Assembly: GCF_003386095.1 (NCBI RefSeq)
Contig: NZ_QREG01000025.1
Location: 1-64,000, forward strand
Length of the DNA: 64,000 nucleotides
Source of the DNA: Marinoscillum furvescens DSM 4134
GTDB lineage: Bacteria; Bacteroidota; Bacteroidia; Cytophagales; Cyclobacteriaceae
Direction of reading: 5' to 3'
Position 1 is the first letter of the stretch, and every line of letters starts with the position of its first letter. A program made the translations under genes and the position numbers. Below the pieces are notes generated by a model, which worked only from the letters and a program-made list of their open reading frames with translations, was not told the DNA's origin and ran no database searches. Positions 1 to 64,000 of the stretch are shown here, one piece after another.

Positions 1-108
1 CGGTTCTTAAATGCTGGTGGGAAACCAATGTGGGTGGGGATGGGAGCCGGTGATCGTTTTGTGGATTACCAACAATACAAAGATGGGGAAGCCATGGACC
101 CTATATAA
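1..108 (+). CDS. C-terminal fragment of an unidentified protein
   Basis: The window opens inside a reading frame that runs in frame 1 from the first base to a TAA at 106-108, giving 35 residues (begins RFLNAGGKPMWVGMG, ends EAMDPI). The rest of the gene lies upstream of the window. The tail is rich in Gly and aromatic residues and has no motif I can assign to a family. That it is coding is inferred only from the open frame and its protein-like composition. Confidence 0.4.
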   Translation, partial: RFLNAGGKPMWVGMGAGDRFVDYQQYKDGEAMDPI

Positions 109-135
109 GGGTAAAATTCTTATTTGAAGAATTAG

Positions 136-321
136 GTGGAATCCGAAATGGATATAGGTGATTTTACTAGGAGAGATGAAAAAGTGGCTTTCGCTGCTTG
201 TATACGCCTCTTTTTTCAGAGTTATAATGCGTCAAGAAAGTTGCTGCATACTGTTCCTGCCAAGGAGGCCGCTTTCGACGCTTACTTTGGCCAACTGATG
301 CATGAGCAAAATCCCATTTAA
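136..321 (+). CDS. Doubtful small ORF, 61 residues
   Basis: An open frame starts at a GTG (136); an in-frame ATG at 148 is an alternative. It encodes a mixed-charge peptide with no recognisable domain, signal peptide or membrane segment. It follows the end of the upstream frame by 27 bases and stops 34 bases before a hairpin terminator, so it could be the last small gene of that transcript. With no family match and a non-ATG start it may equally be chance. Outside this ORF, positions 109-460 show nothing but the hairpin. Confidence 0.25.
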   Translation: MESEMDIGDFTRRDEKVAFAACIRLFFQSYNASRKLLHTVPAKEAAFDAYFGQLMHEQNPI

Positions 322-355
322 TTCATGCTCATGGTGCCATTGCTTATAAAACATC

Positions 356-385
356 AAAGGCCCAGGTTTAATAACCTGAGCCTTT
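356..385. terminator. Hairpin between convergent genes
   Basis: Two 13-base arms (356-368 and 373-385) flank a 4-base TAAT loop. There is one mismatch on the plus strand, and on the minus strand that position becomes a G-U pair, so the RNA stem is complete for transcripts of the 461-856 gene. A short T-rich stretch follows on the minus side. It probably terminates transcription from both sides. Confidence 0.6.
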
Positions 386-460
386 GCCTTTGACTATTGG
401 CTGAAGAAGGTTCGTGTGATAGTGAGTATGGTTCTTCGCCAAGCAAAAATCTGGTTGGGA

Positions 461-856
461 CTATTCGTAGGAAAACTGAAAATTGAGGCCGAATAATTCA
501 TTTAAATCGAGTCCTGTTTTTATAAGGGCCGTATTGTTTTTTGAGACGTTCCACTGGATGTGAAATTCCTTGTTTCGGTTGTCGGCAAGCAGCTTGCAGA
601 GGTCGAAAAGCATCTTCAGGGTAGGGGTATTGAGTGCGTCCAATGTGAGTTCTATCATGATCACATTGTGATTGTTCAGGTCATTTTCAAATGCTTCTAA
701 AACTTGATTAAAGCAGCTTTCAATTGCAGGGTGGTTGATCATGCCCTGAATTTCTAATCGCCCATTTTCATATTGAATGAAAGGGTACATTAGTTTGTCT
801 ACATTGAATAGAGGACTAAACGTATTTGAAGCTAAATTCTGGATTGCTAAATTCAT
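461..856 (-). CDS. SiaC-like (DUF1987) small regulatory protein
   Basis: The 131-residue soluble protein matches the layout of the SiaC/DUF1987 family: an N-terminal strand with ENGRLEIQG, a middle strand IELTLDALNT followed by a helix, and a C-terminal part ending in a hydrophobic strand (LNELFGLNFQF). SiaC proteins are STAS-like partners of a kinase/phosphatase pair that control surface attachment and cyclic-di-GMP output in other bacteria. The phosphorylatable Thr/Ser would lie in the LDALNTPTLK segment (my alignment from memory). No SiaA- or SiaB-like partner lies nearby, so the function here is inferred from the fold only. Start is ATG at 856; the neighbouring giant gene is on the same strand upstream but ends in its own terminator. 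Confidence 0.6.
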   Translation of the reverse strand: MNLAIQNLASNTFSPLFNVDKLMYPFIQYENGRLEIQGMINHPAIESCFNQVLEAFENDLNNHNVIMIELTLDALNTPTLKMLFDLCKLLADNRNKEFHIQWNVSKNNTALIKTGLDLNELFGLNFQFSYE

Positions 857-1034
857 TGCTGGTGGATTTTATGATTCTAATTTGATATTGGTTGAGAATT
901 CGGCAATCAAGCGTAAGTCAAAGGTGTGCATCTTCAAGCTTTTATAATAGGGTATTTTTCTTATTCTGAAAAATAGGTATTACGCTTACTCGTATAGGTA
1001 CTACTCCTAGTAGCTCACCTTGTAGTTTAAATAA

Positions 1035-1066
1035 AAAAGGCCTTGAGAGTGCTCTCAAGGCCTTTT
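1035..1066 (-). terminator. Rho-independent terminator of the giant gene
   Basis: Perfect 15-base arms (1035-1049 and 1052-1066) surround a 2-base loop. On the minus strand the stem is followed by a T run. It lies 20 bases past the stop codon at 1087. Confidence 0.85.
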
Positions 1067-1086
1067 AATTCTGTTTGAATTAAGAT

Positions 1087-4000
1087 TTACTTTTTAATAA
1101 CTCTGAACACCTTGCGGTCATCAGGAAGTTCTATAAACAGTTGGTAGACGCCTGATCCGTGAGCGCTAAGGTCGATTTCAACAGCTTGTGCCCCTAGTGC
1201 ATGCTCTTGATCATGGATGATACGTCCATTCATGTCCACTATCTGTACTTTTCCAGATGGGATGGTCACATTGGACTGAATGCGTATAACATCCTGAGTA
1301 GGGTTCGGATACAAAGACCAGGTAATCTTTTGACTGTCTAGTACCAGATAAATGATTTCCGAGTAAGCATTTTTCCCATCTATGTCTACCTCTTTTAAGC
1401 GGTAGAAGTTGTAGCCTTTGATCGCACTGGAGTGAATGAAATTGTACACATTGATGCGTTCGGATATATTCACTGCGTCTTCTACCCCGATAGCACTCCA
1501 GTTTTCTCCATCGGTGCTATGCTCTACCTCAAAGTGACTCACATTGATTTCATTGGTAGTTTCCCAGGTGAGTAATACATTTTCTCCACGTGCAGAAGCT
1601 ACAAAACTCAAGAAGTCTAGTGGAAGTGGCACGTCCGACCCATCGAGTACGTTAGGAGTACCATCACTGTCTCTATCCGGTTGACCACTTACCGCACCAT
1701 ACGATTGTCCGCTTTGATCCGTGTCAAACAAGTTGATGATTCCGTCATTGTCATCATCAAAGTAGAAAGCACTTTGAGGATCTAATAAGTTAGGAATTCC
1801 GTCACCATCGCTATCGTCCAGGTAATCCGGCGTGCCATTAGCAGGGCTAATGTCTGCGGTAGAGTAGGTGTTACCACTGCCAGTAGTGGCATTGTAATCG
1901 CTTACACGAGATGCATAGGACGACTGGTGTGCGTTAGGAGCCTGCTCATAGAATCCTTCGTAGAAATCAGGGTTGCCATCGTCTTCCGAGTCAGTATCTA
2001 TGTAATCTGGCCCATCTGCAGCGTCGGTGTTTGGTACAGGCAGTGCCGTTCCTCCATTATCACTATCTACAGTGTTTCCAAGTCCGTCACCATCGGTATC
2101 ACCAAAGGCATCAAGCATTCCGTCACCATTCGCATCGTTTCCTCCTGCCTCTAGCAAGTCAGAGATTCCATCACTGTCACTATCCAAATCCAGGAAGTCG
2201 AGTATTCCATCGCCATCTGTATCCGGCAGAGGGAATGAGGTAACTGTTCCGGCATCTGCTCCATCGGCCAGGCCATCATTGTCAGCATCTGGGGCTGTTT
2301 CAGGGTATTGGCCATTGTCAGACTGTCCTGCAGGCAATGTGCCGCCATTTCCTTCAATACCATCAGGAATTCCGTCATTATCACTATCCAGATCAAAGAA
2401 GTTTGGAATGCCATCGCCATCAGCATCTACCTGATCATCTACACCATTGCCATCTGCATCCGTAAACCCTGTAGCGTCGCTATCCCTGAAGTTAAATATG
2501 CCGTCATTGTCATTGTCATCAAATGGTCCGGTACCACCTCCATAGTCTACACCCGGAGCTTCCTGAGCATCGGTGATGCCATCATTGTCACTATCCAGGT
2601 CTATACCGTCGGCTTCACCATCACCATCTATGTCATTGAAGTAAAGGTAATCAGGCGTGGCTCCACCACCTTGTGTTTTGTCGTTGTAGTAATTGCCATC
2701 TGCTCCACCGCCAGAACCATCAGAGGTGTCTTCAGCTGAAGTGTCTATGCCATCACTATCATCTTCATCATCTCTCCAGTCTGGAATGCCATCACCGTCT
2801 GTGTCTTGTATGGTTGCTTTTGATCCTTTGGTGTTGTTTACGCCACTACCTGAGTAGTTGTCAAACAACCTGCCGAGACCATCACCGTCGATATCATTAC
2901 CATAACCTGATTCATCAGTCAAACTACCATCCTGATCACTGTCCAGGTCGCTGTATCCATTTTTGTTCGCATCAAACCCTTCTACTTCATCTAGCACATT
3001 GTCATCATCACTGTCGGTGTCCAGGTAATCATCGGTGCCATCACCATCTGTATCTACAGGTGTAGCTATAGCCGTGCCTCCATTGTTACCATCGTAGACA
3101 TCTTTCAGGCCATCGCCATCGGTATCGGTAGTGGTAGGAGCTATGTAGCCGGCTGACGTCTGACCTTCCCGATTATCCGTGATGCCGTCATCGTCTGAGT
3201 CCAGATCGAGGAAGTCTGCCAGTCCATCACCATCTGTATCTGTAGGAGCGGAGGAGTTGTATGAGATACCGTCTATTTGCATATTGCCAGAAGTTCTGGC
3301 GGTAAGCTCAAAGCGTAGGTACCTTGCATCTGCTGCTAATTCATAGTAGAAGAACTGACTCACATCTAAGTGGGTGTCTAGCGTAAAGTCTGTGTCATTG
3401 TTATACAAAACATTATTATTGGATTCAGTGACGGTCATGGTTTTGGAAGATGCGTTGTTTCTTATCCTCATTTTCACTGCCACGATGGTTCCTTCAGAAA
3501 GGGTAGAACCCAGGTCAAGGGTAATTATATCTGCCGTCACTACACCGGTGTTGTTGAAAGCTGCCCACGAATTGTCAGGAAGACCTTCCGCACGTGTCGC
3601 ATTGTTCACTGACCCTGATTCAGAGTTTAAGGTAGAAACTGGTGAATTCAAATTGTCATCTGCACCATCGGAATTGGTGTCGGTAAATGAGTCCAATCGA
3701 CCATCTCCATCCGCATCGCTATTTCCAACTTCCACTAAATCCGGGATTCCGTCATCGTCACTATCGAGATCAAAGAAGTTAGGAACGCCATCCAGGTCCT
3801 GATCATATCGATCATCCACGCCATCCCCATTGGAGTCCGTATATCCAGGTAGGTCACTATCCAAATAGTTAAAGGTTCCGTCTTGATCCAGGTCGCTAAG
3901 TGCATCATAGATTACTCCCGGAGATTCGTCACTATTTAGGATTCCGTCGTTATCAGCATCCAGGTCTGCGCTGTTGATAATCCCATCGCCATCGTTGTCC

Positions 4001-7000
4001 GGACTGTAGAGATAATCAGGTACTGTTCTGCCTCCCTGAGTAAAGTCATCGGTCCAGTCAAGGTTGCTATTGTTGTCTTCAGTGTCAGTGTTGATCCCGT
4101 CTCCATCGTCATCCGTATCTCTAAAGTCTCTGATGCCATCTCCATCAGTATCTCCCAAAGTAGCACTAGTGCCTGAGATGTTTGCTATGGATCCTTTTCC
4201 AGAAACATTGTCGAAAATATAGGAAATGCCGTCAGCGTCTACATCTGAAGCGTATCCGGTTTCATCAGTAGGGTCGTTGTTGCTATCGCTATCCCAATCT
4301 CCAAAACCGTTCAGATCGCTATCCCAGGCTTCCACCACATCAGGGATGTTGTCATCATCAGAGTCGGTATCGATGTAATCTTCGTTTCCATCTCCGTCCG
4401 TATCGATAGGAGTAATGGCATTGCCTACTGCAACATCTTCATCATATACATCAAGTATACCATCTCCATCACTGTCAGTAAGCACAGGTGCTGTATAATC
4501 AGCATTTGTTTGTGCTTCGATATTGTCAGGAATACCATCAGCATCGGCATCCAGGTCCAGGTGATCTTCAATGCCATCTGAGTCAGTGTCGGGAGGTGTA
4601 ATCGGCGAGCCGCTACTTGGGTTTGAAATTGTCCAGTTAACTTCCGTATTTGAAATACAAGAAGAATTTCCAGAACATATGGCATCAACGCCACCACCTG
4701 TTGTCATCGTTATCGACACCGTACCATCATTATTGAAAGTGTTCCAGTTTGCCTGTGAAATTGTAATGCTAAAATTTAACGTCTCACAGTCAGCAGCACC
4801 TGGGTTATCAGAATCAGTTCTGTCGTAAGTACCAAGGTTTACCGACCCTTCTCCAGTCAGCGTAAATGATTCACCAGCTTGCGGTCCATAGTCCCCCACA
4901 AGTGTGAAAGAAAGTGTGGCATCAGCATTGGCATCAACTGTAGAAACAGAAAAGCTCAAGTTGTGCGTTGGGTCTGCGGATGAAATACATTCATCAGCAA
5001 AAGAGCTTGATAGACTAAGTGGACCTGATTCTCGATTGTCATCAAGACCGTTTCCATTTACATCTGTAATTCCACTCCCTTCATCCAGGGTGCCATCTTT
5101 GTCGGCATCAGTCAAACCAAATTCGATTACATCTGCTATACCATCATTGTCACTATCCCGATCAATGTAATCAGGAGTGCCATCCAGGTCTTTATCAAAC
5201 TGATCGATCGTGCCATCGCCATTTAAGTCTGTAAATCCGGTGGTATTAATCCCACCAGTGTCTGTATCCGCACTATTAGCAATGCCATCCCCATCTATAT
5301 CGGTGTCCTCAAAATTGAGGAAGCCATCTCCATCCAGGTCTCCATTCGGATCAATACCTGTTCCACCATCTTCAGCAGTGTTGGCTACACCGTCATTGTC
5401 CGCATCAAGGTCGTCGGCATTCGCAATGCCATCATCGTCAAAGTCTGTATCTCCGTAGAGGTAATCAGGAATAATGCCGTTTGGATCGTCATTGAAATCT
5501 GTATAATCGGCTGGATCATTTGTATCTATTCCATCATTGTCATCATCCAAATCTTGAAAATCCCAGGTGCCGTCTTTGTCAGTATCCTGTACGGCTGATG
5601 ATGATCCGGTGACATTGTTGTCTCCGACGCTTGATACATTGTCAAAAATGTCTAACAAGCCGTCCGCATCAGTATCTGTATTGTATCCGGCATCATCGAA
5701 GTTTCCATCAGTGTCTGCGTCCCAATCTCCATAGGAGTCTTTGTTGGCATTGTCACCTTCTGTTTGATCGTTGACTCCATCACCATCTGAATCATCATCC
5801 AGATAATCAGGATTAGCATCACCGTCGGTATTTACCGGCGTGATCAGCGAACCTCCTGCATTCGGGTCAAAGGCATCGTCTAATCCGTCTCCATCACTGT
5901 CTACCCCTGATAGACTGATTAATGTAGCTTTTGTCTGGCTTTCGTAGAGATCTACGACTCCATCATTGTCACTATCGATATCCAAATAATCAGGCTTTAC
6001 AGCATCAGCAGGCTCAGTTCCAGTATCTGAATTAACAGGAGTAATCGGCGAAACGGCCCCATTTACCACGGTGCCTAAATAGCCGTCTTGTGTGTCGTTG
6101 AGGCCATCTCCGTCTGTATCTGTAAAACCATCGATGGTGCCAGTGGCAGCATCAGCAGTTTCACCAAATTCGATCACGTCTACTATGCCGTCATTGTCAC
6201 TGTCAATATCTCGGAAATTTTTATTGCCATCTCCATCTGTGTCTAGTAGGGTGTACGGGTTGGCTTCTACAAAATCACTGAACCCATCTCCGTTTTTATC
6301 ATAATCATAAACATTGTCGATTCCGTCACCATCAGTATCATTTCCACCTGTGTAGGTCACGTCAAATTGATCATCAATTCCATCACCATCTGCGTCAGTG
6401 CCTCCAGTTTCGTCCACATCCACATTGGCCGGGATTCCATCTTGATCGATATCTAGTAAGTCGTCTACTATACCATCATTATCGCCATCGGTACCACCAG
6501 CCTCTATAATGTCTGGTAATCCATCATTATCACTGTCTAGATCTCGTGAATTTGGAATACCATCACCATCCGTATCTACTCCTGAAATAGGAACTCCTCC
6601 TGAGTCAGGGTCCACGATATCTGCCAATCCATCTCCGTCAGCGTCTGAAGCATAGCCATCAATAAGTCCATCGCCGTTAGAATCGTCACCTCCGTTTTCC
6701 GTTGCATCGGTAACGCCATCATTGTCACTGTCCAGATCCTGGTAATTTGGAATGCCATCTGAGTCAGAATCAACAATAGCTAACTGTGTTCCTCCATTAT
6801 CTGTGTCAAACAAGTCGGCAAGGCCGTCATTGTCAGAGTCGGTAAGTACGTCGGCTCTACCGTCACCATCACTATCTGTACCACCAGCTTCTGTTAAATC
6901 TGTGATGCCATCATTGTCACTATCTATATCCAGAAAATCTGCCACTCCGTCACTGTCGGTATCGCCAGGGGAGAGGCAATTGATCGTTGATTGCGTATTA

Positions 7001-10000
7001 CCAGATGGTGTTGTGCCGTTTCTCGTTAGGAATATTTTATCCAATTCTGCACCATCTTCACGGTATCCAATACGAAGCGTATGTTGGCCAGCACTCAACG
7101 TATAAGACACAGTTGTGGCACCATTGTCAGTATCATGAAGCTGGTCCCATGCAAAATCTGTGGTTCCTCCATTGATGTTATTGAACTTGGTGGTGTCAGT
7201 GTCATTGTCCATTGCCACCCAGAAAGAATCATCTCCACCATTGGCTGTACGTGCCAGAAACCACACATCGAATGTGCCTGCGGTGCAAATCGAAAATGTG
7301 TAAGTCAAATAGTCATCATTATTGATTGGAGGATTGTTGATAGTGGTGCCCGATGGATATTCCACATAAGTGCCATTGGAAGCATCCGCATCTCCTGTCA
7401 CAGTTGTCCAATTTCCACCATAGGAATGACATTCGGCTTCCAGGTAAAACTCGTCGTAGCAATCTACCTGCCCGTCACCATCAGAATCGGTTCCTCCCGC
7501 TTCTACCAGGTCAGGAATCCCGTCATTGTCAGAGTCTGCATCTCTAAAATCGGGCACTCCATCACCATCTGCATCATAGACATCATAGACACCATCTCCA
7601 TTGGCATCCGCCGTGCTGGTCAATACTCCGGTTACCGCTGGGTCGTCCGTATCTTTGTAGTTTGGTATACCGTCACCGTCTTCATCGCCATCAGGGTTTA
7701 CAGCTTGTCCTCCGTTTTCTGCACTGTCAGGGATGCCGTCATTGTCTGAGTCACCATCGTTGATATCAGTAATGTTATCATTGTCATAGTCTCCATTAAA
7801 GAGGTAATTAGGTACGGTGCTTCCACCTTCCTGACCTTGAGTTTGATCATCCTGATAGTTTCCATTGGCATTGCTGTCTTCATTTTCCGTGAGGGTTCCA
7901 TCTGCATCATCGTCTGTGTCTCTAAAGTCGAGTTGATCGAGTCCATCAGTATTTTGAAGTGCTGCGTTAGAACCGGTTGCGTTCCCTGCATCGCCTAGCG
8001 TAACCGTATCAAATGCATCAGCAAGTCCGTCACCATCGGTGTCAGTGGTCATATTTGCTTCGTCTGCAGTTCCGCTTTGGTTGGTATCCCAGTCTCCAAA
8101 TCCGTTAATGTTTGCGTCATGACCTTCTATCAGGTCACTTACATTGTCATTGTCACTGTCGTCATCCAAATAATCAGGAAAATCTAATCCGTCAGTGTTG
8201 ACTGGGGTTATGAGTACACCTCCGTTGTTAGGGTCGAACGCATCATCAATTCCATCACCATCAGAATCTAATCCGGAAGGGGTAACCAAAGCCGCAGTAG
8301 TTTGGCTTTCGATCAAATCCACAATGCCGTCTCCGTCACTATCAATATCGATGTAGTCTTTTATTCCATCTCCATCACTATCTGGGTTGCTAAGGGTAGA
8401 ACTTCCTCCGCTGGCAGCAGGAGAGGAGTCGATGTAATTCATTAACCCGTCGTTATCAGGATCATTTAGTGTGAACTGTCCTGTAGTTTGATCCATTCCA
8501 TTTGGAAGTGATCCGCCGTAAGCTTCTACAGCATCCCAGATGCCATCGTTGTCCGAATCCAGATCTAAAAAGTCAGGAATTCCATCACGGTCAGTATCAT
8601 ACTCATCAAAAACGCCATCTCCATTTACGTCTGTAAATCCACCTGCCAAATCAGGATCCCGGTAGTTTGGAATCCCGTCATTGTCATGATCCTGACTGGG
8701 ATCATAGGCCTGACCATTACTTTCTTCAGCATCAGAGATACCATCATTGTCAGAATCTGTATCATCTTTATCAGCTATACTGTCGCCATCATAGTCACCG
8801 CGGAAAAGATAATCAGGTACGGTAGCAGATGCTCCCTGGCCCTCTGTAAAATCGTCGCTCCAGTTATTGTTGGTATTTACATCTTCTCCGGATGTAAGTG
8901 AACCGTCATTGTCATCGTCTGTGTCCTGCCAGTCTTTGAGGTCCGCACCGTCTGTATTTTGTAATGGGGCAGAAGAGCCTACGATATTGGTAACTCCTGT
9001 GGTAGCTACATTATCGTAGATGTCCCATAGCCCGTCTCCATCGGTATCTGTATTGTATCCTGTCTCATCGGTAATGTCGTTGTTACTACCAGTGGCATCC
9101 CAGTCACCGTACCCGTTAAAGTCACTGTCCCAACCTTCTATCTGGTCTCGAACGCCATCTCCATCTGCATCTGTATCTGCATAATCAGCGTCACCGTCAC
9201 CATCAGTATCGACAGTGGTCAGTAATGTGCCATCGATTTGGGGATCATAAATATCCAAAAGTCCATTACCGTTGGTATCACCCGCAACTATAGCAATGGT
9301 CGAGTCACTTCTCTGTGCTTCTATGTTGTCAGGAATACCATCATTGTCACTGTCTATATCCAGGTAATCAGCCAATGTGCCATCTCCGTCTGTGTCAGGA
9401 AGCGACAAAGGAACTACTTCCTGATCATCATTGAGTCCATTGCCATTGTTGTCTGTGTAGTTGGCGATATATCCATTTTCGCCAGCACTACCACCCGCTT
9501 CTATCGCGTCGACTATACCGTCATTGTCAGCATCAAGGTCTTTGTAATTCGGTACACCATCTCCATCAGTGTCAGGTATGGACAGGGGAGTTCCCGGCCC
9601 ACAGCTTGTTGTAATGTCATATGAAATATGGTATAAGTATCGGTCTGTATTTCCATCCGAACGAACCCGAATGTATTCAGCGGCATCAACCAGGATATAG
9701 GTGTAATCCGTGGCTGTGGTGCCTCCATCTAATTGTATTTGTGTGCTGTTTGAAAAAGTTGTACCATCCTGCGATTCAAAAAACGTTACATTAAAACCTG
9801 TGCCTGTGGCTAAGGCCATATTTATGGTAATGGTCGTACCCCCATTTACCAGATCAGGAAGTTGAAGATCAATGTATGAATCTTCTGTGGCAATATTAGC
9901 ATAATCGCCGTTTGGAGCTCCTAGAGCATTGGTTGGATTGTTTACTGTCCCACTTGTGTTAGCGCCGATGGCATACGTGGTAAACGTGCTGGAGGTACCA

Positions 10001-12834
10001 TCACAAGTGTTGTCATAGGCATCACAAATTCCATTATGGTTTAGATCTAATGGATAGGCGTCATTCACATCAAAGATATGAGTTGGATTTTGACTGGTTG
10101 AGGTATTTCCGTCTCCAAAGTCCCATGAATAACTTGCAATACTGCCTCCAAGAAAATCTTGAGCATTTGCAGTAAAATTCACTGTGAAGGGACTTGTTCC
10201 TGAACTGGAGGAGATATTTATACCTGATTCAGGAGAAATGTTACAGTTGATTGCCGTACTTCCTTCACCAGTAGGGGTGGTACCTGCTAAGGAAATGTAG
10301 AGTTTGTCGATTATTGCATTATCGTCTCGATAAGCAATATCAATGGTGTGAGAACCGGTTGTGTTAAAGTTATAAGTTACAAGGGACTCTCCATTATCCG
10401 AATCCCAGAATTGTACCCAATCATAATCCCCGCCTGTGTCCCAGTTATTCCATTTCACATAGGTACCACCGTCAGCTCTTACCCAAAATCCATCAGCAAC
10501 GTTACTTGCACCACTTACTCTACCATAAACCGTGTAAGTTCCAGTGGTTGCGATATCAAATGTAAATCGAATGCGATCGTTGACACCAGTTGGAGCATTG
10601 TCATATGAAGGACCCGCATTGGTTTGTACCGCTTGCTCGTTTGAAGCTAATTCTTCGCTAATTATGTTGAAGTTACTGCCTACTGTGGCGCACTCCGCTT
10701 CTAAGTAGAAATTTTCATCGTCATAGGTAAATGCGCCAGTTGAGCCCGTGAAATTTGTGCTCGATCCGGATTCGGATACGGTAACATAACCAGAATGGGT
10801 GGTAGTGGCTCCACCATCGTCAGTGACGGTAAGGCTGACTGTATACGCTGATCCACAATCAATGATACCATTATTGTCTGCGTCTACTCCACCTGCTTCT
10901 ATAACATCAGGAATACCGTCATTATCAGAGTCCTTGTCTCTTCCGTCCGGTATTCCATCCAGATCAAAATCGAAATTATCATTTATACCATCTCCATTGG
11001 AATCCACAAATCCAGCCAAGTCAGAATCCAAATAATCTGGAATGCCGTCTCCATCCGTATCAGCATTGAAATCGCCTTCAGAACTGTCTGGAATTCCATC
11101 ATTGTCATTGTCCTGATCTAATAACACAGAAGTATTGTCACCATCGGAGTTACAGTTATACTGAAATACCACATTTTCCGTGTTGATTTGGTAAAAACCA
11201 AAGGACCAGGTGTTTACCAGGTAATCGTCTCCATCTGTCCAGGTGTGTAAAGACGTGTTTGTACCATCTAATTCTATTTCTGGCGTAGCACCTGAAGCAA
11301 TGTCATCATCATCCCAATAAATTAGGTCGAAGCTGGTAGAGGGACGAACATCCAACATGTTCATGCCTTGATTATTAGCTTCTACGTCCCAAAGAGGAAT
11401 ATGAATAGGGCCAGCTGTAAACCTACCCGAGATGGTAATTTCGGTACCGCTTGGCACAGGGTTTCCATTCCCATCTAGCCCATCCCAAATGATTGTTTCA
11501 TAGCCTTCAGAAGATATCAGTGCCTCGATGATCACATCCTCTGTCCCTGCCTGATAACCATTGGTGCCATCTAGGTCAACAAGAATGGCAATTTGACCTG
11601 TTTGATTGGCTTCAAAGGTGATGGATGCTTCGCCATTTTGGGTTTGAGAGTTGCAGTAAAAATTAGCATTTGTAATGTTCACTGTAGGCAGTACAGTGGT
11701 AGGGTACAAGTCAATATCTGGGTTGTTGATGAACATTGGATAGTCAAGCTGACCAATGTCACTTGTTGTACTCATTCGGTCATCCTGGAAATCAGTAATA
11801 CCGTCACCATTTAAGTCACCGTTTGAGCCATCGGAGCCTTCCGAGTTTGCATAAATTATTATGGAGAATGCTTCAAGGCCTCCCAGGTCTACTTGTTTGA
11901 TGTAATTACCCTGATTTACTCCATCTATTACCGAAGGAACCTGAGCGTAAAACTTCACCTCATCTGCGAGCACGTTATCCAGGTCTTGTACTGTGAGGTT
12001 CCATCGCTTACAATGAAGTCTTCCAGGTTTCTCTTCATTGTTGTCGTAGACGGAAAAGTCCCACAAGTCGTACCAGCTTCTTATGTCAGCATCATTTATT
12101 GTTCCATTTTCAATGTCAGTAATAAACTGGGCATGACTGGTATACGTGTAATTATCCTGAATGAATGTAATATAAAAATCCTGATCGCTTCCTGTATCGT
12201 TGGTATAACTGAGCGGGGAATATCCTCCACTATTGATGGTGTTGGAATTGTATGTAAACTCAGGGCCATTCAACGAGTTGGCTACGCTGGTGATGATCCC
12301 ATCGGTGCCCGTGCCTGATGAGGTGTAGGAGGCGTCTAATCTGGCTTGACCATCAAATGTGGCATCTCTTTCAAAAAATACCGCTTGCACAATGTTACCA
12401 GCATTGTCATAGATCACCACGGTAAGGTCCTGATTATTACCCTCAGTAGTTGCTTGAGAGTAAGGGTTTACATTGTCATATTTTACAGGGATACGTCGCA
12501 AGCCATAATACAAAGTTTCACCAGGAAGCATTCTTACGAATAATCGCTGGTCGGAAGTGGCCGCAGGGTCCAGGAAGTCTCCAGAGAGCTGTGAGTCATG
12601 CTCCAGCCAGGCTAACTCGTTGTTATTGCTAGGAGCTCCAAGCCAGGTAGATACAGTATCTCCGTAGTTGGGAGCTAGCGTACGAGAGCCTTCAGCATAA
12701 CTGCTGATAGCAGCAAACAAACCCAGAATAAAGAATAGAAACTTTGAAGACGAAAAATGTTGAAGACGTCTCTTACACAGGTAGCAAATTGCTGTTATGG
12801 CCATGTCAGCAATTGCAGGCGATGAGGTATTCAT
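1087..12834 (-). CDS. Giant secreted protein: TSP3 repeats, CBM6-like and PKD modules, T9SS tail
   Basis: The protein has about 3,915 residues from the ATG at 12834; the open frame continues to a TTG at 12867, and an ATG at 12804 is also possible. A signal peptide ends near SSYA. Then come a globular N-terminal region (about 60-580, residue numbers from 12867), a very long array of calcium-type thrombospondin-3 repeats (DTDGDGIPD, DSDNDGI) to about 3780, and inserted modules: a CBM6-like domain (about 719-875), PKD with SWDFGDG (about 876-965), a discoidin-like domain (about 962-1090), a second CBM6-like domain (about 1806-1963), a beta domain (about 2620-2750) and another discoidin-like domain (about 3076-3205). 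The last 80 residues (YPNPTQD, GVYQLFIELPDDRKVFRVIKK) form a type A T9SS sorting domain. Such proteins are exported across the outer membrane and anchored or released; adhesion or carbohydrate binding at the surface is inferred. It forms a single-gene unit with its own terminator. Confidence 0.9.
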   Translation of the reverse strand: MNTSSPAIADMAITAICYLCKRRLQHFSSSKFLFFILGLFAAISSYAEGSRTLAPNYGDTVSTWLGAPSNNNELAWLEHDSQLSGDFLDPAATSDQRLFVRMLPGETLYYGLRRIPVKYDNVNPYSQATTEGNNQDLTVVIYDNAGNIVQAVFFERDATFDGQARLDASYTSSGTGTDGIITSVANSLNGPEFTYNSNTINSGGYSPLSYTNDTGSDQDFYITFIQDNYTYTSHAQFITDIENGTINDADIRSWYDLWDFSVYDNNEEKPGRLHCKRWNLTVQDLDNVLADEVKFYAQVPSVIDGVNQGNYIKQVDLGGLEAFSIIIYANSEGSDGSNGDLNGDGITDFQDDRMSTTSDIGQLDYPMFINNPDIDLYPTTVLPTVNITNANFYCNSQTQNGEASITFEANQTGQIAILVDLDGTNGYQAGTEDVIIEALISSEGYETIIWDGLDGNGNPVPSGTEITISGRFTAGPIHIPLWDVEANNQGMNMLDVRPSTSFDLIYWDDDDIASGATPEIELDGTNTSLHTWTDGDDYLVNTWSFGFYQINTENVVFQYNCNSDGDNTSVLLDQDNDNDGIPDSSEGDFNADTDGDGIPDYLDSDLAGFVDSNGDGINDNFDFDLDGIPDGRDKDSDNDGIPDVIEAGGVDADNNGIIDCGSAYTVSLTVTDDGGATTTHSGYVTVSESGSSTNFTGSTGAFTYDDENFYLEAECATVGSNFNIISEELASNEQAVQTNAGPSYDNAPTGVNDRIRFTFDIATTGTYTVYGRVSGASNVADGFWVRADGGTYVKWNNWDTGGDYDWVQFWDSDNGESLVTYNFNTTGSHTIDIAYRDDNAIIDKLYISLAGTTPTGEGSTAINCNISPESGINISSSSGTSPFTVNFTANAQDFLGGSIASYSWDFGDGNTSTSQNPTHIFDVNDAYPLDLNHNGICDAYDNTCDGTSSTFTTYAIGANTSGTVNNPTNALGAPNGDYANIATEDSYIDLQLPDLVNGGTTITINMALATGTGFNVTFFESQDGTTFSNSTQIQLDGGTTATDYTYILVDAAEYIRVRSDGNTDRYLYHISYDITTSCGPGTPLSIPDTDGDGVPNYKDLDADNDGIVDAIEAGGSAGENGYIANYTDNNGNGLNDDQEVVPLSLPDTDGDGTLADYLDIDSDNDGIPDNIEAQRSDSTIAIVAGDTNGNGLLDIYDPQIDGTLLTTVDTDGDGDADYADTDADGDGVRDQIEGWDSDFNGYGDWDATGSNNDITDETGYNTDTDGDGLWDIYDNVATTGVTNIVGSSAPLQNTDGADLKDWQDTDDDNDGSLTSGEDVNTNNNWSDDFTEGQGASATVPDYLFRGDYDGDSIADKDDTDSDNDGISDAEESNGQAYDPSQDHDNDGIPNYRDPDLAGGFTDVNGDGVFDEYDTDRDGIPDFLDLDSDNDGIWDAVEAYGGSLPNGMDQTTGQFTLNDPDNDGLMNYIDSSPAASGGSSTLSNPDSDGDGIKDYIDIDSDGDGIVDLIESQTTAALVTPSGLDSDGDGIDDAFDPNNGGVLITPVNTDGLDFPDYLDDDSDNDNVSDLIEGHDANINGFGDWDTNQSGTADEANMTTDTDGDGLADAFDTVTLGDAGNATGSNAALQNTDGLDQLDFRDTDDDADGTLTENEDSNANGNYQDDQTQGQEGGSTVPNYLFNGDYDNDNITDINDGDSDNDGIPDSAENGGQAVNPDGDEDGDGIPNYKDTDDPAVTGVLTSTADANGDGVYDVYDADGDGVPDFRDADSDNDGIPDLVEAGGTDSDGDGQVDCYDEFYLEAECHSYGGNWTTVTGDADASNGTYVEYPSGTTINNPPINNDDYLTYTFSICTAGTFDVWFLARTANGGDDSFWVAMDNDTDTTKFNNINGGTTDFAWDQLHDTDNGATTVSYTLSAGQHTLRIGYREDGAELDKIFLTRNGTTPSGNTQSTINCLSPGDTDSDGVADFLDIDSDNDGITDLTEAGGTDSDGDGRADVLTDSDNDGLADLFDTDNGGTQLAIVDSDSDGIPNYQDLDSDNDGVTDATENGGDDSNGDGLIDGYASDADGDGLADIVDPDSGGVPISGVDTDGDGIPNSRDLDSDNDGLPDIIEAGGTDGDNDGIVDDLLDIDQDGIPANVDVDETGGTDADGDGIDDQFDVTYTGGNDTDGDGIDNVYDYDKNGDGFSDFVEANPYTLLDTDGDGNKNFRDIDSDNDGIVDVIEFGETADAATGTIDGFTDTDGDGLNDTQDGYLGTVVNGAVSPITPVNSDTGTEPADAVKPDYLDIDSDNDGVVDLYESQTKATLISLSGVDSDGDGLDDAFDPNAGGSLITPVNTDGDANPDYLDDDSDGDGVNDQTEGDNANKDSYGDWDADTDGNFDDAGYNTDTDADGLLDIFDNVSSVGDNNVTGSSSAVQDTDKDGTWDFQDLDDDNDGIDTNDPADYTDFNDDPNGIIPDYLYGDTDFDDDGIANADDLDADNDGVANTAEDGGTGIDPNGDLDGDGFLNFEDTDIDGDGIANSADTDTGGINTTGFTDLNGDGTIDQFDKDLDGTPDYIDRDSDNDGIADVIEFGLTDADKDGTLDEGSGITDVNGNGLDDNRESGPLSLSSSFADECISSADPTHNLSFSVSTVDANADATLSFTLVGDYGPQAGESFTLTGEGSVNLGTYDRTDSDNPGAADCETLNFSITISQANWNTFNNDGTVSITMTTGGGVDAICSGNSSCISNTEVNWTISNPSSGSPITPPDTDSDGIEDHLDLDADADGIPDNIEAQTNADYTAPVLTDSDGDGILDVYDEDVAVGNAITPIDTDGDGNEDYIDTDSDDDNIPDVVEAWDSDLNGFGDWDSDSNNDPTDETGYASDVDADGISYIFDNVSGKGSIANISGTSATLGDTDGDGIRDFRDTDDDGDGINTDTEDNNSNLDWTDDFTQGGRTVPDYLYSPDNDGDGIINSADLDADNDGILNSDESPGVIYDALSDLDQDGTFNYLDSDLPGYTDSNGDGVDDRYDQDLDGVPNFFDLDSDDDGIPDLVEVGNSDADGDGRLDSFTDTNSDGADDNLNSPVSTLNSESGSVNNATRAEGLPDNSWAAFNNTGVVTADIITLDLGSTLSEGTIVAVKMRIRNNASSKTMTVTESNNNVLYNNDTDFTLDTHLDVSQFFYYELAADARYLRFELTARTSGNMQIDGISYNSSAPTDTDGDGLADFLDLDSDDDGITDNREGQTSAGYIAPTTTDTDGDGLKDVYDGNNGGTAIATPVDTDGDGTDDYLDTDSDDDNVLDEVEGFDANKNGYSDLDSDQDGSLTDESGYGNDIDGDGLGRLFDNYSGSGVNNTKGSKATIQDTDGDGIPDWRDDEDDSDGIDTSAEDTSDGSGGGADGNYYNDKTQGGGATPDYLYFNDIDGDGEADGIDLDSDNDGITDAQEAPGVDYGGGTGPFDDNDNDGIFNFRDSDATGFTDADGNGVDDQVDADGDGIPNFFDLDSDNDGIPDGIEGNGGTLPAGQSDNGQYPETAPDADNDGLADGADAGTVTSFPLPDTDGDGILDFLDLDSDSDGISDLLEAGGNDANGDGMLDAFGDTDGDGLGNTVDSDNGGTALPVPNTDAADGPDYIDTDSEDDGNPDFYEGFYEQAPNAHQSSYASRVSDYNATTGSGNTYSTADISPANGTPDYLDDSDGDGIPNLLDPQSAFYFDDDNDGIINLFDTDQSGQSYGAVSGQPDRDSDGTPNVLDGSDVPLPLDFLSFVASARGENVLLTWETTNEINVSHFEVEHSTDGENWSAIGVEDAVNISERINVYNFIHSSAIKGYNFYRLKEVDIDGKNAYSEIIYLVLDSQKITWSLYPNPTQDVIRIQSNVTIPSGKVQIVDMNGRIIHDQEHALGAQAVEIDLSAHGSGVYQLFIELPDDRKVFRVIKK
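1660..11110 (-). repeat. Thrombospondin type 3 repeat array with higher-order repeats
   Basis: Within the giant gene the DNA is dominated by degenerate repeats encoding acidic D-x-D-x-D-G calcium loops. Above the short period there is a longer one. A landmark of the form EG-D-N-GYGDWD recurs at about 9097-9140, 8087-8130, 5721-5762, 4292-4334 and 2941-2984, each followed by a PDYL landmark (near 8815, 7805, 5465, 4013 and 2650). The five units are thus about 1.0, 2.4, 1.4 and 1.35 kb apart; the long gap contains the second CBM6-like insertion. Confidence 0.8.
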
Positions 12835-12837
12835 ATG

Positions 12838-12851
12838 TCGATTCAAATCGA
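12838..12851 (-). promoter_or_regulatory. Small dyad just upstream of the giant gene's ATG
   Basis: TCGATT and AATCGA form perfect 6-base arms around a 2-base centre, ending four bases before the ATG at 12834. It could be a protein-binding site or a weak RNA hairpin over the ribosome-binding region. Short dyads occur by chance, so this is tentative. Confidence 0.25.
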
Positions 12852-12973
12852 AAAAGTTAGTGATCAAACTTGCCGTAAAGATACGAGCTTTTCATGCAGA
12901 TAGAATTTATCATCAAGTTCTTTCCAACATGATAATCAGTAATTTAATCGAAAAAAATCTACCTTTTGTCCTA

Positions 12974-13669
12974 TTATAGCTCAATGCGGGATATTAGCCG
13001 TTGAACAAGGTCTGGCAAGCCACTAGCTGCGGTTCGTTGAATCTTCTCAATAGGTCTTCGAAAATCGAAATCAGGAATTTTTGGGTCTACCAGGTAGAGG
13101 TCAGCATCAGGACGGGCATATTGGATGAGCCCTGCCGCCGGGTACACTACCATAGAAGTACCCACAACGATAACCACATCAGCCTCGCTTACCAACTGAG
13201 CAGCCGGCTCGATCATTGGTACAGCTTCCCCGAACCAAACCACATGTGGTCGCAGTTGAAATCCTTTTTCACTCATATCTCCAAGACACAACTCCGTACC
13301 TTGAATATCATATATCAGATCTGAATACCTGGAGCATTGGGATTTAAAGAGCTCGCCATGGAGGTGGAGTACATTGAAGGAGCCTGCCTTTTCGTGAAGG
13401 TTATCAATGTTTTGGGTAATGATGTGCACCTCAAAATATTTTTCCAGATCTGCCAGTGCGAGGTGTCCGGCATTGGGTTTGGCGTTGATCGCCTGTCTAC
13501 GCCGCTTGTTGTAAAAATCCAGCACAAGTTCAGGGTTTTTGTGCCATCCATGGGGTGAGGCCACATCCATGATGTCATGCCCCTCCCAAAGTCCTCCGGC
13601 ATCTCTAAAGGTGCTGATGCCGCTTTCTGCACTGATGCCAGCTCCTGTGAGTACTGCTATCTTTTTCAT
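12974..13669 (-). CDS. cobB: NAD-dependent protein deacylase, SIR2 family
   Basis: The 231-residue sirtuin removes acyl groups from lysines using NAD. It shows GAGISAESGISTFR (residues 10-22), TQNIDNLHEKAG, the catalytic His in LHLHGEL (His104), and the NAD-site VVGTSMVVYPAAGL. Tyr53 and Arg56 (YNKR) match the Y-x-x-R pair that class III sirtuins such as SIRT5 and E. coli CobB use to bind succinyl or malonyl lysine, so desuccinylation is likely. Where the family usually has four zinc cysteines there are only two (Cys112, Cys128), so the structural zinc is probably absent. It stands alone, divergent from the operon at 13763. Confidence 0.92.
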   Translation of the reverse strand: MKKIAVLTGAGISAESGISTFRDAGGLWEGHDIMDVASPHGWHKNPELVLDFYNKRRRQAINAKPNAGHLALADLEKYFEVHIITQNIDNLHEKAGSFNVLHLHGELFKSQCSRYSDLIYDIQGTELCLGDMSEKGFQLRPHVVWFGEAVPMIEPAAQLVSEADVVIVVGTSMVVYPAAGLIQYARPDADLYLVDPKIPDFDFRRPIEKIQRTAASGLPDLVQRLISRIEL

Positions 13670-13762
13670 AAGTTGTCAAGCTAATAGAATTTCACGAAAT
13701 ATAAAGCCGTGACTTTTCAGTAGTTTAAGTTACTTTGTCGAGCGCAAAACAAGATAAAACGA

Positions 13763-14449
13763 ATGGTAAGTTTTTTGACCGTTATTTCTCTGTGGGTAGG
13801 GATATTACAAGGAGGATTTGACTGGGTAAGCTTTCTTATGGTGAGGCGAATGAGTGCTCAGGGTAAAACTACGCGGATGGATGCTCGAATCCTGTACCAA
13901 CATCAGGATGGGAAAATGGTGACTCATCTAAGCGAACCCACTGAAGTGTTTATTTTAAACAATAGGGAAGGGGAATTAGAAGTTTATAATCCCGAGAAAA
14001 ATTCCGTTTTCAAGACCGTAAATTACGACTACAGTAGTCAGAATAATACCTTTTATTACTTCCTGGGGCAGTCACCTAACATGGGGCTTGAAGCTGTCGG
14101 ATATAGCTTAGGGGAGTCAACTATAGATGATGGTTTTTTGGTGTCTAAGTGGTTGCCACCTAAAAAGTTAAAGGCAGAAATTTCCTATGTGGAACTCGTT
14201 ACCAATGGAGATCACCCGGTATTCATGGGGTTCGTAGATGACGAAGAAGTCTATTTCAAGAAAATTTACTTCTATGATTTTGAAAGTTTGAGGGGCATTA
14301 CTTTCCCCATGTCCATTACTGAAATCGACTACCTGGAAGAGGATTCGATCATCACAAAAACCACGTTCCGGGAATTTCAATTCAATGATCCTGTAGATAG
14401 AGAGATACTGGATTTTGAAGTGCCTAAGAATGCTAGCTTAGTAAAATGA
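13763..14449 (+). CDS. LolA-like periplasmic protein
   Basis: The 228-residue protein starts with a hydrophobic export segment (MVSFLTVISLWVGIL). Its body resembles the LolA/outer-membrane lipoprotein-sorting beta barrel: MDARILYQHQDGKM, a strand pair VFILNNREGELEVYNPEKNSVF, and a C-terminal DREILDFEVPKNA that fits the usual final strand. LolA-type proteins ferry lipoproteins across the periplasm; that role here is inferred from fold only. It is first in a four-gene operon; its stop overlaps the next start by four bases (ATGA), which suggests translational coupling. Confidence 0.55.
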   Translation: MVSFLTVISLWVGILQGGFDWVSFLMVRRMSAQGKTTRMDARILYQHQDGKMVTHLSEPTEVFILNNREGELEVYNPEKNSVFKTVNYDYSSQNNTFYYFLGQSPNMGLEAVGYSLGESTIDDGFLVSKWLPPKKLKAEISYVELVTNGDHPVFMGFVDDEEVYFKKIYFYDFESLRGITFPMSITEIDYLEEDSIITKTTFREFQFNDPVDREILDFEVPKNASLVK

Positions 14450-14802
14450 GAACGGCAGTATTTGTAGTAGTACTTGGTCTAAGTTTCGTTGCTTTCAGTC
14501 AGTCAAAATCCTCTGACTTTGAGCGTGCAGCAAAACAAGAGGAGGTAGTGAAATCACAGAAATTCAAGGGGCTGCTCAAGCTCTATCATGTGGTGTTCTC
14601 CGAACAAATCCTAAACGATTGTATTTACGAGCATTCATGTTCGGAGTTTAGCCAGGGAGCATTTGACAGGTTTGGGTTTTTCAAAGCACTGATGCTCACT
14701 TGTGATCGTTTATCCAGATGCAACCGTACCACATTAGCGGAAACTTCAAGGTTTAGGTTAACTCCTGAAGGCAAAATTAAAGAGGAGTGGGATGAATATT
14801 AA
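14446..14802 (+). CDS. yidD: YidD-like protein with a signal peptide
   Basis: The 118-residue protein carries the YidD hallmark: CIYEHSCSEFSQGAF (equivalent of C-x-x-x-P-T-C-S-x-Y), then a helix and RLSRCN. YidD assists membrane protein insertion next to YidC. Differences are notable: a clear N-terminal signal peptide (MRTAVFVVVLGLSFVAFSQS) precedes the domain, the PT before the second Cys is replaced by HS, and the tail after RCN lacks the usual proline-rich sequence. It sits between a LolA-like gene and two envelope TPR genes, overlapping the next by 11 bases, not beside rnpA-yidC as classical yidD does. A divergent periplasmic relative is the safest reading. Confidence 0.65.
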   Translation: MRTAVFVVVLGLSFVAFSQSKSSDFERAAKQEEVVKSQKFKGLLKLYHVVFSEQILNDCIYEHSCSEFSQGAFDRFGFFKALMLTCDRLSRCNRTTLAETSRFRLTPEGKIKEEWDEY

Positions 14803-15655
14803 GCTACTCCAGGTGCTATTGCCTGTATTGATTTTTTGTGCTTCGGTAAATGCCCAGGTGTCACGAGATTTTGCTTTCTTAAACCATTTGTCCAACCTGA
14901 AGGAATATCGGGAGGCACTGCATTTTGGAGATCAGATGTTGAATTCCAGGATTAGTTGGAGCCAAAGGGATTCTGTGAATTTTTTGTTAGGAAAGTATGC
15001 TTATGAACTGAAAGAACTGGATCGCTCGATTGGCTATTTTGATGCTGTTAGCAGTCGATCCACACAGCTGCATACACATGCTATGCTTTTTGGTGGCTTT
15101 GAGCTGGCTTATCAAAAAAAATATGCTAATTCCAAAAAGCACTTCCTTTCAGTAACGCCTACAGATAGTGCATTGCAAGAACTTCAGGTGTATGAATTAG
15201 CCGGTTTAGCATTGCTTGAGCGAAAATTTGAGACATTTGACAAGTATAGCAGCCGTTTTAGGATGGCCGACTATCGGTTGGTGAATTTTCAAGAGGATAT
15301 GAGAGGAATCGCTAAGGATATAACAGGTAGACGAACGAAATCACCCTTTCTGGCTGGGCTGATGTCTGCGGTAGTTCCAGGCACAGGGAAATTTTATACA
15401 GGACACATTGGTCAGGGCGCTATGGGCCTTGTAGGTGTTGGAGTGCTCGGCCTTCAGGCGTGGGAAGCCTACCGGAAGGATGGAATTGAAAGTCCCAGAT
15501 TTATAGTTTTTGGATCACTTTTTAGTGTTTTCTATGCAGCCAACATATGGGGCAGCGTAGTAGGAGTTCGGGTAACAGAAATGAGATATAATCAAGACGT
15601 AGATGAAGCAATTCTGGTCAATATGCATTTACCTATTCGCTTGCTCCTACGCTAA
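14792..15655 (+). CDS. TPR-like envelope protein with C-terminal membrane domain
   Basis: The 287-residue protein begins with a signal peptide ending in VNAQ. Residues 25-175 are helical with TPR-like spacing (YREALHFGDQML, YAYELKELDRSIGYF). From about 188 there is a membrane module with PGTGKFYTGHIGQGAMGLVGVG and two or three hydrophobic helices. The motif P-G-x-G-x-x-Y-x-G-x-x-x-x-G recalls DUF5683/TM2-type membrane hairpins. Function is unknown. The next gene encodes a protein with the same layout, and the two overlap by 53 bases. Confidence 0.6.
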   Translation: MNIKLLQVLLPVLIFCASVNAQVSRDFAFLNHLSNLKEYREALHFGDQMLNSRISWSQRDSVNFLLGKYAYELKELDRSIGYFDAVSSRSTQLHTHAMLFGGFELAYQKKYANSKKHFLSVTPTDSALQELQVYELAGLALLERKFETFDKYSSRFRMADYRLVNFQEDMRGIAKDITGRRTKSPFLAGLMSAVVPGTGKFYTGHIGQGAMGLVGVGVLGLQAWEAYRKDGIESPRFIVFGSLFSVFYAANIWGSVVGVRVTEMRYNQDVDEAILVNMHLPIRLLLR

Positions 15656-16409
15656 TGCGCAGGTAGGAGATAGCCTCTATGAAGAAGGGGACTATCGTGC
15701 TGCTGCTGTCGCATTTGAGTATGAGTATTTCACTGGAGGTAGAGAAAACTATGAGTTGCTGTACCGAAAAGCCATGTGCTACAAGGAATTGGAAGAATAT
15801 GAGCACGCCTTGAGCATATTGGACCGGATTACCAGTGTAAATGATAATGGGGGTGTCAGTGCTCAACAACTACAATATGAGCGCATAGTGCTTGCTTATC
15901 TGATTAAAGATTATCCTAAAGCCCATGCCGAAATCCTTAAATATGAACTCAAGTTTGGAGCGGCGGATAGCCATGTAAATGTCTTCAAGTTCCTGACCTT
16001 GTTGAGTCTGGGGCGAATGGGTGAAGCTGATGAGGTACTTCTGACGCTACAAGATCAAGGTGAAATCACTAGCCAGGATCGGGAGCGATTGGCTGCAAGC
16101 AACTGGAAGCTAAAAGATCCTCAGAAAGCATACAATCTATCGTTGTTTTTGCCTGGAGTAGGTCAGATGTATGCAGGGCATTTTGGAAGAGGACTGGTTT
16201 CTGGAGGAGTGCAGCTTGCCCTGGTTGGCTTTACCGCCTGGCACCTGTATCATGGTTATTTCTTTACAGGAGGAATGACAGGAGCAGCTTTTTTCTATAC
16301 TTTCTATTTGGGTGGAGCAAGACATGCGCGAGATTTGTCCAATAGGCGCAACGAAAAGTTGAAAGCCTCGATCAAAAAAGAATTCCTAAATCAAACTTTG
16401 AGCAAATAA
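15603..16409 (+). CDS. Second TPR-like envelope protein, paralogue of the preceding gene
   Basis: The 268-residue protein has a signal peptide (MKQFWSICIYLFACSYANA), TPR-like helices (DYRAAAVAFEYEYF, YEHALSILDRI) and a C-terminal membrane module with PGVGQMYAGHFGRG. It repeats the architecture of the preceding protein at low identity, so the pair probably arose by duplication and may act together. Its signal peptide is encoded in a different frame inside the last 53 bases of the upstream gene; no good later start exists, since removing that part would delete the export signal. It is the last gene of the operon, ending directly at a strong terminator. Function unknown. Confidence 0.6.
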   Translation: MKQFWSICIYLFACSYANAQVGDSLYEEGDYRAAAVAFEYEYFTGGRENYELLYRKAMCYKELEEYEHALSILDRITSVNDNGGVSAQQLQYERIVLAYLIKDYPKAHAEILKYELKFGAADSHVNVFKFLTLLSLGRMGEADEVLLTLQDQGEITSQDRERLAASNWKLKDPQKAYNLSLFLPGVGQMYAGHFGRGLVSGGVQLALVGFTAWHLYHGYFFTGGMTGAAFFYTFYLGGARHARDLSNRRNEKLKASIKKEFLNQTLSK

Positions 16410-16440
16410 AAAAGAGCGACTGGTACCAGTCGCTCTTTTT
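16409..16440. terminator. Perfect 32-base palindromic terminator
   Basis: Arms 16409-16424 and 16425-16440 are exact reverse complements, with an A run on one side and a T run on the other, so the hairpin can stop transcription on both strands. It overlaps the stop codon of the upstream gene and faces the minus-strand TM2 gene. Confidence 0.9.
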
Positions 16441-16462
16441 ATAAATTAAATAGGACTAACTG

Positions 16463-16873
16463 TTAGTTAGACCACATAAAGAATTTGTCGTTTCCTACGT
16501 ACTGACTAATGTCTCCTTTGATAGCTCCGACAAGAAGGACGATCCAGTCAATGAAAGGAACAATTCCGAAAATACCGAAGCAGGTAACAATGTAAATCAG
16601 TATTAGGCTTCCTTTACCTCCGAGGTATACACGGTGAACACCGATTCCACCAAGTACCCAGGAAAGAGCAAATGCAACCCAAGGGTCTTTGTCTTGTTTG
16701 ATGGAAGTAGCTCCGAGGATACCTTCAGCTTGAGTAGCTGTGAGATTGAAGTCAACCTGCACAGACTCAGTAAGTACTTGTTCTACTTCAGCATCGTTGA
16801 TGGTATACTTCGCATTGGAAAATCCCGCAAAAGCAGCCACCATACAAACAATAACTAGCAATGATTTTTTCAT
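16463..16873 (-). CDS. TM2 domain-containing protein
   Basis: About 136 residues from the ATG at 16873; the frame could start at a TTG four codons earlier. The ATG gives a standard signal peptide (MKKSLLVIVCMVAAFAGFSNA). After a polar segment (30-65), residues 70-125 form a TM2 domain: LSWVLGGIGVHRVYLGGKGS, then a second hydrophobic helix ending in DWIVLLVGA. TM2 proteins are small two-helix membrane proteins of unclear function. A strong promoter lies 33 bases upstream, making this a single-gene unit. Confidence 0.8.
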   Translation of the reverse strand: MKKSLLVIVCMVAAFAGFSNAKYTINDAEVEQVLTESVQVDFNLTATQAEGILGATSIKQDKDPWVAFALSWVLGGIGVHRVYLGGKGSLILIYIVTCFGIFGIVPFIDWIVLLVGAIKGDISQYVGNDKFFMWSN

Positions 16874-16905
16874 GTTGTTAGACAATGTTTAGATTAAAAA
16901 TTAAT

Positions 16906-16936
16906 CAAACATAGCCATTCATTTCAATTAATCAAA
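16906..16936 (-). promoter_or_regulatory. Bacteroidota-type promoter of the TM2 gene
   Basis: On the minus strand TTTG (16933-16936), 19 bases, then TATGTTTG (16906-16913) match the Bacteroidota primary-sigma consensus exactly. Transcription should start near 16900, upstream of the ATG at 16873. Confidence 0.75.
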
Positions 16937-16962
16937 TACATAAAGACCAACGTAGGCATTAT

Positions 16963-17289
16963 TTAAAATATAATAATCAACAACAGAATAATAATAATCA
17001 AACCACCTACAGAAATGGTGATGTGTTCGTTGTGAGCTACTTTTAGCTCTTTTTTGATTTTCTTGAGCTCTTCCTTTACCTGAGTCTTTTCAAATTGATC
17101 CATGGTAGAAGGCTCCATTTGCTGGATTTCACTGATTCTATCTTTGAGGAAGTCCACTCGCATTCTTACTTCCTTTTCCGACTTTTCTGATACATTGTCA
17201 CTTGTAAGGTTTTCACTTTCATTGGCAAATGCCAGAGAAGAGAAAAAGGTTAGTAGTGCAGTAAGAATTATTGGTTTGGAAATTTTCAT
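16963..17289 (-). CDS. Small envelope protein with coiled coil and C-terminal anchor
   Basis: The 108-residue protein has a signal peptide (MKISKPIILTALLTFFSSLAFA), a charged helical middle (residues 40-85, likely coiled coil; MRVDFLKDRISEIQQ and VKEELKKIKKELK) and a C-terminal hydrophobic helix of Gly/Leu/Ile that probably sits in the membrane. I do not recognise the family. Its start codon directly abuts a hairpin (17290-17323). Confidence 0.6.
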   Translation of the reverse strand: MKISKPIILTALLTFFSSLAFANESENLTSDNVSEKSEKEVRMRVDFLKDRISEIQQMEPSTMDQFEKTQVKEELKKIKKELKVAHNEHITISVGGLIIIILLLIIIF

Positions 17290-17323
17290 GGTTGTAACTG
17301 TTTTTGGTTCTAAAACAGCAACC
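17290..17323 (-). promoter_or_regulatory. Hairpin abutting the start codon of the 108-residue protein
   Basis: On the minus strand GGTTG and CTGTTTT pair with AAAACAG and CAACC across a 7-base loop with a 3-base bulge, and the last base of the stem touches the ATG at 17289. It could hide the translation start in the mRNA or be an operator. Confidence 0.45.
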
Positions 17324-17368
17324 TAACGAGTCATAAGAAATAATTGTTTGTGTGACATATACCGTAAT

Positions 17369-18775
17369 CTACTCTGGAATGTGTGCGGTTAGGAGGCTCC
17401 ATACCTTCTCGACGTGGCGTTCTGAAAGGTGAGTTTGGCCTAGAACCAATCGGATAGCAAAAGCTCCATTTACCCTTGTGTGGCTGAGAAATGCTTCGCC
17501 CGAAGCGTTGATTTTTTCAATAATTTGCTGGTTTGTCTGATCCACAGTTTTAGGGTTTTTGCTAGATGCAATATATCTGAATACCAGTACATTGAGCTTC
17601 GGGGGAGCCAGGATTTCAAAATGCTGCGAGCGTTCCAGCTTTTGTCTGATTTGCTCGGTGAATTCTAAGTGTTGGCGTAGTATGTTTCTCAAGCCTTCTT
17701 TGCCGTAGGTGCGCATTACAAACCAAAGTTTTAATGCCCTAAATCTACGCCCGAGCTGAATGCCCCAATCTCTATAGTCATTGACTTGCCCACGGGTGCT
17801 GGTCTTGAGATATTCGGGCAAAATTTCGAAAGTACGTATCAGTGCTTCTTTGTCCCGCACGAAGTATACCGAGCAATCAAAGTTGGTAAGCAGCCACTTG
17901 TGTGGGTTAAAGACATAGCTGTCTGCAAATGTAAGGCCCTCGCGGAGCCAGTCGAGTTCGGGTAAGATCATAGCAGATCCGGCATAGGCAGCATCTACAT
18001 GCAACCATACGTTGTGCTTTTGGCAAATCTGTCCAACGGCGCTCAGTGGATCAAATGCCAACGTGCCTGTAGTGCCAAGAGCTGCTACCACACAGCATGG
18101 TATGAGTCCGTTTGCCAGGTCTTTTTCTATGGCCGCCAGTAGGGCATCAGGTCGCATGGCTAGTGCTTCATCTGTGGCAATCTTCACCACATTTTCACTG
18201 CCTATTCCAGCTATTTTGGCTCCTTTTTCGATCGAAGAATGGGTTTCTGCAGAGCAGTAAACGCGCAACTTCTGGCCGTCAAACCCTTGCTTATTGATGA
18301 CATACTTACTTACCTGCTCACGCGCAGTGAGTATTGCCGTAAGTGTGGCTGTAGAAGCCGTGTCATGGATCACACCATGCCAGGCATTAGGCAAAGACAT
18401 GAGGTCTTTGAGCCACTCCATCATTTGCTCTTCCAGTTCTGCAGCAGCAGGAGAGGTTTCCCAAACCATACACTGCGCGCCAATTCCAGCAGTTAGTATT
18501 TCTGCAATAAGGGATGGGTAACTGGAATTTGCTGGAAAATATGCGTGAAAATGCGGGTGCTGCCAATGGGTGATACCTGGCAAAATGATGTCATTGAGGT
18601 CCTGCATCAGGTCAGCGAATGCTTCACTGGAATCGGGAGCTTTTTCGGGAAGTTGCTTCTTTATATCACCGGGCTTTACTTGAGATTTTACCGGATGTTG
18701 CTCAATGTTTTCGAGATAGTCTGCTACCCAGTCCACGGCAGCATGGGCGTTTTTACGAAACTCGTCAGAAGTCAT
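17369..18775 (-). CDS. PLP-dependent group II amino acid decarboxylase
   Basis: The 468-residue protein fits the aromatic-L-amino-acid/tyrosine decarboxylase family: PGITHWQHPHFHAYFPAN in the substrate region, HDTASTATLTAIL, the cofactor Asp in HVDAAYAGSAMILPE, and the PLP lysine in FNPHKWLLTN. Length is normal. Members decarboxylate tyrosine, DOPA, phenylalanine or tryptophan; the exact substrate cannot be read from sequence. It starts 14 bases after rsmG on the same strand and is the last gene of the glycosyltransferase-sigma-rsmG run. The downstream region 17324-17368 contains no clear terminator. Confidence 0.88.
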   Translation of the reverse strand: MTSDEFRKNAHAAVDWVADYLENIEQHPVKSQVKPGDIKKQLPEKAPDSSEAFADLMQDLNDIILPGITHWQHPHFHAYFPANSSYPSLIAEILTAGIGAQCMVWETSPAAAELEEQMMEWLKDLMSLPNAWHGVIHDTASTATLTAILTAREQVSKYVINKQGFDGQKLRVYCSAETHSSIEKGAKIAGIGSENVVKIATDEALAMRPDALLAAIEKDLANGLIPCCVVAALGTTGTLAFDPLSAVGQICQKHNVWLHVDAAYAGSAMILPELDWLREGLTFADSYVFNPHKWLLTNFDCSVYFVRDKEALIRTFEILPEYLKTSTRGQVNDYRDWGIQLGRRFRALKLWFVMRTYGKEGLRNILRQHLEFTEQIRQKLERSQHFEILAPPKLNVLVFRYIASSKNPKTVDQTNQQIIEKINASGEAFLSHTRVNGAFAIRLVLGQTHLSERHVEKVWSLLTAHIPE

Positions 18776-18789
18776 GCTTTAGGGATGAT

Positions 18790-19422
18790 TTATACAGGAA
18801 TGTACACAAGCTTTTTGGTTTCGAAAAACTCCTCATTGAAGTATTCCGAAAGGTTGGTAAGGCTGTGGGAGCGCCCAAACTCCTTCAACTCCTCATCCAG
18901 ATCGCCACCTTTTAGGAGCAGGTAGCCACTGGCTAGTGTAGGGTGGTCATTGGGTTTGATGAGGCGATGTGTCCAGTTGTACAGCACCTGCGTGCGGGCT
19001 ACAGCTCTGGATACTACATAGTCAAACTTTCTTTTGATCTTCTCCACACGCACATGCTCGGCCTCTACATTAGCCAGCCCCAGCGCTGAAGCCACTTCAT
19101 TCACCACTTTTATTTTTTTGCCAATGCTATCTGCCAGGTAAAAGGAGCACTCTGGGAAAAGTATGGCCAACGGTACGCCTGGAAAACCACCACCGGTACC
19201 AATGTCTAGAACTTTGGAGCCTGCAGGGAATGAAAAGTATTTGGCTATGGCCAGACTGTGGAGTACGTGCCGAATGTAAAGCTCTTCTATGTCCTTTCTG
19301 GAGATCACATTGATTTTGGCATTCCAATCCTTGTAGAGTGATTCGAGCTGAACGATTTGGTCTTTTTGAGTGTCATTAAGCTCCGGGAAATGATCGAAAA
19401 CGACCTGTGCGTTTTGGGTCAT
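18790..19422 (-). CDS. rsmG: 16S rRNA (guanine-527-N7)-methyltransferase
   Basis: The 210-residue protein methylates N7 of G527 in 16S rRNA using S-adenosylmethionine. It shows NVISRKDIEELYIRHVLHSL, the SAM-binding loop VLDIGTGGGFPGVPLAI, and the later VSRAVA motif, all typical of RsmG (GidB). Length is normal. Its ATG overlaps the stop of the upstream sigma factor gene by one base (TAATG), so the two are probably translationally coupled. Confidence 0.95.
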   Translation of the reverse strand: MTQNAQVVFDHFPELNDTQKDQIVQLESLYKDWNAKINVISRKDIEELYIRHVLHSLAIAKYFSFPAGSKVLDIGTGGGFPGVPLAILFPECSFYLADSIGKKIKVVNEVASALGLANVEAEHVRVEKIKRKFDYVVSRAVARTQVLYNWTHRLIKPNDHPTLASGYLLLKGGDLDEELKEFGRSHSLTNLSEYFNEEFFETKKLVYIPV

Positions 19423-20030
19423 TAGATGTGTTTCTTTTTGTCTTTTACTAATTCGTACATCAGCTCTCGCGCTCGGTGAAGTTGTGCTTTTACAGTACCT
19501 AGCGGCGCCCCTAGTTCGGTGGCTATCTCCTCATAAGATAGTTCGTCAAAGTAGCGTAGCTTGACCAACCGCTGATATTTGGGAGGCAGTTTGGTTACAA
19601 ACATGCGCACAAGCTCAATCTTCTGAGTGTTGATGGCTTCTTCGTCCGGCGTACGGTCTCCATCTTCCACATCGATATTTACGGACTCTCCGCTATCATC
19701 TGTAAATGAGGTGTTTAGGCTGTAGGTTTCCAGTTTTTTCTTACGAATAAAATCAATGGCATTGTTGGTAGCAATGCGAAAAAGCCAGGTGCTAAACGTA
19801 TAGTCTTTTTTGAAGCGCGCCAGGTTTTTAAACGCTTTGGCAAAAGCCTCTATGGTGAGGTCTTCCGCGTCATCTACATTGCGCACCATTTTTAGTATCA
19901 TATGGTAAACAGGCTTTTTGTACCTGCTCATGAGTTCGGCAAAAGCCGACTCGTCATTTTCCAGCGTAGCACGATCTATGAGTTTGAAATCTTTGAGTGC
20001 TTTATCTGAAAACTGCCTTTTTACTTCCAT
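19422..20030 (-). CDS. ECF-type RNA polymerase sigma factor
   Basis: The 202-residue protein contains region 2 (YKKPVYHMILKMVRNVDDAEDLTIEAFAKAF, with the promoter-melting FSTWLFRIATNNAIDFIRKKK) and region 4 (LPPKYQRLVKLRYFDELSYEEIATELGAPLGTVKAQLHRAREL). It would direct RNA polymerase to a specific promoter set. No anti-sigma factor gene lies next to it, unlike many ECF factors. A linker of about 45 acidic residues separates the two regions. It overlaps the upstream glycosyltransferase gene by 10 bases and rsmG by one base. Confidence 0.9.
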   Translation of the reverse strand: MEVKRQFSDKALKDFKLIDRATLENDESAFAELMSRYKKPVYHMILKMVRNVDDAEDLTIEAFAKAFKNLARFKKDYTFSTWLFRIATNNAIDFIRKKKLETYSLNTSFTDDSGESVNIDVEDGDRTPDEEAINTQKIELVRMFVTKLPPKYQRLVKLRYFDELSYEEIATELGAPLGTVKAQLHRARELMYELVKDKKKHI

Positions 20031-21121
20031 CTAGTCGTTCGTTCAAATCTCGCTCTGATACCTATCAGAGGTAATAAAATCGCATAGCAGAAATCCAGTA
20101 ACAAAAACCAGCGTAGCTGAAATGGTAACCCTGTCTTATAGGCGATTTTCTTGAAAAATAGTCCTTTTACCAGTACCAACAAGCCGAACAAAACAATAAT
20201 TCTCTCTGGCGCCGGAAAAATACAGATCAAATATAGCCAACTCAGCCATACAAGTGCATGAAGACTCATGCGAATCATGTGGTTTCGCTTGATCTGTGGC
20301 TGATAGTGCTTGCCAACGGAAAAGTGTCTTGTTTTTTGCTTGAGATATCCTTTCAATGTACGTTTTGGATACGAATAGGTTAAGCTTTGATGACCAAAAT
20401 TTACAACTGTATTGGACGGTGTTGAGAGCTTTTGTACCAGTAGGTCATCGTCACCACCGAGTACATTTTCGTGTGGCGCAAAGCCTTTGCTGGCTAAAAA
20501 AGCTTCCTTTTTATAAGCGATGTTACGCCCCACACCCATATAGGCATTGCCAGAAAGAGCTGCAGCGAAATAGTGGATTGCGGTTTGAAAGGTTTCATAT
20601 CCGGTGAGAGCTCCTATTGCAGTTCCATTGTGGTAATATGCTCCTGCCCCCAAAATCAGTTCTACATCCTTGTGCATGTGGATAGCAAAACTGTTTACCC
20701 ATTCGTCACTGGCAGGGAGGCAGTCTGCGTCTGTCAAAAGTACCCATTCACCAGCGGCTTTATGGATCGCTTGCGAAATGCCATGTTTTTTAGGGTGAAT
20801 GCCATGAGGCACTTCCTCGATGGCAATGGTCTGTAAGCGTGGGTCGCTGAAAGTACTCACGATTTTCTGACTAGCATCTGTACACCGATCTAAAACCAGG
20901 ATGATTTCTAACTGCAGATACTTTTGAGCTAAAAGTGCAGGTATCAAATGGGGTAGGTGATGGGCCTCATTGTGTGCACAAACGATCACGGTCACCCGTG
21001 GTTGTATGCCTGAAGGAGAGGGCATGGAGTAGGTAATTACCTTCCATACGACAGGTGCCAGCAGAAAAATATGAGCTCCAATCAGGACGTAAAACAATAT
21101 TTCATGGAAATGAACTACCAT
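20021..21121 (-). CDS. Family 2 glycosyltransferase, membrane-bound
   Basis: The 366-residue enzyme has an N-terminal membrane helix (residues 8-30), a GT-A domain (VTVIVCAHNEAHHLPHLI, DADC as the metal-binding D-x-D, LGGDDDLLVQ as the acceptor/catalytic acidic cluster) and two or three C-terminal membrane helices. It should add a sugar from a nucleotide donor to a lipid or polysaccharide at the inner membrane; donor and product are unknown. It is first in the minus-strand operon and is divergent from tgt. Confidence 0.85.
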   Translation of the reverse strand: MVVHFHEILFYVLIGAHIFLLAPVVWKVITYSMPSPSGIQPRVTVIVCAHNEAHHLPHLIPALLAQKYLQLEIILVLDRCTDASQKIVSTFSDPRLQTIAIEEVPHGIHPKKHGISQAIHKAAGEWVLLTDADCLPASDEWVNSFAIHMHKDVELILGAGAYYHNGTAIGALTGYETFQTAIHYFAAALSGNAYMGVGRNIAYKKEAFLASKGFAPHENVLGGDDDLLVQKLSTPSNTVVNFGHQSLTYSYPKRTLKGYLKQKTRHFSVGKHYQPQIKRNHMIRMSLHALVWLSWLYLICIFPAPERIIVLFGLLVLVKGLFFKKIAYKTGLPFQLRWFLLLDFCYAILLPLIGIRARFERTTRWK

Positions 21122-21187
21122 TGGTGGTAAAGATAGAAGGCGGGGATGGGGGTTATTCGGATTGGTCCAACTATTTTTGCCGCATTT

Positions 21188-22318
21188 ATGGATTTTAGCT
21201 TACAACATACCGACCCAAAGTCTAAGGCAAGAGCAGGTGTAGTCACTACTGATCATGGTCAGATCGAAACGCCAATTTTTATGCCGGTGGGCACAGCGGG
21301 TACAGTCAAAGCTGTACATCAGCGTGAAATTAAGGAAGATATTGCTGCGGAAATCATCCTGGGCAATACCTATCATTTGTACTTACGCCCCGGCCTGGAG
21401 GTGATACAAGCCGCTGGCGGACTTCATAAATTCAATGGCTGGGATCGGCCGATACTTACCGATAGTGGAGGGTATCAGGTGTATTCGCTGGGAGACAATC
21501 GTAAAATTACCGAGAAAGGTGTGCGCTTTAAATCTCACATTGATGGCTCCATGCATGATTTCACACCGGAGCGGGTCATGGACATTCAGCGTGTGATTGG
21601 TGCAGATATCATTATGGCTTTTGATGAGTGTACGCCCTATCCATGTGAGCGCAAGTATGCGGAGGATTCTATGCATATGACCCATCGTTGGCTCAAAAGG
21701 TGTATCGATCATTTTGATCAAACGGAGCCAGTATATGATTACAGTCAGACACTTTTCCCTATTGTGCAAGGGAGCACTTACCCTGATTTGCGCAGGCAGT
21801 CTGCAGAGTTTATCGCTGAGCAGGGAAGGGAGGGTAATGCCATCGGTGGTCTATCGGTGGGAGAGCCGCATGAAGATATGTATGCCATGACTGAGCTAGT
21901 ATGTGATATCTTACCGAAGGATAAACCGCGCTACCTTATGGGGGTAGGCACACCGGAAAACATCCTGGAATGCATTGCGTTGGGAGTGGATATGTTTGAT
22001 TGTGTGATGCCAACACGGAACGCTCGCAATGGCATGCTTTTTACCAGTGAAGGAATTATCAATATTAAAAATGAACGCTGGAAGTCGGATTTTAGTCCGA
22101 TTGATCCTGAGATTGGAGGCTATGTGTCCACTTTTTATACCAGAGCGTATCTGAGACACCTCATCATGAGCAAAGAAATGTTGGGAGCGCAGATATGTAG
22201 TGTGCACAATCTTACGTTTTACCTGTGGCTGGTAAAGCAGGCACGCGAACAAATAAAAGCCGGTACATTTGCTAGCTGGAAAAACCAAATGGTTAAAAAA
22301 GTAACCACTCGCTTGTGA
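21188..22318 (+). CDS. tgt: tRNA-guanine(34) transglycosylase
   Basis: The 376-residue enzyme exchanges guanine 34 for a queuine precursor in tRNAs with GUN anticodons. I chose the ATG at 21188 (MDFSLQHTDPKS) because family members begin here; an ATG at 21146 would add 14 residues. Visible: DSGGYQVYSL (Asp92), the glycine loop AIGGLSVGEP, and the nucleophile in GVDMFDCVMPTRNARNG (Asp271). The zinc site is degenerate: where C-x-C-x2-C is expected there is EIGGYVSTF (residues 308-316), although the later His in SVHNL is kept. It overlaps lptG by four bases (GTGA). Confidence 0.95.
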   Translation: MDFSLQHTDPKSKARAGVVTTDHGQIETPIFMPVGTAGTVKAVHQREIKEDIAAEIILGNTYHLYLRPGLEVIQAAGGLHKFNGWDRPILTDSGGYQVYSLGDNRKITEKGVRFKSHIDGSMHDFTPERVMDIQRVIGADIIMAFDECTPYPCERKYAEDSMHMTHRWLKRCIDHFDQTEPVYDYSQTLFPIVQGSTYPDLRRQSAEFIAEQGREGNAIGGLSVGEPHEDMYAMTELVCDILPKDKPRYLMGVGTPENILECIALGVDMFDCVMPTRNARNGMLFTSEGIINIKNERWKSDFSPIDPEIGGYVSTFYTRAYLRHLIMSKEMLGAQICSVHNLTFYLWLVKQAREQIKAGTFASWKNQMVKKVTTRL

Positions 22319-23397
22319 AAAAAATTGATCTCTACATTCTGAAGAAAATCCTGAGCACGTTCGTGTTTGTGGTGTTTTTGCTGGTATTGATTATCTGTGT
22401 GATAGACTTTACTGAAAAGAATGACGACTTCATGCAGAATGACGTCAGTAGAGCTCAAATCTTCAAATATTACCTGACCTTATTCCCTTATTTTGCCATT
22501 TTGCTTACGCCGATCACGGCTTTTATCGCCACGGTATTTGTGACTGCTAAAATGGCTGCTCAGACAGAAATCGTTGCTATTTTAGCCTCAGGGGTGAGTT
22601 TCAGGCGTATGCTATTGCCATATCTGGTGGCAGCTACCATCATTGCGGCTTTTAGCTTCAGTTTTATGGGTTATGTGATTCCTGATGCCAATAAATACCG
22701 CATCAATTTTGAGCTGACCTACCTGAAAAAACCGTTTTTCTATTCAGATCGCAACATTCACCTAAAAATTGGTGAAAATGATTACATCTACATCGATCGA
22801 TACAACAATCAACGGGATATAGGTTACACTGTGACGCTGGAGCGGATAGTGGATGAGCGACTTGAAGATAAAATCACGGCAAAACGAATTCATTGGGATA
22901 CGGCTACCAACAAATGGAGTTTGAAAAACTGGCAGCGGCGAGAAGTTTTCGATGACTATGAGCGCATTACTTCTGATGGTGCGGCTAGTGACCTGGACAC
23001 TATGCTCAATCTCACGCCGGCAGATTTTCAAAATAAGGAACGCTTACAAGAGACTCTTACGCTACCGGAGTTGAATGACTATATCGCCTTGCAGCAAAGC
23101 CGGGGAGCGGATGATGTAGGCTTGTATCAAATAGAGAAATACATTCGCTATATGCAGCCCTTTGGAGTGATTATACTTTGCTTCATCGGGGTGGTGGTCT
23201 CCGCCAAAAAATCCAGAAGGGGCACAGGGTTTCAAATCGCACTTGGCTTCTTGATAGCCTTTGTATTCATTATCTTTTTTATCCTGGCTCGGGCTATAGC
23301 CGAAGCAGGCTCCATGAATCCGATTTTTGCAGTCTGGATACCAAACATCATTTTCAGTTGTATAGGGTTGCTGCTGTATAACACGGTCCCAAGATGA
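22315..23397 (+). CDS. lptG: LptF/LptG family lipopolysaccharide transport permease
   Basis: The 360-residue protein starts at GTG 22315, overlapping tgt by four bases. It has three N-terminal membrane helices (about 10-110), a periplasmic jellyroll domain (about 130-270) and three C-terminal helices (about 275-358), the YjgP/YjgQ layout. With LptB it would form the ABC transporter that extracts lipopolysaccharide from the inner membrane. Whether it is LptF or LptG cannot be told from sequence alone. An OstA/LptA-like protein of the same pathway is encoded at 35310-37040. Confidence 0.85.
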   Translation: MKKIDLYILKKILSTFVFVVFLLVLIICVIDFTEKNDDFMQNDVSRAQIFKYYLTLFPYFAILLTPITAFIATVFVTAKMAAQTEIVAILASGVSFRRMLLPYLVAATIIAAFSFSFMGYVIPDANKYRINFELTYLKKPFFYSDRNIHLKIGENDYIYIDRYNNQRDIGYTVTLERIVDERLEDKITAKRIHWDTATNKWSLKNWQRREVFDDYERITSDGAASDLDTMLNLTPADFQNKERLQETLTLPELNDYIALQQSRGADDVGLYQIEKYIRYMQPFGVIILCFIGVVVSAKKSRRGTGFQIALGFLIAFVFIIFFILARAIAEAGSMNPIFAVWIPNIIFSCIGLLLYNTVPR

Positions 23398-24308
23398 CGC
23401 AGGAAACCAAAGACTTTGCGTTTCTTCATTTCATAGTTCTCATTTGGGGATTTACAGCCATTCTAGGGGTGATGATTGATTTACCCTCGGTGGAAATGGT
23501 CTTTTTTCGCACGTTAATTGCGTCAGTGGGGCTTTTGGTGCTGGTTTATTTTCGAAAAAAGTCTTTCACCTTTCATCGAAGAAAAGATTATCTGGTAATC
23601 CTGGGAACTGGAGGGCTGATTGCCGCCCATTGGATTTTGTTTTTCTTATCTGCCCGCGTAGCTAATGTCTCGGTCTGTTTGGCAGGTATGGCTACCTGTT
23701 CGCTTTGGACGAGTATTTTGGAACCTATTGCTTATCGCCGGAAGGTCAAAGCCTTTGAAGTGATCCTGAGCGTCATAGCATTCATCGGTATTGTGGTGAT
23801 CTACAATGTGGAATTTGACTATTTTCTCGGGCTTGTATTGGCAGTGATTTCAGCATTTATTAGTGCATGGTTTACTGTGATCAATGGTAAACTCACTAAG
23901 CGGTATGATCCGTTTGTGATTACTTTCTATGAGATGATTGGCGCCACGCTTTCGATTGCTTTGTTTTTCCCGATCTATTTGCAGCTGGAAGGGGTGTCTG
24001 GTTTGGCCTTGTCCCCAACTTTGGCTGATTGGGGGTATTTGCTGATTTTAGGGTTGGTTTGTACCGTATATGCTTATTCCTATTCCGTAAAGCTCATGCA
24101 GCGTCTATCTGCATTTTCTGTCAATCTTACGGTAAACCTGGAGCCTGTATACGGGATAGTGATGGCGCTCATTTTCTTTCCGGAAACAGAGCAAATGACC
24201 AGTGGGTTTTACCTCGGCACAGGATTGATCCTAACTTCTGTATTGCTTTATCCGTTGATCAATAAGGCAATGAAACGCAAAGCGCTGGAAACAGATAATC
24301 TGCGATAA
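23394..24308 (+). CDS. EamA/DMT superfamily transporter
   Basis: The 304-residue protein has about ten hydrophobic helices in two similar halves, the first with FRTLIASVGLLVLVYF and HWILFFLSARVANVSVCLAG, the second with YDPFVITFYEMIGATLSI and VNLTVNLEPVYGIVMALIFFPE, typical of EamA exporters. Members move amino acids, metabolites or purines; the substrate is unknown. The gene overlaps lptG by four bases and is the last of the tgt-lptG run. Confidence 0.85.
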   Translation: MTQETKDFAFLHFIVLIWGFTAILGVMIDLPSVEMVFFRTLIASVGLLVLVYFRKKSFTFHRRKDYLVILGTGGLIAAHWILFFLSARVANVSVCLAGMATCSLWTSILEPIAYRRKVKAFEVILSVIAFIGIVVIYNVEFDYFLGLVLAVISAFISAWFTVINGKLTKRYDPFVITFYEMIGATLSIALFFPIYLQLEGVSGLALSPTLADWGYLLILGLVCTVYAYSYSVKLMQRLSAFSVNLTVNLEPVYGIVMALIFFPETEQMTSGFYLGTGLILTSVLLYPLINKAMKRKALETDNLR

Positions 24309-24339
24309 GTAAGAATTTTTTCACTAATCCAATTTTTAA

Positions 24340-24660
24340 ATGCTTATCACTACAACAAACAACGTAGAAGGAAAACAGATCACAGATTACTATGGCATGG
24401 TCACGGGGGAGGCCATCATAGGAGCTAATATTTTTAAAGACTTTTTTGCTGCCATCACCGATGTGGTGGGCGGGCGCTCAGGTGCTTACGAACGTGCGCT
24501 GAAAGACGCAAAAGATATCGCCATGAAAGAGATGCAGGAGCGTGCTCAGGCCATGGGTGCAAATGCTGTGATAGCCGTGGATCTTGATTATGAGACCGTA
24601 GGCAAAGACTCTGGTATGCTGATGGTTAGTGCCAGTGGTACGGCAGTTCGCCTGGCGTAA
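24340..24660 (+). CDS. YbjQ/UPF0145 family protein
   Basis: The 106-residue protein matches the YbjQ family: [64 protein letters not shown] and a final strand [13 protein letters not shown]. Family members form pentamers and are often called putative heavy-metal-binding proteins, but the function is not established. It stands 31 bases after the EamA gene. Confidence 0.9.
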
Positions 24661-24689
24661 AATATCTAATACATATAGAACGGTTTTGT

Positions 24690-24724
24690 GGTAAGTGGTG
24701 TTTAGATTCTAAACACCCCTTACC
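24690..24724 (+). promoter_or_regulatory. Hairpin ending exactly at the oxygenase start codon
   Basis: Fifteen-base arms (24690-24704 and 24710-24724) with one mismatch flank a 5-base loop, and the right arm ends with ACC touching the ATG at 24725. There is no T run, so it is not a classical terminator for the YbjQ gene. A repressor site or an mRNA structure controlling translation is possible. Confidence 0.5.
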
Positions 24725-25972
24725 ATGAACGTTTACGCCTTCATTATCCCCATCGTATTGGTGCTACTACTGGCTGAGATTATCTACAGCATTCGCACCA
24801 AAAACGGAATGTATCCGTTTCAGGATACCGTTACAAATATCGCCACAGGTATTGGCAATCAATGTGTCAATCTGGCTGTGGCTTTTTTTGTTTATAAGTG
24901 GTATGGTTGGCTCTATCAGTTTGCCCCGTGGGAAATCCCGGCCACCTGGTACTGGCTCCTGATTCTGCTTATTTTCCAGGACTTTATCTTTTACTGGTTT
25001 CACCGGATAGGTCATACCATCAATATCTTCTGGGCGGCGCATATGCCACATCATTCCTCTGAAGAGCTCAATTTATCGGTTGGAATTCGTGCCAGTTTTA
25101 CTCAGCGCCTTTTTCAATTTCTATTTTTCGATTGGATTTTGGTATTGGTCGGGTTTTCGCCTGAAATGGTCTATGCCATGGCTGCCGTCCACTTGCTGCT
25201 GGCGTATTGGCACCACACTCAGCTAATCAAAAAGCTTGGCTGGTTTGAAAAGTTTTTTGTGACGCCTTCTCATCATCGGGTTCACCATGGTGTAAACCCT
25301 CAATACCTGGATAAAAACTACTCCGAGTTTTTAATCATTTGGGATAAGCTATTTGGGACGTTCGAAGAAGAGCGTGAAGAGGTGTGCTATGGGGTGACGC
25401 ATCCGCCCAGGACCTGGGACCCTATTTTTATCAATTTTCAGTATTGGAAGCAGCTTTGGGATGATGCGGTAGCTACTCGCAGTTGGTGGGATAAGGTACG
25501 GCTTTGGTTTATGCCACTAGGATGGAGGCCTCCAGATTTGCGTACCAACGAAAAAAAGCAACTGGGCTACACCCGAAAGGAGCAAGTGAAGTATGTAAGC
25601 AAGCAGTATAAGGGTGTACGGCCATATTTGATTGTGCAGATCGTGCTGGCTATGGCTTATCTGATGGTGACTGTAGACTTGTCTAATCCATTGACTTATG
25701 TGCATCGCCTGGTACTTTCCATTGGCGTTTTTCTAATGATTATTGCCTGGGGAGGATTGCTACAAGCACGGCGCTGGTCATTAGGTGTGGAAGTGCTGCG
25801 GTTGGTTTACATGGCTATTGCCCTTGTAGTTGTTTTAGATTTCGCCGGGATGATGGCCTATACCAGCTGGCTGACCATAGTAGCAGGTCTATGTGCAGGT
25901 GGTAGTATTTTGTATTGTACTTTTTTTGTGAAAAAGAAAGAGTTGGAAAGCCCTCAGCTAGCTTATAGCTGA
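24725..25972 (+). CDS. Sterol desaturase / fatty acid hydroxylase family membrane oxygenase
   Basis: The 415-residue membrane protein has the diiron histidine boxes of this superfamily: HRIGH, HMPHHSSEELN, HHTQ and HRVHHGVN, followed by DKLFGTFEEE. Four helices carry the catalytic core in the N-terminal 270 residues; three or four extra helices follow (about 300-405), a layout close to alkylglycerol monooxygenase (TMEM195) relatives. It would use oxygen to hydroxylate or desaturate a lipid. Its 3' end overlaps ispE, on the opposite strand, by 10 bases. Confidence 0.85.
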   Translation: MNVYAFIIPIVLVLLLAEIIYSIRTKNGMYPFQDTVTNIATGIGNQCVNLAVAFFVYKWYGWLYQFAPWEIPATWYWLLILLIFQDFIFYWFHRIGHTINIFWAAHMPHHSSEELNLSVGIRASFTQRLFQFLFFDWILVLVGFSPEMVYAMAAVHLLLAYWHHTQLIKKLGWFEKFFVTPSHHRVHHGVNPQYLDKNYSEFLIIWDKLFGTFEEEREEVCYGVTHPPRTWDPIFINFQYWKQLWDDAVATRSWWDKVRLWFMPLGWRPPDLRTNEKKQLGYTRKEQVKYVSKQYKGVRPYLIVQIVLAMAYLMVTVDLSNPLTYVHRLVLSIGVFLMIIAWGGLLQARRWSLGVEVLRLVYMAIALVVVLDFAGMMAYTSWLTIVAGLCAGGSILYCTFFVKKKELESPQLAYS

Positions 25973-26751
25973 AAACAGGTGTAATCGGTGAGCTCTGGTT
26001 TAGACTTGAATAGACCATATACGGTAGACCCTGATCCCGTCATGGATGCATAAAGTGCGCCTGCATTATACAGGTCTTCCTTTGCTGATGTGATGGCTGG
26101 ATGGTTTGGGCAAACCGATGCTTCGAAATCATTTAATAAGACGCCTTTCCATTGGTGTATCGGTTCTGCCAATACACTGGTGAGCTCGTTTTTAGGTGTT
26201 GTGGGTATCACATTGGCGTAGGCTTCTTTTGTACCGATATGAATGCCAGGGTGTTTTAGTGCTATCCAGTAGCCAGATAAGTCCAGGTCCGTTTGGGAGA
26301 AAGTAGTACCCGTTCCGGTGGCTATCGTAGGCAGGTTTTCTATAAAAAAGGGACAATCACTTCCCAGTTTTGCTGCATAGCCTTGTAAGTCAGTGGTGCT
26401 AAGCTGTAGCTCAAAGAGCTCATTCAGTACTTTTAGGGTAAACGCTCCATCTGCAGAGCCACCGCCAAGTCCTGCGCCCATAGGAATGACTTTGTGCAAG
26501 TGAATGTGCACGGGTGGTAGCTTAAATGCAACGTTCAAGAGCTCGTAAGCCTTTACACAGAGGTTGCCGCTGGCATCTCCGGGGATTTCAAGTCCGGTGC
26601 TGGTGAATCGAAAAGTGTCAGCAGGGATAATTTCTAAAACGTCTTTCCAGGGAATGGGGTAGAAGCAGCTCTCAATGTTGTGGTAGCCATCAGGTCGTCT
26701 GCTGAGAATGTAGAGGCCGAGGTTTATTTTGGCGTTTGGAAAAGACAGCAT
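25963..26751 (-). CDS. ispE: 4-diphosphocytidyl-2-C-methyl-D-erythritol kinase
   Basis: The 262-residue GHMP kinase phosphorylates CDP-methylerythritol in the MEP isoprenoid pathway. It begins with FPNAKINLGLYILSRRPDGYHNIE, has the ATP loop PMGAGLGGGSADGAFTL, and ends with MTGSGSTVYGLF, all standard for IspE. Length is slightly below the usual 280. It follows fabI on the same strand past a terminator. Confidence 0.95.
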   Translation of the reverse strand: MLSFPNAKINLGLYILSRRPDGYHNIESCFYPIPWKDVLEIIPADTFRFTSTGLEIPGDASGNLCVKAYELLNVAFKLPPVHIHLHKVIPMGAGLGGGSADGAFTLKVLNELFELQLSTTDLQGYAAKLGSDCPFFIENLPTIATGTGTTFSQTDLDLSGYWIALKHPGIHIGTKEAYANVIPTTPKNELTSVLAEPIHQWKGVLLNDFEASVCPNHPAITSAKEDLYNAGALYASMTGSGSTVYGLFKSKPELTDYTCFQL

Positions 26752-26763
26752 AGAGGAAGTGAA

Positions 26764-26787
26764 AAAGGGTGTCCGTGGACACCCTTT
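26764..26787 (-). terminator. Terminator after fabI
   Basis: Perfect 11-base arms (26764-26774 and 26777-26787) around a 2-base loop, followed on the minus strand by a T run, 7 bases past the fabI stop. Confidence 0.85.
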
Positions 26788-26794
26788 GATTTAT

Positions 26795-27607
26795 TTATTT
26801 GCCCATTTGTTCGATGATCTCCTCAGAGATACCTGTCATGGAGTAGCCTCCATCGTGGTATAGGTTCTGCATAGTGATCATGCGGCTAAGGTCTGAAAAC
26901 AAGAAGATGCAGTAGTTGGCACAGTCACCAGCGAGGGCATTGCCTAGCGGAGACATCTTGTCTGCAAAATCAAAGAATGAATCAAACCCACCGATTCCTG
27001 AACCAGCTGTGGTTTTAGTCGGTGACTGAGAAATAGTGTTTACTCGTACCTTTTTAGACTTACCAAGTCTATAGCCGTATCCTCTGGCAATAGACTCGAG
27101 CACCGCTTTGGCATCAGCCATGTCCGTGTAAAATGGATAGGTACGCTGAGCTGCTATGTATGACAACCCTACCACAGATCCCCACTCGCTCAAAGCGTCC
27201 TGCTTTTCAGCCACGTGCATCATCTTGTGAAAAGAAAGGGCAGAGACGTCTAGCGATTTTTGGAACCAGTCATAGTTCAGCTCGCCGTAGCTGCGGCCTT
27301 TACGGATGTTTGGTGACATACCGATAGAGTGCAGTACAAAATCTATTTTACCACCCAGTACTTCTTGAGATTTTGAAAATAGGTTTTCAAGTTCTTCCAC
27401 AGATGTGGCGTCTGCAGGGATGATTTCACTTCCAGTTTTTTCAGCAAGTTCATTGATCTTGCCCATACGCATAGCGATAGGTGCATTGGTCAGGGTGAAA
27501 GTAGCTCCTTCTTCATGCGCTCGCTGTGCCACGTGCCATGCGATGGAGTTTTCGTCTAACGCCCCTGATATAATTCCTCGTTTTCCTGCTAGTAAGTTAT
27601 TGGCCAT
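26795..27607 (-). CDS. fabI: Enoyl-[acyl-carrier-protein] reductase (NADH)
   Basis: The 270-residue enzyme completes each round of fatty acid elongation. I chose ATG 27607 (MANNLLAGKRGIISG); a longer frame from a TTG at 27637 would run through the promoter. It shows GIISGALDENSIAWHVA, DFVLHSIGMSPN, the catalytic YTDMADAK (Tyr-x6-Lys) and a final DGGYSMTG. The substrate-loop motif reads SQSPTKTTAGSGI where E. coli has SAGPIKTLAASGI. It has its own promoter and terminator. Confidence 0.95.
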   Translation of the reverse strand: MANNLLAGKRGIISGALDENSIAWHVAQRAHEEGATFTLTNAPIAMRMGKINELAEKTGSEIIPADATSVEELENLFSKSQEVLGGKIDFVLHSIGMSPNIRKGRSYGELNYDWFQKSLDVSALSFHKMMHVAEKQDALSEWGSVVGLSYIAAQRTYPFYTDMADAKAVLESIARGYGYRLGKSKKVRVNTISQSPTKTTAGSGIGGFDSFFDFADKMSPLGNALAGDCANYCIFLFSDLSRMITMQNLYHDGGYSMTGISEEIIEQMGK

Positions 27608-27634
27608 GTTATTATGGTTTGATTTTTTCGGGTC

Positions 27635-27665
27635 CAAAAATAGACCAAATTAGCTGTACGAACAA
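27635..27665 (-). promoter_or_regulatory. Promoter of fabI
   Basis: On the minus strand TTG (27663-27665), 20 bases, then TATTTTTG (27635-27642) fit the Bacteroidota consensus. The predicted start of transcription near 27630 lies just upstream of ATG 27607, which supports that start codon. Confidence 0.7.
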
Positions 27666-27688
27666 TCTTAATCTAAAGGCATTGACAA

Positions 27689-28309
27689 TCAGATGCTTTT
27701 TACAGCATACCAGTAGCTAGCACCTCTTCCTGTTTCCTGGAAAATTGCCTTGTCACCGGGAGTATAGTCAATGCACCCTTCATACTTTCCGGGTACAGGC
27801 ATGTGCTTAAAGGCAGTTTTGGCAACCTCTTCAGAGGAGAGATATCCCCAGATAGTGAGTTGCTTGATCATCACATAATAGTGCTCTCCTGATTTTTCAC
27901 CCCTATCTACTGCCGCTCGATGCGCCTTTGCCGCTGCTTCTAGCTGCAGGCATAGATTTGTTTGTTCTTCAGGCGACAGCTGGTCATAGGTTTTGCTGAA
28001 CTGCTTGTCACACAGATCCGTTACCGCTTTTAAGCCATCCAGAAATATCTGTTGTTCCTCTGGGGTGTAAAATGCGCTCACAATGTCGTTGATAAAATTC
28101 CCTACATCTACCTGCCTTGCCCCTGGAGAATCAGCCGTGGTAGGCAGCAAGGTTTCTCCAAGGTCATTTAGTAATTTGATCTTTCGGTCGTTTAGGATAC
28201 CGGAAACCGGCGGAGCCTCTGTGGAACAACCGGATAAAAATGCCTGTGCGCCCACAATGGTACCTCCAAACAGTACTCCGAGCGATTGTAATGCTTCTCT
28301 TCTTTTCAT
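27689..28309 (-). CDS. Gluconate 2-dehydrogenase subunit 3 family lipoprotein
   Basis: The 206-residue protein has a twin-arginine-like leader (MKRREALQSLGVLFGGTIVG) leading into a lipobox (FLSGC, Cys at about 28), then the helical subunit-3 domain with LNDLGETLLPTTADSPGARQVDVG. In known systems this small subunit carries the Tat signal and chaperones the flavoprotein partner to the periplasm. Here the GMC oxidoreductase is encoded 9 bases upstream on the same strand and lacks its own signal, so hitchhiker export is likely. Confidence 0.88.
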   Translation of the reverse strand: MKRREALQSLGVLFGGTIVGAQAFLSGCSTEAPPVSGILNDRKIKLLNDLGETLLPTTADSPGARQVDVGNFINDIVSAFYTPEEQQIFLDGLKAVTDLCDKQFSKTYDQLSPEEQTNLCLQLEAAAKAHRAAVDRGEKSGEHYYVMIKQLTIWGYLSSEEVAKTAFKHMPVPGKYEGCIDYTPGDKAIFQETGRGASYWYAVKSI

Positions 28310-28318
28310 GGGTTCGGA

Positions 28319-30025
28319 TTAAAGGTTTCTTTTCTTGAGTTCTGAAACAGCAAAATCTACCGCTCGGGCAGTAAGCGCCATATAGGTAATCGATGGGTTT
28401 TGGCAAGCGCCAGAGGTCATACACGACCCATCAGTTACAAACACGTTTTTCACCGCATGGAGCTGATTATTACCATTCAATACGGAGGTTTTTGGGTCTC
28501 TACCCATCCGGGCTGTACCCATCTCGTGAATACCCAGGCCAATACCTTTTTTACGAATGCGTGTTTTGATGTTTTTAAACCCGGCAGCTTCGAGCATTTC
28601 AGCGCCAGAGTTTACGATATCATCCAGCATTTTGTACTCATTGTCCTTGAAGTCACAATTAAACTCTACCAATGGCATTCCCCACTGGTCGGTTTCTTCT
28701 TTGCTGAGGGTCATTTGATTTTCCTCATACGGCAGCATTTCTCCCATTCCACCCATGCCTCCATGCCAGGAGCCGAGGCGGAACAGCCCGTTTTTGAAGT
28801 CAGCTCCAAACGGAGCATCGATTCCCTCCATATTGCCCGGGCTACGCAAAGCTTCAAAAGAGAATGAGAACCCTCTTACATAATCGGTGCGTTTGTCGTT
28901 ACCGACATTACGGAAGCGAGGGATGTAGGTGGCAACCGGGCGTTTTCCATCGTAATAGCCATCCTTGAAGCCATCGTGTTGGCCGCTTACTGCTCCTTCA
29001 TAGTTGTGGTCCATCAGGTTTTTGCCAAGCTGCCCGCTATCGTTGCCCAGTCCATTAGGGAAGCGGCTGGAAGTAGAGTTCATTAAAATCAATGTGGAGT
29101 TGATAGTGCTTGCATTGACAAATACCACTTTGCTGTAGTACTCCATCATTTCTTTGGTATGCGTGTCGATGACGCGTACTCCGGTGGCTTTGCCCGACTC
29201 TTCATCATAGATAATAGAGTGCACCACGCTATCAGGTCTGAGGGTCAGGTTTCCAGTAGCTATTGCTGCTGGAATCGTGGCGGAGTTGGAGCTGAAATAC
29301 CCCCCAAGTGGACATCCACGGTAGCATCTGTCACGCTTCATACAAGGGCCTCTGTTGCCTACGCGTTCGGTGTGGTTGGCACGGCGCCCGATGATCAGGT
29401 GTCGTTCTTCAAAACGCTCCTCTATGGTGGCTTTTACGTGTTTCTCCAGGCAATTCATCTCAAACGGTGGTAGAAATTCTCCGTCTGGAAGGTGAGGGAT
29501 GCCATCTTTGTTCCCTGTCACACCTACGAATTTCTCCACATAACTATACCATGGAGCAATGTCTTTGTACCGGATGGGCCAATCTACGCCATATCCGTCC
29601 TTGGCATTGGCCTCAAAGTCCAGGTCTGACCAACGCTGGGTCATACGGGCCCACATCAGTGATTTTCCACCTACCTGATAGCCCTTAATCCAGTGAAATG
29701 GTTTCTTTTGGATATAGGGGTGCTCTTCATCTTTGACGAAAAAATGATCTGTGGATTCGTTCCAGGCATAGCACTTGTCAAGAATGGGGTTTTGGTTACG
29801 GATCTGTGGAGGTATTTCCATTCGGTGGGGAAACTCCCACTGCTCTTTCATAGCTGTAGGGTAGTCCTTTACGTGTTCCACATTTCGTCCGCGTTCGAGT
29901 ACGAGAGTTTTGAGTCCTTTCTCGCAAAATTCTTTAGCCGCCCAGCCTCCGGAAATCCCTGAGCCAATAACTATGGCGTCATAGGTGTTGCCAGCCTTGG
30001 CTTTGCCTGTGATGATATATGACAT
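28319..30025 (-). CDS. GMC family FAD-dependent oxidoreductase
   Basis: The 568-residue flavoprotein shows the FAD-binding DAIVIGSGISGGWAAKEF near its N-terminus, a Cys cluster (Cys228, Cys234, Cys238 in CMKRDRCYRGC), HEMGTARMG and the C-terminal FVTDGSCMTSGACQNPSITYMALT, typical of the large subunit of gluconate/sorbitol-type dehydrogenases. It should oxidise a sugar or polyol, passing electrons to a cytochrome or quinone; no cytochrome subunit is encoded beside it. With the following subunit-3 gene it forms a two-gene operon. Such enzymes also make 3-keto sugars in some bacteria, which would link it to the locus at 44-60 kb (inference). Confidence 0.88.
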   Translation of the reverse strand: MSYIITGKAKAGNTYDAIVIGSGISGGWAAKEFCEKGLKTLVLERGRNVEHVKDYPTAMKEQWEFPHRMEIPPQIRNQNPILDKCYAWNESTDHFFVKDEEHPYIQKKPFHWIKGYQVGGKSLMWARMTQRWSDLDFEANAKDGYGVDWPIRYKDIAPWYSYVEKFVGVTGNKDGIPHLPDGEFLPPFEMNCLEKHVKATIEERFEERHLIIGRRANHTERVGNRGPCMKRDRCYRGCPLGGYFSSNSATIPAAIATGNLTLRPDSVVHSIIYDEESGKATGVRVIDTHTKEMMEYYSKVVFVNASTINSTLILMNSTSSRFPNGLGNDSGQLGKNLMDHNYEGAVSGQHDGFKDGYYDGKRPVATYIPRFRNVGNDKRTDYVRGFSFSFEALRSPGNMEGIDAPFGADFKNGLFRLGSWHGGMGGMGEMLPYEENQMTLSKEETDQWGMPLVEFNCDFKDNEYKMLDDIVNSGAEMLEAAGFKNIKTRIRKKGIGLGIHEMGTARMGRDPKTSVLNGNNQLHAVKNVFVTDGSCMTSGACQNPSITYMALTARAVDFAVSELKKRNL

Positions 30026-30135
30026 AAAATCTAAAAAATGGGTTGAACATCAGGCCACAAGATAGGTAGATGTGTTCATTTTCCAGGGTGTGATATGTCA
30101 CTTTGCACCGGTGCGAATGCTCACATGGGTAATTC

Positions 30136-31791
30136 TCACGTGGTGCCTAGAAGCTCCCTGGCACTTTGTAGGGCACTTTCTCCAGGTTTTTCACCACCGA
30201 TCATTTGAGCAATGGCCATCACGCGTTCGTCGTTGTGGAGTTTTTTGATGCGGCTCACGGACTTGTCTGAAGAGTGGTCTTTGTAGACAAAATAGTGGGC
30301 ATCACCACCAGCGGCAAATTGCGGCAGGTGACTGATGGATATTACCTGATGGTTGGCAGCCATTTGCTTCATCATGTTTACCATCTGTAAAGCGATTTCG
30401 CCAGATACGCCCGTGTCTATCTCATCAAAAATGATGGTAGGCATTGCGGTTTTGTCGGCCAGGAGGTATTTGATGGCAAAAATAAGTCTGGAGAACTCAC
30501 CACCTGAAGCTACATGTTTGATTTCACGAGGTGCCACCCCTTTGTTAGCCGAAAATAGAAATTCTACCAGATCGCCGCCAGTAGGGGCTAAGTCGGCAGG
30601 GGAAATAGTGATGTTGATTTCACCGTTTTCAATGCCTAGTTTTTTAATCAATGATTTGATGGCGTTTGCAAAACTGTCGGCATGCTTTTTTCTGCTGGTG
30701 CTCAGTTTCTGTGCAAGTGCCCGGGCGTTTTTTTCTGCTTCGCTCAGTTGAGTTTCGGCTTTTGCTATTTCTTCATCGATGTTGAGCACCTGGGCGAGTT
30801 CCTGACCCAGCCGGTCTCGCAGACTGATCAGATCTGAGGTGTCAGCTGCCTGATGCTTTTGCTGAAGGCGAAATAACAGGTCCAATCGATCTTTGATGAG
30901 TTGCAGGCGCTCAGGATCCAGCTCCACCCGATCTTGTTCCATAGTTATTTCACGAGCTACATCTTCTATTTCGATGAGGGCACTATCCAATCGGAGATGT
31001 AAACTTTCGAGGTTTTCGGAAAATCCTTTTATCGCGCTGAGCAGGGGGAGGGATTCTTTGAGTTGGTTGATCACCGAATACTCCGACTCATCGAGGGCCT
31101 GGGTTAGCTGGCCCAGATTCACTTTGATTTCTTCTGCGTGCTCCAGCAGTTTGAGTTCGTCTTCTAGCTGACTTTGCTCATCGGCCTCCAAATCAGCAGA
31201 CTGTAATTCATCAAACAAAAATTGCTTATAGTCAGCATCCTGAGCGCTGTTGGATGCTTTTTGAGTAAGCTCTTGAAAATGCTTTTCAGCTTGTTTGTAT
31301 GTGCGATATGCCTTTTTATAATCCGCCAGAAGGTTTTGGTGGCCTGAGAAAATATCCAGGATTTCTAATTGATATAGGTTGCTGCCAAGGTGCAGTGTCT
31401 CATGCTGAGAGTGTATATCCATGAGGTGAACTCCCAGCTTTTTTAGAATATCCAGCGTGACGGGAGTGTCATTTACAAAGGCTCTGGACTTGCCGCTAGG
31501 GCTAATCTCTCTGCGGATAATGCATTCTTGATCAAAATCCAGATCAGCTTCGTCAAATAACGACTGAAGCTGATAACCGCCAATATCAAACACTCCTTCG
31601 ATGATACACTTTTCGTCATCAGAAAACAACGCTTTGGTATCTGCACGATTACCCAAAAGTAAGCCTACGGCACCTAGCATAATAGACTTTCCTGCGCCGG
31701 TTTCACCGGTGATGATGTTGAGATTGGGAGATGGGGTCATCTCCAGCGCCTGGATGAGTGCGTAGTTCTTTATCGAAAGCGATCGGATCAT
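30136..31791 (-). CDS. recN: DNA repair protein RecN
   Basis: The 551-residue SMC-like ATPase acts in double-strand break repair. It has MIRSLSIKNYALIQAL, the Walker A GETGAGKS, a central coiled coil (about 150-380), the signature region HVASGGEFSRLIFAIK and Walker B TIIFDEIDTGVSGE. Length is normal. It is the last gene of the bamD-rpoZ-coaBC-porD run. Confidence 0.96.
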   Translation of the reverse strand: MIRSLSIKNYALIQALEMTPSPNLNIITGETGAGKSIMLGAVGLLLGNRADTKALFSDDEKCIIEGVFDIGGYQLQSLFDEADLDFDQECIIRREISPSGKSRAFVNDTPVTLDILKKLGVHLMDIHSQHETLHLGSNLYQLEILDIFSGHQNLLADYKKAYRTYKQAEKHFQELTQKASNSAQDADYKQFLFDELQSADLEADEQSQLEDELKLLEHAEEIKVNLGQLTQALDESEYSVINQLKESLPLLSAIKGFSENLESLHLRLDSALIEIEDVAREITMEQDRVELDPERLQLIKDRLDLLFRLQQKHQAADTSDLISLRDRLGQELAQVLNIDEEIAKAETQLSEAEKNARALAQKLSTSRKKHADSFANAIKSLIKKLGIENGEINITISPADLAPTGGDLVEFLFSANKGVAPREIKHVASGGEFSRLIFAIKYLLADKTAMPTIIFDEIDTGVSGEIALQMVNMMKQMAANHQVISISHLPQFAAGGDAHYFVYKDHSSDKSVSRIKKLHNDERVMAIAQMIGGEKPGESALQSARELLGTT

Positions 31792-31794
31792 GGA

Positions 31795-32013
31795 TTAGCT
31801 TGCCTTTTCTTCCGCCCAGATTTCCTCTAGCTGAGCCAAAGGCAAATGTAGTATATGACCTTTAGTATTTTTTACTTTCACCTCGCTGCTTTGCACTTCC
31901 AAAACTTCCGCAAGGAATACAGCTCCATTTGATTGAATGAAGTTTAGTTTTTTGCCCGATCCAATGAATTGTTCGAGCTGATTGGTAGCAAGTCGTACTT
32001 GTTTCTTTGCCAT
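31795..32013 (-). CDS. Conserved small protein between porD and recN, 72 residues
   Basis: The basic-to-acidic 72-residue protein starts MAKKQVRLATNQLEQFIGSGKKL and has alternating strands (FLAEVLEVQSSEVKVKN, GHILHLPLAQLEEIW) that look like a small Sm-like or SH3-like barrel. I do not recognise the family. It is tightly packed, two bases after porD and three before recN, which argues that it is real and co-expressed. Confidence 0.65.
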   Translation of the reverse strand: MAKKQVRLATNQLEQFIGSGKKLNFIQSNGAVFLAEVLEVQSSEVKVKNTKGHILHLPLAQLEEIWAEEKAS

Positions 32014-32015
32014 TG

Positions 32016-32915
32016 CTATTCCATGATTTTTTCGAAGGTATCGGTCTTGCTGGGGTCTAGTTTGCTTAGTATTTCAAAGGACTGCTTTTTCTGCGTTGGG
32101 GTGCCTTCTTTGAAAATCTGGGCGAGTTCTTCGGCCTTTGCATCCAAAAAGCTAATGGTAAGGATGGACCGGGGACGTGATCTGTTTGCTGTTTCCACGC
32201 CTTTGAGGCTGTTTAGGATGTTGTTACGCGCCGTTTCGGGCTCTTCCTGAAAGATGTCTAGTCCCTGAATGTGGTACGTATAGAGTGCCTGACGGATGGG
32301 TTCGAAGTTGCTGCCCAATAGGTTTTCGTTGAGCCAATACCTGTTACGAACGCTGTTGAATTGGGACCAACCGGGGTAGTTGGAGTTTTGTGCGTTTGCC
32401 ACTATTTGATTGGCAATCTGGAAGTACCGGGTACCGCCTAACTCAGAAAAAGTATCATAATCCAAACCAATGATGATGTACGCATAGTAGGCGAGTAGTG
32501 AGGTGATGTTGTTGGTAAAAGCGTTTTCATTGAACTGTAAGGGCTGGGACTGTACGTAATCAAACTGCCAGTCTCTGTCGGCAAAATTGAGCACTACAGT
32601 CTCATAGTCGGAGTTATACACCGGTCTGGAAGAAAGTATTTGTACGGAAGCTCCCCACTTTCCCGAACTCGGGTTGGATTCGTTTGGGTCCATGGTCAGG
32701 ATAATGTTGCAGTTGATGCGTTCTTCCTGTAGAAATTCATCTTCCGTCCATTTACGGTTGTTGAGAAATTGCGCAAAGGCAATTTCCATGTCATCGAATA
32801 TTTTGCGTTCTGTGGTCTGAACCTGCTGAGCATTGATGACTACCCGGCAGTTGAGTTCCTGACCTACTGCGGACAGAGTAGCGATTAGGGCTATGATACA
32901 AAAAAGTCTATTCAT
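32016..32915 (-). CDS. porD: Type IX secretion protein PorD (DUF4835)
   Basis: The 299-residue protein has a signal peptide (MNRLFCIIALIATLSAVGQ) and the DUF4835 features: LNCRVVINAQQVQTTERKIF at the start, FLNNRKWTEDEF, YNSDYETVVLNFADRDWQF, SLLAYYAYIIIGLDYDTFSELGG and a C-terminal SILTISFLDAKAEELAQIF. PorD is required for T9SS function in Porphyromonas; its exact step is not known. It overlaps coaBC by 8 bases. The giant protein and the esterase in this window carry T9SS sorting tails. Confidence 0.9.
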   Translation of the reverse strand: MNRLFCIIALIATLSAVGQELNCRVVINAQQVQTTERKIFDDMEIAFAQFLNNRKWTEDEFLQEERINCNIILTMDPNESNPSSGKWGASVQILSSRPVYNSDYETVVLNFADRDWQFDYVQSQPLQFNENAFTNNITSLLAYYAYIIIGLDYDTFSELGGTRYFQIANQIVANAQNSNYPGWSQFNSVRNRYWLNENLLGSNFEPIRQALYTYHIQGLDIFQEEPETARNNILNSLKGVETANRSRPRSILTISFLDAKAEELAQIFKEGTPTQKKQSFEILSKLDPSKTDTFEKIME

Positions 32916-34107
32916 TGAGTGCTTGTTGCAAGAGGTCTACCAAATCTTTGGCAACCTCAGTCTTAGTTTTCAACTCAAAATGGTGCACATTATTATGCTT
33001 ATCAAAAATAGAAACTTTATTGGTGTCATGAGCAAAACCGGCACCGTCATGATTGAGTGAGTTAAGAACAATCATGTCCAGATTCTTACGTTTCAGTTTT
33101 CCCAGCGCATTGGTTTCCTCATTGTCGGTCTCCAGCGCAAATCCAACGGTAAATTGTTTGTCCTTGATTGCTCCCAGTTCTTTGGCTATATCTGGGTTGG
33201 GCACAAGGGTGATTTGTAGATTTTGCTCGGTTTTTTTGATTTTGGAGTCCGCCACTTCTCCTGGTCGGTAGTCTGCTACAGCCGCAGTGAAAATGGCTAT
33301 ATCGCTCGAAACAAAGTAGCTTTTGGCTGCTTCGTACATTTCCTGTGCGGAGGTCACCCGTGTCACTTGTATATTTCGGTGTTTGGGGTAGGTAAGGGTA
33401 GGGCCAGATACTAGCTGTACTTGTGCGCCTCGCGAGGCGAGCTCCAGTGCTATAGCTGTTCCCATTTTTCCTGTAGAGTGGTTACCAATAAACCGGACAG
33501 GATCGATAGGTTCATGTGTAGGGCCAGAGGTTATAACTACTTTCTTACCTTTAAAAGATTCGGCTGTCCCAAAGAATGAAGTGATGCGCTCCATGATGTG
33601 CTCGGGCTCAGCCATGCGTCCCTGGCCACTGAGGCCACTGGCTAGCTCGCCATCTTCTGCCTCTATTACGATATTCCCGTAGGAAGTCAGTTTGCTGAGA
33701 TTGTGCTGTGTGGTAGGGTGCTGATACATGTCCAGATCCATGGCCGGGCAGACCATCACCGGGCAGCGAGCAGATAAATAAACCGCTGAAAGAAGGTTGT
33801 CACACAAGCCATTTGCCAGCTTGCCGAGCGTGTTAGCACTCATGGGAGCAATGACGATGAGGTCAGCCCAAAGGCCAAGCTCTACATGGTTGTACCATTC
33901 GCCATTTTCGTTTTTGTAAAACGAAGTGAGTACGGGGCGTTTAGATAATGTGGCGAGGGTAAGTGGTGTAATGAAGTCCTTGGCACTTTTCGTCATAATC
34001 ACCTGTACTTCAGCACCAGACTTGACAAGTAAGCGCACAAAAAAAGCGGTTTTGTAGGCTGCTATGCTGCCACAAACCGCTATCAATACTTTTTTTCCTT
34101 CCAGCAT
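32908..34107 (-). CDS. coaBC: Bifunctional phosphopantothenoylcysteine decarboxylase / phosphopantothenate-cysteine ligase
   Basis: The 399-residue protein makes 4'-phosphopantetheine for coenzyme A. The N-terminal CoaC half (1-180) has AVCGSIAAYKTA, NHVELGLWAD with the catalytic His, PMSANTLGKLANGLCDNLLS and PAMDLDMY. The C-terminal CoaB half (about 188-399) has VVITSGPTHEPIDPVRFIGNHSTGKMG and FTVGFALETD. Length is normal. It sits between rpoZ and porD. Confidence 0.96.
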   Translation of the reverse strand: MLEGKKVLIAVCGSIAAYKTAFFVRLLVKSGAEVQVIMTKSAKDFITPLTLATLSKRPVLTSFYKNENGEWYNHVELGLWADLIVIAPMSANTLGKLANGLCDNLLSAVYLSARCPVMVCPAMDLDMYQHPTTQHNLSKLTSYGNIVIEAEDGELASGLSGQGRMAEPEHIMERITSFFGTAESFKGKKVVITSGPTHEPIDPVRFIGNHSTGKMGTAIALELASRGAQVQLVSGPTLTYPKHRNIQVTRVTSAQEMYEAAKSYFVSSDIAIFTAAVADYRPGEVADSKIKKTEQNLQITLVPNPDIAKELGAIKDKQFTVGFALETDNEETNALGKLKRKNLDMIVLNSLNHDGAGFAHDTNKVSIFDKHNNVHHFELKTKTEVAKDLVDLLQQALNE

Positions 34108-34118
34108 TGCTGGGGGGA

Positions 34119-34430
34119 TTAAGCTTCGTCCGAATCTGCGTGTCTAAACGAAACCTTGCCTTCCAAAAACTCTTCTACAGCTACAGTAGATGGCTTTGGC
34201 ATGCGCTCATAAAATTTAGAGATTTCAATTTGCTCTCTGTTTTCGAAGATTTCTTCCAGGTTATCTACAGAAGAAGCAAACTCAGCAAGCTTAGAGTTAA
34301 GTTCTTCTTTTTGCTGTGCAGCAATCTGTCTCGCTCTCTTACCGATAACTACGATAGATTCGTAGATATTACCACTAGGAGCCGCGATGTGCTCATTGTC
34401 TCGGGTTATTAAAGATGCGTTTGTTGCCAT
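34119..34430 (-). CDS. rpoZ: RNA polymerase omega subunit
   Basis: The 103-residue protein resembles Bacteroidota RpoZ: ITRDNEHIAAPSGNIYESIVVIGKRARQIAAQQKEEL, then FASSVDNLEEIFENREQIEISKFYERMPKPSTVAVEEFLEGK. It helps assemble the beta-prime subunit. It lies 6 bases after bamD and 11 before coaBC, the usual arrangement in this phylum. Confidence 0.9.
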   Translation of the reverse strand: MATNASLITRDNEHIAAPSGNIYESIVVIGKRARQIAAQQKEELNSKLAEFASSVDNLEEIFENREQIEISKFYERMPKPSTVAVEEFLEGKVSFRHADSDEA

Positions 34431-34436
34431 GTCCTA

Positions 34437-35264
34437 TTATTGATTCTTGTTATTTTGATCTGCAAAGGTAGTTAATTGTTCGATGCTATCCGCATAAAAT
34501 TTCTCAGCTCTTTTCAGGTACTTGCTATCCGGATATTTATCTACAAATTTTTGGTAGAGGTCTACCGTGTTTTGGTAGCGCTCCTCTTGTTTGGTTCTGA
34601 TACTTACTTCAGCCAAATCAAAAGCTGTTTCTATTGCCAAAAAGGCAATTTCTTCATTAAACTTCGAATCTGGATAGTCGTATTGAAAGTTGTCAAAAGC
34701 GATTAGTGCGGCTTTATAACGTCTTAGCTGATAATAGAGTTTCGCATTGTCATATGCTTTGCGTTCCAGCTTTACCTGCATTTCGTCTATCAGATCATCG
34801 GCTTTTTCAGCATATTCTGAAAAAGGGTACCTGTTCAAAAAGTTTTGCATGGCAGCTATCGCCTCATAAGTACTTGTCTGGTCCAGACTGGATTGCGGAG
34901 ACTGCTTATATAGTGAAAAAGCATACATGTATTGAGCTTCTTCTACATATTCACTGCGGCCATATACTTCTGTAAACAGCTTGAAGTAGTGGGAGCTAAG
35001 GATGTATTGTTTCTGATGAAAATACGCATAGGCGTGACGAAAGTTTGCTAATTCTGCTTCTTCAGTACCCCTGATTATAGGCAGTATTTCTTCTAGCAAA
35101 ACGCCCGCTTTGTAATAATCACCCTCATCATAGTATTCCAGGGCTGCATTGTATTTCACTTTCCAGTCACCACTCTTCTGTATTTTGCGAAACTCTGAAC
35201 AAGCAACGCTTGCGAATGCTATGGTTAAGAGAAGGATGTTTCTAAATGTAATCGTCATGTGCAT
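34437..35264 (-). CDS. bamD: Outer membrane assembly lipoprotein BamD
   Basis: The 275-residue lipoprotein has a lipobox (ASVAC), then five TPR-like repeats: YNAALEYYDEGDYYKAGVLLEEI, FRHAYAYFHQKQYILSSHYFKLF, YMYAFSLYKQSP, AKLYYQLRRYKAALIAFDNF and LYQKFVDKYPDSKYLKRAEKFY. It binds BamA to insert outer membrane proteins. The start is ATG 35264, with ATG 35258 as an alternative. The promoter's -7 element ends 10 bases upstream. First gene of the operon that also carries rpoZ, coaBC, porD, the 72-residue protein and recN. Confidence 0.93.
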   Translation of the reverse strand: MHMTITFRNILLLTIAFASVACSEFRKIQKSGDWKVKYNAALEYYDEGDYYKAGVLLEEILPIIRGTEEAELANFRHAYAYFHQKQYILSSHYFKLFTEVYGRSEYVEEAQYMYAFSLYKQSPQSSLDQTSTYEAIAAMQNFLNRYPFSEYAEKADDLIDEMQVKLERKAYDNAKLYYQLRRYKAALIAFDNFQYDYPDSKFNEEIAFLAIETAFDLAEVSIRTKQEERYQNTVDLYQKFVDKYPDSKYLKRAEKFYADSIEQLTTFADQNNKNQ

Positions 35265-35274
35265 AAATTGGTCG

Positions 35275-35282
35275 CAAACTTA
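35275..35282 (-). promoter_or_regulatory. Promoter -7 element for the bamD operon
   Basis: TAAGTTTG followed by C matches TAnnTTTG on the minus strand. No convincing TTG box lies at the right distance upstream. Transcription would begin only a few bases before ATG 35264, giving a very short or absent leader. Confidence 0.5.
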
Positions 35283-35309
35283 GTGCATTCCATTTTCTAA
35301 TTAAAAAAG

Positions 35310-37040
35310 CTACTCATCATCAGGTTTCAAACCTCTTGACGGTCGATTTATTGCTCTGTTTGGGTTGTTAGTATTGAGCCCGGGTGCTCCTGGAGGCCTC
35401 ATTCCCTTGTTTGGTGTCAAGCTTTTTGCTGGATTAGGTGGAGCTACTTTCGGTTCGTCTTCCTCTTCTGTCAAATCCTCCAGTGCGCCTTTGGCTTTTA
35501 GAATGGCCGCTGTTTTTGGGTCATAGTCAGGGTCTAAATACGGCGCTACATCGTAGAGTGTTGGCCGCTCAGAAGACCGCCAGCTAAAGTTGTCCAGACG
35601 CTGTACCTCAGGTGTAAGCTCATGTGGAGGAATAAACTGAGCCTCTGGTTCGGTATACACTGAGAAACTGGACAGTTTCTGGTCCTGAAACCGAATCTGC
35701 ATGGTCGCACAGAAAATTTTATTCATGCCCATCAGGAGCGAATCCCCTTCTTCCAGTGCAAAATAGAGGATTTCACCATTGCCATTTACGTCTATTTTGT
35801 CGATTTGATTGTCTTCAAAAAACGCCAGCATGTTGCGCCCTTTTATCTGGTTGTAGTTGCCTATGGAGTCTTCAGAGATTAGGAACGAATTTGTACGCAA
35901 ATTCATTCGCTTAATTTCGTCTTCACTTACTTCCAGTGAAATGGTGTCCCCAGTGATTTGGTTGCTGTTGTTCCACATTACCGGGTCCTTATAAAAGTAG
36001 ATGATGGAGTCCTGGTTGAAATATGCCATGCTGTCCGCAATGCCCTGAAGTCCTTCTTTGTAGACTTTAATGTCGTGATAAGCCAGTATGCGTTTGGCTG
36101 AGTCATATTTGCTTTCGATAGCCACCAGGGTATCTGCAGCCAGGTAAAATGTGTCTGCTTCCAGGATTCTTTTCATCAAAGGGTTACCATACACCTTGCT
36201 TATCCCATTGCGTCGATCATAGTAGCCTTCATCTCCGGTGATGATCACATCTTCGTCTTTGGCGCGTAGCACCACATTAGAGATGGCTTTGTAGTATTTT
36301 TCGGCTTCATCGAAAAACAGCTCATCTCCTTCGAGGTAATAATCTTCTGTTTCTACGTTACCTTCAATAAACTCCGATTCGTCTACGACCGTGCGAAACT
36401 CACCGCCTTGAGCATGCAGGGTGGTGCCGTCTTCGGTAGTGATTTTGGTAGGCCCAAAGGTGTAGGCCACTTTGGTGATCGTATTGTACCGAAGGGTATC
36501 CGTATAGAGGGTGAAATCGGGTGCAGTTAAGACCACATCAGTGTAAAACTGCGCATAATCGTCTAAGGAAAAATAGTATCCCACTTCACTGGTGAGTACG
36601 TTGGTGGTATCGATGAGTTTTCCTGAGTTGAAATAGTGGGCAATCTCAGCATCTAGGTCGTAATCTAAAAAATCAGTGTAGAGCTCTCGCTCTCCTTCAC
36701 GATACACTACATCCTCACGAAGTTTGGCCATGCGCTGATCTCCTTCGTAGTTGAGCTTTTTTGAGGTGATCACTATGGAATCATCAACAATGCGCACATT
36801 GCCTGACGCTTCCATTACGTTGCGCTTGCGGTAAAAGTAGGAGGTGTCGCAGTATACCGTGGTGCTCTTCTGCGTAAAGATTACATTGCCAGTAAGCTTA
36901 CGATAGTTTTCGCCATTTTTTCTACCATATTCCAGTTCGTCGGCTTTGTATTTGATGCGTTCGTTGGACTGACCCCAGGCATCTGGTGTCAGTAGAAAAA
37001 GGACGATCAGGAATGTATAATATTGCAGTATCTTGAGCAT
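35310..37040 (-). CDS. OstA/LptA-like periplasmic protein
   Basis: The 576-residue protein has a signal peptide (MLKILQYYTFLIVLFLLTPDAWGQ) and a chain of OstA-type beta repeats: RIKYKADELEYGRKNGENYRKLTGNVIF, VMEASGNVRIVDDSIVITSKKLNYEGD, then many similar strands to about 400. The C-terminus is proline-rich and low-complexity. LptA/OstA domains form a slide that carries lipopolysaccharide to the outer membrane; this protein is much longer than E. coli LptA (185 residues) and resembles the large OstA proteins of Bacteroidota. It stands 45 bases downstream of bamD's upstream region and is divergent from tilS. Confidence 0.85.
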   Translation of the reverse strand: MLKILQYYTFLIVLFLLTPDAWGQSNERIKYKADELEYGRKNGENYRKLTGNVIFTQKSTTVYCDTSYFYRKRNVMEASGNVRIVDDSIVITSKKLNYEGDQRMAKLREDVVYREGERELYTDFLDYDLDAEIAHYFNSGKLIDTTNVLTSEVGYYFSLDDYAQFYTDVVLTAPDFTLYTDTLRYNTITKVAYTFGPTKITTEDGTTLHAQGGEFRTVVDESEFIEGNVETEDYYLEGDELFFDEAEKYYKAISNVVLRAKDEDVIITGDEGYYDRRNGISKVYGNPLMKRILEADTFYLAADTLVAIESKYDSAKRILAYHDIKVYKEGLQGIADSMAYFNQDSIIYFYKDPVMWNNSNQITGDTISLEVSEDEIKRMNLRTNSFLISEDSIGNYNQIKGRNMLAFFEDNQIDKIDVNGNGEILYFALEEGDSLLMGMNKIFCATMQIRFQDQKLSSFSVYTEPEAQFIPPHELTPEVQRLDNFSWRSSERPTLYDVAPYLDPDYDPKTAAILKAKGALEDLTEEEDEPKVAPPNPAKSLTPNKGMRPPGAPGLNTNNPNRAINRPSRGLKPDDE

Positions 37041-37047
37041 GAGCGTG

Positions 37048-37055
37048 CAAAGCTA
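37048..37055 (-). promoter_or_regulatory. Promoter -7 element for the OstA-like gene
   Basis: TAGCTTTG followed by C fits TAnnTTTG; its last base is 7 bases before the ATG at 37040. The mRNA would be nearly leaderless. A clear TTG box is missing. Confidence 0.45.
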
Positions 37056-37085
37056 ATAACTCTAAACGATTGGAAACCTACGAAG

Positions 37086-38408
37086 ATGATGTACGAGGCA
37101 TTTTTAACATTTATTAAAGCACATCAGATGCCAATAGAAGACCAGAAAATATTACTGGCTGTAAGTGGAGGTGCGGACTCTATGGTGATGGCTCATTTGT
37201 TTCTTCAGCAGGATATAGCGTTTGGTGTTGCGCATGTCAATTATGGTTTGAGGGGGGAGGACTCCCATGGAGACGAAGCGTTGGTGAGCAGCTGGTGTGC
37301 GGATCACAACATATCGTGTCACATACACCAGGTGGAACCAGAGGCCTTTCTTAGGGGAGATTCTACTCAGATGATCGCTAGAGATATACGCTATAGTTTT
37401 TTTGAAAAACTACAGCATGAATGTGGCTATAACGTGGTAGCCACAGCTCATAATGCTAACGATAACCTGGAAACAGTGCTTTTGAATTTGACCAAAGGCA
37501 CAGGAATTCGCGGGTTGGTAGGAATTGCTCCAGTGAAAGGTCATGTCATTCGTCCCCTTCTTTTTGCTACCAAACAAGAGGTCTATGCATACGCAAAAAA
37601 GGAAGGATTGTCGTGGCGAGAAGATAAGAGTAACCAAAAAAATGACTACCAAAGAAATTTGATTCGCAATGAGGTAGTGCCTCTGTTGAAGCAAATAAAC
37701 CCATCGCTAGAACAGACCTTTGGCCAAACGTGGGAGCGTCTGGTTGGATGTGCTGAAATTGTGAAGGGAGACGCAGACCGTTTTCCCATCGAAATGGACG
37801 GCAATCAACACAAGCTGGATGTTTCCTGGGTTCGCAATGATGCGGCATCAGGAGTGAGGCTATCAGAGTTGTTGCGTGTGTATGGTTTCTCGTATACTGA
37901 TATTACTGACCTTAAAAGGAGTATTATAGCCAACCACAGTGGAAAGATGTTTATGAGTGCTACGCATGTAATCAACCTGGATCGACAGGTTCTGCTCATC
38001 AGTAAAAAAGGCGATCAGGACCTTCAAAAAACCATGATAGCAGACAGTACCGGGATTTATAAATGTGGAAAGGTAAGTTTTAAGGTTTCGACCGAAAGCG
38101 GCAATGACCTCCCCATTCACATTCCACCACAGGTAGGTTATTTTGATTTACACAAGGTGAGTTTTCCATTGGAAGTGAGCCCATGGGCAACCGGAGACTC
38201 CTTTCGGCCGCTGGGCATGAAGGGCAAAAAAAAGGTCAGCGATTTTATGATTGATACCAAAATTCCCGTAACATTGAAACGTGAGGTGTTGACCATGAAA
38301 AGCGCTGGAGAAATCATGTGGATAGTAGGTCACCGAACGGATGACCGGTTTAAGGTTACCTCACAAACAAGGACAATGCTCAGAATAGAAGTGACCCCCG
38401 ATGCTTAA
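37086..38408 (+). CDS. tilS: tRNA(Ile)-lysidine synthase
   Basis: The roughly 440-residue enzyme modifies the CAU anticodon of an isoleucine tRNA, using ATP and lysine. It has the PP-loop LLAVSGGADSMVMAH, HVNYGLRGEDS, ATAHNANDNLETVLLNLTKGTGIRGLVG and the C-terminal TilS domain with WATGDSFRPLGMKGKKKVSDFMIDTKIP. I chose ATG 37086; the frame is open to a TTG at 37023, but that part would overlap the start of the opposite gene. It overlaps the next gene by 8 bases. Confidence 0.94.
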   Translation: MMYEAFLTFIKAHQMPIEDQKILLAVSGGADSMVMAHLFLQQDIAFGVAHVNYGLRGEDSHGDEALVSSWCADHNISCHIHQVEPEAFLRGDSTQMIARDIRYSFFEKLQHECGYNVVATAHNANDNLETVLLNLTKGTGIRGLVGIAPVKGHVIRPLLFATKQEVYAYAKKEGLSWREDKSNQKNDYQRNLIRNEVVPLLKQINPSLEQTFGQTWERLVGCAEIVKGDADRFPIEMDGNQHKLDVSWVRNDAASGVRLSELLRVYGFSYTDITDLKRSIIANHSGKMFMSATHVINLDRQVLLISKKGDQDLQKTMIADSTGIYKCGKVSFKVSTESGNDLPIHIPPQVGYFDLHKVSFPLEVSPWATGDSFRPLGMKGKKKVSDFMIDTKIPVTLKREVLTMKSAGEIMWIVGHRTDDRFKVTSQTRTMLRIEVTPDA

Positions 38409-38928
38409 GATTTTTAGAAAGAAATATTCACCGGAAGAGCAGAAGTTTTTTTCTTTTCTGAGAAAAAACCGGCTCTTTGAAAACCTGACTGATGAGGAGC
38501 TCTCACAGTTTACGCCTTACCTGTACCTCAGAAAGTATAAAGGTAATGAAGTGGTGTTTTTTACAGGCGATCCTAGTCAAGCGGTCTATATCATCAAGTC
38601 TGGAATCGTTTCATTGAATCTGGACATAGGCGAAGGGTTTGAAAAGCTGATGACCATGCGTTCGGGGAAGCTGTTTGGTGACAATGCCTTGCTGGAGCGC
38701 ACCAAGCGGATTTATACGGCCATCGTGATTACGGATGAGTGCGAGCTTTATGTACTCCCCAAAGCCAATCTTACAGAGGTGATGAATGACCATGCCAGCA
38801 TCCGAGCCAAGTTGATGACAGCTTTTGGAGAGATGTACAATGAATATATGAGTAACCTGTTTCAGACCTACAAGTCATCGTTAGGCTTTTTTGATCTGGG
38901 TACTGTCTACAGTGACCTCAAGCTTTGA
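38401..38928 (+). CDS. Cyclic nucleotide-binding domain protein without DNA-binding domain
   Basis: The 175-residue protein is a single CRP-type beta-roll: LFENLTDEELSQFTPYLYLRKYKGNEVVFFTGDPSQAVYIIKSGIVSL, then MRSGKLFGDNALLERTKRIYTAIVITDECELYVLPK and a long C-helix (residues 128-160). No helix-turn-helix follows, so it is not a typical transcription factor. The phosphate-binding cassette reads FGDNALLERTKR, with Arg near the usual place but Asp-Asn where F-G-E-x-A-L is common. It overlaps tilS by 8 bases and is probably translated with it. Confidence 0.75.
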   Translation: MLKIFRKKYSPEEQKFFSFLRKNRLFENLTDEELSQFTPYLYLRKYKGNEVVFFTGDPSQAVYIIKSGIVSLNLDIGEGFEKLMTMRSGKLFGDNALLERTKRIYTAIVITDECELYVLPKANLTEVMNDHASIRAKLMTAFGEMYNEYMSNLFQTYKSSLGFFDLGTVYSDLKL

Positions 38929-38939
38929 GCGTGCAATCC

Positions 38940-38970
38940 TTTGCAATTCGCCGTTTGGGTAGTAGTTTTG
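38940..38970 (+). promoter_or_regulatory. Promoter of mdh
   Basis: TTTG (38940-38943), exactly 19 bases, and TAGTTTTG (38963-38970) match the Bacteroidota consensus completely. Transcription should begin near 38976, about 35 bases upstream of the ATG at 39011. Confidence 0.8.
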
Positions 38971-39010
38971 GCGCGTCATTAATTTCTCATCTCATAAACT
39001 TTATATAGAC

Positions 39011-39931
39011 ATGAAAGTAACCGTGGTAGGCGCAGGCGCAGTAGGTGCTAGCTGTGCTGAATACATTGCGATTAAAGATTTTGCTTCAGAAGTTGTGTTG
39101 ATTGACATCAAAGAAGGTTTTGCGGAAGGTAAGGCTATGGATTTGATGCAAACAGCTTCATTGAATGGTTTTGATACCAAGATAACTGGTACTACCAACG
39201 ATTACACAAAAACTGCTGACAGTGACATTGCGGTGATTACTTCTGGTATCCCAAGAAAACCGGGTATGACGCGTGAGGAGCTGATCTCTACCAATGCAGG
39301 TATTGTAAAGTCTGTGGCTGAGAATTTGATCAAGCATTCTCCTAATGTAATCATTATCGTGGTTTCTAATCCTATGGATACCATGACGTACCTGGCTCAC
39401 CAGGCTACTGGTCTTCCCAAAAACCGTATCATCGGTATGGGTGGTGCGCTTGACTCTGCTCGTTTCAAGTACCGACTGGCTGAGGCACTAGAGTGCCCTG
39501 CATCTGATGTAGACGGTATGGTGATCGGTGGACATAGTGATACTGGAATGATTCCACTTACCCGACTAGCTACACGAAATAGTGTGCCTGTTTCTAAGTT
39601 TTTGAGTCAGGAAAAACTGGACTATGTGCGTGACGAAACAAAAGTAGGTGGTGCTACACTCACTAAGCTTCTGGGCACTTCAGCATGGTATGCTCCTGGT
39701 GCTGCAGTATCAGCTATGGTTCAGGCTATTGCTTGTGATACCAAGAAAATGTTCCCTTGTTCTTGCCTGCTAGAGGGAGAATATGGCTTGAGCGATATTT
39801 CTATTGGAGTACCTGCTATCATTGGCAAAAATGGTATTGAGCAGATTGTAGAAATAGAACTGGACGATGCTGAAAAAGCTAAGTTGGAAGAGAGTGCCGC
39901 TGCAGTGCGTAAAACCAATGGGTTGCTTTAA
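39011..39931 (+). CDS. mdh: Malate dehydrogenase
   Basis: The 306-residue enzyme interconverts malate and oxaloacetate with NAD in the TCA cycle. It has the Rossmann loop VVGAGAVGASCAEYIA, the NAD-binding Asp in VVLIDIKEGFAEGKAMDL, SGIPRKPGMTREELISTNAGIV for substrate binding, and the catalytic His in IGGHSDTGMIPLTR. It is of the lactate-dehydrogenase-like class found in Bacteroidota and Chlorobi. A perfect promoter precedes it and a terminator follows, so it is a single-gene unit. Confidence 0.95.
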   Translation: MKVTVVGAGAVGASCAEYIAIKDFASEVVLIDIKEGFAEGKAMDLMQTASLNGFDTKITGTTNDYTKTADSDIAVITSGIPRKPGMTREELISTNAGIVKSVAENLIKHSPNVIIIVVSNPMDTMTYLAHQATGLPKNRIIGMGGALDSARFKYRLAEALECPASDVDGMVIGGHSDTGMIPLTRLATRNSVPVSKFLSQEKLDYVRDETKVGGATLTKLLGTSAWYAPGAAVSAMVQAIACDTKKMFPCSCLLEGEYGLSDISIGVPAIIGKNGIEQIVEIELDDAEKAKLEESAAAVRKTNGLL

Positions 39932-39960
39932 GCAGCAATCAAAAATATAAGATAAATTCA

Positions 39961-39983
39961 AAAGCCGGCTCTGCCGGCTTTTG
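39961..39983 (+). terminator. Terminator of mdh
   Basis: Perfect 10-base arms (39961-39970 and 39974-39983) with a 3-base loop and a short T run, 29 bases past the mdh stop codon. Confidence 0.85.
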
Positions 39984-40126
39984 TCATTTTACAGGCATGG
40001 CATTTGGCATCTATTCATAAAATTCATCTAACGAATGGCATGCACGTTTGTGTTTTGCAGTGCTACTATCGTATTTTGTGACTCGATCGCAAAAACCGAC
40101 CAAAAGTTCGCTTTTAGAAAAAAACC

Positions 40127-42232
40127 ATGATAGAAAAATACGACCAACTCATACAGCAAAGTGACCTCATTAGTAGAGATCTGAGCTGGCTACATTTTAA
40201 CTACCGGGTGCTGGACCAGTCTATGCGGGAAGGAAGGAGCCTGCCAGACAAACTGAAGTTTGTTGCCATTACAGCTTCCAATGCCGATGAGTTTTTCATG
40301 ATCAGAGTAGGAAGTTTGTACAACTATCTGGATTATGGGAAAGATCGTATTGACTACTCTGGGCTAAGGGCTGTGCCTTTTAAGCGGAAATTGTTGCATG
40401 ACTACAAGGAATTTGCCAAGGTTCAGCACGAGCATTTCACCCAATCGTTGGTTCCTGAGTTTTCAAGTCATGGTTTTCAGGTACTTGCTTTTGATAAGCT
40501 CCAAAAACGTGAACGCGAACGCGCTAGCAACTACTTCCATAAGATCGTATTTCCAATGCTCACCCCGATGGTGTATGATAGCTATCATACTTTTCCCATC
40601 CTGATGAACAATATTTTGATATTCGGGGTGGTCACAAAAACCCAGGAAAAGAAGGAAAAGAAAAAGATGTCTTTCATCCAGATACCTCAAAACCTGCCGA
40701 GGTTTTATGAGATGGAGCGAAAGGACAAAGTGATCTTTGTGCCCATTGAGGAGATTGTTCGGGAGCATATCAACGTGATTTTTAAGAATGTTGAAATCAT
40801 TTCTGCTACACTATTTAGAGTGACACGAAATGGTGATTTTACGCTGGAAGAATCTGAAGATGCAGAGGCCAACTTCATTGAGGAGATGAAGAAAAAACTC
40901 AAAACCCGTAAAACGGGAAGGGTGGTCCGACTGGAAGTAGAGGCTAATTATGATAAGTGGCTGCTGAAGCAACTAAAAGCCAAGTATGAGATAGAAGATG
41001 ATAACCTGATAGAAGTGCCCAAAGGGGCGCTGATGGACTATACTGGCTTGTGGCAAATCGTAAAACATGAAGACCTACAGGACATAAGCAAGGACAGCCC
41101 AAAACCTGTGCCGCCCATCAGCATGGCCGAGTATGAGGATCAGGATATGTTTAAGATCCTAAAGGATAGAGATATATTACTGCATCACCCATACAACAGC
41201 ATTGACCCGCTATTAGATCTACTGGATCAGGCTGCAGAAGATCCCAATGTACTTTCGATCAAGCTGACGATTTATCGGTTGGCAAAAAATTCGAGGGTGG
41301 TCAATGCGCTGTTGAATGCCGCAGAGAATGGAAAGCACGTATCAGTTCTTTTTGAAGTGAAAGCGCGTTTTGATGAGGAAAATAACATGAAAGAAGCGCA
41401 GCGACTACAAAAAGCAGGCTGTTTTGTTATCTACGGTGTGGGAATGCTCAAGACCCATACGAAGTTGCTGCTTATTGTACGTAGAGAAGGCGAAAAAGTA
41501 CGGCGATTCGTGCACATGTCTAGTGGCAACTACAATGAAGATACCTCAAGACTCTACACCGATATTGGTTTGTTGAGCTCAGACGAGGGGTATGCCAATG
41601 ATGTTCAGGAGTTTTTCAATGTAATTACGGGTCACTCCATACCGGACAAATATGAAAACCTGATCACAGCTCCATCAGAGATGCGTACACGTCTCATCGA
41701 GCTCATCGGCAGGGAAGAAGCCAATGCCAGAGAAGGAAAATCTTCCGGTATTGTAATTAAGATTAATTCTTTACAGGATAGTGATACCATCATGGCGCTA
41801 TATGCAGCTTCGCGTGCTGGAGTGCCTATTCATTTGATAGTGAGGGGTATTTGTTGTCTGCGACCTGGTCGAGAAGGACTTAGTGAAAATATCACCGTTC
41901 GCTCTATTGTGGGCGAGTATCTGGAGCACAGCCGTATTTTTTACTTCCACAACGAAGGCAAACCACTGGTCTATAGCGGAAGTGCCGACATGATGGTGCG
42001 TTCGTTTGAGCGTAGGTTGGAGTCGCTGTTTCTCATAAAAGATCCACTGCTAGAGCAGCAGGCAGTCAATATATTGGCTTACAATCTGCGAGACAATGTA
42101 AACGCTTATGAAATGAATGAGGATGGCTCCTTCACAGCTGTAACACCTGGAGAACGGCCTCCTTTTAACATCCACAAAGAGTTTTATAAAGTAAAGCGTG
42201 AAAGCGTAATGGCTGCCAAACTTATAAATTAA
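40127..42232 (+). CDS. ppk1: Polyphosphate kinase 1
   Basis: The 701-residue enzyme makes inorganic polyphosphate from ATP. It begins with LISRDLSWLHFNYRVLDQS (PPK N-domain), then the middle domain, and has the C-terminal phospholipase-D-like halves with KTHTKLLLIVRR (the autophosphorylated His region) and YLEHSRIFYFHNEG. Length is normal. No ppx gene is next to it. A single-base overlap (TAATG) links it to the DUF985 gene. Confidence 0.95.
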   Translation: MIEKYDQLIQQSDLISRDLSWLHFNYRVLDQSMREGRSLPDKLKFVAITASNADEFFMIRVGSLYNYLDYGKDRIDYSGLRAVPFKRKLLHDYKEFAKVQHEHFTQSLVPEFSSHGFQVLAFDKLQKRERERASNYFHKIVFPMLTPMVYDSYHTFPILMNNILIFGVVTKTQEKKEKKKMSFIQIPQNLPRFYEMERKDKVIFVPIEEIVREHINVIFKNVEIISATLFRVTRNGDFTLEESEDAEANFIEEMKKKLKTRKTGRVVRLEVEANYDKWLLKQLKAKYEIEDDNLIEVPKGALMDYTGLWQIVKHEDLQDISKDSPKPVPPISMAEYEDQDMFKILKDRDILLHHPYNSIDPLLDLLDQAAEDPNVLSIKLTIYRLAKNSRVVNALLNAAENGKHVSVLFEVKARFDEENNMKEAQRLQKAGCFVIYGVGMLKTHTKLLLIVRREGEKVRRFVHMSSGNYNEDTSRLYTDIGLLSSDEGYANDVQEFFNVITGHSIPDKYENLITAPSEMRTRLIELIGREEANAREGKSSGIVIKINSLQDSDTIMALYAASRAGVPIHLIVRGICCLRPGREGLSENITVRSIVGEYLEHSRIFYFHNEGKPLVYSGSADMMVRSFERRLESLFLIKDPLLEQQAVNILAYNLRDNVNAYEMNEDGSFTAVTPGERPPFNIHKEFYKVKRESVMAAKLIN

Positions 42233-42720
42233 TGCAAGCGGAAGACTGGATACAACACCTGGAAATGGAAGCCCACCCAGAAGGTGGCTACTTTAAAGAA
42301 GTCTATAGAAACCCCAATACCATCCAAATCATGCAAGGGGGCGGTACTCGCAACCTGAGTACTTCGATTTATTTTTTACTCAAAAGCGGGCAAAAGTCCC
42401 ATTTTCATCAGTTGGAATCGGATGAGCTGTGGTACTATCATGTTGGCAGTAGTGTTACGGTACACATACTGGACCATGGCCAATACCGTCAGGAAACCCT
42501 GGGGCCGAATGTCTCACAGGGTGAGCAGCTGCAGCTGGTCATTCCGCGCCATGCGGTATTTGCCGCTGAGGTGACCTCCGCGGATTCGTTTACCCTCATG
42601 GGGTGTATGGTAAATCCCGGTTTTGATTTTAAAGATTTTCGGATGCCAGGTGCAGAATCGCTAAAGAGGGAATATCCCCAATACGCTGACCTCATTGAAT
42701 CGTTTACACTAGCGGAGTAA
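42232..42720 (+). CDS. DUF985 family cupin
   Basis: The 162-residue protein matches DUF985: HPEGGYFKEVYRN near the N-terminus, LSTSIYFLLKSGQKSHFHQLESDELWYYHVGSSVTVHILD (the cupin metal site with H-x-H and E) and VNPGFDFKDFRM. The family has a cupin fold with unproven chemistry. It shares a one-base overlap with ppk1, so the two are probably cotranscribed. Its 3' end overlaps the opposite-strand esterase gene by 12 bases. Confidence 0.88.
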   Translation: MQAEDWIQHLEMEAHPEGGYFKEVYRNPNTIQIMQGGGTRNLSTSIYFLLKSGQKSHFHQLESDELWYYHVGSSVTVHILDHGQYRQETLGPNVSQGEQLQLVIPRHAVFAAEVTSADSFTLMGCMVNPGFDFKDFRMPGAESLKREYPQYADLIESFTLAE

Positions 42721-44067
42721 AATTCGCACGGTAGCCACGTGATGCTTATCACGAAGCTGTAGGAGATATATCCCTTCAGGAAGTTTGCTCAGGTCTACAG
42801 GCGCGGTGGTAGCAGTGCTGTCTTGGAGCAGTTTCTGGCCAGTGAGTCCAAAGATTCGAATATGAGCCGCTGAGGTGGTGAGCTTCCTGTCGGTAATTTT
42901 GAAGTTGAAATGCTTTGTGACTTGAAGTGGTTGGCTATCCATCATCAAATAGGAAATCACTTCTTTGAAAATAGCCGACCAGTAGGCTTCATTGTGGCCC
43001 TGGTGAGGATGCACCCGTTTGGTTATCGCACTTGGAGGCCAGCCGTTCGTTTGCAGTGTAGCAGCTATTCTGTTCATGTTATTCGCCACGGTGGCGGACT
43101 CATCTCCACCAGCAGCCATGTACAACTTTTGCGGTCCTTTAGGGGTGATGCTATCTGTAAAACCAAAAAACTCAGGGTTATACCAAAAAGCAGGAGATAG
43201 CGCACCTATTTTGCCAAAAATGTTAGAGTACTTAAGGCCTGCATAGAACGAGATGATTCCACCGAGCGAGCTACCAATAATGGCGGTATTTGATGCGGAG
43301 GTTAAGGTGCGGTAGTGCGCATCAATGTGCGGCTTGAGTGTAGAGACCAGAAAGTCCACATATGCTTCACCTTCACCGCCTCCATACTGGGTGTTGATCC
43401 AGGGGGCATATTCATCCATTCGGTGTTCGCCACCATTGTCTATACCCACTACGATCGCCGCAAAATTTTGTGTTTCGAATAAATCGTTCAGTGTTTCGTC
43501 TACATTCCATTCACCAGAAAAAGAGGTGGAATTGTCAAACAGGTTTTGCCCGTCATGCATGTAAATCACCGGGTAGGAAGTTTTCGTTTGGTGGTAGTTA
43601 GGAGGTAAGTAGATCCAGATATTTCGTTTTCGACCAAGCTGAGGGATTTCGAAATCCTTAAGTATACTTACATTTTCTGATCGAGTACTATTTGGAGAGG
43701 AGCTTCCATCTAGCAAGTCTTTCCATCCTTGAATATAGAGCTTCAATGTGTCTTCACCTGAAGGTTGATAGGTACGATTGCCTATATCGTTTCCATAGCC
43801 ATCAGATTCCACCGTGTTCCAATCGCCACGTGTAAACTTGAAGGCAACTTCACCCTCAAGATTCAGTGTGATGTAGTAGTTTCCAGCGTCATCTTTTTGA
43901 AGCTGATGAGCTTCGCTTGCCGGATTCCAGTCGTTGAGGGTTCCAGCCAGATAGATAGGGGCATTTTGGGGGTGGTTTTCAGGTAAATCGGCAATGACTA
44001 TTGTCGTTTGGCTGTTGGCCATTAATCCCCAGAAGAGAAGGGGGATGCTCAGTAATATTCGGGTCAT
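42709..44067 (-). CDS. Secreted esterase with starch-binding-type N-domain and T9SS tail
   Basis: About 452 residues from ATG 44067 (MTRILLSIPLLFWGLMANSQ, signal peptide); an upstream TTG extension is unlikely. Residues about 25-120 form a CBM48/glycogen-binding-like domain (AIYLAGTLNDWNPAS). The alpha/beta-hydrolase domain resembles esterase D/Fes: IYLPPNYHQTKTSYPVIYMHDGQNLF, nucleophile Ser in IIGSSLGGIISFYAG, and a late His in HPHQGHNEAYW. The last 70 residues (LTGQKLLQD, LPEGIYLLQL) form a T9SS sorting domain. Likely exported to the surface, where it may deesterify carbohydrates; substrate unknown. Confidence 0.87.
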   Translation of the reverse strand: MTRILLSIPLLFWGLMANSQTTIVIADLPENHPQNAPIYLAGTLNDWNPASEAHQLQKDDAGNYYITLNLEGEVAFKFTRGDWNTVESDGYGNDIGNRTYQPSGEDTLKLYIQGWKDLLDGSSSPNSTRSENVSILKDFEIPQLGRKRNIWIYLPPNYHQTKTSYPVIYMHDGQNLFDNSTSFSGEWNVDETLNDLFETQNFAAIVVGIDNGGEHRMDEYAPWINTQYGGGEGEAYVDFLVSTLKPHIDAHYRTLTSASNTAIIGSSLGGIISFYAGLKYSNIFGKIGALSPAFWYNPEFFGFTDSITPKGPQKLYMAAGGDESATVANNMNRIAATLQTNGWPPSAITKRVHPHQGHNEAYWSAIFKEVISYLMMDSQPLQVTKHFNFKITDRKLTTSAAHIRIFGLTGQKLLQDSTATTAPVDLSKLPEGIYLLQLRDKHHVATVRILLR

Positions 44068-44116
44068 GGGGGCTTGTTTTGTTACAAGGCTACTGGCTTT
44101 TTGACTAAAAGCCAAT

Positions 44117-44148
44117 AAAAAAGCACTGCCCTCAGTAGAGAGCAGTGC
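44117..44148 (-). terminator. Terminator of the MFS gene
   Basis: GCACTGC (44123-44129) pairs with GCAGTGC (44142-44148); on the minus strand a run of six Ts follows (44117-44122). It lies 25 bases past the transporter's stop. Confidence 0.75.
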
Positions 44149-44173
44149 CCAAAATATTCAACGGGTATATGGT

Positions 44174-45391
44174 TTAGCCTTCGCTAGGCTTGTTTTTCTT
44201 TTGCCAGAAATACAGAAAGGTAAATACGCCAATGAGCGAAAGCGGAATAATAGCAATGTTGGCAAGCGTAGCCTGACCTGCAGCCAGTTCTAATGCATCG
44301 CCTGTGAGTCCTTCAGCACTGAGTGAAGCCCTGTGGCTTTGTATCCACCCACCAATGATCGGCTGGAAGATGCTAAGGCCGAGCATACCTACTCCACCAA
44401 TGAGCGACATGCCCAATGCACCAGTTTTTGGCAAATACTCAGCTACAAACGAGATCATCGTAGGCCAGAAATAGCAAACGCCCACTGCAAAGAGAATGGC
44501 AGCAACATAAACCATAGGCCCGGTAGCCAGGCTCATAGCAAAAATGGCTACTGCTGAGATTACAGCCGAGCCTAGCAATACACCAGTGATGTTGAGTCTG
44601 TGGATCAGTGGTCCGGCAAACATTCTACCCACGGCCATCAGTACGGTTACCAGTGCCAGTACAAGTAATGGCTGAGCCCCGGAATTGGCCAGGATGCGCT
44701 CCACCCAGCTCTGCGTACCCAGTTCGGTAGTAGCTGTAAGCGCCATACATATGAGCATTACCCAGTAAATTGGCGAGCTGAAAATCGCTTTTACATTGTC
44801 GCGAGTGGAGACTGTGGTTTCCTTTGGTGCCTCTGGAAACTTCTGTCCCCAAAAGAGCAAAAAGTAAATCAGTGCAGGGATGTACATGACGGCAATCTTA
44901 ATTTGCCAGCCACCACCTATGCTGCCGATGGTCAGGGCTATGATGGATCCTATAGCAATACCGCCCGGAAACCACACGTGAAACCTGTTGAGCATCGTAG
45001 CGCGATTGCTCGTGTACATTGCAGCAATCATGGGGTTGTAGGCTGCTTCCACCATGCCATTGGCAAAGCTGATAAAGAAGGTGGAGAAAAATAGTGTGTA
45101 AAAGCTATTGGACAGGATCGAAAAAGTGATCCCCAGAAAGTGACAGAAAAAGGCCACATTACCGATTTTCTTAGGACCCAGTGAATTGTACAGCGGTCCG
45201 CCTACGAGGGTAGCAATGGGAAAACCAAATATTCCCATAAAGTTGATCCACCCAAGTTGCTTGTCGTTGAGGCTCATGTCTGCCACCAGATCGTTCATGA
45301 TACCTGCTCTAATGCCAAATGCAAAGGCTGTGGTGAGTAGCGCAAAGCAGCTCGCTACAAATAATCTGTTTCTATTCAATTGTTTTTCCAT
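44174..45391 (-). CDS. Major facilitator superfamily sugar transporter
   Basis: About 405 residues from ATG 45391 (MEKQLNRNRLFVAS); the frame runs to a TTG at 45445, but family members begin near the ATG. Twelve hydrophobic helices are visible, with GGPLYNSLGPKKIGN between helices 2 and 3 (the MFS loop) and FHVWFPGGIAIGSIIA. It resembles MFS carriers found beside Gfo/Idh/MocA and TIM-barrel isomerase genes in Bacteroidota. It is divergent from that gene set, 213 bases away, and probably imports the monosaccharide product. Confidence 0.85.
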   Translation of the reverse strand: MEKQLNRNRLFVASCFALLTTAFAFGIRAGIMNDLVADMSLNDKQLGWINFMGIFGFPIATLVGGPLYNSLGPKKIGNVAFFCHFLGITFSILSNSFYTLFFSTFFISFANGMVEAAYNPMIAAMYTSNRATMLNRFHVWFPGGIAIGSIIALTIGSIGGGWQIKIAVMYIPALIYFLLFWGQKFPEAPKETTVSTRDNVKAIFSSPIYWVMLICMALTATTELGTQSWVERILANSGAQPLLVLALVTVLMAVGRMFAGPLIHRLNITGVLLGSAVISAVAIFAMSLATGPMVYVAAILFAVGVCYFWPTMISFVAEYLPKTGALGMSLIGGVGMLGLSIFQPIIGGWIQSHRASLSAEGLTGDALELAAGQATLANIAIIPLSLIGVFTFLYFWQKKNKPSEG

Positions 45392-45545
45392 GTGTTCAAA
45401 TAAGGTTAGGGCGGTCAAGTAAATAAATCGCCATATGAATATCAAAACTCTAGATTAATAAAATTGTAAAAACATGTCATCTGCAAACGATTCCGCAGTA
45501 GTAAACTTTGAATTTCGTAGCTAATCTTGATAGATTTCCAATCTT

Positions 45546-45563
45546 TTTGGCCAGTAGGCCAAA
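45546..45563. promoter_or_regulatory. Dyad upstream of the sugar-oxidation locus
   Basis: TTTGGCC and GGCCAAA form perfect 7-base arms with a 4-base centre, 42 bases before the first gene (ATG 45605) and in the divergent region shared with the MFS gene. It could be the operator of the locus. No regulator gene lies nearby. Confidence 0.35.
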
Positions 45564-45604
45564 TTTCATTTTATCGAATCAAAACCAGAAAACACACCGA
45601 CTTC

Positions 45605-46741
45605 ATGAACAAAGGAAAAATCAAGCTTGGACTTATCGGCGGAGGGCCGAATTCATTTATAGGACCTGTACACCGAATAGCTGCCTATATGGGTGAGCGT
45701 TACGACCTGGTAGGTGGAGTGTTTGATATAGATTATGAGCAGAGTAAGGCATTCGCCGAAAAGCTGGAGCTGGATGCCAGTAGAGCGTATAAAGACCTGG
45801 ATGATTTTATTTCGGGAGAGCTTAGCCGTCCTGCAGACGAACGTATCGAAGCAGTAAGCATCCTCACTCCGAATTTTTTGCATTACCCAATGGCCAAACG
45901 ACTGGTAGGTGAAGGGTTTCATGTAATATGCGAAAAGCCTATAACCATGACAGCCGCTGAAGCGGTAGAGCTGGCGGAGCTCGTAGAGCAAAAAGGAGTG
46001 GTCTTTAGCCTTACACATACGTATACAGGTTACCCAATGGTACGCCAGATGAAAGCCATGATAGCTGCTGGAGCTTTAGGGAAAATCCACAAAATGGATG
46101 CGCAGTACTACCAGGGATGGATCAATCCTTTTATCCATGAAAAAGACAAGCGCGCCGGGGTGTGGAGGCTAGACCCTGCCAAGTCTGGTCAAAGCTGTTG
46201 CTTTGGAGATATAGGGGTGCATGCATTCAATCTTCTAGAATATACCACAGGTTTGACCATCAACAAAGTGCTTGCAGACATCAACACCCTCTATGAAGAT
46301 AATCCCCTGGATGTAGACGGTACAGCACTCGTACGTACCACCGATGGAGTACGAGGCATCGTGAGAGCTAGTCAGATTGCTACTGGGGAAGAAAACAACA
46401 TAGTGGTGACTGTATACGGAGACAAAGCAGGCCTGAGATGGGAGCAAGAAAATCCTACTTACCTGAAGTTTATGGAGGAGGGGAAACCAGCCCAGATCTT
46501 AAAGCCAGGCAACCCTTACCTCAGTGAGTTTTCACTGGAGAGCACTAAAATCGCTCCAGGCCACCCGGAAGGACTCTTCGATGCTATGGGCAATATCTAC
46601 AGCGGAACCGCTCAGGCTATCCGCAAAGAAAGTTATCGAGATGGAGCATTTCCTACAGTGCAAGACGGTGTGAGAGGGATGAATTTCATTGAGGCTGTAT
46701 TAGAGTCGAGTAAAAATGGTCAGGTCTGGGTTTCTATATAA
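45605..46741 (+). CDS. Gfo/Idh/MocA family oxidoreductase
   Basis: About 378 residues from ATG 45605; the frame extends to a TTG at 45527, across the dyad. It has the Rossmann loop KLGLIGGGPNSFIGPVHRIAA, the catalytic-region EKPITMTAAEAVELAELV with its conserved Lys, and GWINPF plus FGDIGVHAFNLLEY in the C-terminal sheet domain. Such enzymes oxidise or reduce sugar hydroxyls using NAD; in 3-keto-glycoside pathways they interconvert the 3-hydroxyl and 3-keto forms. First gene of the plus-strand locus; a close paralogue follows 48 bases later. Confidence 0.9.
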   Translation: MNKGKIKLGLIGGGPNSFIGPVHRIAAYMGERYDLVGGVFDIDYEQSKAFAEKLELDASRAYKDLDDFISGELSRPADERIEAVSILTPNFLHYPMAKRLVGEGFHVICEKPITMTAAEAVELAELVEQKGVVFSLTHTYTGYPMVRQMKAMIAAGALGKIHKMDAQYYQGWINPFIHEKDKRAGVWRLDPAKSGQSCCFGDIGVHAFNLLEYTTGLTINKVLADINTLYEDNPLDVDGTALVRTTDGVRGIVRASQIATGEENNIVVTVYGDKAGLRWEQENPTYLKFMEEGKPAQILKPGNPYLSEFSLESTKIAPGHPEGLFDAMGNIYSGTAQAIRKESYRDGAFPTVQDGVRGMNFIEAVLESSKNGQVWVSI

Positions 46742-46789
46742 CTTTTAGCTCAGAAAAAGATTCATTCATCATTTAAACAATTCCAACGT

Positions 46790-47956
46790 ATGCAACATCG
46801 AAAGCTTAGAATGGGTATGGTTGGCGGTGGTAGAGGCTCTTTTATCGGCGCTGTACACCGCATGGGGGCCAATCTTGACGGACAGATTGAACTGGTTTGT
46901 GGAGCTTTTAGCAGTGATCCGCAGCGATCTGTAAAGTCAGGCCATGACCTGTATTTACCAGAAAACCGATGCTATGCCACTTTTGAAGAAATGGTCCTGG
47001 AGGAGCAAAAGCTGCCAGAAGGTGAACGAATGGATTTTGTATCCATCGTAACGCCCAATCACATGCATTTTGCACCTGCAAAAGCTGCTTTAGAGGCTGG
47101 ATTTCCAGTGATTATTGATAAGCCACTGGCTTTCACTTTAGAAGAAGCTAGAGAATTAAAACGGATAGTATCTGACACCAGACTCCCATTTGCGGTCACC
47201 TATACTTATGCTGCTTACCCTATGGTCAAGCAAGCCCGAGCCATGGTCCTGAGCGGGGCTATTGGTAAAGTAAGAAAAATAATGGTGGAGTATCCACAGG
47301 GCTGGTTGGCAGAAAAACTGGAGGATACAGACTCCAAACAAGCATCATGGAGAGCAGACCCGAAGCGTGCAGGTATAAGCAACTGCTTTGGTGACATTGG
47401 TACTCATTTGGCCAATATGGCTGAGTATGTTTCAGGATTGAAAATTACTGAAGTGCTCGCTGAGCTCAACGCATTTGTGCCTGGGCGTACGCTAGACGAT
47501 GATGCCAATGTGCTTCTTAAGTTTGAAAAAGGTGCGAATGGCGTGCTGTCAGCCTCTCAAGTAGCTACTGGAGAAGAGAATGACATCAAAATCCGAATTT
47601 ACGGCGATAAAGGAGGGCTGGAATGGTCTAACCGCGATCTGAATACCTTACTGGTAAAGCCACATGGTGCACCCGTTCAGATCTATCGGGCAGGAGGCAA
47701 CAACCCGTATTTGCACGATGCGGCTTTAGCGCATATCCGTACTCCGGCAGGTCATCCGGAAGGCTATATAGAAGCTTTTGCAAATATTTATCGAAACTTC
47801 TCTTTTGATGTGAGGAGCCATTTGGGTGCTGCTTCAGAGAAAAGTTCCTTCATGGATTACCCAGGGATCAATGATGGCGTAAAAGGTATGGCCATGATTA
47901 AGGCTGTGGTGGAAAGCTCCGCCAATGGCAATGTGTGGACTCAGGTGGAATCCTAA
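46790..47956 (+). CDS. Gfo/Idh/MocA family oxidoreductase (paralogue)
   Basis: The 388-residue protein closely follows the preceding one: LRMGMVGGGRGSFIGAVHRMGANL, DKPLAFTLEEARELKRIV, ISNCFGDIGTHLANMAEYV and a shared GHPEGYIEAFANIY. Positions corresponding to the substrate loop differ (SWRADPKRAGISN), so the two probably act on different steps or sugars. Two such dehydrogenases in a row are a feature of Bacteroidota loci for 3-keto sugars. A TIM-barrel isomerase follows. Confidence 0.9.
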   Translation: MQHRKLRMGMVGGGRGSFIGAVHRMGANLDGQIELVCGAFSSDPQRSVKSGHDLYLPENRCYATFEEMVLEEQKLPEGERMDFVSIVTPNHMHFAPAKAALEAGFPVIIDKPLAFTLEEARELKRIVSDTRLPFAVTYTYAAYPMVKQARAMVLSGAIGKVRKIMVEYPQGWLAEKLEDTDSKQASWRADPKRAGISNCFGDIGTHLANMAEYVSGLKITEVLAELNAFVPGRTLDDDANVLLKFEKGANGVLSASQVATGEENDIKIRIYGDKGGLEWSNRDLNTLLVKPHGAPVQIYRAGGNNPYLHDAALAHIRTPAGHPEGYIEAFANIYRNFSFDVRSHLGAASEKSSFMDYPGINDGVKGMAMIKAVVESSANGNVWTQVES

Positions 47957-48031
47957 ACACTTTGACATCAAAGTATGAAATAGAGTTTGCCTCCGGCATC
48001 TTCATTTAAAACTTTAAAAAAAACTTACATT

Positions 48032-49084
48032 ATGAAAACCATTAAAGGGCCAGCAATATTTCTGGCGCAGTTTGCAGACGATACAGAACCATTTAACAAC
48101 CTTAAAAATATCTGCCAATGGGCAAAAGGTATTGGCTATAAAGGCGTACAAATACCTGCATGGGATACCCGGCTGATAGATGTCAAAAAAGCCGCTGAAA
48201 GTCAAACCTACGCTGATGAAATCAAAGGTATTGTCAATGAAGCAGGTCTTGAAATTACAGAGCTGGCTACTCACTTGCAGGGGCAACTGGTAGCGGTTCA
48301 CCCTGCCTATGATACCATGTTCGACTCTTTTGCGCCTGACGCATACAAAGGAAACCCCAAAGCCCGAACCGAATGGGCTGTGGATCAGGTAAAAAGTGCA
48401 GCTACTGCGAGTAAGAATCTGGGTATCAATGTGATGGCTAGCTTCTCGGGAGCGTTGCTGTGGCACACTGTTTATCCCTGGCCGCAGCGTCCTGCAGGTC
48501 TGGTGGAGACAGGCTTCAAAGAGCTTGCTAATCGGTGGATGCCTATTTTGGATCACGCCAAAGACAATGGCGTAGAGATATGCTATGAACTGCATCCGGG
48601 TGAAGACCTTCATGATGGGCTTACCTACGAGCGCTTTTGGGAGGCTACCGGCAAGCACGATTCGGCTAAGATCCTCTATGACCCATCGCACTTTGTATTG
48701 CAACAGCTCGACTACCTGCAGTTCATAGATTTTTACCATGAAAATATTCGCATGTTTCATGTTAAAGATGCCGAGTTTAACCCTACGGGAAAGGCAGGCG
48801 TTTATGGAGGATTTGAAAACTGGGTAGATCGTCCCGGTCGATTCCGTTCATTGGGTGATGGCCAGGTGGACTTTAGTGGTATTTTCAGCAAGCTCAGTCA
48901 GTATGGCTATGATGGATGGGCTGTACTTGAGTGGGAGTGCTGCATTAAGTCACCTCAGCAAGGAGCGGAAGAAGGTTCTGTATTCATTCAGGATCATATC
49001 ATAGAAGTGACCGAAAAGGCATTTGACGATTTTGCGGGAGCTGCTCCTGATGAAGCAATGAATCGCAAGATTTTGGGCTTGTAA
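48032..49084 (+). CDS. Sugar phosphate isomerase/epimerase, TIM barrel
   Basis: About 350 residues from ATG 48032 (MKTIKGPAIFLAQF); a TTG at 47987 also opens the frame. It shows the xylose-isomerase-like TIM barrel with metal ligands in CYELHPGEDLHDG, ILYDPSHFVLQQ, FHVKDAEF and a final AVLEWECCI. Family members epimerise or isomerise sugars and, in 3-keto-glucose pathways, act on the keto sugar. It lies between the oxidoreductases and the large fusion gene. Confidence 0.88.
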   Translation: MKTIKGPAIFLAQFADDTEPFNNLKNICQWAKGIGYKGVQIPAWDTRLIDVKKAAESQTYADEIKGIVNEAGLEITELATHLQGQLVAVHPAYDTMFDSFAPDAYKGNPKARTEWAVDQVKSAATASKNLGINVMASFSGALLWHTVYPWPQRPAGLVETGFKELANRWMPILDHAKDNGVEICYELHPGEDLHDGLTYERFWEATGKHDSAKILYDPSHFVLQQLDYLQFIDFYHENIRMFHVKDAEFNPTGKAGVYGGFENWVDRPGRFRSLGDGQVDFSGIFSKLSQYGYDGWAVLEWECCIKSPQQGAEEGSVFIQDHIIEVTEKAFDDFAGAAPDEAMNRKILGL

Positions 49085-49120
49085 GCCTGACAAAGTAAAG
49101 TATAGAAGTATAAAAGAAGT

Positions 49121-52100
49121 ATGAAGAAGTTAAATGTAATGATCACAATGCTCCTGGTATTTGCCTTAGGCTGCCAGGAGCCTCAGCAAAAGCCGGATAG
49201 ACCATTGAAAGCATGGGTGTTTCGGTCTGTTTTAGATGAAAAGCCCAGGATGGTGACTGCCGCACTGCATGATGATGTGTGGGTAGCGTATGATGCCCGA
49301 ACTGCCAGCTTGTACAAAGCATGGAAAGGTGGTGTGAATTTCGACGGAGCGGTATATACTACTGTACACGGGCCACAGCCAACGAGTAGCGGATATGCCT
49401 ACTATACAGACGCTGAAGAAAATGTAGAATGGTTTGTAGTTGAAGGTGGCAAAGTACTCACACCAGAAGTTCAGTACCGCGGGCACAGGTTTGAAAACAA
49501 TCGGGTGATATTTACTTATGAGCTGAAAGTTGGTGATCGGCGCATTGTGGTAGAGGAAAGCCCTGAGGCCATACGGCGAGGAAGCCAGAATGGTTTGGAG
49601 CGGAAATTTACCGTGCAAACGGCAGGTGAATTTCGCGTGGGACTTTATACTACCGTTTCTTCATTGATTAATGAGCGGGATTATAAGACTACTGGAGATT
49701 TTCAGGTTACGTCAGTGGATGTGGATGAATACCCTGGAGGAAGCCTTACGAATGTTTCGGGAATACTGACTCTAAATAGTGAAGGTGCTACTTTATTGAA
49801 GTCTTTTTTTCACGAAGGATTTGAAACTGCAGGAGAAAGCACTTCTTCTGATGAAAGTATGGAAATGCCGGGAGCGGCACTGATCGAGCGAAGTGACTGC
49901 AAGTCGTGTCACAATGCTGAAGTAAAAACTGTGGGGCCAGCCTATGTGTCAGTGGCGCGCAAGTACAGCGACTCTGAGGAGAGCGTAGATATGCTGGCCG
50001 GTAAGGTGATCAAAGGTGGTAGTGGTGTTTGGGGTGAAGCAGTGATGACGCCCCATCCAAACCTCGACGAGGAAGATGCCAAAGAAATGGTTCGCTACAT
50101 TCTTTCACTGGATGATGACGAAGAAAATGATGCGGAAGCCTGGCATGCAGGCACCAAAACCGTACCCCTGAAATTGAAAGATCAATTAAGAATCGCCAAG
50201 GAAACTCCAGGTGTGGCAGCCTATTTGTACCTCTATAGTGGTGATCAGCCCAACTTCGAAACCCTCAAAAAGGACGGTGCACCTATTCAGGGATCGGTTG
50301 TTTCACAGATTCATGTGCTCGAGGAATCCGACCTGGGTGAGCGTACACAGGATGTGGCCGTACTTTTCAAAGGCAATTTAAGAATTGATAAAACAGCTAG
50401 CTATAGCTTCCGAACCGTGTCCGATGACGGGTCCAGGCTGTTTATAGATGACCAAATGGTAGTAAACAACTGGGGGTTTCATGGAGCTGAACCCAAAGAT
50501 GGTGAAGTGTACCTCACTGCAGGAGATCACCCTTTCGAGCTGCACTACTTTCAGGGTGGGGGTGGCGGAGCCGTTTCCTTCCAGTGGTTTGATAAGCAAA
50601 CTGGCAGGTTCGAAGTGGTGCCTGAAGATATGATGTTTGTGACTAGCAAAGATTTCTTGCAAGTAGAGGCTTATGTAGATGAAGATAAGCTGGTAAAAGC
50701 AATCCCTGGAGATCAGCGCTGGTTGGCTGGCGTGCATCCGGCTTTTGATTTGTTTCAAGCCCGGCCAGATGATTTCAAACCTAGAGTAGGTGGTATCGAC
50801 TTTCTTTCTGCCGATGAGATGCTGGTGTGCACCTGGGATTCGCTGGGGCCAGTATATAAAGTCAGCAACTTTAGAGCCGAAAACCCTGATGATATTCAAG
50901 TGGAGCTGATCGCTACTGGCTTGGCTGAGCCGCTCGGTATCGAAGTAGTAGATGGAGAAATATACGTACTCCAAAAACAAGAACTCACCCATCTCAAAGA
51001 CAATGATGGCGATGGGATTATAGATGAGTACCGTACTGTTTCTGATGACTGGAAAGTATCCGCAAATTTCCATGAATTTGCCTTTGGGCTGGTGTACAAA
51101 GAGGGCTACTTCTATGGTGCGCTGGCTACAGCCATATTGCCTGGAGGGGCATCTGCCCAACCTCAGATAGAAGACCGGGGTAAGATTGTGAAAATATCCA
51201 AAGAAACAGGAGAGGTAGAATTTATCGCATCAGGCCTGCGTACTCCCAATGGTATAGGCATCGGTCCTGACGGAGAGATATTTGTAGCTGACAATCAAGG
51301 AGACTGGCTACCGGCATCTAAAATCAACCACGTACGCGAAGGGGCATGGTATGGTTCCAGGTCTGTAGATCCGGAAGGTACCCAGGGCATGGTGCAGGAC
51401 GAGCCAGTAGTTTGGCTTCCGCAAGATGATATTGGAAATTCTCCCAGTACTCCCGTATACCTCGATAAGGGCCCGTATGCCGGACAAATGATCCATTGTG
51501 AAGTTACACATGGTGGAATAAAGCGGGTGTTTGTTGAGCAGGTAGATGATATTTACCAGGGAGCTGTATTTCGTTTTTCACAAGGGTTGGAAGCAGGTAT
51601 CAATCGCCTTGCTTGGGCACCTGACGGCAGCCTTTTGGCTGGCGGTATAGGTGTTTCAGGTAACTGGGGACAAGTAGGTAAGCTCAATTACGGCCTGCAG
51701 CGACTGGTTTACAATGAGCAGTCTGTTTTCGAAATGTTGTCGGTAAGCGCCCGTTCCAATGGTTTTGAAGTAATCTTTACAGAGCCCATAGCAGCGGGTC
51801 AAAACATTAGTGCTGATGACTTTTATATTGAACGCTTTTATTTTGAACCTACAGCAGAGTACGGAGGCCCTAAACTGGATCAGACGGAATTAGAGCCTAC
51901 CAGTTTTCAACTTTCTGAGGATAGGAAAAAGATTTTCTTCGAACTGGATGGCTTGAAGGAAAAACATGTCGTTTATTTACGGATCAGAAGGCCTTTTGTG
52001 AGTGAATTACAACATGAGCTGTGGACGACTGAAGCCTGGTACACACTAACCAATATACCAGGGGATAAGCCAGGTTTTACTTCGGATTATACAGTACAGC

Positions 52101-52762
52101 ACAATACGCTTACCGATAATGAGCAACAGCAAGGATGGAAATTGTTGTTTGATGGGAAGTCTACTGGTAAGCTGCGTAATTTCAAATCTGAAGATTTGGG
52201 AAAGAAATGGTCAGCAAAAGACGGTACCTTGCATTTTGCTGGCAAGGGGTCTGGAGATGGCTGGCAGGCTGAGGATGGAGGTGATATCATCCTGACAGAT
52301 CGCCCCTATGAAAACTATGAGTTTTCAATAGATTGGAAAATTTCCCAAGGGGGAAATAGTGGTATCATTTACCATGTAGTAGAAAGTGAAGATTTCGATT
52401 ATGTATGGCAAAGTGGCCCCGAGTATCAGTTGCTAGACAATGCTCGTCATCCTGACGGACAAATAGAAAAGCATCGAGCCGGAGATCTTTACGACATGAT
52501 CGAGACGAAATTTGTGACGGTAAATCCTCCTGGAGAGTGGAACCGAACAAGAATAAAGATCAAAGACGGGCATGTAGAACACTGGCTCAATGGCTATAAA
52601 GTGGTGGAATATGATCTGGGTACTCCAGAGTTTCAGGCCATGGTAGCGGCGAGTAAGTTTTCTGAAATGCCAGGATTTGGTCAAGCCAAGGCAGGACACA
52701 TCGCATTGCAGGATCACGGCGATGAGGTGTGGTTTAGAAATATAAAAATTAGACCATTATAA
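49121..52762 (+). CDS. Multidomain lipoprotein: cytochrome c, PA14, beta-propeller and DUF1080 (3-keto-glycoside hydrolase)
   Basis: The 1213-residue protein has a lipobox (LGC, Cys18). After an N-terminal beta region it has a c-type cytochrome (about 250-335) with CKSCH (Cys260, Cys263, His264) and a likely Met309 ligand in VWGEAVM. A PA14-like domain follows (about 360-510; RTVSDDGSRLFID, FELHYFQGGGGG). Then comes a propeller like those of the glucose/sorbosone dehydrogenase and DUF7133 families (about 540-880; FASGLRTPNGIGIGPDGEIFVADNQGDW). The C-terminus (about 1004-1213) is a DUF1080 domain (GWKLLFDGKSTGKLRNF, NSGIIYHV). DUF1080 enzymes act on 3-keto glycosides. The fusion suggests oxidation coupled to cleavage at a membrane; order and function are inferred. 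It is one base from the next gene. Confidence 0.85.
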   Translation: MKKLNVMITMLLVFALGCQEPQQKPDRPLKAWVFRSVLDEKPRMVTAALHDDVWVAYDARTASLYKAWKGGVNFDGAVYTTVHGPQPTSSGYAYYTDAEENVEWFVVEGGKVLTPEVQYRGHRFENNRVIFTYELKVGDRRIVVEESPEAIRRGSQNGLERKFTVQTAGEFRVGLYTTVSSLINERDYKTTGDFQVTSVDVDEYPGGSLTNVSGILTLNSEGATLLKSFFHEGFETAGESTSSDESMEMPGAALIERSDCKSCHNAEVKTVGPAYVSVARKYSDSEESVDMLAGKVIKGGSGVWGEAVMTPHPNLDEEDAKEMVRYILSLDDDEENDAEAWHAGTKTVPLKLKDQLRIAKETPGVAAYLYLYSGDQPNFETLKKDGAPIQGSVVSQIHVLEESDLGERTQDVAVLFKGNLRIDKTASYSFRTVSDDGSRLFIDDQMVVNNWGFHGAEPKDGEVYLTAGDHPFELHYFQGGGGGAVSFQWFDKQTGRFEVVPEDMMFVTSKDFLQVEAYVDEDKLVKAIPGDQRWLAGVHPAFDLFQARPDDFKPRVGGIDFLSADEMLVCTWDSLGPVYKVSNFRAENPDDIQVELIATGLAEPLGIEVVDGEIYVLQKQELTHLKDNDGDGIIDEYRTVSDDWKVSANFHEFAFGLVYKEGYFYGALATAILPGGASAQPQIEDRGKIVKISKETGEVEFIASGLRTPNGIGIGPDGEIFVADNQGDWLPASKINHVREGAWYGSRSVDPEGTQGMVQDEPVVWLPQDDIGNSPSTPVYLDKGPYAGQMIHCEVTHGGIKRVFVEQVDDIYQGAVFRFSQGLEAGINRLAWAPDGSLLAGGIGVSGNWGQVGKLNYGLQRLVYNEQSVFEMLSVSARSNGFEVIFTEPIAAGQNISADDFYIERFYFEPTAEYGGPKLDQTELEPTSFQLSEDRKKIFFELDGLKEKHVVYLRIRRPFVSELQHELWTTEAWYTLTNIPGDKPGFTSDYTVQHNTLTDNEQQQGWKLLFDGKSTGKLRNFKSEDLGKKWSAKDGTLHFAGKGSGDGWQAEDGGDIILTDRPYENYEFSIDWKISQGGNSGIIYHVVESEDFDYVWQSGPEYQLLDNARHPDGQIEKHRAGDLYDMIETKFVTVNPPGEWNRTRIKIKDGHVEHWLNGYKVVEYDLGTPEFQAMVAASKFSEMPGFGQAKAGHIALQDHGDEVWFRNIKIRPL

Positions 52763-52763
52763 C

Positions 52764-55361
52764 GTGAGGAAAATTGTACTATTGGCCGTAGTGGCTATCA
52801 TTGGCGCATGCAGTGAGCATGCGCCATCAGATTCATCAGATTTAACACCACCTGAAGAAAGTAGATTCGTTCAGGAAATTTTTGAAACTAACCTTTATGA
52901 GCCCACAGAGTTGGTGGTGCTTCCAAAAGGAAACAAGATTTTGTTTACACAAAGGAGGGGACAGATTTTTGAGTATGACATTCCTTCTGAGCAGCTGAGG
53001 ATGTACGACTCTATCCCGGTGTTTTCCACCTTTGAGCATGGCCTCATGGGGATAGCACTAGACCCTGAATTCAAACAGAATAATTGGCTTTACATTTATT
53101 ATTCACCAGTGGGGGATGAGCCTGTGCAATACTTATCCAGGTTTACGTATTCGGCCTCTGGGTTGAAAAACGAAAAAGTTGTACTCGAAGTACCCGTACA
53201 GCGTGAAACATGCTGTCACACTGGTGGGTCTATAGAGTTTGGCCCTGATGGTTTGCTGTATCTTTCCACTGGAGATGATACCAACCCTTTTGCCTCTAAT
53301 GGTTTTTCTCCATCAGACGAACGACCGGGTCGTAAATCATGGGATGCCCAGCGGACCTCAAGTAATACCAATGATTTGAGAGGGAAAATCCTTCGGATAA
53401 AACCTGAGCCAGATGGATCTTACAGTATTCCTAAAGGCAACTTATTTGAAGACAATGATCCTCGTACACGGCCTGAGATCTATGTGATGGGCTGTAGAAA
53501 CCCATATAGAATTGGAATCGATTCAAAACGCGGCTGGTTGTTTTGGGGTGATGTGGGGCCTGATGCCCGAAATGATAAAGAGAACAGAGGTCCCAGGGGA
53601 CATGATGAATGGAATGTGGCAAAATCTCCTGGATATTATGGATGGCCGCTCTTCGTTGGCAAAAACTATGCATACAACAGGTACGATTTTGAAACGGGAG
53701 AGTCCTTTGCGAAGCATGATCCTAAAAAGCCGATCAATCAATCGGTAAATAATACTGGATTGCGCGAATTGCCTCCAGCCAGACCAGCTACTATTTATTA
53801 TCCATATGCTAAAACGGACATATTCCCGCAGGTTGGCAGTGGCGGTCGCAATGCTATGGCGGGTCCGGTGTACTACAGTGACCAATATCAGGGCCGAGAA
53901 AAGTTCCCAAAATTCTTTGATGGACGCGTGCCTTTCTTTGACTGGATGCGTGGGTTCGTTTTCTTTCTGGAGCTGGATGAAGAAGGCCAGCCTACAGACT
54001 GGTACCCTTTCATGCCCAATACCAAGTTCAATAACCTGATAGATATGGAATTTGGACCGGATGGTACGTTGTATCTTCTGGAATACGGAACAGGGTGGTT
54101 TTCACGCAATGAAAATGCTAAGCTATCACGTGTGCGTTATGTTGCAGGAAATAGACCTCCTGTGTTGGAAGCCTCTGCTTCGGTAACCAAAGGTACCTCG
54201 CCGCTCACGGTGGTGTTTGACGCATCCAAATCCTATGATTATGACGGTCACTCGTTGAAGTTTACCTGGGATTTTGATGGGGAGATTTTGAACGACTCAG
54301 TGGTAACCTACACTTTCGATGAGGACGGAGTTTACTATCCGGAATTGGTGGTTTCAGATCCTAAAGGCGGTAAGCGTTCACAGCAGTTTGTCATCGAAGT
54401 AGGAAATGAGCCCCCAGTTGTACAGATAGCCATTGATGGAAATGAAAGCTTTTTCTGGCCTGGACGAAACGTAACATACGAAGTGAAAGTATCTGATCTG
54501 GAAGACGAGCAGAATGGTGAGATAGATGAATCCAAAATTGCTTTTGAGATTTCCCACTTTCAATCTTCAGATCAGGCCGAAGCGCTCGGACACCAGGTGC
54601 CAGTAGCTGGAGGCTTGGAATTGATCAATTCTCTGGACTGTATGGGATGTCACAAGATTGACGGTCCTTCGATAGGTCCTTCTTACCAGCAAGTAGCAAA
54701 GCGTTATCAAAATGAGCAAAATGCTGTAAACTATCTGGCCCATAAAATCATCAATGGAGGTGGAGGAGTTTGGGGAGAGCAAGCAATGTCTGCCCATCCA
54801 GATCTGAGCAACGATGATGCGGAGAGTATAGTAAACTATATACTCTCACTGGCTCAGCCTAAAGGTGACCCTCTTGCAGGTACTTTTGTCACGGAAAAGG
54901 AGGAAGGCAGATATTTGTTTTCTGCAAGCTATGAGGATCAGGGTAAAGGATCACTTAAGCCTATTTTGGAGCGTAAGAATATTTGGCTCATGCCGTATAG
55001 TCTTCCAGGAGATGATTTTGACGATTCTAATGATATTCAGGCTCGAGGAGGACGTATCAATAGTATTTATCATGGTTCTTGGGTGAGCTATGAATCTGTA
55101 GATCTGACTGGAATCAAAGGGCTAAATCTTAAGCTAAATCGGGTGAGACCTGTAATAGTGGAAGTGAGAAGTGGTTCAGCTGAAGGTCAACTTTTAGGTA
55201 AGAATGAAATACAGGAAGGTGAAAACCCTGAGGAACTGACTATCAGTTTACAGGGAGCTACAGGCTTTCACAATGTATTTGTCGTCTTTAAAAAACCAGG
55301 TGTAAAAGATCAACTGATTCGAGTAAATAGAGTGGAGTTTTTACCTGAGTCTAACCAATAG
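52764..55361 (+). CDS. GSDH-type sugar dehydrogenase with PKD, cytochrome c and CBM6-like domains
   Basis: The 865-residue lipoprotein starts at GTG 52764 and has lipobox GAC (Cys16). Residues about 40-455 form the glucose/sorbosone dehydrogenase (PQQ-binding type) propeller: ELVVLPKGNKILFTQRRG, HGLMGIALDPEF, CCHTGGSIEFGPDGLLYLSTGDD and GRNAMAGPVYY. A PKD domain follows (about 460-545; KFTWDFDGE). A cytochrome c has CMGCH (Cys626, Cys629, His630) and Met675. A CBM6-like domain ends the protein (about 715-865). Electrons from sugar oxidation would pass to the attached heme. Its heme domain is closely similar to that of the preceding protein (GG-GVWGE-M-HP-L), so the pair probably works together. 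Confidence 0.87.
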   Translation: MRKIVLLAVVAIIGACSEHAPSDSSDLTPPEESRFVQEIFETNLYEPTELVVLPKGNKILFTQRRGQIFEYDIPSEQLRMYDSIPVFSTFEHGLMGIALDPEFKQNNWLYIYYSPVGDEPVQYLSRFTYSASGLKNEKVVLEVPVQRETCCHTGGSIEFGPDGLLYLSTGDDTNPFASNGFSPSDERPGRKSWDAQRTSSNTNDLRGKILRIKPEPDGSYSIPKGNLFEDNDPRTRPEIYVMGCRNPYRIGIDSKRGWLFWGDVGPDARNDKENRGPRGHDEWNVAKSPGYYGWPLFVGKNYAYNRYDFETGESFAKHDPKKPINQSVNNTGLRELPPARPATIYYPYAKTDIFPQVGSGGRNAMAGPVYYSDQYQGREKFPKFFDGRVPFFDWMRGFVFFLELDEEGQPTDWYPFMPNTKFNNLIDMEFGPDGTLYLLEYGTGWFSRNENAKLSRVRYVAGNRPPVLEASASVTKGTSPLTVVFDASKSYDYDGHSLKFTWDFDGEILNDSVVTYTFDEDGVYYPELVVSDPKGGKRSQQFVIEVGNEPPVVQIAIDGNESFFWPGRNVTYEVKVSDLEDEQNGEIDESKIAFEISHFQSSDQAEALGHQVPVAGGLELINSLDCMGCHKIDGPSIGPSYQQVAKRYQNEQNAVNYLAHKIINGGGGVWGEQAMSAHPDLSNDDAESIVNYILSLAQPKGDPLAGTFVTEKEEGRYLFSASYEDQGKGSLKPILERKNIWLMPYSLPGDDFDDSNDIQARGGRINSIYHGSWVSYESVDLTGIKGLNLKLNRVRPVIVEVRSGSAEGQLLGKNEIQEGENPEELTISLQGATGFHNVFVVFKKPGVKDQLIRVNRVEFLPESNQ

Positions 55362-55365
55362 CAAT

Positions 55366-56247
55366 ATGTATAAAGAAAGAAGAAAGTTTATCAAAACCAG
55401 TGCTGTAGCTTCGGCTGCAGTGCTGTTGATGCCATCGTGCGTAACGAAAACCGGTAAAGAAGCAGCTACTGCCGCTATAGCGGGTGAACAACCACAAATC
55501 GGGTTGGGACTTTATACGGTGAGAAACCAGATGGCACAGGACCCAAAAGGTACTTTGGAAAAAATAGCGGAAATTGGCTACAAGAAAATTGAGCCGTTTG
55601 GGTTTGATGGGGAAAAAGTCTTTGGCATGACAGCTAAAGAATTCAAACAGATTGCAGATGATCTTGGGCTACAAGTAGTCAGTGGTCACATAGATCCCTC
55701 GGTATTCCAAAATAAGTTTGAGGCCTCTCTTGATTTTTTTGCAGAAGTAGGGCAGCAATATGCTGTATGGCCTTACCAACCAGCCGACCAACGCTCGCTG
55801 GATGATTATAAAATGATCGCTGAGACCTTAAGTAGCTGTGCTGAACAAGCCAAAAAAGTAGGGGTAAATGTGTGCTATCACAATCATGACTTTGAGTATG
55901 AGCTGGTAGATGGGGAAGTGCCTCTGTATTTATTGAGAGACCAAACCGATAAGGCTGTTCAGTTTGAACTGGACCTCTACTGGGTCACCAAGGCAGGGAA
56001 AAAGCCTGTAGAGGAATTTAAAAAGTTTGATGGTAGAGTGCCGCTTTGGCATGTGAAAGACATGGCGAATACAGAGCAGCGTGGATTTGCCGAAGTGGGC
56101 GAAGGAATCATAGATTACAAAGAAGTGTTTGCGAACAAAGAGCTCTCAGGTATGAAGCACTTCTTTGTAGAACAGGACCAATCTGCAGACCCTATGAAGA
56201 GCATTGAAATTTCTTTTAAAAACTTAACAGAAAAGATACTAGCGTAA
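55366..56247 (+). CDS. Exported sugar isomerase/epimerase, TIM barrel
   Basis: The 293-residue protein begins with a Tat-type lipoprotein leader (MYKERRKFIKTSAVASAAVLLMPSC). The TIM barrel has IGLGLYTVRNQM, metal ligands in VCYHNHDFEYE, FELDLYWVTKAG, PLWHVKDMANTEQ and a final FFVEQDQSADPM. Export of this normally cytoplasmic fold to the periplasm is a known feature of 3-keto-glycoside gene sets. It lies 4 bases after the dehydrogenase gene and abuts the TonB-receptor gene with no gap. Confidence 0.87.
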   Translation: MYKERRKFIKTSAVASAAVLLMPSCVTKTGKEAATAAIAGEQPQIGLGLYTVRNQMAQDPKGTLEKIAEIGYKKIEPFGFDGEKVFGMTAKEFKQIADDLGLQVVSGHIDPSVFQNKFEASLDFFAEVGQQYAVWPYQPADQRSLDDYKMIAETLSSCAEQAKKVGVNVCYHNHDFEYELVDGEVPLYLLRDQTDKAVQFELDLYWVTKAGKKPVEEFKKFDGRVPLWHVKDMANTEQRGFAEVGEGIIDYKEVFANKELSGMKHFFVEQDQSADPMKSIEISFKNLTEKILA

Positions 56248-58407
56248 ATGAAGTACATGATGGGGATGGTGCTATTGCTGAGCACCACGTGGTTGAGCGC
56301 GCAAAAAATAACTGGACGAGTGGTGGATGAGGTAAGCCTGGAGGGCTTGCCTGGAGCTACCGTGCAAGTGATCGATGGAGAGGCCGGTGCCGTCACTGAC
56401 GAATCCGGGTTTTTTGATTTGGAGGTAAATGAACCAGGACGCTACACGCTGCAGGTATCCTATGTGGGGTATCAGATGAGGCAAGTGACAGAAGTGTGGG
56501 TACGCTCTGGTAAGTCTACCTGGCAAGATATATCCCTACAGCGAACTTATCTGAATGCTGTGATGGTAACTGACAGTAGAAATTACGAAACACCAGGAAG
56601 CATTCAGATTACAGAAGAGCAAATCAATCGTTTTGCGGCTACTTATTACGACCCGGCCCGTCTTGTGACCAGTTCGCCAGATGTTGCCGTAGCGAATGAT
56701 CAAAACAATCAAGTGTCTATTCGTGGCTTGTCACCAGACTACAACGTCTGGAGGCTAGAGGGTGTGGAAGTGGTAAACCCCAACCACCTGGCCAATGCGG
56801 GGACGTTTTTGGATCGTCCATCGGCTACCGGAGGTGGGGTAAATATGCTGAGCGCCCAGATGCTGAGCCAATCGAGCTTACAGTATGGAGCTTTTGGTGT
56901 AGGTTATGGCAATAGTTTAGCAGGAGTGTTTGACATGACACTGAAAAATGGTGCTTCGGATCAGCGAAAGTACACCGCTCAGGCTTCACTGATTGGATTG
57001 GACTTTGCCACGGAAGGTCCCTTCAAAGAAGGCGGAAGGGCGACCTATGCAGCGAATTATCGCTATTCCTTTACCGGACTACTTACCAGCTTTGGAGTGG
57101 ATTTTGGAGGTGAGTCTATAGGCTTTCAAGACCTGGCAATGTCTATCTCACTTCCAGTAGGCAAACGCACGAACCTGAAGATTTTTGGTGTAGGAGGTTT
57201 GAGCTTCAATAATTTCGACCATAGAACCTTTGAGGAGTCTGAGGAGCAAAAGGACAGAAGTGATATCTATTACGAAAACAAAACAGGTATCGTAGGGGCC
57301 TCTTTGAACACTACACTGGCACATAGTAGTTTGAATACATCACTTGCTGTTTCGGGGTATAGCACAGAGCGAGACCAGTTTTTTTACAATGAAAACGACG
57401 AACAGGAAGGAGCCCTACTTTATGCAAACGAACAACGTATCATAAGTTTGAACAGCGAATACCAGCGCTATCTGGGTGGAGCAGTTTGGAAGTTGGGAGT
57501 CCAGGCCAATAGTTATTTGTGGAACCCCAATATTACTGACGAAGCACTGGAAGTGTTGGAGGTTTCTCAATACCTGGTACGACCCTATACCGAGCTGGAG
57601 GCGCCCCTGGCTAAGCGTACGCGTCTTACTGCGGGGGTGAGCTTTACAGGTAGCAACGAAGGGCAAACGGTGGATTACCGCGTCTTTGTTAAACAATTGT
57701 TGGGCGATAGGCAAAGCATGTACGTGGGTGGAGGACAATACAGTCAGCTCTTAAACCCTAATAATTCCATAGCCAACAACCCATTTGGTTTTCAGCTTTG
57801 GAAAAACAACTATGACCTTCAGCGGAGTTATCGTTTGATGCTGGGACATTCGTGGACTGGTTCTTTGGTACAAATACAATCCGAGCTGTTTGCCTATCAG
57901 GTGCCAGACATAAACGAAAATAGCGCACTGTACAGCTATGGCTTATCAGTACATGCAGACCGTAAAATAGCGTCGGGCCTGTATTACCGTGTTGGAGGTA
58001 GTGTTTTTGAGTCAGGGTTTACAGAGTCTGAAGAAGAGCTTCATACTGATACCGGTTTCAACCTGAGTGCATCTGCAGGTAAAGAGTGGAATACTTCCAA
58101 AAAAGGAAAGAATAAGCGGTTTTCAGTAGATGTTCGCGGAATGATGCAGGGTGGGCAACATTACCCGGAAATCGGCAGTAGCTCCATGGTAAATTACTAC
58201 CAGGTGGGTACATATGTGCGGGCAGATGTTCGATTGGTATGGACACGCTTTCACGAAAACCGAACCTCCTCTATAGCATTGGATTTGCAAAATGCTGCTG
58301 GAATCAAAAACGAGGCATATCGTTATTATGATAGTTTTACAGGCCAGGAAGAAACGAAATATCAACTCGGACTCATTCCAATTCTTGCCTATCGGGTGGA
58401 GTGGTAG
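56248..58407 (+). CDS. TonB-dependent outer membrane receptor
   Basis: The 719-residue protein has a signal peptide ending in SAQ, a carboxypeptidase-D-like regulatory domain (about 20-105; GRVVDEVSLEGLPGATVQVIDG), a plug (about 120-215) and a beta barrel ending in the aromatic residue Trp. It would import a sugar or siderophore using TonB energy. No SusD partner follows, unlike typical polysaccharide loci. It begins directly after the stop codon of the isomerase gene and is the last gene of the plus-strand locus. Confidence 0.87.
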   Translation: MKYMMGMVLLLSTTWLSAQKITGRVVDEVSLEGLPGATVQVIDGEAGAVTDESGFFDLEVNEPGRYTLQVSYVGYQMRQVTEVWVRSGKSTWQDISLQRTYLNAVMVTDSRNYETPGSIQITEEQINRFAATYYDPARLVTSSPDVAVANDQNNQVSIRGLSPDYNVWRLEGVEVVNPNHLANAGTFLDRPSATGGGVNMLSAQMLSQSSLQYGAFGVGYGNSLAGVFDMTLKNGASDQRKYTAQASLIGLDFATEGPFKEGGRATYAANYRYSFTGLLTSFGVDFGGESIGFQDLAMSISLPVGKRTNLKIFGVGGLSFNNFDHRTFEESEEQKDRSDIYYENKTGIVGASLNTTLAHSSLNTSLAVSGYSTERDQFFYNENDEQEGALLYANEQRIISLNSEYQRYLGGAVWKLGVQANSYLWNPNITDEALEVLEVSQYLVRPYTELEAPLAKRTRLTAGVSFTGSNEGQTVDYRVFVKQLLGDRQSMYVGGGQYSQLLNPNNSIANNPFGFQLWKNNYDLQRSYRLMLGHSWTGSLVQIQSELFAYQVPDINENSALYSYGLSVHADRKIASGLYYRVGGSVFESGFTESEEELHTDTGFNLSASAGKEWNTSKKGKNKRFSVDVRGMMQGGQHYPEIGSSSMVNYYQVGTYVRADVRLVWTRFHENRTSSIALDLQNAAGIKNEAYRYYDSFTGQEETKYQLGLIPILAYRVEW

Positions 58408-58427
58408 ACTGCAATAGATACGCATTG

Positions 58428-58460
58428 AAAGCCCATCAGATATTATTTCTGATGGGCTTT
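58428..58460. terminator. Terminator between the TonB receptor and DinB genes
   Basis: Perfect 13-base arms (58428-58440 and 58448-58460) with a 7-base loop; a T run follows on the plus strand. It can serve the convergent transcripts on both sides. Confidence 0.85.
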
Positions 58461-58480
58461 TTCAATTCTATCTCATGTCC

Positions 58481-59005
58481 CTAAGTATTTAGAATGCGAA
58501 GGTACTGTTTCCAGGGGCCTACTTTATGCTGGTATTGTGATGCCATTACTCTAGCAATTTGACCGATGTGATTAAGGTCATGTGTGACCCAGGTAGCCAG
58601 GAGCTCACCTGCAGTTACTCTTCCCAGCTCTGGATGAATTCCTGTTTTCTTTAAATCTTCGGCAGAAAGGTTTTTTGATTTTAAAATGCTCACGTTTGCC
58701 AAACGCAGTTCTTTAAACTCACTCAGAAGTGTGTTGATTGATTTGTTTTTGCTTTTCTCAAATTGTGCAAACCGGTCAAAAGGATCAAATGGTTGTGATT
58801 CACCCTGGTCCATAATGATCTCCAACCGTGGAATCCAGTCTGTTTCTTCTCCATGGATAAGGTGGCCTAGAATATCAAACGGACTCCAGGTGTCAGGCCC
58901 TTCATTTGGGTGTGTCCAGTTGTCGCTAAGCCCTTTCAACAACCCTTCCAAAGTGTCTGGCGTTCGTTTCAGTAGCTCTATACCATGTGATAAGTCATCG
59001 TTCAT
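58481..59005 (-). CDS. DinB family protein
   Basis: The 174-residue protein shows the four-helix DinB fold: IELLKRTPDTLEGLLKGLSDNW, WSPFDILGHLIHGEETDWIPRLEII with a metal-binding His, and TWVTHDLNHIGQIARVMASQY with two further His ligands. DinB proteins are metal-dependent thiol transferases or of unknown function. It lies 12 bases after the secreted oxidoreductase gene on the same strand, so they may share a transcript. Confidence 0.9.
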   Translation of the reverse strand: MNDDLSHGIELLKRTPDTLEGLLKGLSDNWTHPNEGPDTWSPFDILGHLIHGEETDWIPRLEIIMDQGESQPFDPFDRFAQFEKSKNKSINTLLSEFKELRLANVSILKSKNLSAEDLKKTGIHPELGRVTAGELLATWVTHDLNHIGQIARVMASQYQHKVGPWKQYLRILNT

Positions 59006-59017
59006 ATTTAATAGAGG

Positions 59018-60130
59018 TCAATGGTCTTGAGTTAAAGATATTGTCTTTTTCGATTCAATACTTGCTTTGGCGGCCTCTAATATTTCCATTACGATGAGGT
59101 TGTTTTCTAAAGCAGAAAGGTCTGCCGGAGACAGCTGATGGGTTCCCCGCACTATAGCCGCCAACAACGCAAAAGGATCATGGAAAGGTGCTGGTCGCTC
59201 CGGGAGATCCCATACGGTCTCCTCATAGCCATCATATCCTTCACTCATGTGTAGTTTCAACGTATTTCTATCTTTGGCAAATAGTACACCAGTCTCTCCA
59301 TAGATTTCCATGTCCTTTCTACCTATCGGCCAGTTCCATGAGGGCTCGATGATGGCCCCACATGATGCGTAAGTAAGCAAAATCGTGGCATCATCTTCTA
59401 CATCGGGATTGTTTTCGGGCTGTAGTTGCTGGGCTACGGCGGTGACAGTGAGCGGTCGCTCTCCACTCATCAGCCAGGTCATTAGATTGGCGCCATAGCA
59501 ACCAAAATCCATCAGTGCGCCACCGCCGTTGTGCTTAGGATCTGTTAGCCATTCCAAAAACTCCTCGTTTACTCCGATTTTCTTCGGACCTTTATGTCCA
59601 TCACGCACGATTATTTTTCTGATTTCTCCTATTTGATCAGCCTCGACAAGATCCCGGGCTTTGTGATTGGAGGGGTACCATGTAGTCTCATAGTTCGTAA
59701 GGAGGTGAATGTCATGGTCAAGTGCCAGTTTGGCCATTTTTTGTGCATGGTCCATTGATACAGCCAGAGGTTTTTCTACCATCACATGAATGCCAAGAGG
59801 AGCGCAGGTTTGTACTACTTCCAAGTGTTCGTAAATAGTGCCAAAGGCGGTTACGGCTTCCGGTTTTGTTTTTTGGATCATTTCTTCCAAGGACGGGTAA
59901 ACCAAATCCATGGATAGTCCGTGTTGTTTTATGTATCGTGTGGCAAGCTCCAGGTTTGGCTCGGCTATGCCTACGATTTCTATGTCATCTGCGGGTGCTC
60001 TGCCTAGCAGCCAGTGTACATGGGTGTGGGTCAAGCCTGCAATTCCAATTTTTAATGGCTGCTGTTTTGTGGGTTGGCTTTGTGACATGCTGCTTAGTGT
60101 GAGGCAAATTAGTGCAATAAATAACTTCAT
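59018..60130 (-). CDS. Secreted Gfo/Idh/MocA family oxidoreductase
   Basis: The 370-residue protein has a signal peptide (MKLFIALICLTLSSMSQSQ) before the Rossmann loop KIGIAGLTHTHVHWLLGR. It shows EKPLAVSMDHAQKMAKLA, LTNYETTWYPSNHKARDLV and GGGALMDFGCYGANLMTWL. It is the third enzyme of this family in the block, and the only one with an export signal. Periplasmic oxidoreductases of this type carry a tightly bound cofactor; that is inferred here. It is followed by the DinB gene. Confidence 0.88.
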   Translation of the reverse strand: MKLFIALICLTLSSMSQSQPTKQQPLKIGIAGLTHTHVHWLLGRAPADDIEIVGIAEPNLELATRYIKQHGLSMDLVYPSLEEMIQKTKPEAVTAFGTIYEHLEVVQTCAPLGIHVMVEKPLAVSMDHAQKMAKLALDHDIHLLTNYETTWYPSNHKARDLVEADQIGEIRKIIVRDGHKGPKKIGVNEEFLEWLTDPKHNGGGALMDFGCYGANLMTWLMSGERPLTVTAVAQQLQPENNPDVEDDATILLTYASCGAIIEPSWNWPIGRKDMEIYGETGVLFAKDRNTLKLHMSEGYDGYEETVWDLPERPAPFHDPFALLAAIVRGTHQLSPADLSALENNLIVMEILEAAKASIESKKTISLTQDH

Positions 60131-60332
60131 ACTTCTTTATATTTAACATTGAATTGGAGCAAGTTAGTAAATGGAGTAGGAGAGAAAGGTAGTAGGTGAC
60201 AACTCTTTACAATATCACAGCACGACATCCAACTATTGCTTTCATACGTAAAAATACCGAGCCTATTTTACCGTTATTTTTAGATGACACATTATTGGTG
60301 GTCATTTTATCATTGCCTAAACTCCTATTGAT

Positions 60333-61598
60333 ATGCACATTTTTGACCTTATTGCATTATTGATTTGCCTTTCGGGGCTATTCATTTTTCTCAATACATT
60401 TTACCTGAAGTTACCCTCTTCAGTTGGATTGATGATTCTTACGCTGTTGCTGTCTGTTTTGGTAATAGTGATCGGACATCTGGTGCCGGCACTCGATTTG
60501 GCTACACATGTAAAATCTTTTGACTTTAGAGAAGTGCTAAATCAGTTGGTGATTAGCGTGATTTTATTTGCTGGTGCCCTTAATATGGATATCAGCAAGC
60601 TTGGTCAGCAAAAGTGGCCAGTAATAGTGCTTTCTATTCTGGGAGCCATTATTTCCACTCTGGTCATTGGAACGGTACTTTACTTTTTGCTGAATTGGCT
60701 GTCCATTTCCATTAGCTACATGTATTCGTTGGTTTTTGGAGCTGTCATTTCTTCTACAGACCCGATTTCCTCTACCAATACCACCAAGCGGTTTTCGCTT
60801 CCCGAAAGTCTGGAATTGAAGATCGAAGGAGAATCACTGTTCAATGGCGCTTTTTCGGTGGTGCTGGCTTTTGTGTTGTATCACATAGCTATAGTGGCAG
60901 AGGCACAGACCCTTACGGTATTTGAAGTGATAGAAATTGTAGCCTGGGAAATTGTTGGAGGAGTTTCGATTGGTCTATTTATGGGATACCTGGGGTATTC
61001 CTTGCTCAAGTATATTGATAATGACGATGTACATATTGAAGTCCTGATCACCATAGCTTTGGTGATGGTAGGCTCGTTTATTTCAGGCTATTTTAGTATT
61101 TACTCCAAGATGGTCTCTTTGATCATGGGACTACTGATAGGCAACCTGGGAAGGAGGGGACTTTCTTCTTCTTCATCCAATGCGGATGGCTCTGTTGGAG
61201 TTTATGTATACAAATTTTGGAATCTGCTGGAGCAAACCATGGCAGTGATGCTTTTTGTACTCATGGGGCTGGAAATGCTCGTGCTAGACTGGCGAATGGA
61301 TTATTTCGCTGCAGGATTTCTGGCTGTAAATGTAGTCCTGCTTGGGAGGTGGTTGAGTATTCTAATCCCGATCAAAATCATGTCGGGAAAACGAACCTTT
61401 CATCAGGGGACCGTTTCTCTGATGACCTGGGGAGCATTTAGAGGAGGCTTGCCTATAGCGCTGATTCTGGCACTTCAGGATTTCCCTGGGAAAGAGCTTC
61501 TCATCACCATGACTTATGTAGTGGTCGTTTGCTCTATTCTCTTTCAGGGATTCACCTTACCTATATTAATGCGGGAGCGTTTTGCTCGTGAGGCATAA
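60333..61598 (+). CDS. CPA1-type sodium/proton antiporter
   Basis: The 421-residue protein has about 12 membrane helices and matches the NhaP/CPA1 family: VLNQLVISVILFAGALNMD, STDPISSTNTTKR (TDP at 142-144) and IEGESLFNG followed by AFSVVLAF. At the second motif (171-172) the family normally has Asn-Asp, but here the Asp is Gly172. It ends in RERFAREA. It would exchange protons for sodium or potassium, if functional. Single-gene unit facing the helicase. Confidence 0.88.
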   Translation: MHIFDLIALLICLSGLFIFLNTFYLKLPSSVGLMILTLLLSVLVIVIGHLVPALDLATHVKSFDFREVLNQLVISVILFAGALNMDISKLGQQKWPVIVLSILGAIISTLVIGTVLYFLLNWLSISISYMYSLVFGAVISSTDPISSTNTTKRFSLPESLELKIEGESLFNGAFSVVLAFVLYHIAIVAEAQTLTVFEVIEIVAWEIVGGVSIGLFMGYLGYSLLKYIDNDDVHIEVLITIALVMVGSFISGYFSIYSKMVSLIMGLLIGNLGRRGLSSSSSNADGSVGVYVYKFWNLLEQTMAVMLFVLMGLEMLVLDWRMDYFAAGFLAVNVVLLGRWLSILIPIKIMSGKRTFHQGTVSLMTWGAFRGGLPIALILALQDFPGKELLITMTYVVVVCSILFQGFTLPILMRERFAREA

Positions 61599-61603
61599 CA
61601 TAA

Positions 61604-61635
61604 GAAAAAACAGGGCGCTATTTTTTACGGCGCCC
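61604..61635 (-). terminator. Terminator overlapping the helicase stop codon
   Basis: GGGCGC (61613-61618) pairs with GCGCCC (61630-61635) across an 11-base loop, and on the minus strand a T run (61604-61610) follows. The stem includes the end of the helicase coding region. Confidence 0.75.
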
Positions 61636-62832
61636 TTTACCATTTCCATTTCTACGTCCGCCTCCACCTCTGCGCATTGGTTTAGGGTTATAGGCAGGAC
61701 CTTCTCCGATGTGTGCAGGTACTTTGGCTTTTGGCACAGGTTTACCTAGTAGCTCTTCAATGACCAAAAACTTCGATTGTTCTTTTTCATTGACAAAAGT
61801 AAAGGCTGCTCCTTTGGATGCTGCTCGGGCAGTCCGACCTATTCGGTGGATGTAGTCTTCACCGTCGTTAGGCACGTCATAGTTGATCACTATGTCTATG
61901 TCTTCTACGTCGATACCTCTGGCCAAAATGTCTGTGGCTACTAGTACCGTGAGCTTTCTACTCTTGAATCGGCTAAGTACTTCTTCACGTGTTTTTTGAT
62001 CCAAATCGGAGTGAATCTCTTCCACTGAAAGCTCAGCCTTCTTGAGTTCTTTGGTAAGCCTTTTGGCACTGTCTTTTGTAGAACAAAACACAATGACGCT
62101 ACGGAGCCAGTCTGCCTTCAGTATGTGCTTGACCAGTTCAATTTTCTGTCCGTCATAGACAACAAAGGCTGCCTGCACAATTTTCTCATTAGGCTTGGAG
62201 ATCGCGATATTGATCTCTTCCGGGTCTTGCAGGATGTTCTTGGCCAGCGCTCGTATTTTAGTGGGCATAGTGGCCGAAAACAGCAAAGTCTGTCGCTCCT
62301 TTGGCAGGTAGCCGATGATCTTGGTAATGTCTTCATTGAAGCCCATGTCCAGCATACGGTCTGCCTCATCAAGTATCAGGTACTTGAGCTTTTCCACCTT
62401 TACATACTTCATGTTGAGGTGAGCTATGAGCCGTCCAGGTGTACCTATGATGATGTCGGCACCTTCTGTGAGTGCTTTCTTTTCCCGATCAAAGGACTGA
62501 CCATCACCACCTCCATACACGGCAAGTGAGCTGACAGAAGTATAGTAGGAGAGTCCTTCTAGCTGCTGATCTATTTGCACTGCCAGTTCTCTGGTAGGCA
62601 CTATGATGAGCGCTTTGATGTTGTCATCCTCTGGTTCTTCCAGGATTTTGTGAATGATCGGAAGCAGGAATGCCGCAGTTTTACCAGTTCCGGTTTGGGC
62701 TGCGGCAATAAGATCCTTAGCTTCTAAAATTTTTGGTATGGTTGCTTCCTGGACAGGTGTTGCATTTTCAAATCCAATCGCCTCTATTCCTTCAAGCAAT
62801 TTTGGATTCAGATTTAGTTCTGAAAATTTCAA
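61618..62832 (-). CDS. DEAD-box RNA helicase
   Basis: The 404-residue helicase has the full motif set: Q motif (GFENATPVQEATIP), AAQTGTGKTAAF, PTRELAVQ, DEADRMLDMGF, SAT, and HRIGRTARA, then a Gly/Arg-rich basic tail (RRGGGGRRNGNGKGRRKK). The start is a TTG at 62832, since the conserved N-terminus KFSELNLNPKLLEGIEAIGF begins there and no ATG lies upstream in frame. It probably unwinds RNA during ribosome assembly or mRNA decay at low temperature. Confidence 0.93.
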   Translation of the reverse strand: MKFSELNLNPKLLEGIEAIGFENATPVQEATIPKILEAKDLIAAAQTGTGKTAAFLLPIIHKILEEPEDDNIKALIIVPTRELAVQIDQQLEGLSYYTSVSSLAVYGGGDGQSFDREKKALTEGADIIIGTPGRLIAHLNMKYVKVEKLKYLILDEADRMLDMGFNEDITKIIGYLPKERQTLLFSATMPTKIRALAKNILQDPEEINIAISKPNEKIVQAAFVVYDGQKIELVKHILKADWLRSVIVFCSTKDSAKRLTKELKKAELSVEEIHSDLDQKTREEVLSRFKSRKLTVLVATDILARGIDVEDIDIVINYDVPNDGEDYIHRIGRTARAASKGAAFTFVNEKEQSKFLVIEELLGKPVPKAKVPAHIGEGPAYNPKPMRRGGGGRRNGNGKGRRKK

Positions 62833-62886
62833 ATGAATCGTCTTTTTATTGGCGTAAATTAACGAAACTGATCGAGAGTTGTGAAC

Positions 62887-63270
62887 TTAGAATCGTTGAA
62901 TTCTATTTCGTCGGCTGATAAGTGGTTTTTCTGTCTTGCATGGAATGCCAAAGAGCTCTAACATAACCTTAGCCGCACTCCTGATCATGATGTTTCCAGA
63001 AATAGTGGTCACTCTGCTAATACGATGTTTATGAATGGCCATGTATTTATACCACTCGCGGCGGGCAGAAATCTCAAACCCCGTCATTTCTGTGCAATCC
63101 CATATAAACTGGTAAGTACATTCCGGATGCTTGTTGAGTTCTTCATTCCAAACTTTGGTCCCGGCAATAGCGGCTTGCTCTGTGAATTTGTTTCGAAATG
63201 TGAAACGTAAACAAGGTTGGTCTCGAGTCTCAATCTTCTGGATTGAAATCTCAGGAAGTTGAATTAACAT
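62887..63270 (-). CDS. STAS/SpoIIAA-like protein
   Basis: The 127-residue protein has the alternating strand-helix layout of STAS or SpoIIAA-like domains: LRFTFRNKF, TYQFIWDCTEMTGFEISARREWYKYM, VTTISGNIMIRSAAKVMLELFGIPCKTEKPL. The segment with Ser-Gly-Asn follows the position often phosphorylated in anti-anti-sigma factors, but the match is weak. Its start is 12 bases after a 53-residue ORF, suggesting a two-gene operon. Confidence 0.55.
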   Translation of the reverse strand: MLIQLPEISIQKIETRDQPCLRFTFRNKFTEQAAIAGTKVWNEELNKHPECTYQFIWDCTEMTGFEISARREWYKYMAIHKHRISRVTTISGNIMIRSAAKVMLELFGIPCKTEKPLISRRNRIQRF

Positions 63271-63282
63271 AGCTTTCTTAAT

Positions 63283-63444
63283 TTATGTGAGTCGGGACCA
63301 AACTATTGATAAACTTCCCGGACCAGTTTTATGTTCGCCGAGTACAGGAGAATTCTCGATCAGTTGTTCGGTAGAAAATTTTTGCAGGTGGTAAGGGCAT
63401 AGTTGTAGAGTGATTTCTTGTTGTCTATCCTTGATTGGTTTCAT
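63283..63444 (-). CDS. Short gene upstream of the STAS-like protein, 53 residues
   Basis: A clear open frame from ATG 63444 to TAA 63283-63285 gives a 53-residue peptide (MKPIKDRQQEITLQLCPY..., ending SIVWSRLT). It has no signal peptide or membrane helix. The tight 12-base gap to the STAS-like gene is evidence for a real, co-expressed protein; no family is recognised. The 210 bases upstream (63445-63654) show nothing definite. Confidence 0.45.
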   Translation of the reverse strand: MKPIKDRQQEITLQLCPYHLQKFSTEQLIENSPVLGEHKTGPGSLSIVWSRLT

Positions 63445-63654
63445 TTTTTGACCTAATTACACACCTAACTTCTTAATGATTTTAGTGATGTAGTCTTGTA
63501 TGCCTTTGTAAGCGCTGTGAGCATTTGCAAGTGGCGATTGAGCAGTTTCTTCCGGTATTACTGCTATTCACGTGATGTATTATTGATGTGGTGATAAAAT
63601 TTCATTCAAATCCTTAAAAAATGATATTACCTCATAACCAATTCCTAAAAAACT

Positions 63655-64000
63655 ATGAAGATTAAGAATTTACTAATTATTGTGGCGGTGTGTATTCATC
63701 ATATTGTCGTAGCTCAATGTCCAAATGTTGTTTGGAGTGATGAGTTTAGCGGTTCTTCTTTGGACCTTACCAAATGGAACTATCAAATTGGAGATGGCTG
63801 TGCTGAAGGTATATGTGGATGGGGCAATAATGAATTGCAAAGTTATCAAGAAGCAAATGTGACTGTAGCCAATGGCTTACTGAGTATTACTGCAAAAAAA
63901 GAGCGTGTTAAGGGCAGTCAATACACATCAGGTAGAATTAACACCAAATCGAAGGGAGATTTTACCTATGGTCGATTTGAAGCACGCATCAAACTTCCTG
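63655..64000 (+). CDS. GH16 family beta-glucanase (laminarinase-like), 5' part
   Basis: The 115 visible codons encode a signal peptide (MKIKNLLIIVAVCIHHIVVA) and the start of a GH16 domain: VVWSDEFSGSSLDLTKWNYQ, GWGNNELQSY, LLSITAKKE and SGRINTKSKGDFTYGRFEARIKLP. The catalytic E-x-D-x-x-E region lies beyond the window. Substrate is probably a beta-1,3- or mixed-linkage glucan such as laminarin, typical of marine Bacteroidota. The gene may start a second polysaccharide-use unit. Confidence 0.9.
   Translation, partial: MKIKNLLIIVAVCIHHIVVAQCPNVVWSDEFSGSSLDLTKWNYQIGDGCAEGICGWGNNELQSYQEANVTVANGLLSITAKKERVKGSQYTSGRINTKSKGDFTYGRFEARIKLP

Follow-up and report, generated by a model that had tools for sequence, protein, structure and literature searches.

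A locus in the genome of Marinoscillum furvescens DSM 4134 appears, on balance, to encode a pathway for glycoside cleavage that spans two compartments and runs through oxidation, elimination, hydration and reduction, in which the propeller domain of a large heme protein, BIG, would oxidize the sugar at C3. This one protein seems to replace the usual separate sugar dehydrogenase, cytochrome and bond-splitting enzyme. What is new relative to known pathways is its fusion of all-beta, cytochrome c, PA14, propeller and DUF1080 domains. The locus lies within the window that we analyzed, the 64,000 nucleotides at positions 1–64,000 of contig NZ_QREG01000025.1 (assembly GCF_003386095.1); gene content, conservation, folds, retained residues and co-occurrence were all computed.

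Gene content of the locus

The open reading frames and Pfam domains bear out a run of seven plus-strand genes (45605–58407) with the small gaps of 0–75 bases named in the original prediction; from GfoA to the receptor, these gaps are 48, 75, 36, 1, 4 and 0 bases. The run opens with two cytoplasmic Gfo/Idh/MocA proteins, GfoA (45605–46741; PF01408/PF22725) and GfoB (46790–47956; PF22725/PF01408), candidate reductases of a 3-keto-sugar and of 3-keto-glucose, respectively. Both have 3v5n as their best solved relative (366.8 bits for GfoB), and they are probably final reductases of 3-keto-glucose rather than oxidants. The cytoplasmic TIM barrel TIM1 (48032–49084) matches 8ro4, titled "2-hydroxy-3-keto-glucal hydratase", over its full length with 566.5 bits and, at E 1e-5, is the sole match that the genome contains; as close kin of 8ro4, it is a predicted hydratase of the same kind. 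BIG (49121–52762) follows, and then GSDH (52764–55361; PF07995, 122 bits), a lipoprotein-like candidate for an accessory or alternative sugar oxidase composed of an sGDH-like propeller, a PKD domain, a cytochrome c (CMGCH, residues 626–630) and a CBM6 domain. GSDH is related to 2ism, 3a9g and 1c9u and contains the His152 and Arg245-Asn246 motifs. With one CxxCH motif each, BIG and GSDH correspond to the two heme-bearing dehydrogenase-like proteins anticipated for the locus.

The second TIM barrel, TIM2 (55366–56247), resembles a Tat-signal lipoprotein (its TAT_signal match is weak, at 17.7 bits and below the cut-off of that model). When aligned with AtOGE (8bvk), TIM2 keeps five active-site residues, with H172, H174, D203, H229 and E269 taking the places of His132, His134, Asp163, His189 and Glu233. 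In AtOGE, as presented in PMC10628242, His134 is catalytic, His132, Asp163 and His189 are metal ligands, and Glu233 is a weak ligand. By these residues, TIM2 is a predicted periplasmic 3-keto-glycoside beta-eliminase with the AtOGE active site. That TIM1, TIM2 and the DUF1080 domain all match solved enzymes of 3-keto-glycoside chemistry supports the assignment of the locus to that chemistry.

The run ends with a TonB-dependent receptor (56248–58407) with Plug and CarboxypepD_reg domains. Pfam found no SusD domain among the genes scanned, leaving the receptor without a SusD partner, and we dropped a Sus-type PUL as a description of the locus for this reason. A SusC/SusD pair is present at one other BIG locus (L055). 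Classical glycosidases are missing, as predicted, from the ten genes scanned with Pfam (42709–59005). Upstream lies a divergent MFS carrier on the minus strand (44174–45445; PF07690, 81.6 bits), a candidate importer of a 3-keto-sugar or sugar. Downstream, a DinB gene (58481–59005) stands between the receptor and a third Gfo gene, GfoC, on the minus strand (59018–60130), whose product has a signal-like N terminus. The term "extracellular", originally applied to the locus, is too strong; periplasm and cytoplasm are likelier, because, judged by eye, BIG and GSDH start like lipoproteins and TIM2 like a Tat lipoprotein, while GfoA, GfoB and TIM1 have no signal peptide.

Domains and folds of BIG

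BIG is a lipoprotein-like single chain of 1213 residues in which an N-terminal all-beta domain is followed by a cytochrome c (CKSCH at 260–264, with Met309), a PA14 domain (381–501), a propeller (about 516–985) and a DUF1080 domain (1005–1211). The DUF1080 enzyme of the original prediction is real, but it is the C-terminal domain of BIG, the first of the two heme proteins, and has no gene of its own. From Pfam, structural models, fold search and conservation, we predict BIG to be a fused glycoside oxidase and 3-keto-glycoside eliminase/hydratase. For the N-terminal domain, the best fold-search matches were PA14/cytochrome proteins or poor overlaps.

The DUF1080 domain scores 156.9 bits against PF06439 (3-keto-disaccharide hydrolase; cut-off 26.8). 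Fold search pairs it with 8rr2 and 9fbe, described as "3-keto-glycoside eliminase/hydratase", and with 8tda and 8v31, whose PDB titles name 3-keto-2-hydroxy-glucal hydratases. Residue conservation was counted over 45 chosen BIG sequences, and E1101, Q1103, H1110, H1118, K1179, Q1197, D1198 and H1199 are invariant in all 45; the domain keeps its conserved polar residues, in a set defined by conservation and not by a published catalytic list, and so does not present the refuting case of the original prediction, a domain stripped of its residues. A tree of DUF1080 domains groups 13 from BIG with 12 stand-alone operonic ones (SH-aLRT 97), and this group holds none of the genome's own nine DUF1080 paralogues.

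The propeller model (pLDDT 92, pTM 0.91) matches the PQQ sugar dehydrogenases 2ism, 3a9g, 1qbi and 3das in Foldseek, with the best figures for 2ism (E 5.9e-12, TMt 0.72); sialidase and GH43 propellers also match, with similar E-values and lower TM-scores. Several His, Arg, Lys and Trp residues of the propeller, H651 and R707 among them, do not vary across the 45 sequences, and the spacing of its His motif is that of the sGDH-like motif. Of the searches, the fold search was the one that found sugar dehydrogenases. PF07995 gave no match to BIG at E 0.01, and the propellers of BIG and GSDH show no profile kinship (hhalign probability 4%). A profile search of the PDB with the alignment of full-length BIG returned DUF1080, cytochrome, PA14 and designed "Pizza" propeller structures, with no sugar dehydrogenase among the matches listed (60 of 61). 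No pqqE match rose above the cut-off in any of 20 genomes with BIG, in a panel that had no positive control. To our knowledge, the characterized PQQ enzymes of this propeller fold oxidize C1 or C2, not C3, and we know of no C3-oxidizing member.

Conservation of the neighborhood and the missing GMC gene

Among 397 related stretches, the best 80 each yielded a near-full-length relative of BIG, and TIM1 shares the stretch at 21 of the 83 BIG loci examined, so the arrangement is more than chance. At the other 62, TIM1 lies outside the fetched stretch, many stretches being short; even among the 21 with TIM1, nine extend less than 5 kb on one side. The locus genes form a conserved neighborhood at part of the BIG loci. 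Relatives over most of the length were found for GfoB (24 in BIG loci), the MFS carrier (15 loci), GSDH (8 of 83) and GfoA (six loci), MFS or Nuc_H_symport carriers occur at 32 of 83, and relatives of the TonB receptor occur at 13 of the 21 loci with TIM1. Both flanking genes of the original prediction, the carrier and the third Gfo gene, are in place, but only the carrier is often conserved. GfoC, on the opposite strand, was the best match of no gene in the 83 BIG loci and is therefore left outside the conserved set; DinB, the best match in one BIG locus only, was also rejected as a member.

TIM1 is present in all 20 BIG genomes tested (four from the class sample and 16 picked, out of the 80 loci, mostly as named isolates), compared with 29 of 295 genomes of the class. 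On the TIM1 tree, the BIG label needs eight changes, only one of which is forced by well-supported branches. Of the 29 related loci lacking BIG, 19 have a gene for a GMC flavo-dehydrogenase near TIM1, compared with none of the 22 that contain BIG, in raw counts that ignore kinship; "lacking" here means not in the stretch, and four of the 29 (L155, L158, L164 and L168) come from three genomes with BIG elsewhere. At 16 of the 19 GMC loci, there is also a small CxxCH protein (120–157 residues), which best matches the cytochrome region of BIG in 15 cases (40–58% identity) and that of GSDH in one. Given these GMC genes and small cytochromes, heme-linked oxidation alone is not unusual; the unusual features are the fused chain and the lack of a GMC gene.

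In M. furvescens, Pfam detects neither GMC nor Gluconate_2-dh3 among the locus genes. The nearest GMC gene (28319–30025) lies about 15.6 kb from GfoA and the nearest Gluconate_2-dh3 gene at 27689–28309; together they are the one pair within the window (27689–30025) of two in the genome. Since GMC genes persist in this genome and occur somewhere in 19 of the 20 BIG genomes, we rejected replacement of GMC by BIG genome-wide.

A serious rival, which we nevertheless regard as unlikely, is that one or both GMC and Gluconate_2-dh3 pairs oxidize C3 in trans, with BIG serving as a substrate-binding eliminase/hydratase and electron carrier whose propeller is structural or oxidizes something else. Besides the wide occurrence of GMC in BIG genomes, both of the organism's own GMC proteins group in a tree among those of TIM1 loci, and the BIG cytochrome is related to the small CxxCH proteins found at GMC loci and could therefore accept electrons from a GMC enzyme. 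The 20 BIG genomes contain 22 TIM1 places, 12 of which, besides loci already counted, are annotated without BIG in the stretch; at two of these 12, in Paraglaciecola genomes (G304 and G307) that carry BIG elsewhere, GMC and Gluconate_2-dh3 genes adjoin TIM1. Against oxidation in trans stand the lack of any GMC gene near TIM1 at BIG loci, the fact that neither of the two pairs adjoins pathway genes, and the invariant propeller residues. So does one of the 20 BIG genomes (G302), which has BIG, TIM1, Gfo and MFS genes but no match to GMC or Gluconate_2-dh3.

An improbable alternative is that the propeller gains energy by converting released aldoses to lactones through oxidation at C1, and that the 3-keto sugars on which DUF1080 acts come from other cells or enzymes, so that BIG would tether two activities of a single sugar-scavenging site. 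It draws on the dehydrogenases that best match the propeller, which act on aldoses or glucose, and on the lack of a known C3-oxidizing member of the fold. However, the absence of GMC from the neighborhood and the presence of TIM1 in every BIG genome tested point to a part for BIG in the 3-keto route.

Known pathways and the proposed route

In the LacABC system, LacA is the GMC subunit, LacB the cytochrome c and LacC the Gluconate_2-dh3 subunit. Together with DUF1080, LacABC serves a lactose route in Caulobacter crescentus, Pedobacter and Indibacter, as outlined in PMC9007349. The M. furvescens locus shares the monoheme cytochrome c and DUF1080 with this system, but as domains of BIG alongside a PQQ-dehydrogenase-like propeller, and GMC and Gluconate_2-dh3 genes are absent from the locus. 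The Agrobacterium tumefaciens operon is presented as GlycDH-AtOGE-AtHYD-Gfo (PMC10628242). TIM2 with its AtOGE active site, TIM1 as a near relative of the hydratase 8ro4 and a presumed Gfo reductase all recall that operon, whereas the missing flavo-dehydrogenase, the exported appearance of TIM2 and the presence of DUF1080 set the M. furvescens locus apart. The levoglucosan pathway LgdA-LgdB1-LgdB2-LgdC, as described in PMC7676230, likewise consists of oxidation, elimination, hydration and reduction steps; its enzymes carry sugar isomerase and Gfo oxidoreductase annotations, and its oxidant is an NAD-dependent levoglucosan dehydrogenase. In M. furvescens, by contrast, the proposed oxidants are heme proteins outside the cytoplasm.

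The locus also resembles the Bacteroides BT2156–BT2160 type, considered together with the hydratases 8tda and 8v31, in its DUF1080 eliminase/hydratase fold, TIM barrel relatives and Gfo proteins; in that type, oxidation is NAD-linked, and neither heme nor a propeller is known to take part. It is very improbable that the Gfo enzymes here oxidize glycosides with NAD in the cytoplasm, as NCBIfam names imply for the BT2158/BT2159 type, with the heme proteins as unrelated sugar oxidases that share the operon by chance. In favor of this is Gfo family similarity, including weak matches of GfoA to the NCBIfam models for glycoside 3-dehydrogenase and disaccharide 3-dehydrogenase (34.9 and 18.0 bits; cut-offs 750 and 650). 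Against it, the fusion of DUF1080 to a heme protein and the exported appearance of TIM2 place the expected 3-keto substrate outside the cytoplasm, a Gfo gene adjoins TIM1 in GMC loci too, and PMC10628242 presents the Agrobacterium Gfo protein as a 3-keto-glucose reductase. Of the original suggestion of respiratory oxidation, what stands is that the heme proteins could pass electrons to respiration; Gfo proteins are less likely as oxidants.

Among heme proteins, BIG falls far short of the cut-off for TIGR02604 (PVC-type heme-binding CxxCH), with 28.8 and 30.8 bits compared with 122.2. It shares this domain and a cytochrome c with the PVC-type proteins but has PA14 and DUF1080 in place of HEAT repeats. 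By description only, BIG can be likened to Lac161_ORF7, for which PMC5342196 describes glucose release from lactose, based on a glucose-oxidase read-out with protein from E. coli.

In the two-compartment pathway that we favor, every reaction, the C3 position, the propeller cofactor, the Gfo direction, the localization and the transport steps are predictions. The TonB receptor would bring glycosides into the periplasm, where the BIG propeller, and perhaps GSDH, would oxidize the sugar at C3 and pass electrons through BIG's own cytochrome c to respiration. Next, loss of the aglycone from the 3-keto-glycoside by elimination and hydration of the product would fall to BIG's DUF1080 domain and exported TIM2. 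Either 3-keto-glucose or 2-hydroxy-3-keto-glucal would enter through the carrier, cytoplasmic TIM1 would hydrate the glucal, and GfoB/GfoA would use NAD(P)H to convert 3-keto-glucose to glucose by reduction. We infer C3 oxidation by BIG from the fold, the fusion, the co-occurrence and the missing GMC gene. More tentatively, BIG may be a single-chain respiratory glycoside oxidase-eliminase. Its quinoprotein-like propeller would oxidize intact glycosides at C3, with the electrons going to the cytochrome c and the 3-keto product to the DUF1080 domain of the same chain, and BIG would be an independently recruited substitute for the flavo-cytochrome LacABC system, present in many Bacteroidota and some Gammaproteobacteria.

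Cleavage through 3-keto-glycosides is a recently recognized alternative to classical glycosidases. If our proposal is correct, one protein would couple glycoside cleavage directly to respiration, C3 oxidation would be carried out by a second, unrelated enzyme fold, and a heme protein family named by domain alone would gain a testable function; BIG might then also serve as a single-enzyme tool for oxidizing C3 regioselectively.

Layout of the locus and predicted location of its products

The original prediction of a plus-strand run with tiny gaps holds: seven real genes occupy 45605-58407 (+), separated by 48, 75, 36, 1, 4 and 0 bases. By Pfam, they encode two Gfo/Idh/MocA proteins (GfoA, 45605-46741; GfoB, 46790-47956), a xylose-isomerase-like TIM barrel (TIM1, 48032-49084), a 1213-aa heme protein that we call BIG (49121-52762), an 865-aa protein with GSDH, PKD, cytochrome c and CBM6 domains (the GSDH protein, 52764-55361), a second xylose-isomerase-like TIM barrel (TIM2, 55366-56247) and a TonB receptor (56248-58407), all on the plus strand. 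A divergent MFS gene lies upstream, and a DinB gene and a third Gfo gene, the latter with a signal-like N terminus, lie downstream on the minus strand. The predicted DUF1080 enzyme is present as the C-terminal domain of BIG (residues 1005-1211) rather than as a protein of its own. Pfam also places a cytochrome c domain at residues 251-330 and a PA14 domain at 381-501 of BIG, with weak DUF7133/NHL propeller signals.

Inspected by eye, the N termini of BIG and the GSDH protein are lipoprotein-like and that of TIM2 is Tat-lipoprotein-like, its Pfam TAT_signal match being below the cut-off; no signal is visible at those of GfoA, GfoB and TIM1. The TonB receptor is without a SusD partner and could import a small glycoside or, at a guess, PQQ. 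An esterase is predicted at 42709-44115 (minus strand), next to the carrier; it bears a type IX secretion tail, and a relative with 43% identity likewise adjoins the carrier in one Marinoscillum MAG (L038). Elsewhere in the window, the product of 1087-12867 (-), at 3926 aa, combines a GH115 C-terminal-like domain and PKD with a type IX secretion tail.

The two TIM barrels match enzymes of the 3-keto-glycoside route, whose four-step chemistry is described in PMC10628242 and PMC7676230. TIM1 aligns along its whole length with 8ro4 (566.5 bits), an entry titled 2-hydroxy-3-keto-glucal hydratase, and TIM2 matches 8tcd, 8tcs, 8tct and the O-glycoside eliminase AtOGE (8bvk). In AtOGE, according to PMC10628242, the metal is bound by His132, Asp163, His189 and, weakly, Glu233, with His134 as the catalytic base; H172, D203, H229 and E269 of TIM2 align with these ligands and H174 with the base. 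We conclude that this is, with little doubt, a genuine 3-keto-glycoside locus.

Architecture and conserved residues of BIG

The AlphaFold model of BIG residues 516-1213 is confident (pLDDT 92.2, pTM 0.91). In fold searches, the DUF1080 domain of this model hits 8rr2 and 9fbe (by title, 3-keto-glycoside eliminase/hydratase) as well as 8tda and 8v31 (by title, 3-keto-2-hydroxy-glucal hydratase). The propeller matches the PQQ sugar dehydrogenases 2ism, 3a9g, 1qbi, 3das and 6jt5; sialidase and GH43-type propellers also match with similar E-values and lower TM-scores. The model of residues 24-515 (pLDDT 85.9, pTM 0.47) comprises a long all-beta N-domain, to which the fold search gave no identity, a cytochrome c552-like domain and a PA14 domain resembling solved sugar-binding PA14s.

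Over 45 BIG sequences, the invariant residues include C260, C263, H264 and M309 in the cytochrome, K619, H651, Y665, R707, K801, R802 and W849 in the propeller, and E1101, Q1103, H1110, H1118, K1179, Q1197, D1198 and H1199 in the DUF1080 domain. The H651-Y665 segment is spaced like the sGDH-like motif of 2ism and of the GSDH protein of the locus, in which His is followed by Gly at +11 and Tyr at +14; the histidine of this motif is the catalytic one in sGDH. The Pfam scan gives no PF07995 match to BIG, and profile comparison finds no kinship between its propeller and that of the GSDH protein, so that the link to dehydrogenases rests on fold and motif spacing.

A limited literature search found no published description of a DUF1080-cytochrome-propeller fusion. 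The verrucomicrobial Lac161_ORF7, which combines a TIGR02604 domain, HEAT repeats and cytochrome c, is reported in PMC5342196 to release glucose from lactose, read out with glucose oxidase on protein produced in E. coli, and is termed there a new beta-galactosidase family. BIG scores only 28.8 bits against TIGR02604 (cut-off 122.2) and carries PA14 and DUF1080 rather than HEAT repeats, and we treat that report as a lead rather than as proof.

The Marinoscillum furvescens genome holds 19 DUF1080 matches, 18 above the cut-off. Four of its DUF1080 proteins (L179-L183; 448-461 aa) have tandem double domains, and on contigs C1 and C27 (L184 and L186) further proteins, sharing 30-35% identity with BIG in its propeller and N-terminal/cytochrome parts, lie close to DUF1080 matches, as shorter or split relatives of the BIG design.

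Gene neighborhoods of BIG and TIM1

BIG occurs at full or near-full length in four of 295 genomes of the class, this one included, with one copy cut by a contig end. A scan of GTDB species genomes yielded 397 BIG-related stretches, of which the best 80 all match most of BIG; these come from many Bacteroidota (Marinoscillum, Fulvivirga, Saprospiraceae and others) and also from Gammaproteobacteria (Gilvimarinus, Paraglaciecola, Aliiglaciecola). Together with three loci from the class genomes, they form the 83 annotated BIG loci. TIM1 lies within the same stretch in 21 of these, accompanied by a Gfo gene in 20, a carrier in 15, TIM2 in 13, a TonB receptor in 13 and a GSDH protein in 6; in the other 62 the fetched stretch shows no TIM1, several of these stretches being short. 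All 20 BIG genomes tested, including Gammaproteobacteria, carry TIM1. Marinoscillum pacificum (L037) has MFS, GfoA, GfoB, TIM1, BIG, GSDH, TIM2 and receptor genes in the same order as the window, and L038 has an extra carrier gene. A locus nearly matching that of Marinoscillum stands in a record labeled as a Rickettsiales MAG (L036), which is likely mislabeled or misbinned. Five loci (L047, L053, L057, L099, L107) show additional partial matches of ~220 residues close to full-length BIG, probably stand-alone DUF1080 copies.

TIM1 itself was found in 29 of the 295 class genomes, in 30 places, and we annotated 29 of these (leaving out the window's own) for ~9 kb per side where the contig allowed. 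A GMC gene lies near TIM1 in 19, together with Gluconate_2-dh3 in 17, a small CxxCH protein in 16 and a stand-alone DUF1080 protein in 14. The Lac subunits are of the GMC, cytochrome c and Gluconate_2-dh3 families. The GMC-TIM1 loci resemble the LacABC plus DUF1080 set described in PMC9007349. Four of the 10 places without GMC belong to three genomes with BIG elsewhere.

Proposed oxidation by the BIG propeller, or in trans

GMC occurs at none of the 22 TIM1 loci whose stretch includes BIG, against 19 of the 29 others (Fisher p 6e-7, uncorrected for kinship, with 9 of the 21 fetched TIM1-BIG stretches reaching less than 5 kb on one side). The small CxxCH proteins of GMC loci best match the BIG cytochrome region in 15 of 16 cases, at 40-58% identity, and the cytochrome region of the GSDH protein in one. 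In the DUF1080 tree, 13 BIG and 12 stand-alone operonic rows form one set (SH-aLRT 97), with own-genome paralogues, three of 16 BIG rows and four of 16 operonic rows outside it. The cytochrome and DUF1080 protein of the usual cluster thus occur fused in BIG and, with the usual dehydrogenase absent, the dehydrogenase-like propeller stands in its place, making the BIG propeller the likely oxidant. In the record of Gilvimarinus xylanilyticus (G302), BIG, TIM1, GfoB and MFS are all present, and neither GMC nor Gluconate_2-dh3 has a match.

C3 oxidation could instead be carried out in trans by a GMC protein encoded outside the locus. The genome has two GMC plus Gluconate_2-dh3 pairs, one of them in the window at 27689-30025 (-), ~15.6 kb from GfoA, where it adjoins an SDR and a GHMP kinase gene among unrelated neighbors; both GMC proteins fall among those of TIM1 loci in a tree. 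GMC is present somewhere in 19 of the 20 BIG genomes, so its exclusion by BIG is true of loci, not of genomes, and at TIM1 loci of BIG genomes with BIG elsewhere the pair adjoins TIM1 in two of 12, both Paraglaciecola. Known oxidations by enzymes of the PQQ sugar dehydrogenase propeller fold are at C1 or C2. In a panel without a positive control, pqqE was above the cut-off in none of the 20 BIG and none of the 14 control genomes, with weaker matches in all; a quinoprotein would accordingly need external PQQ.

In Parachryseolinea (L195, genome G301) and in G001 (L167), TIM1 stretches without GMC hold a GSDH-cytochrome protein (1104 or 1009 aa), in the latter in place of GMC, and this second propeller type may therefore be a further oxidant. 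For BIG itself, we lean toward a fused enzyme that would both oxidize C3 and split the bond, an unproven reading that is the best explanation of the locus.
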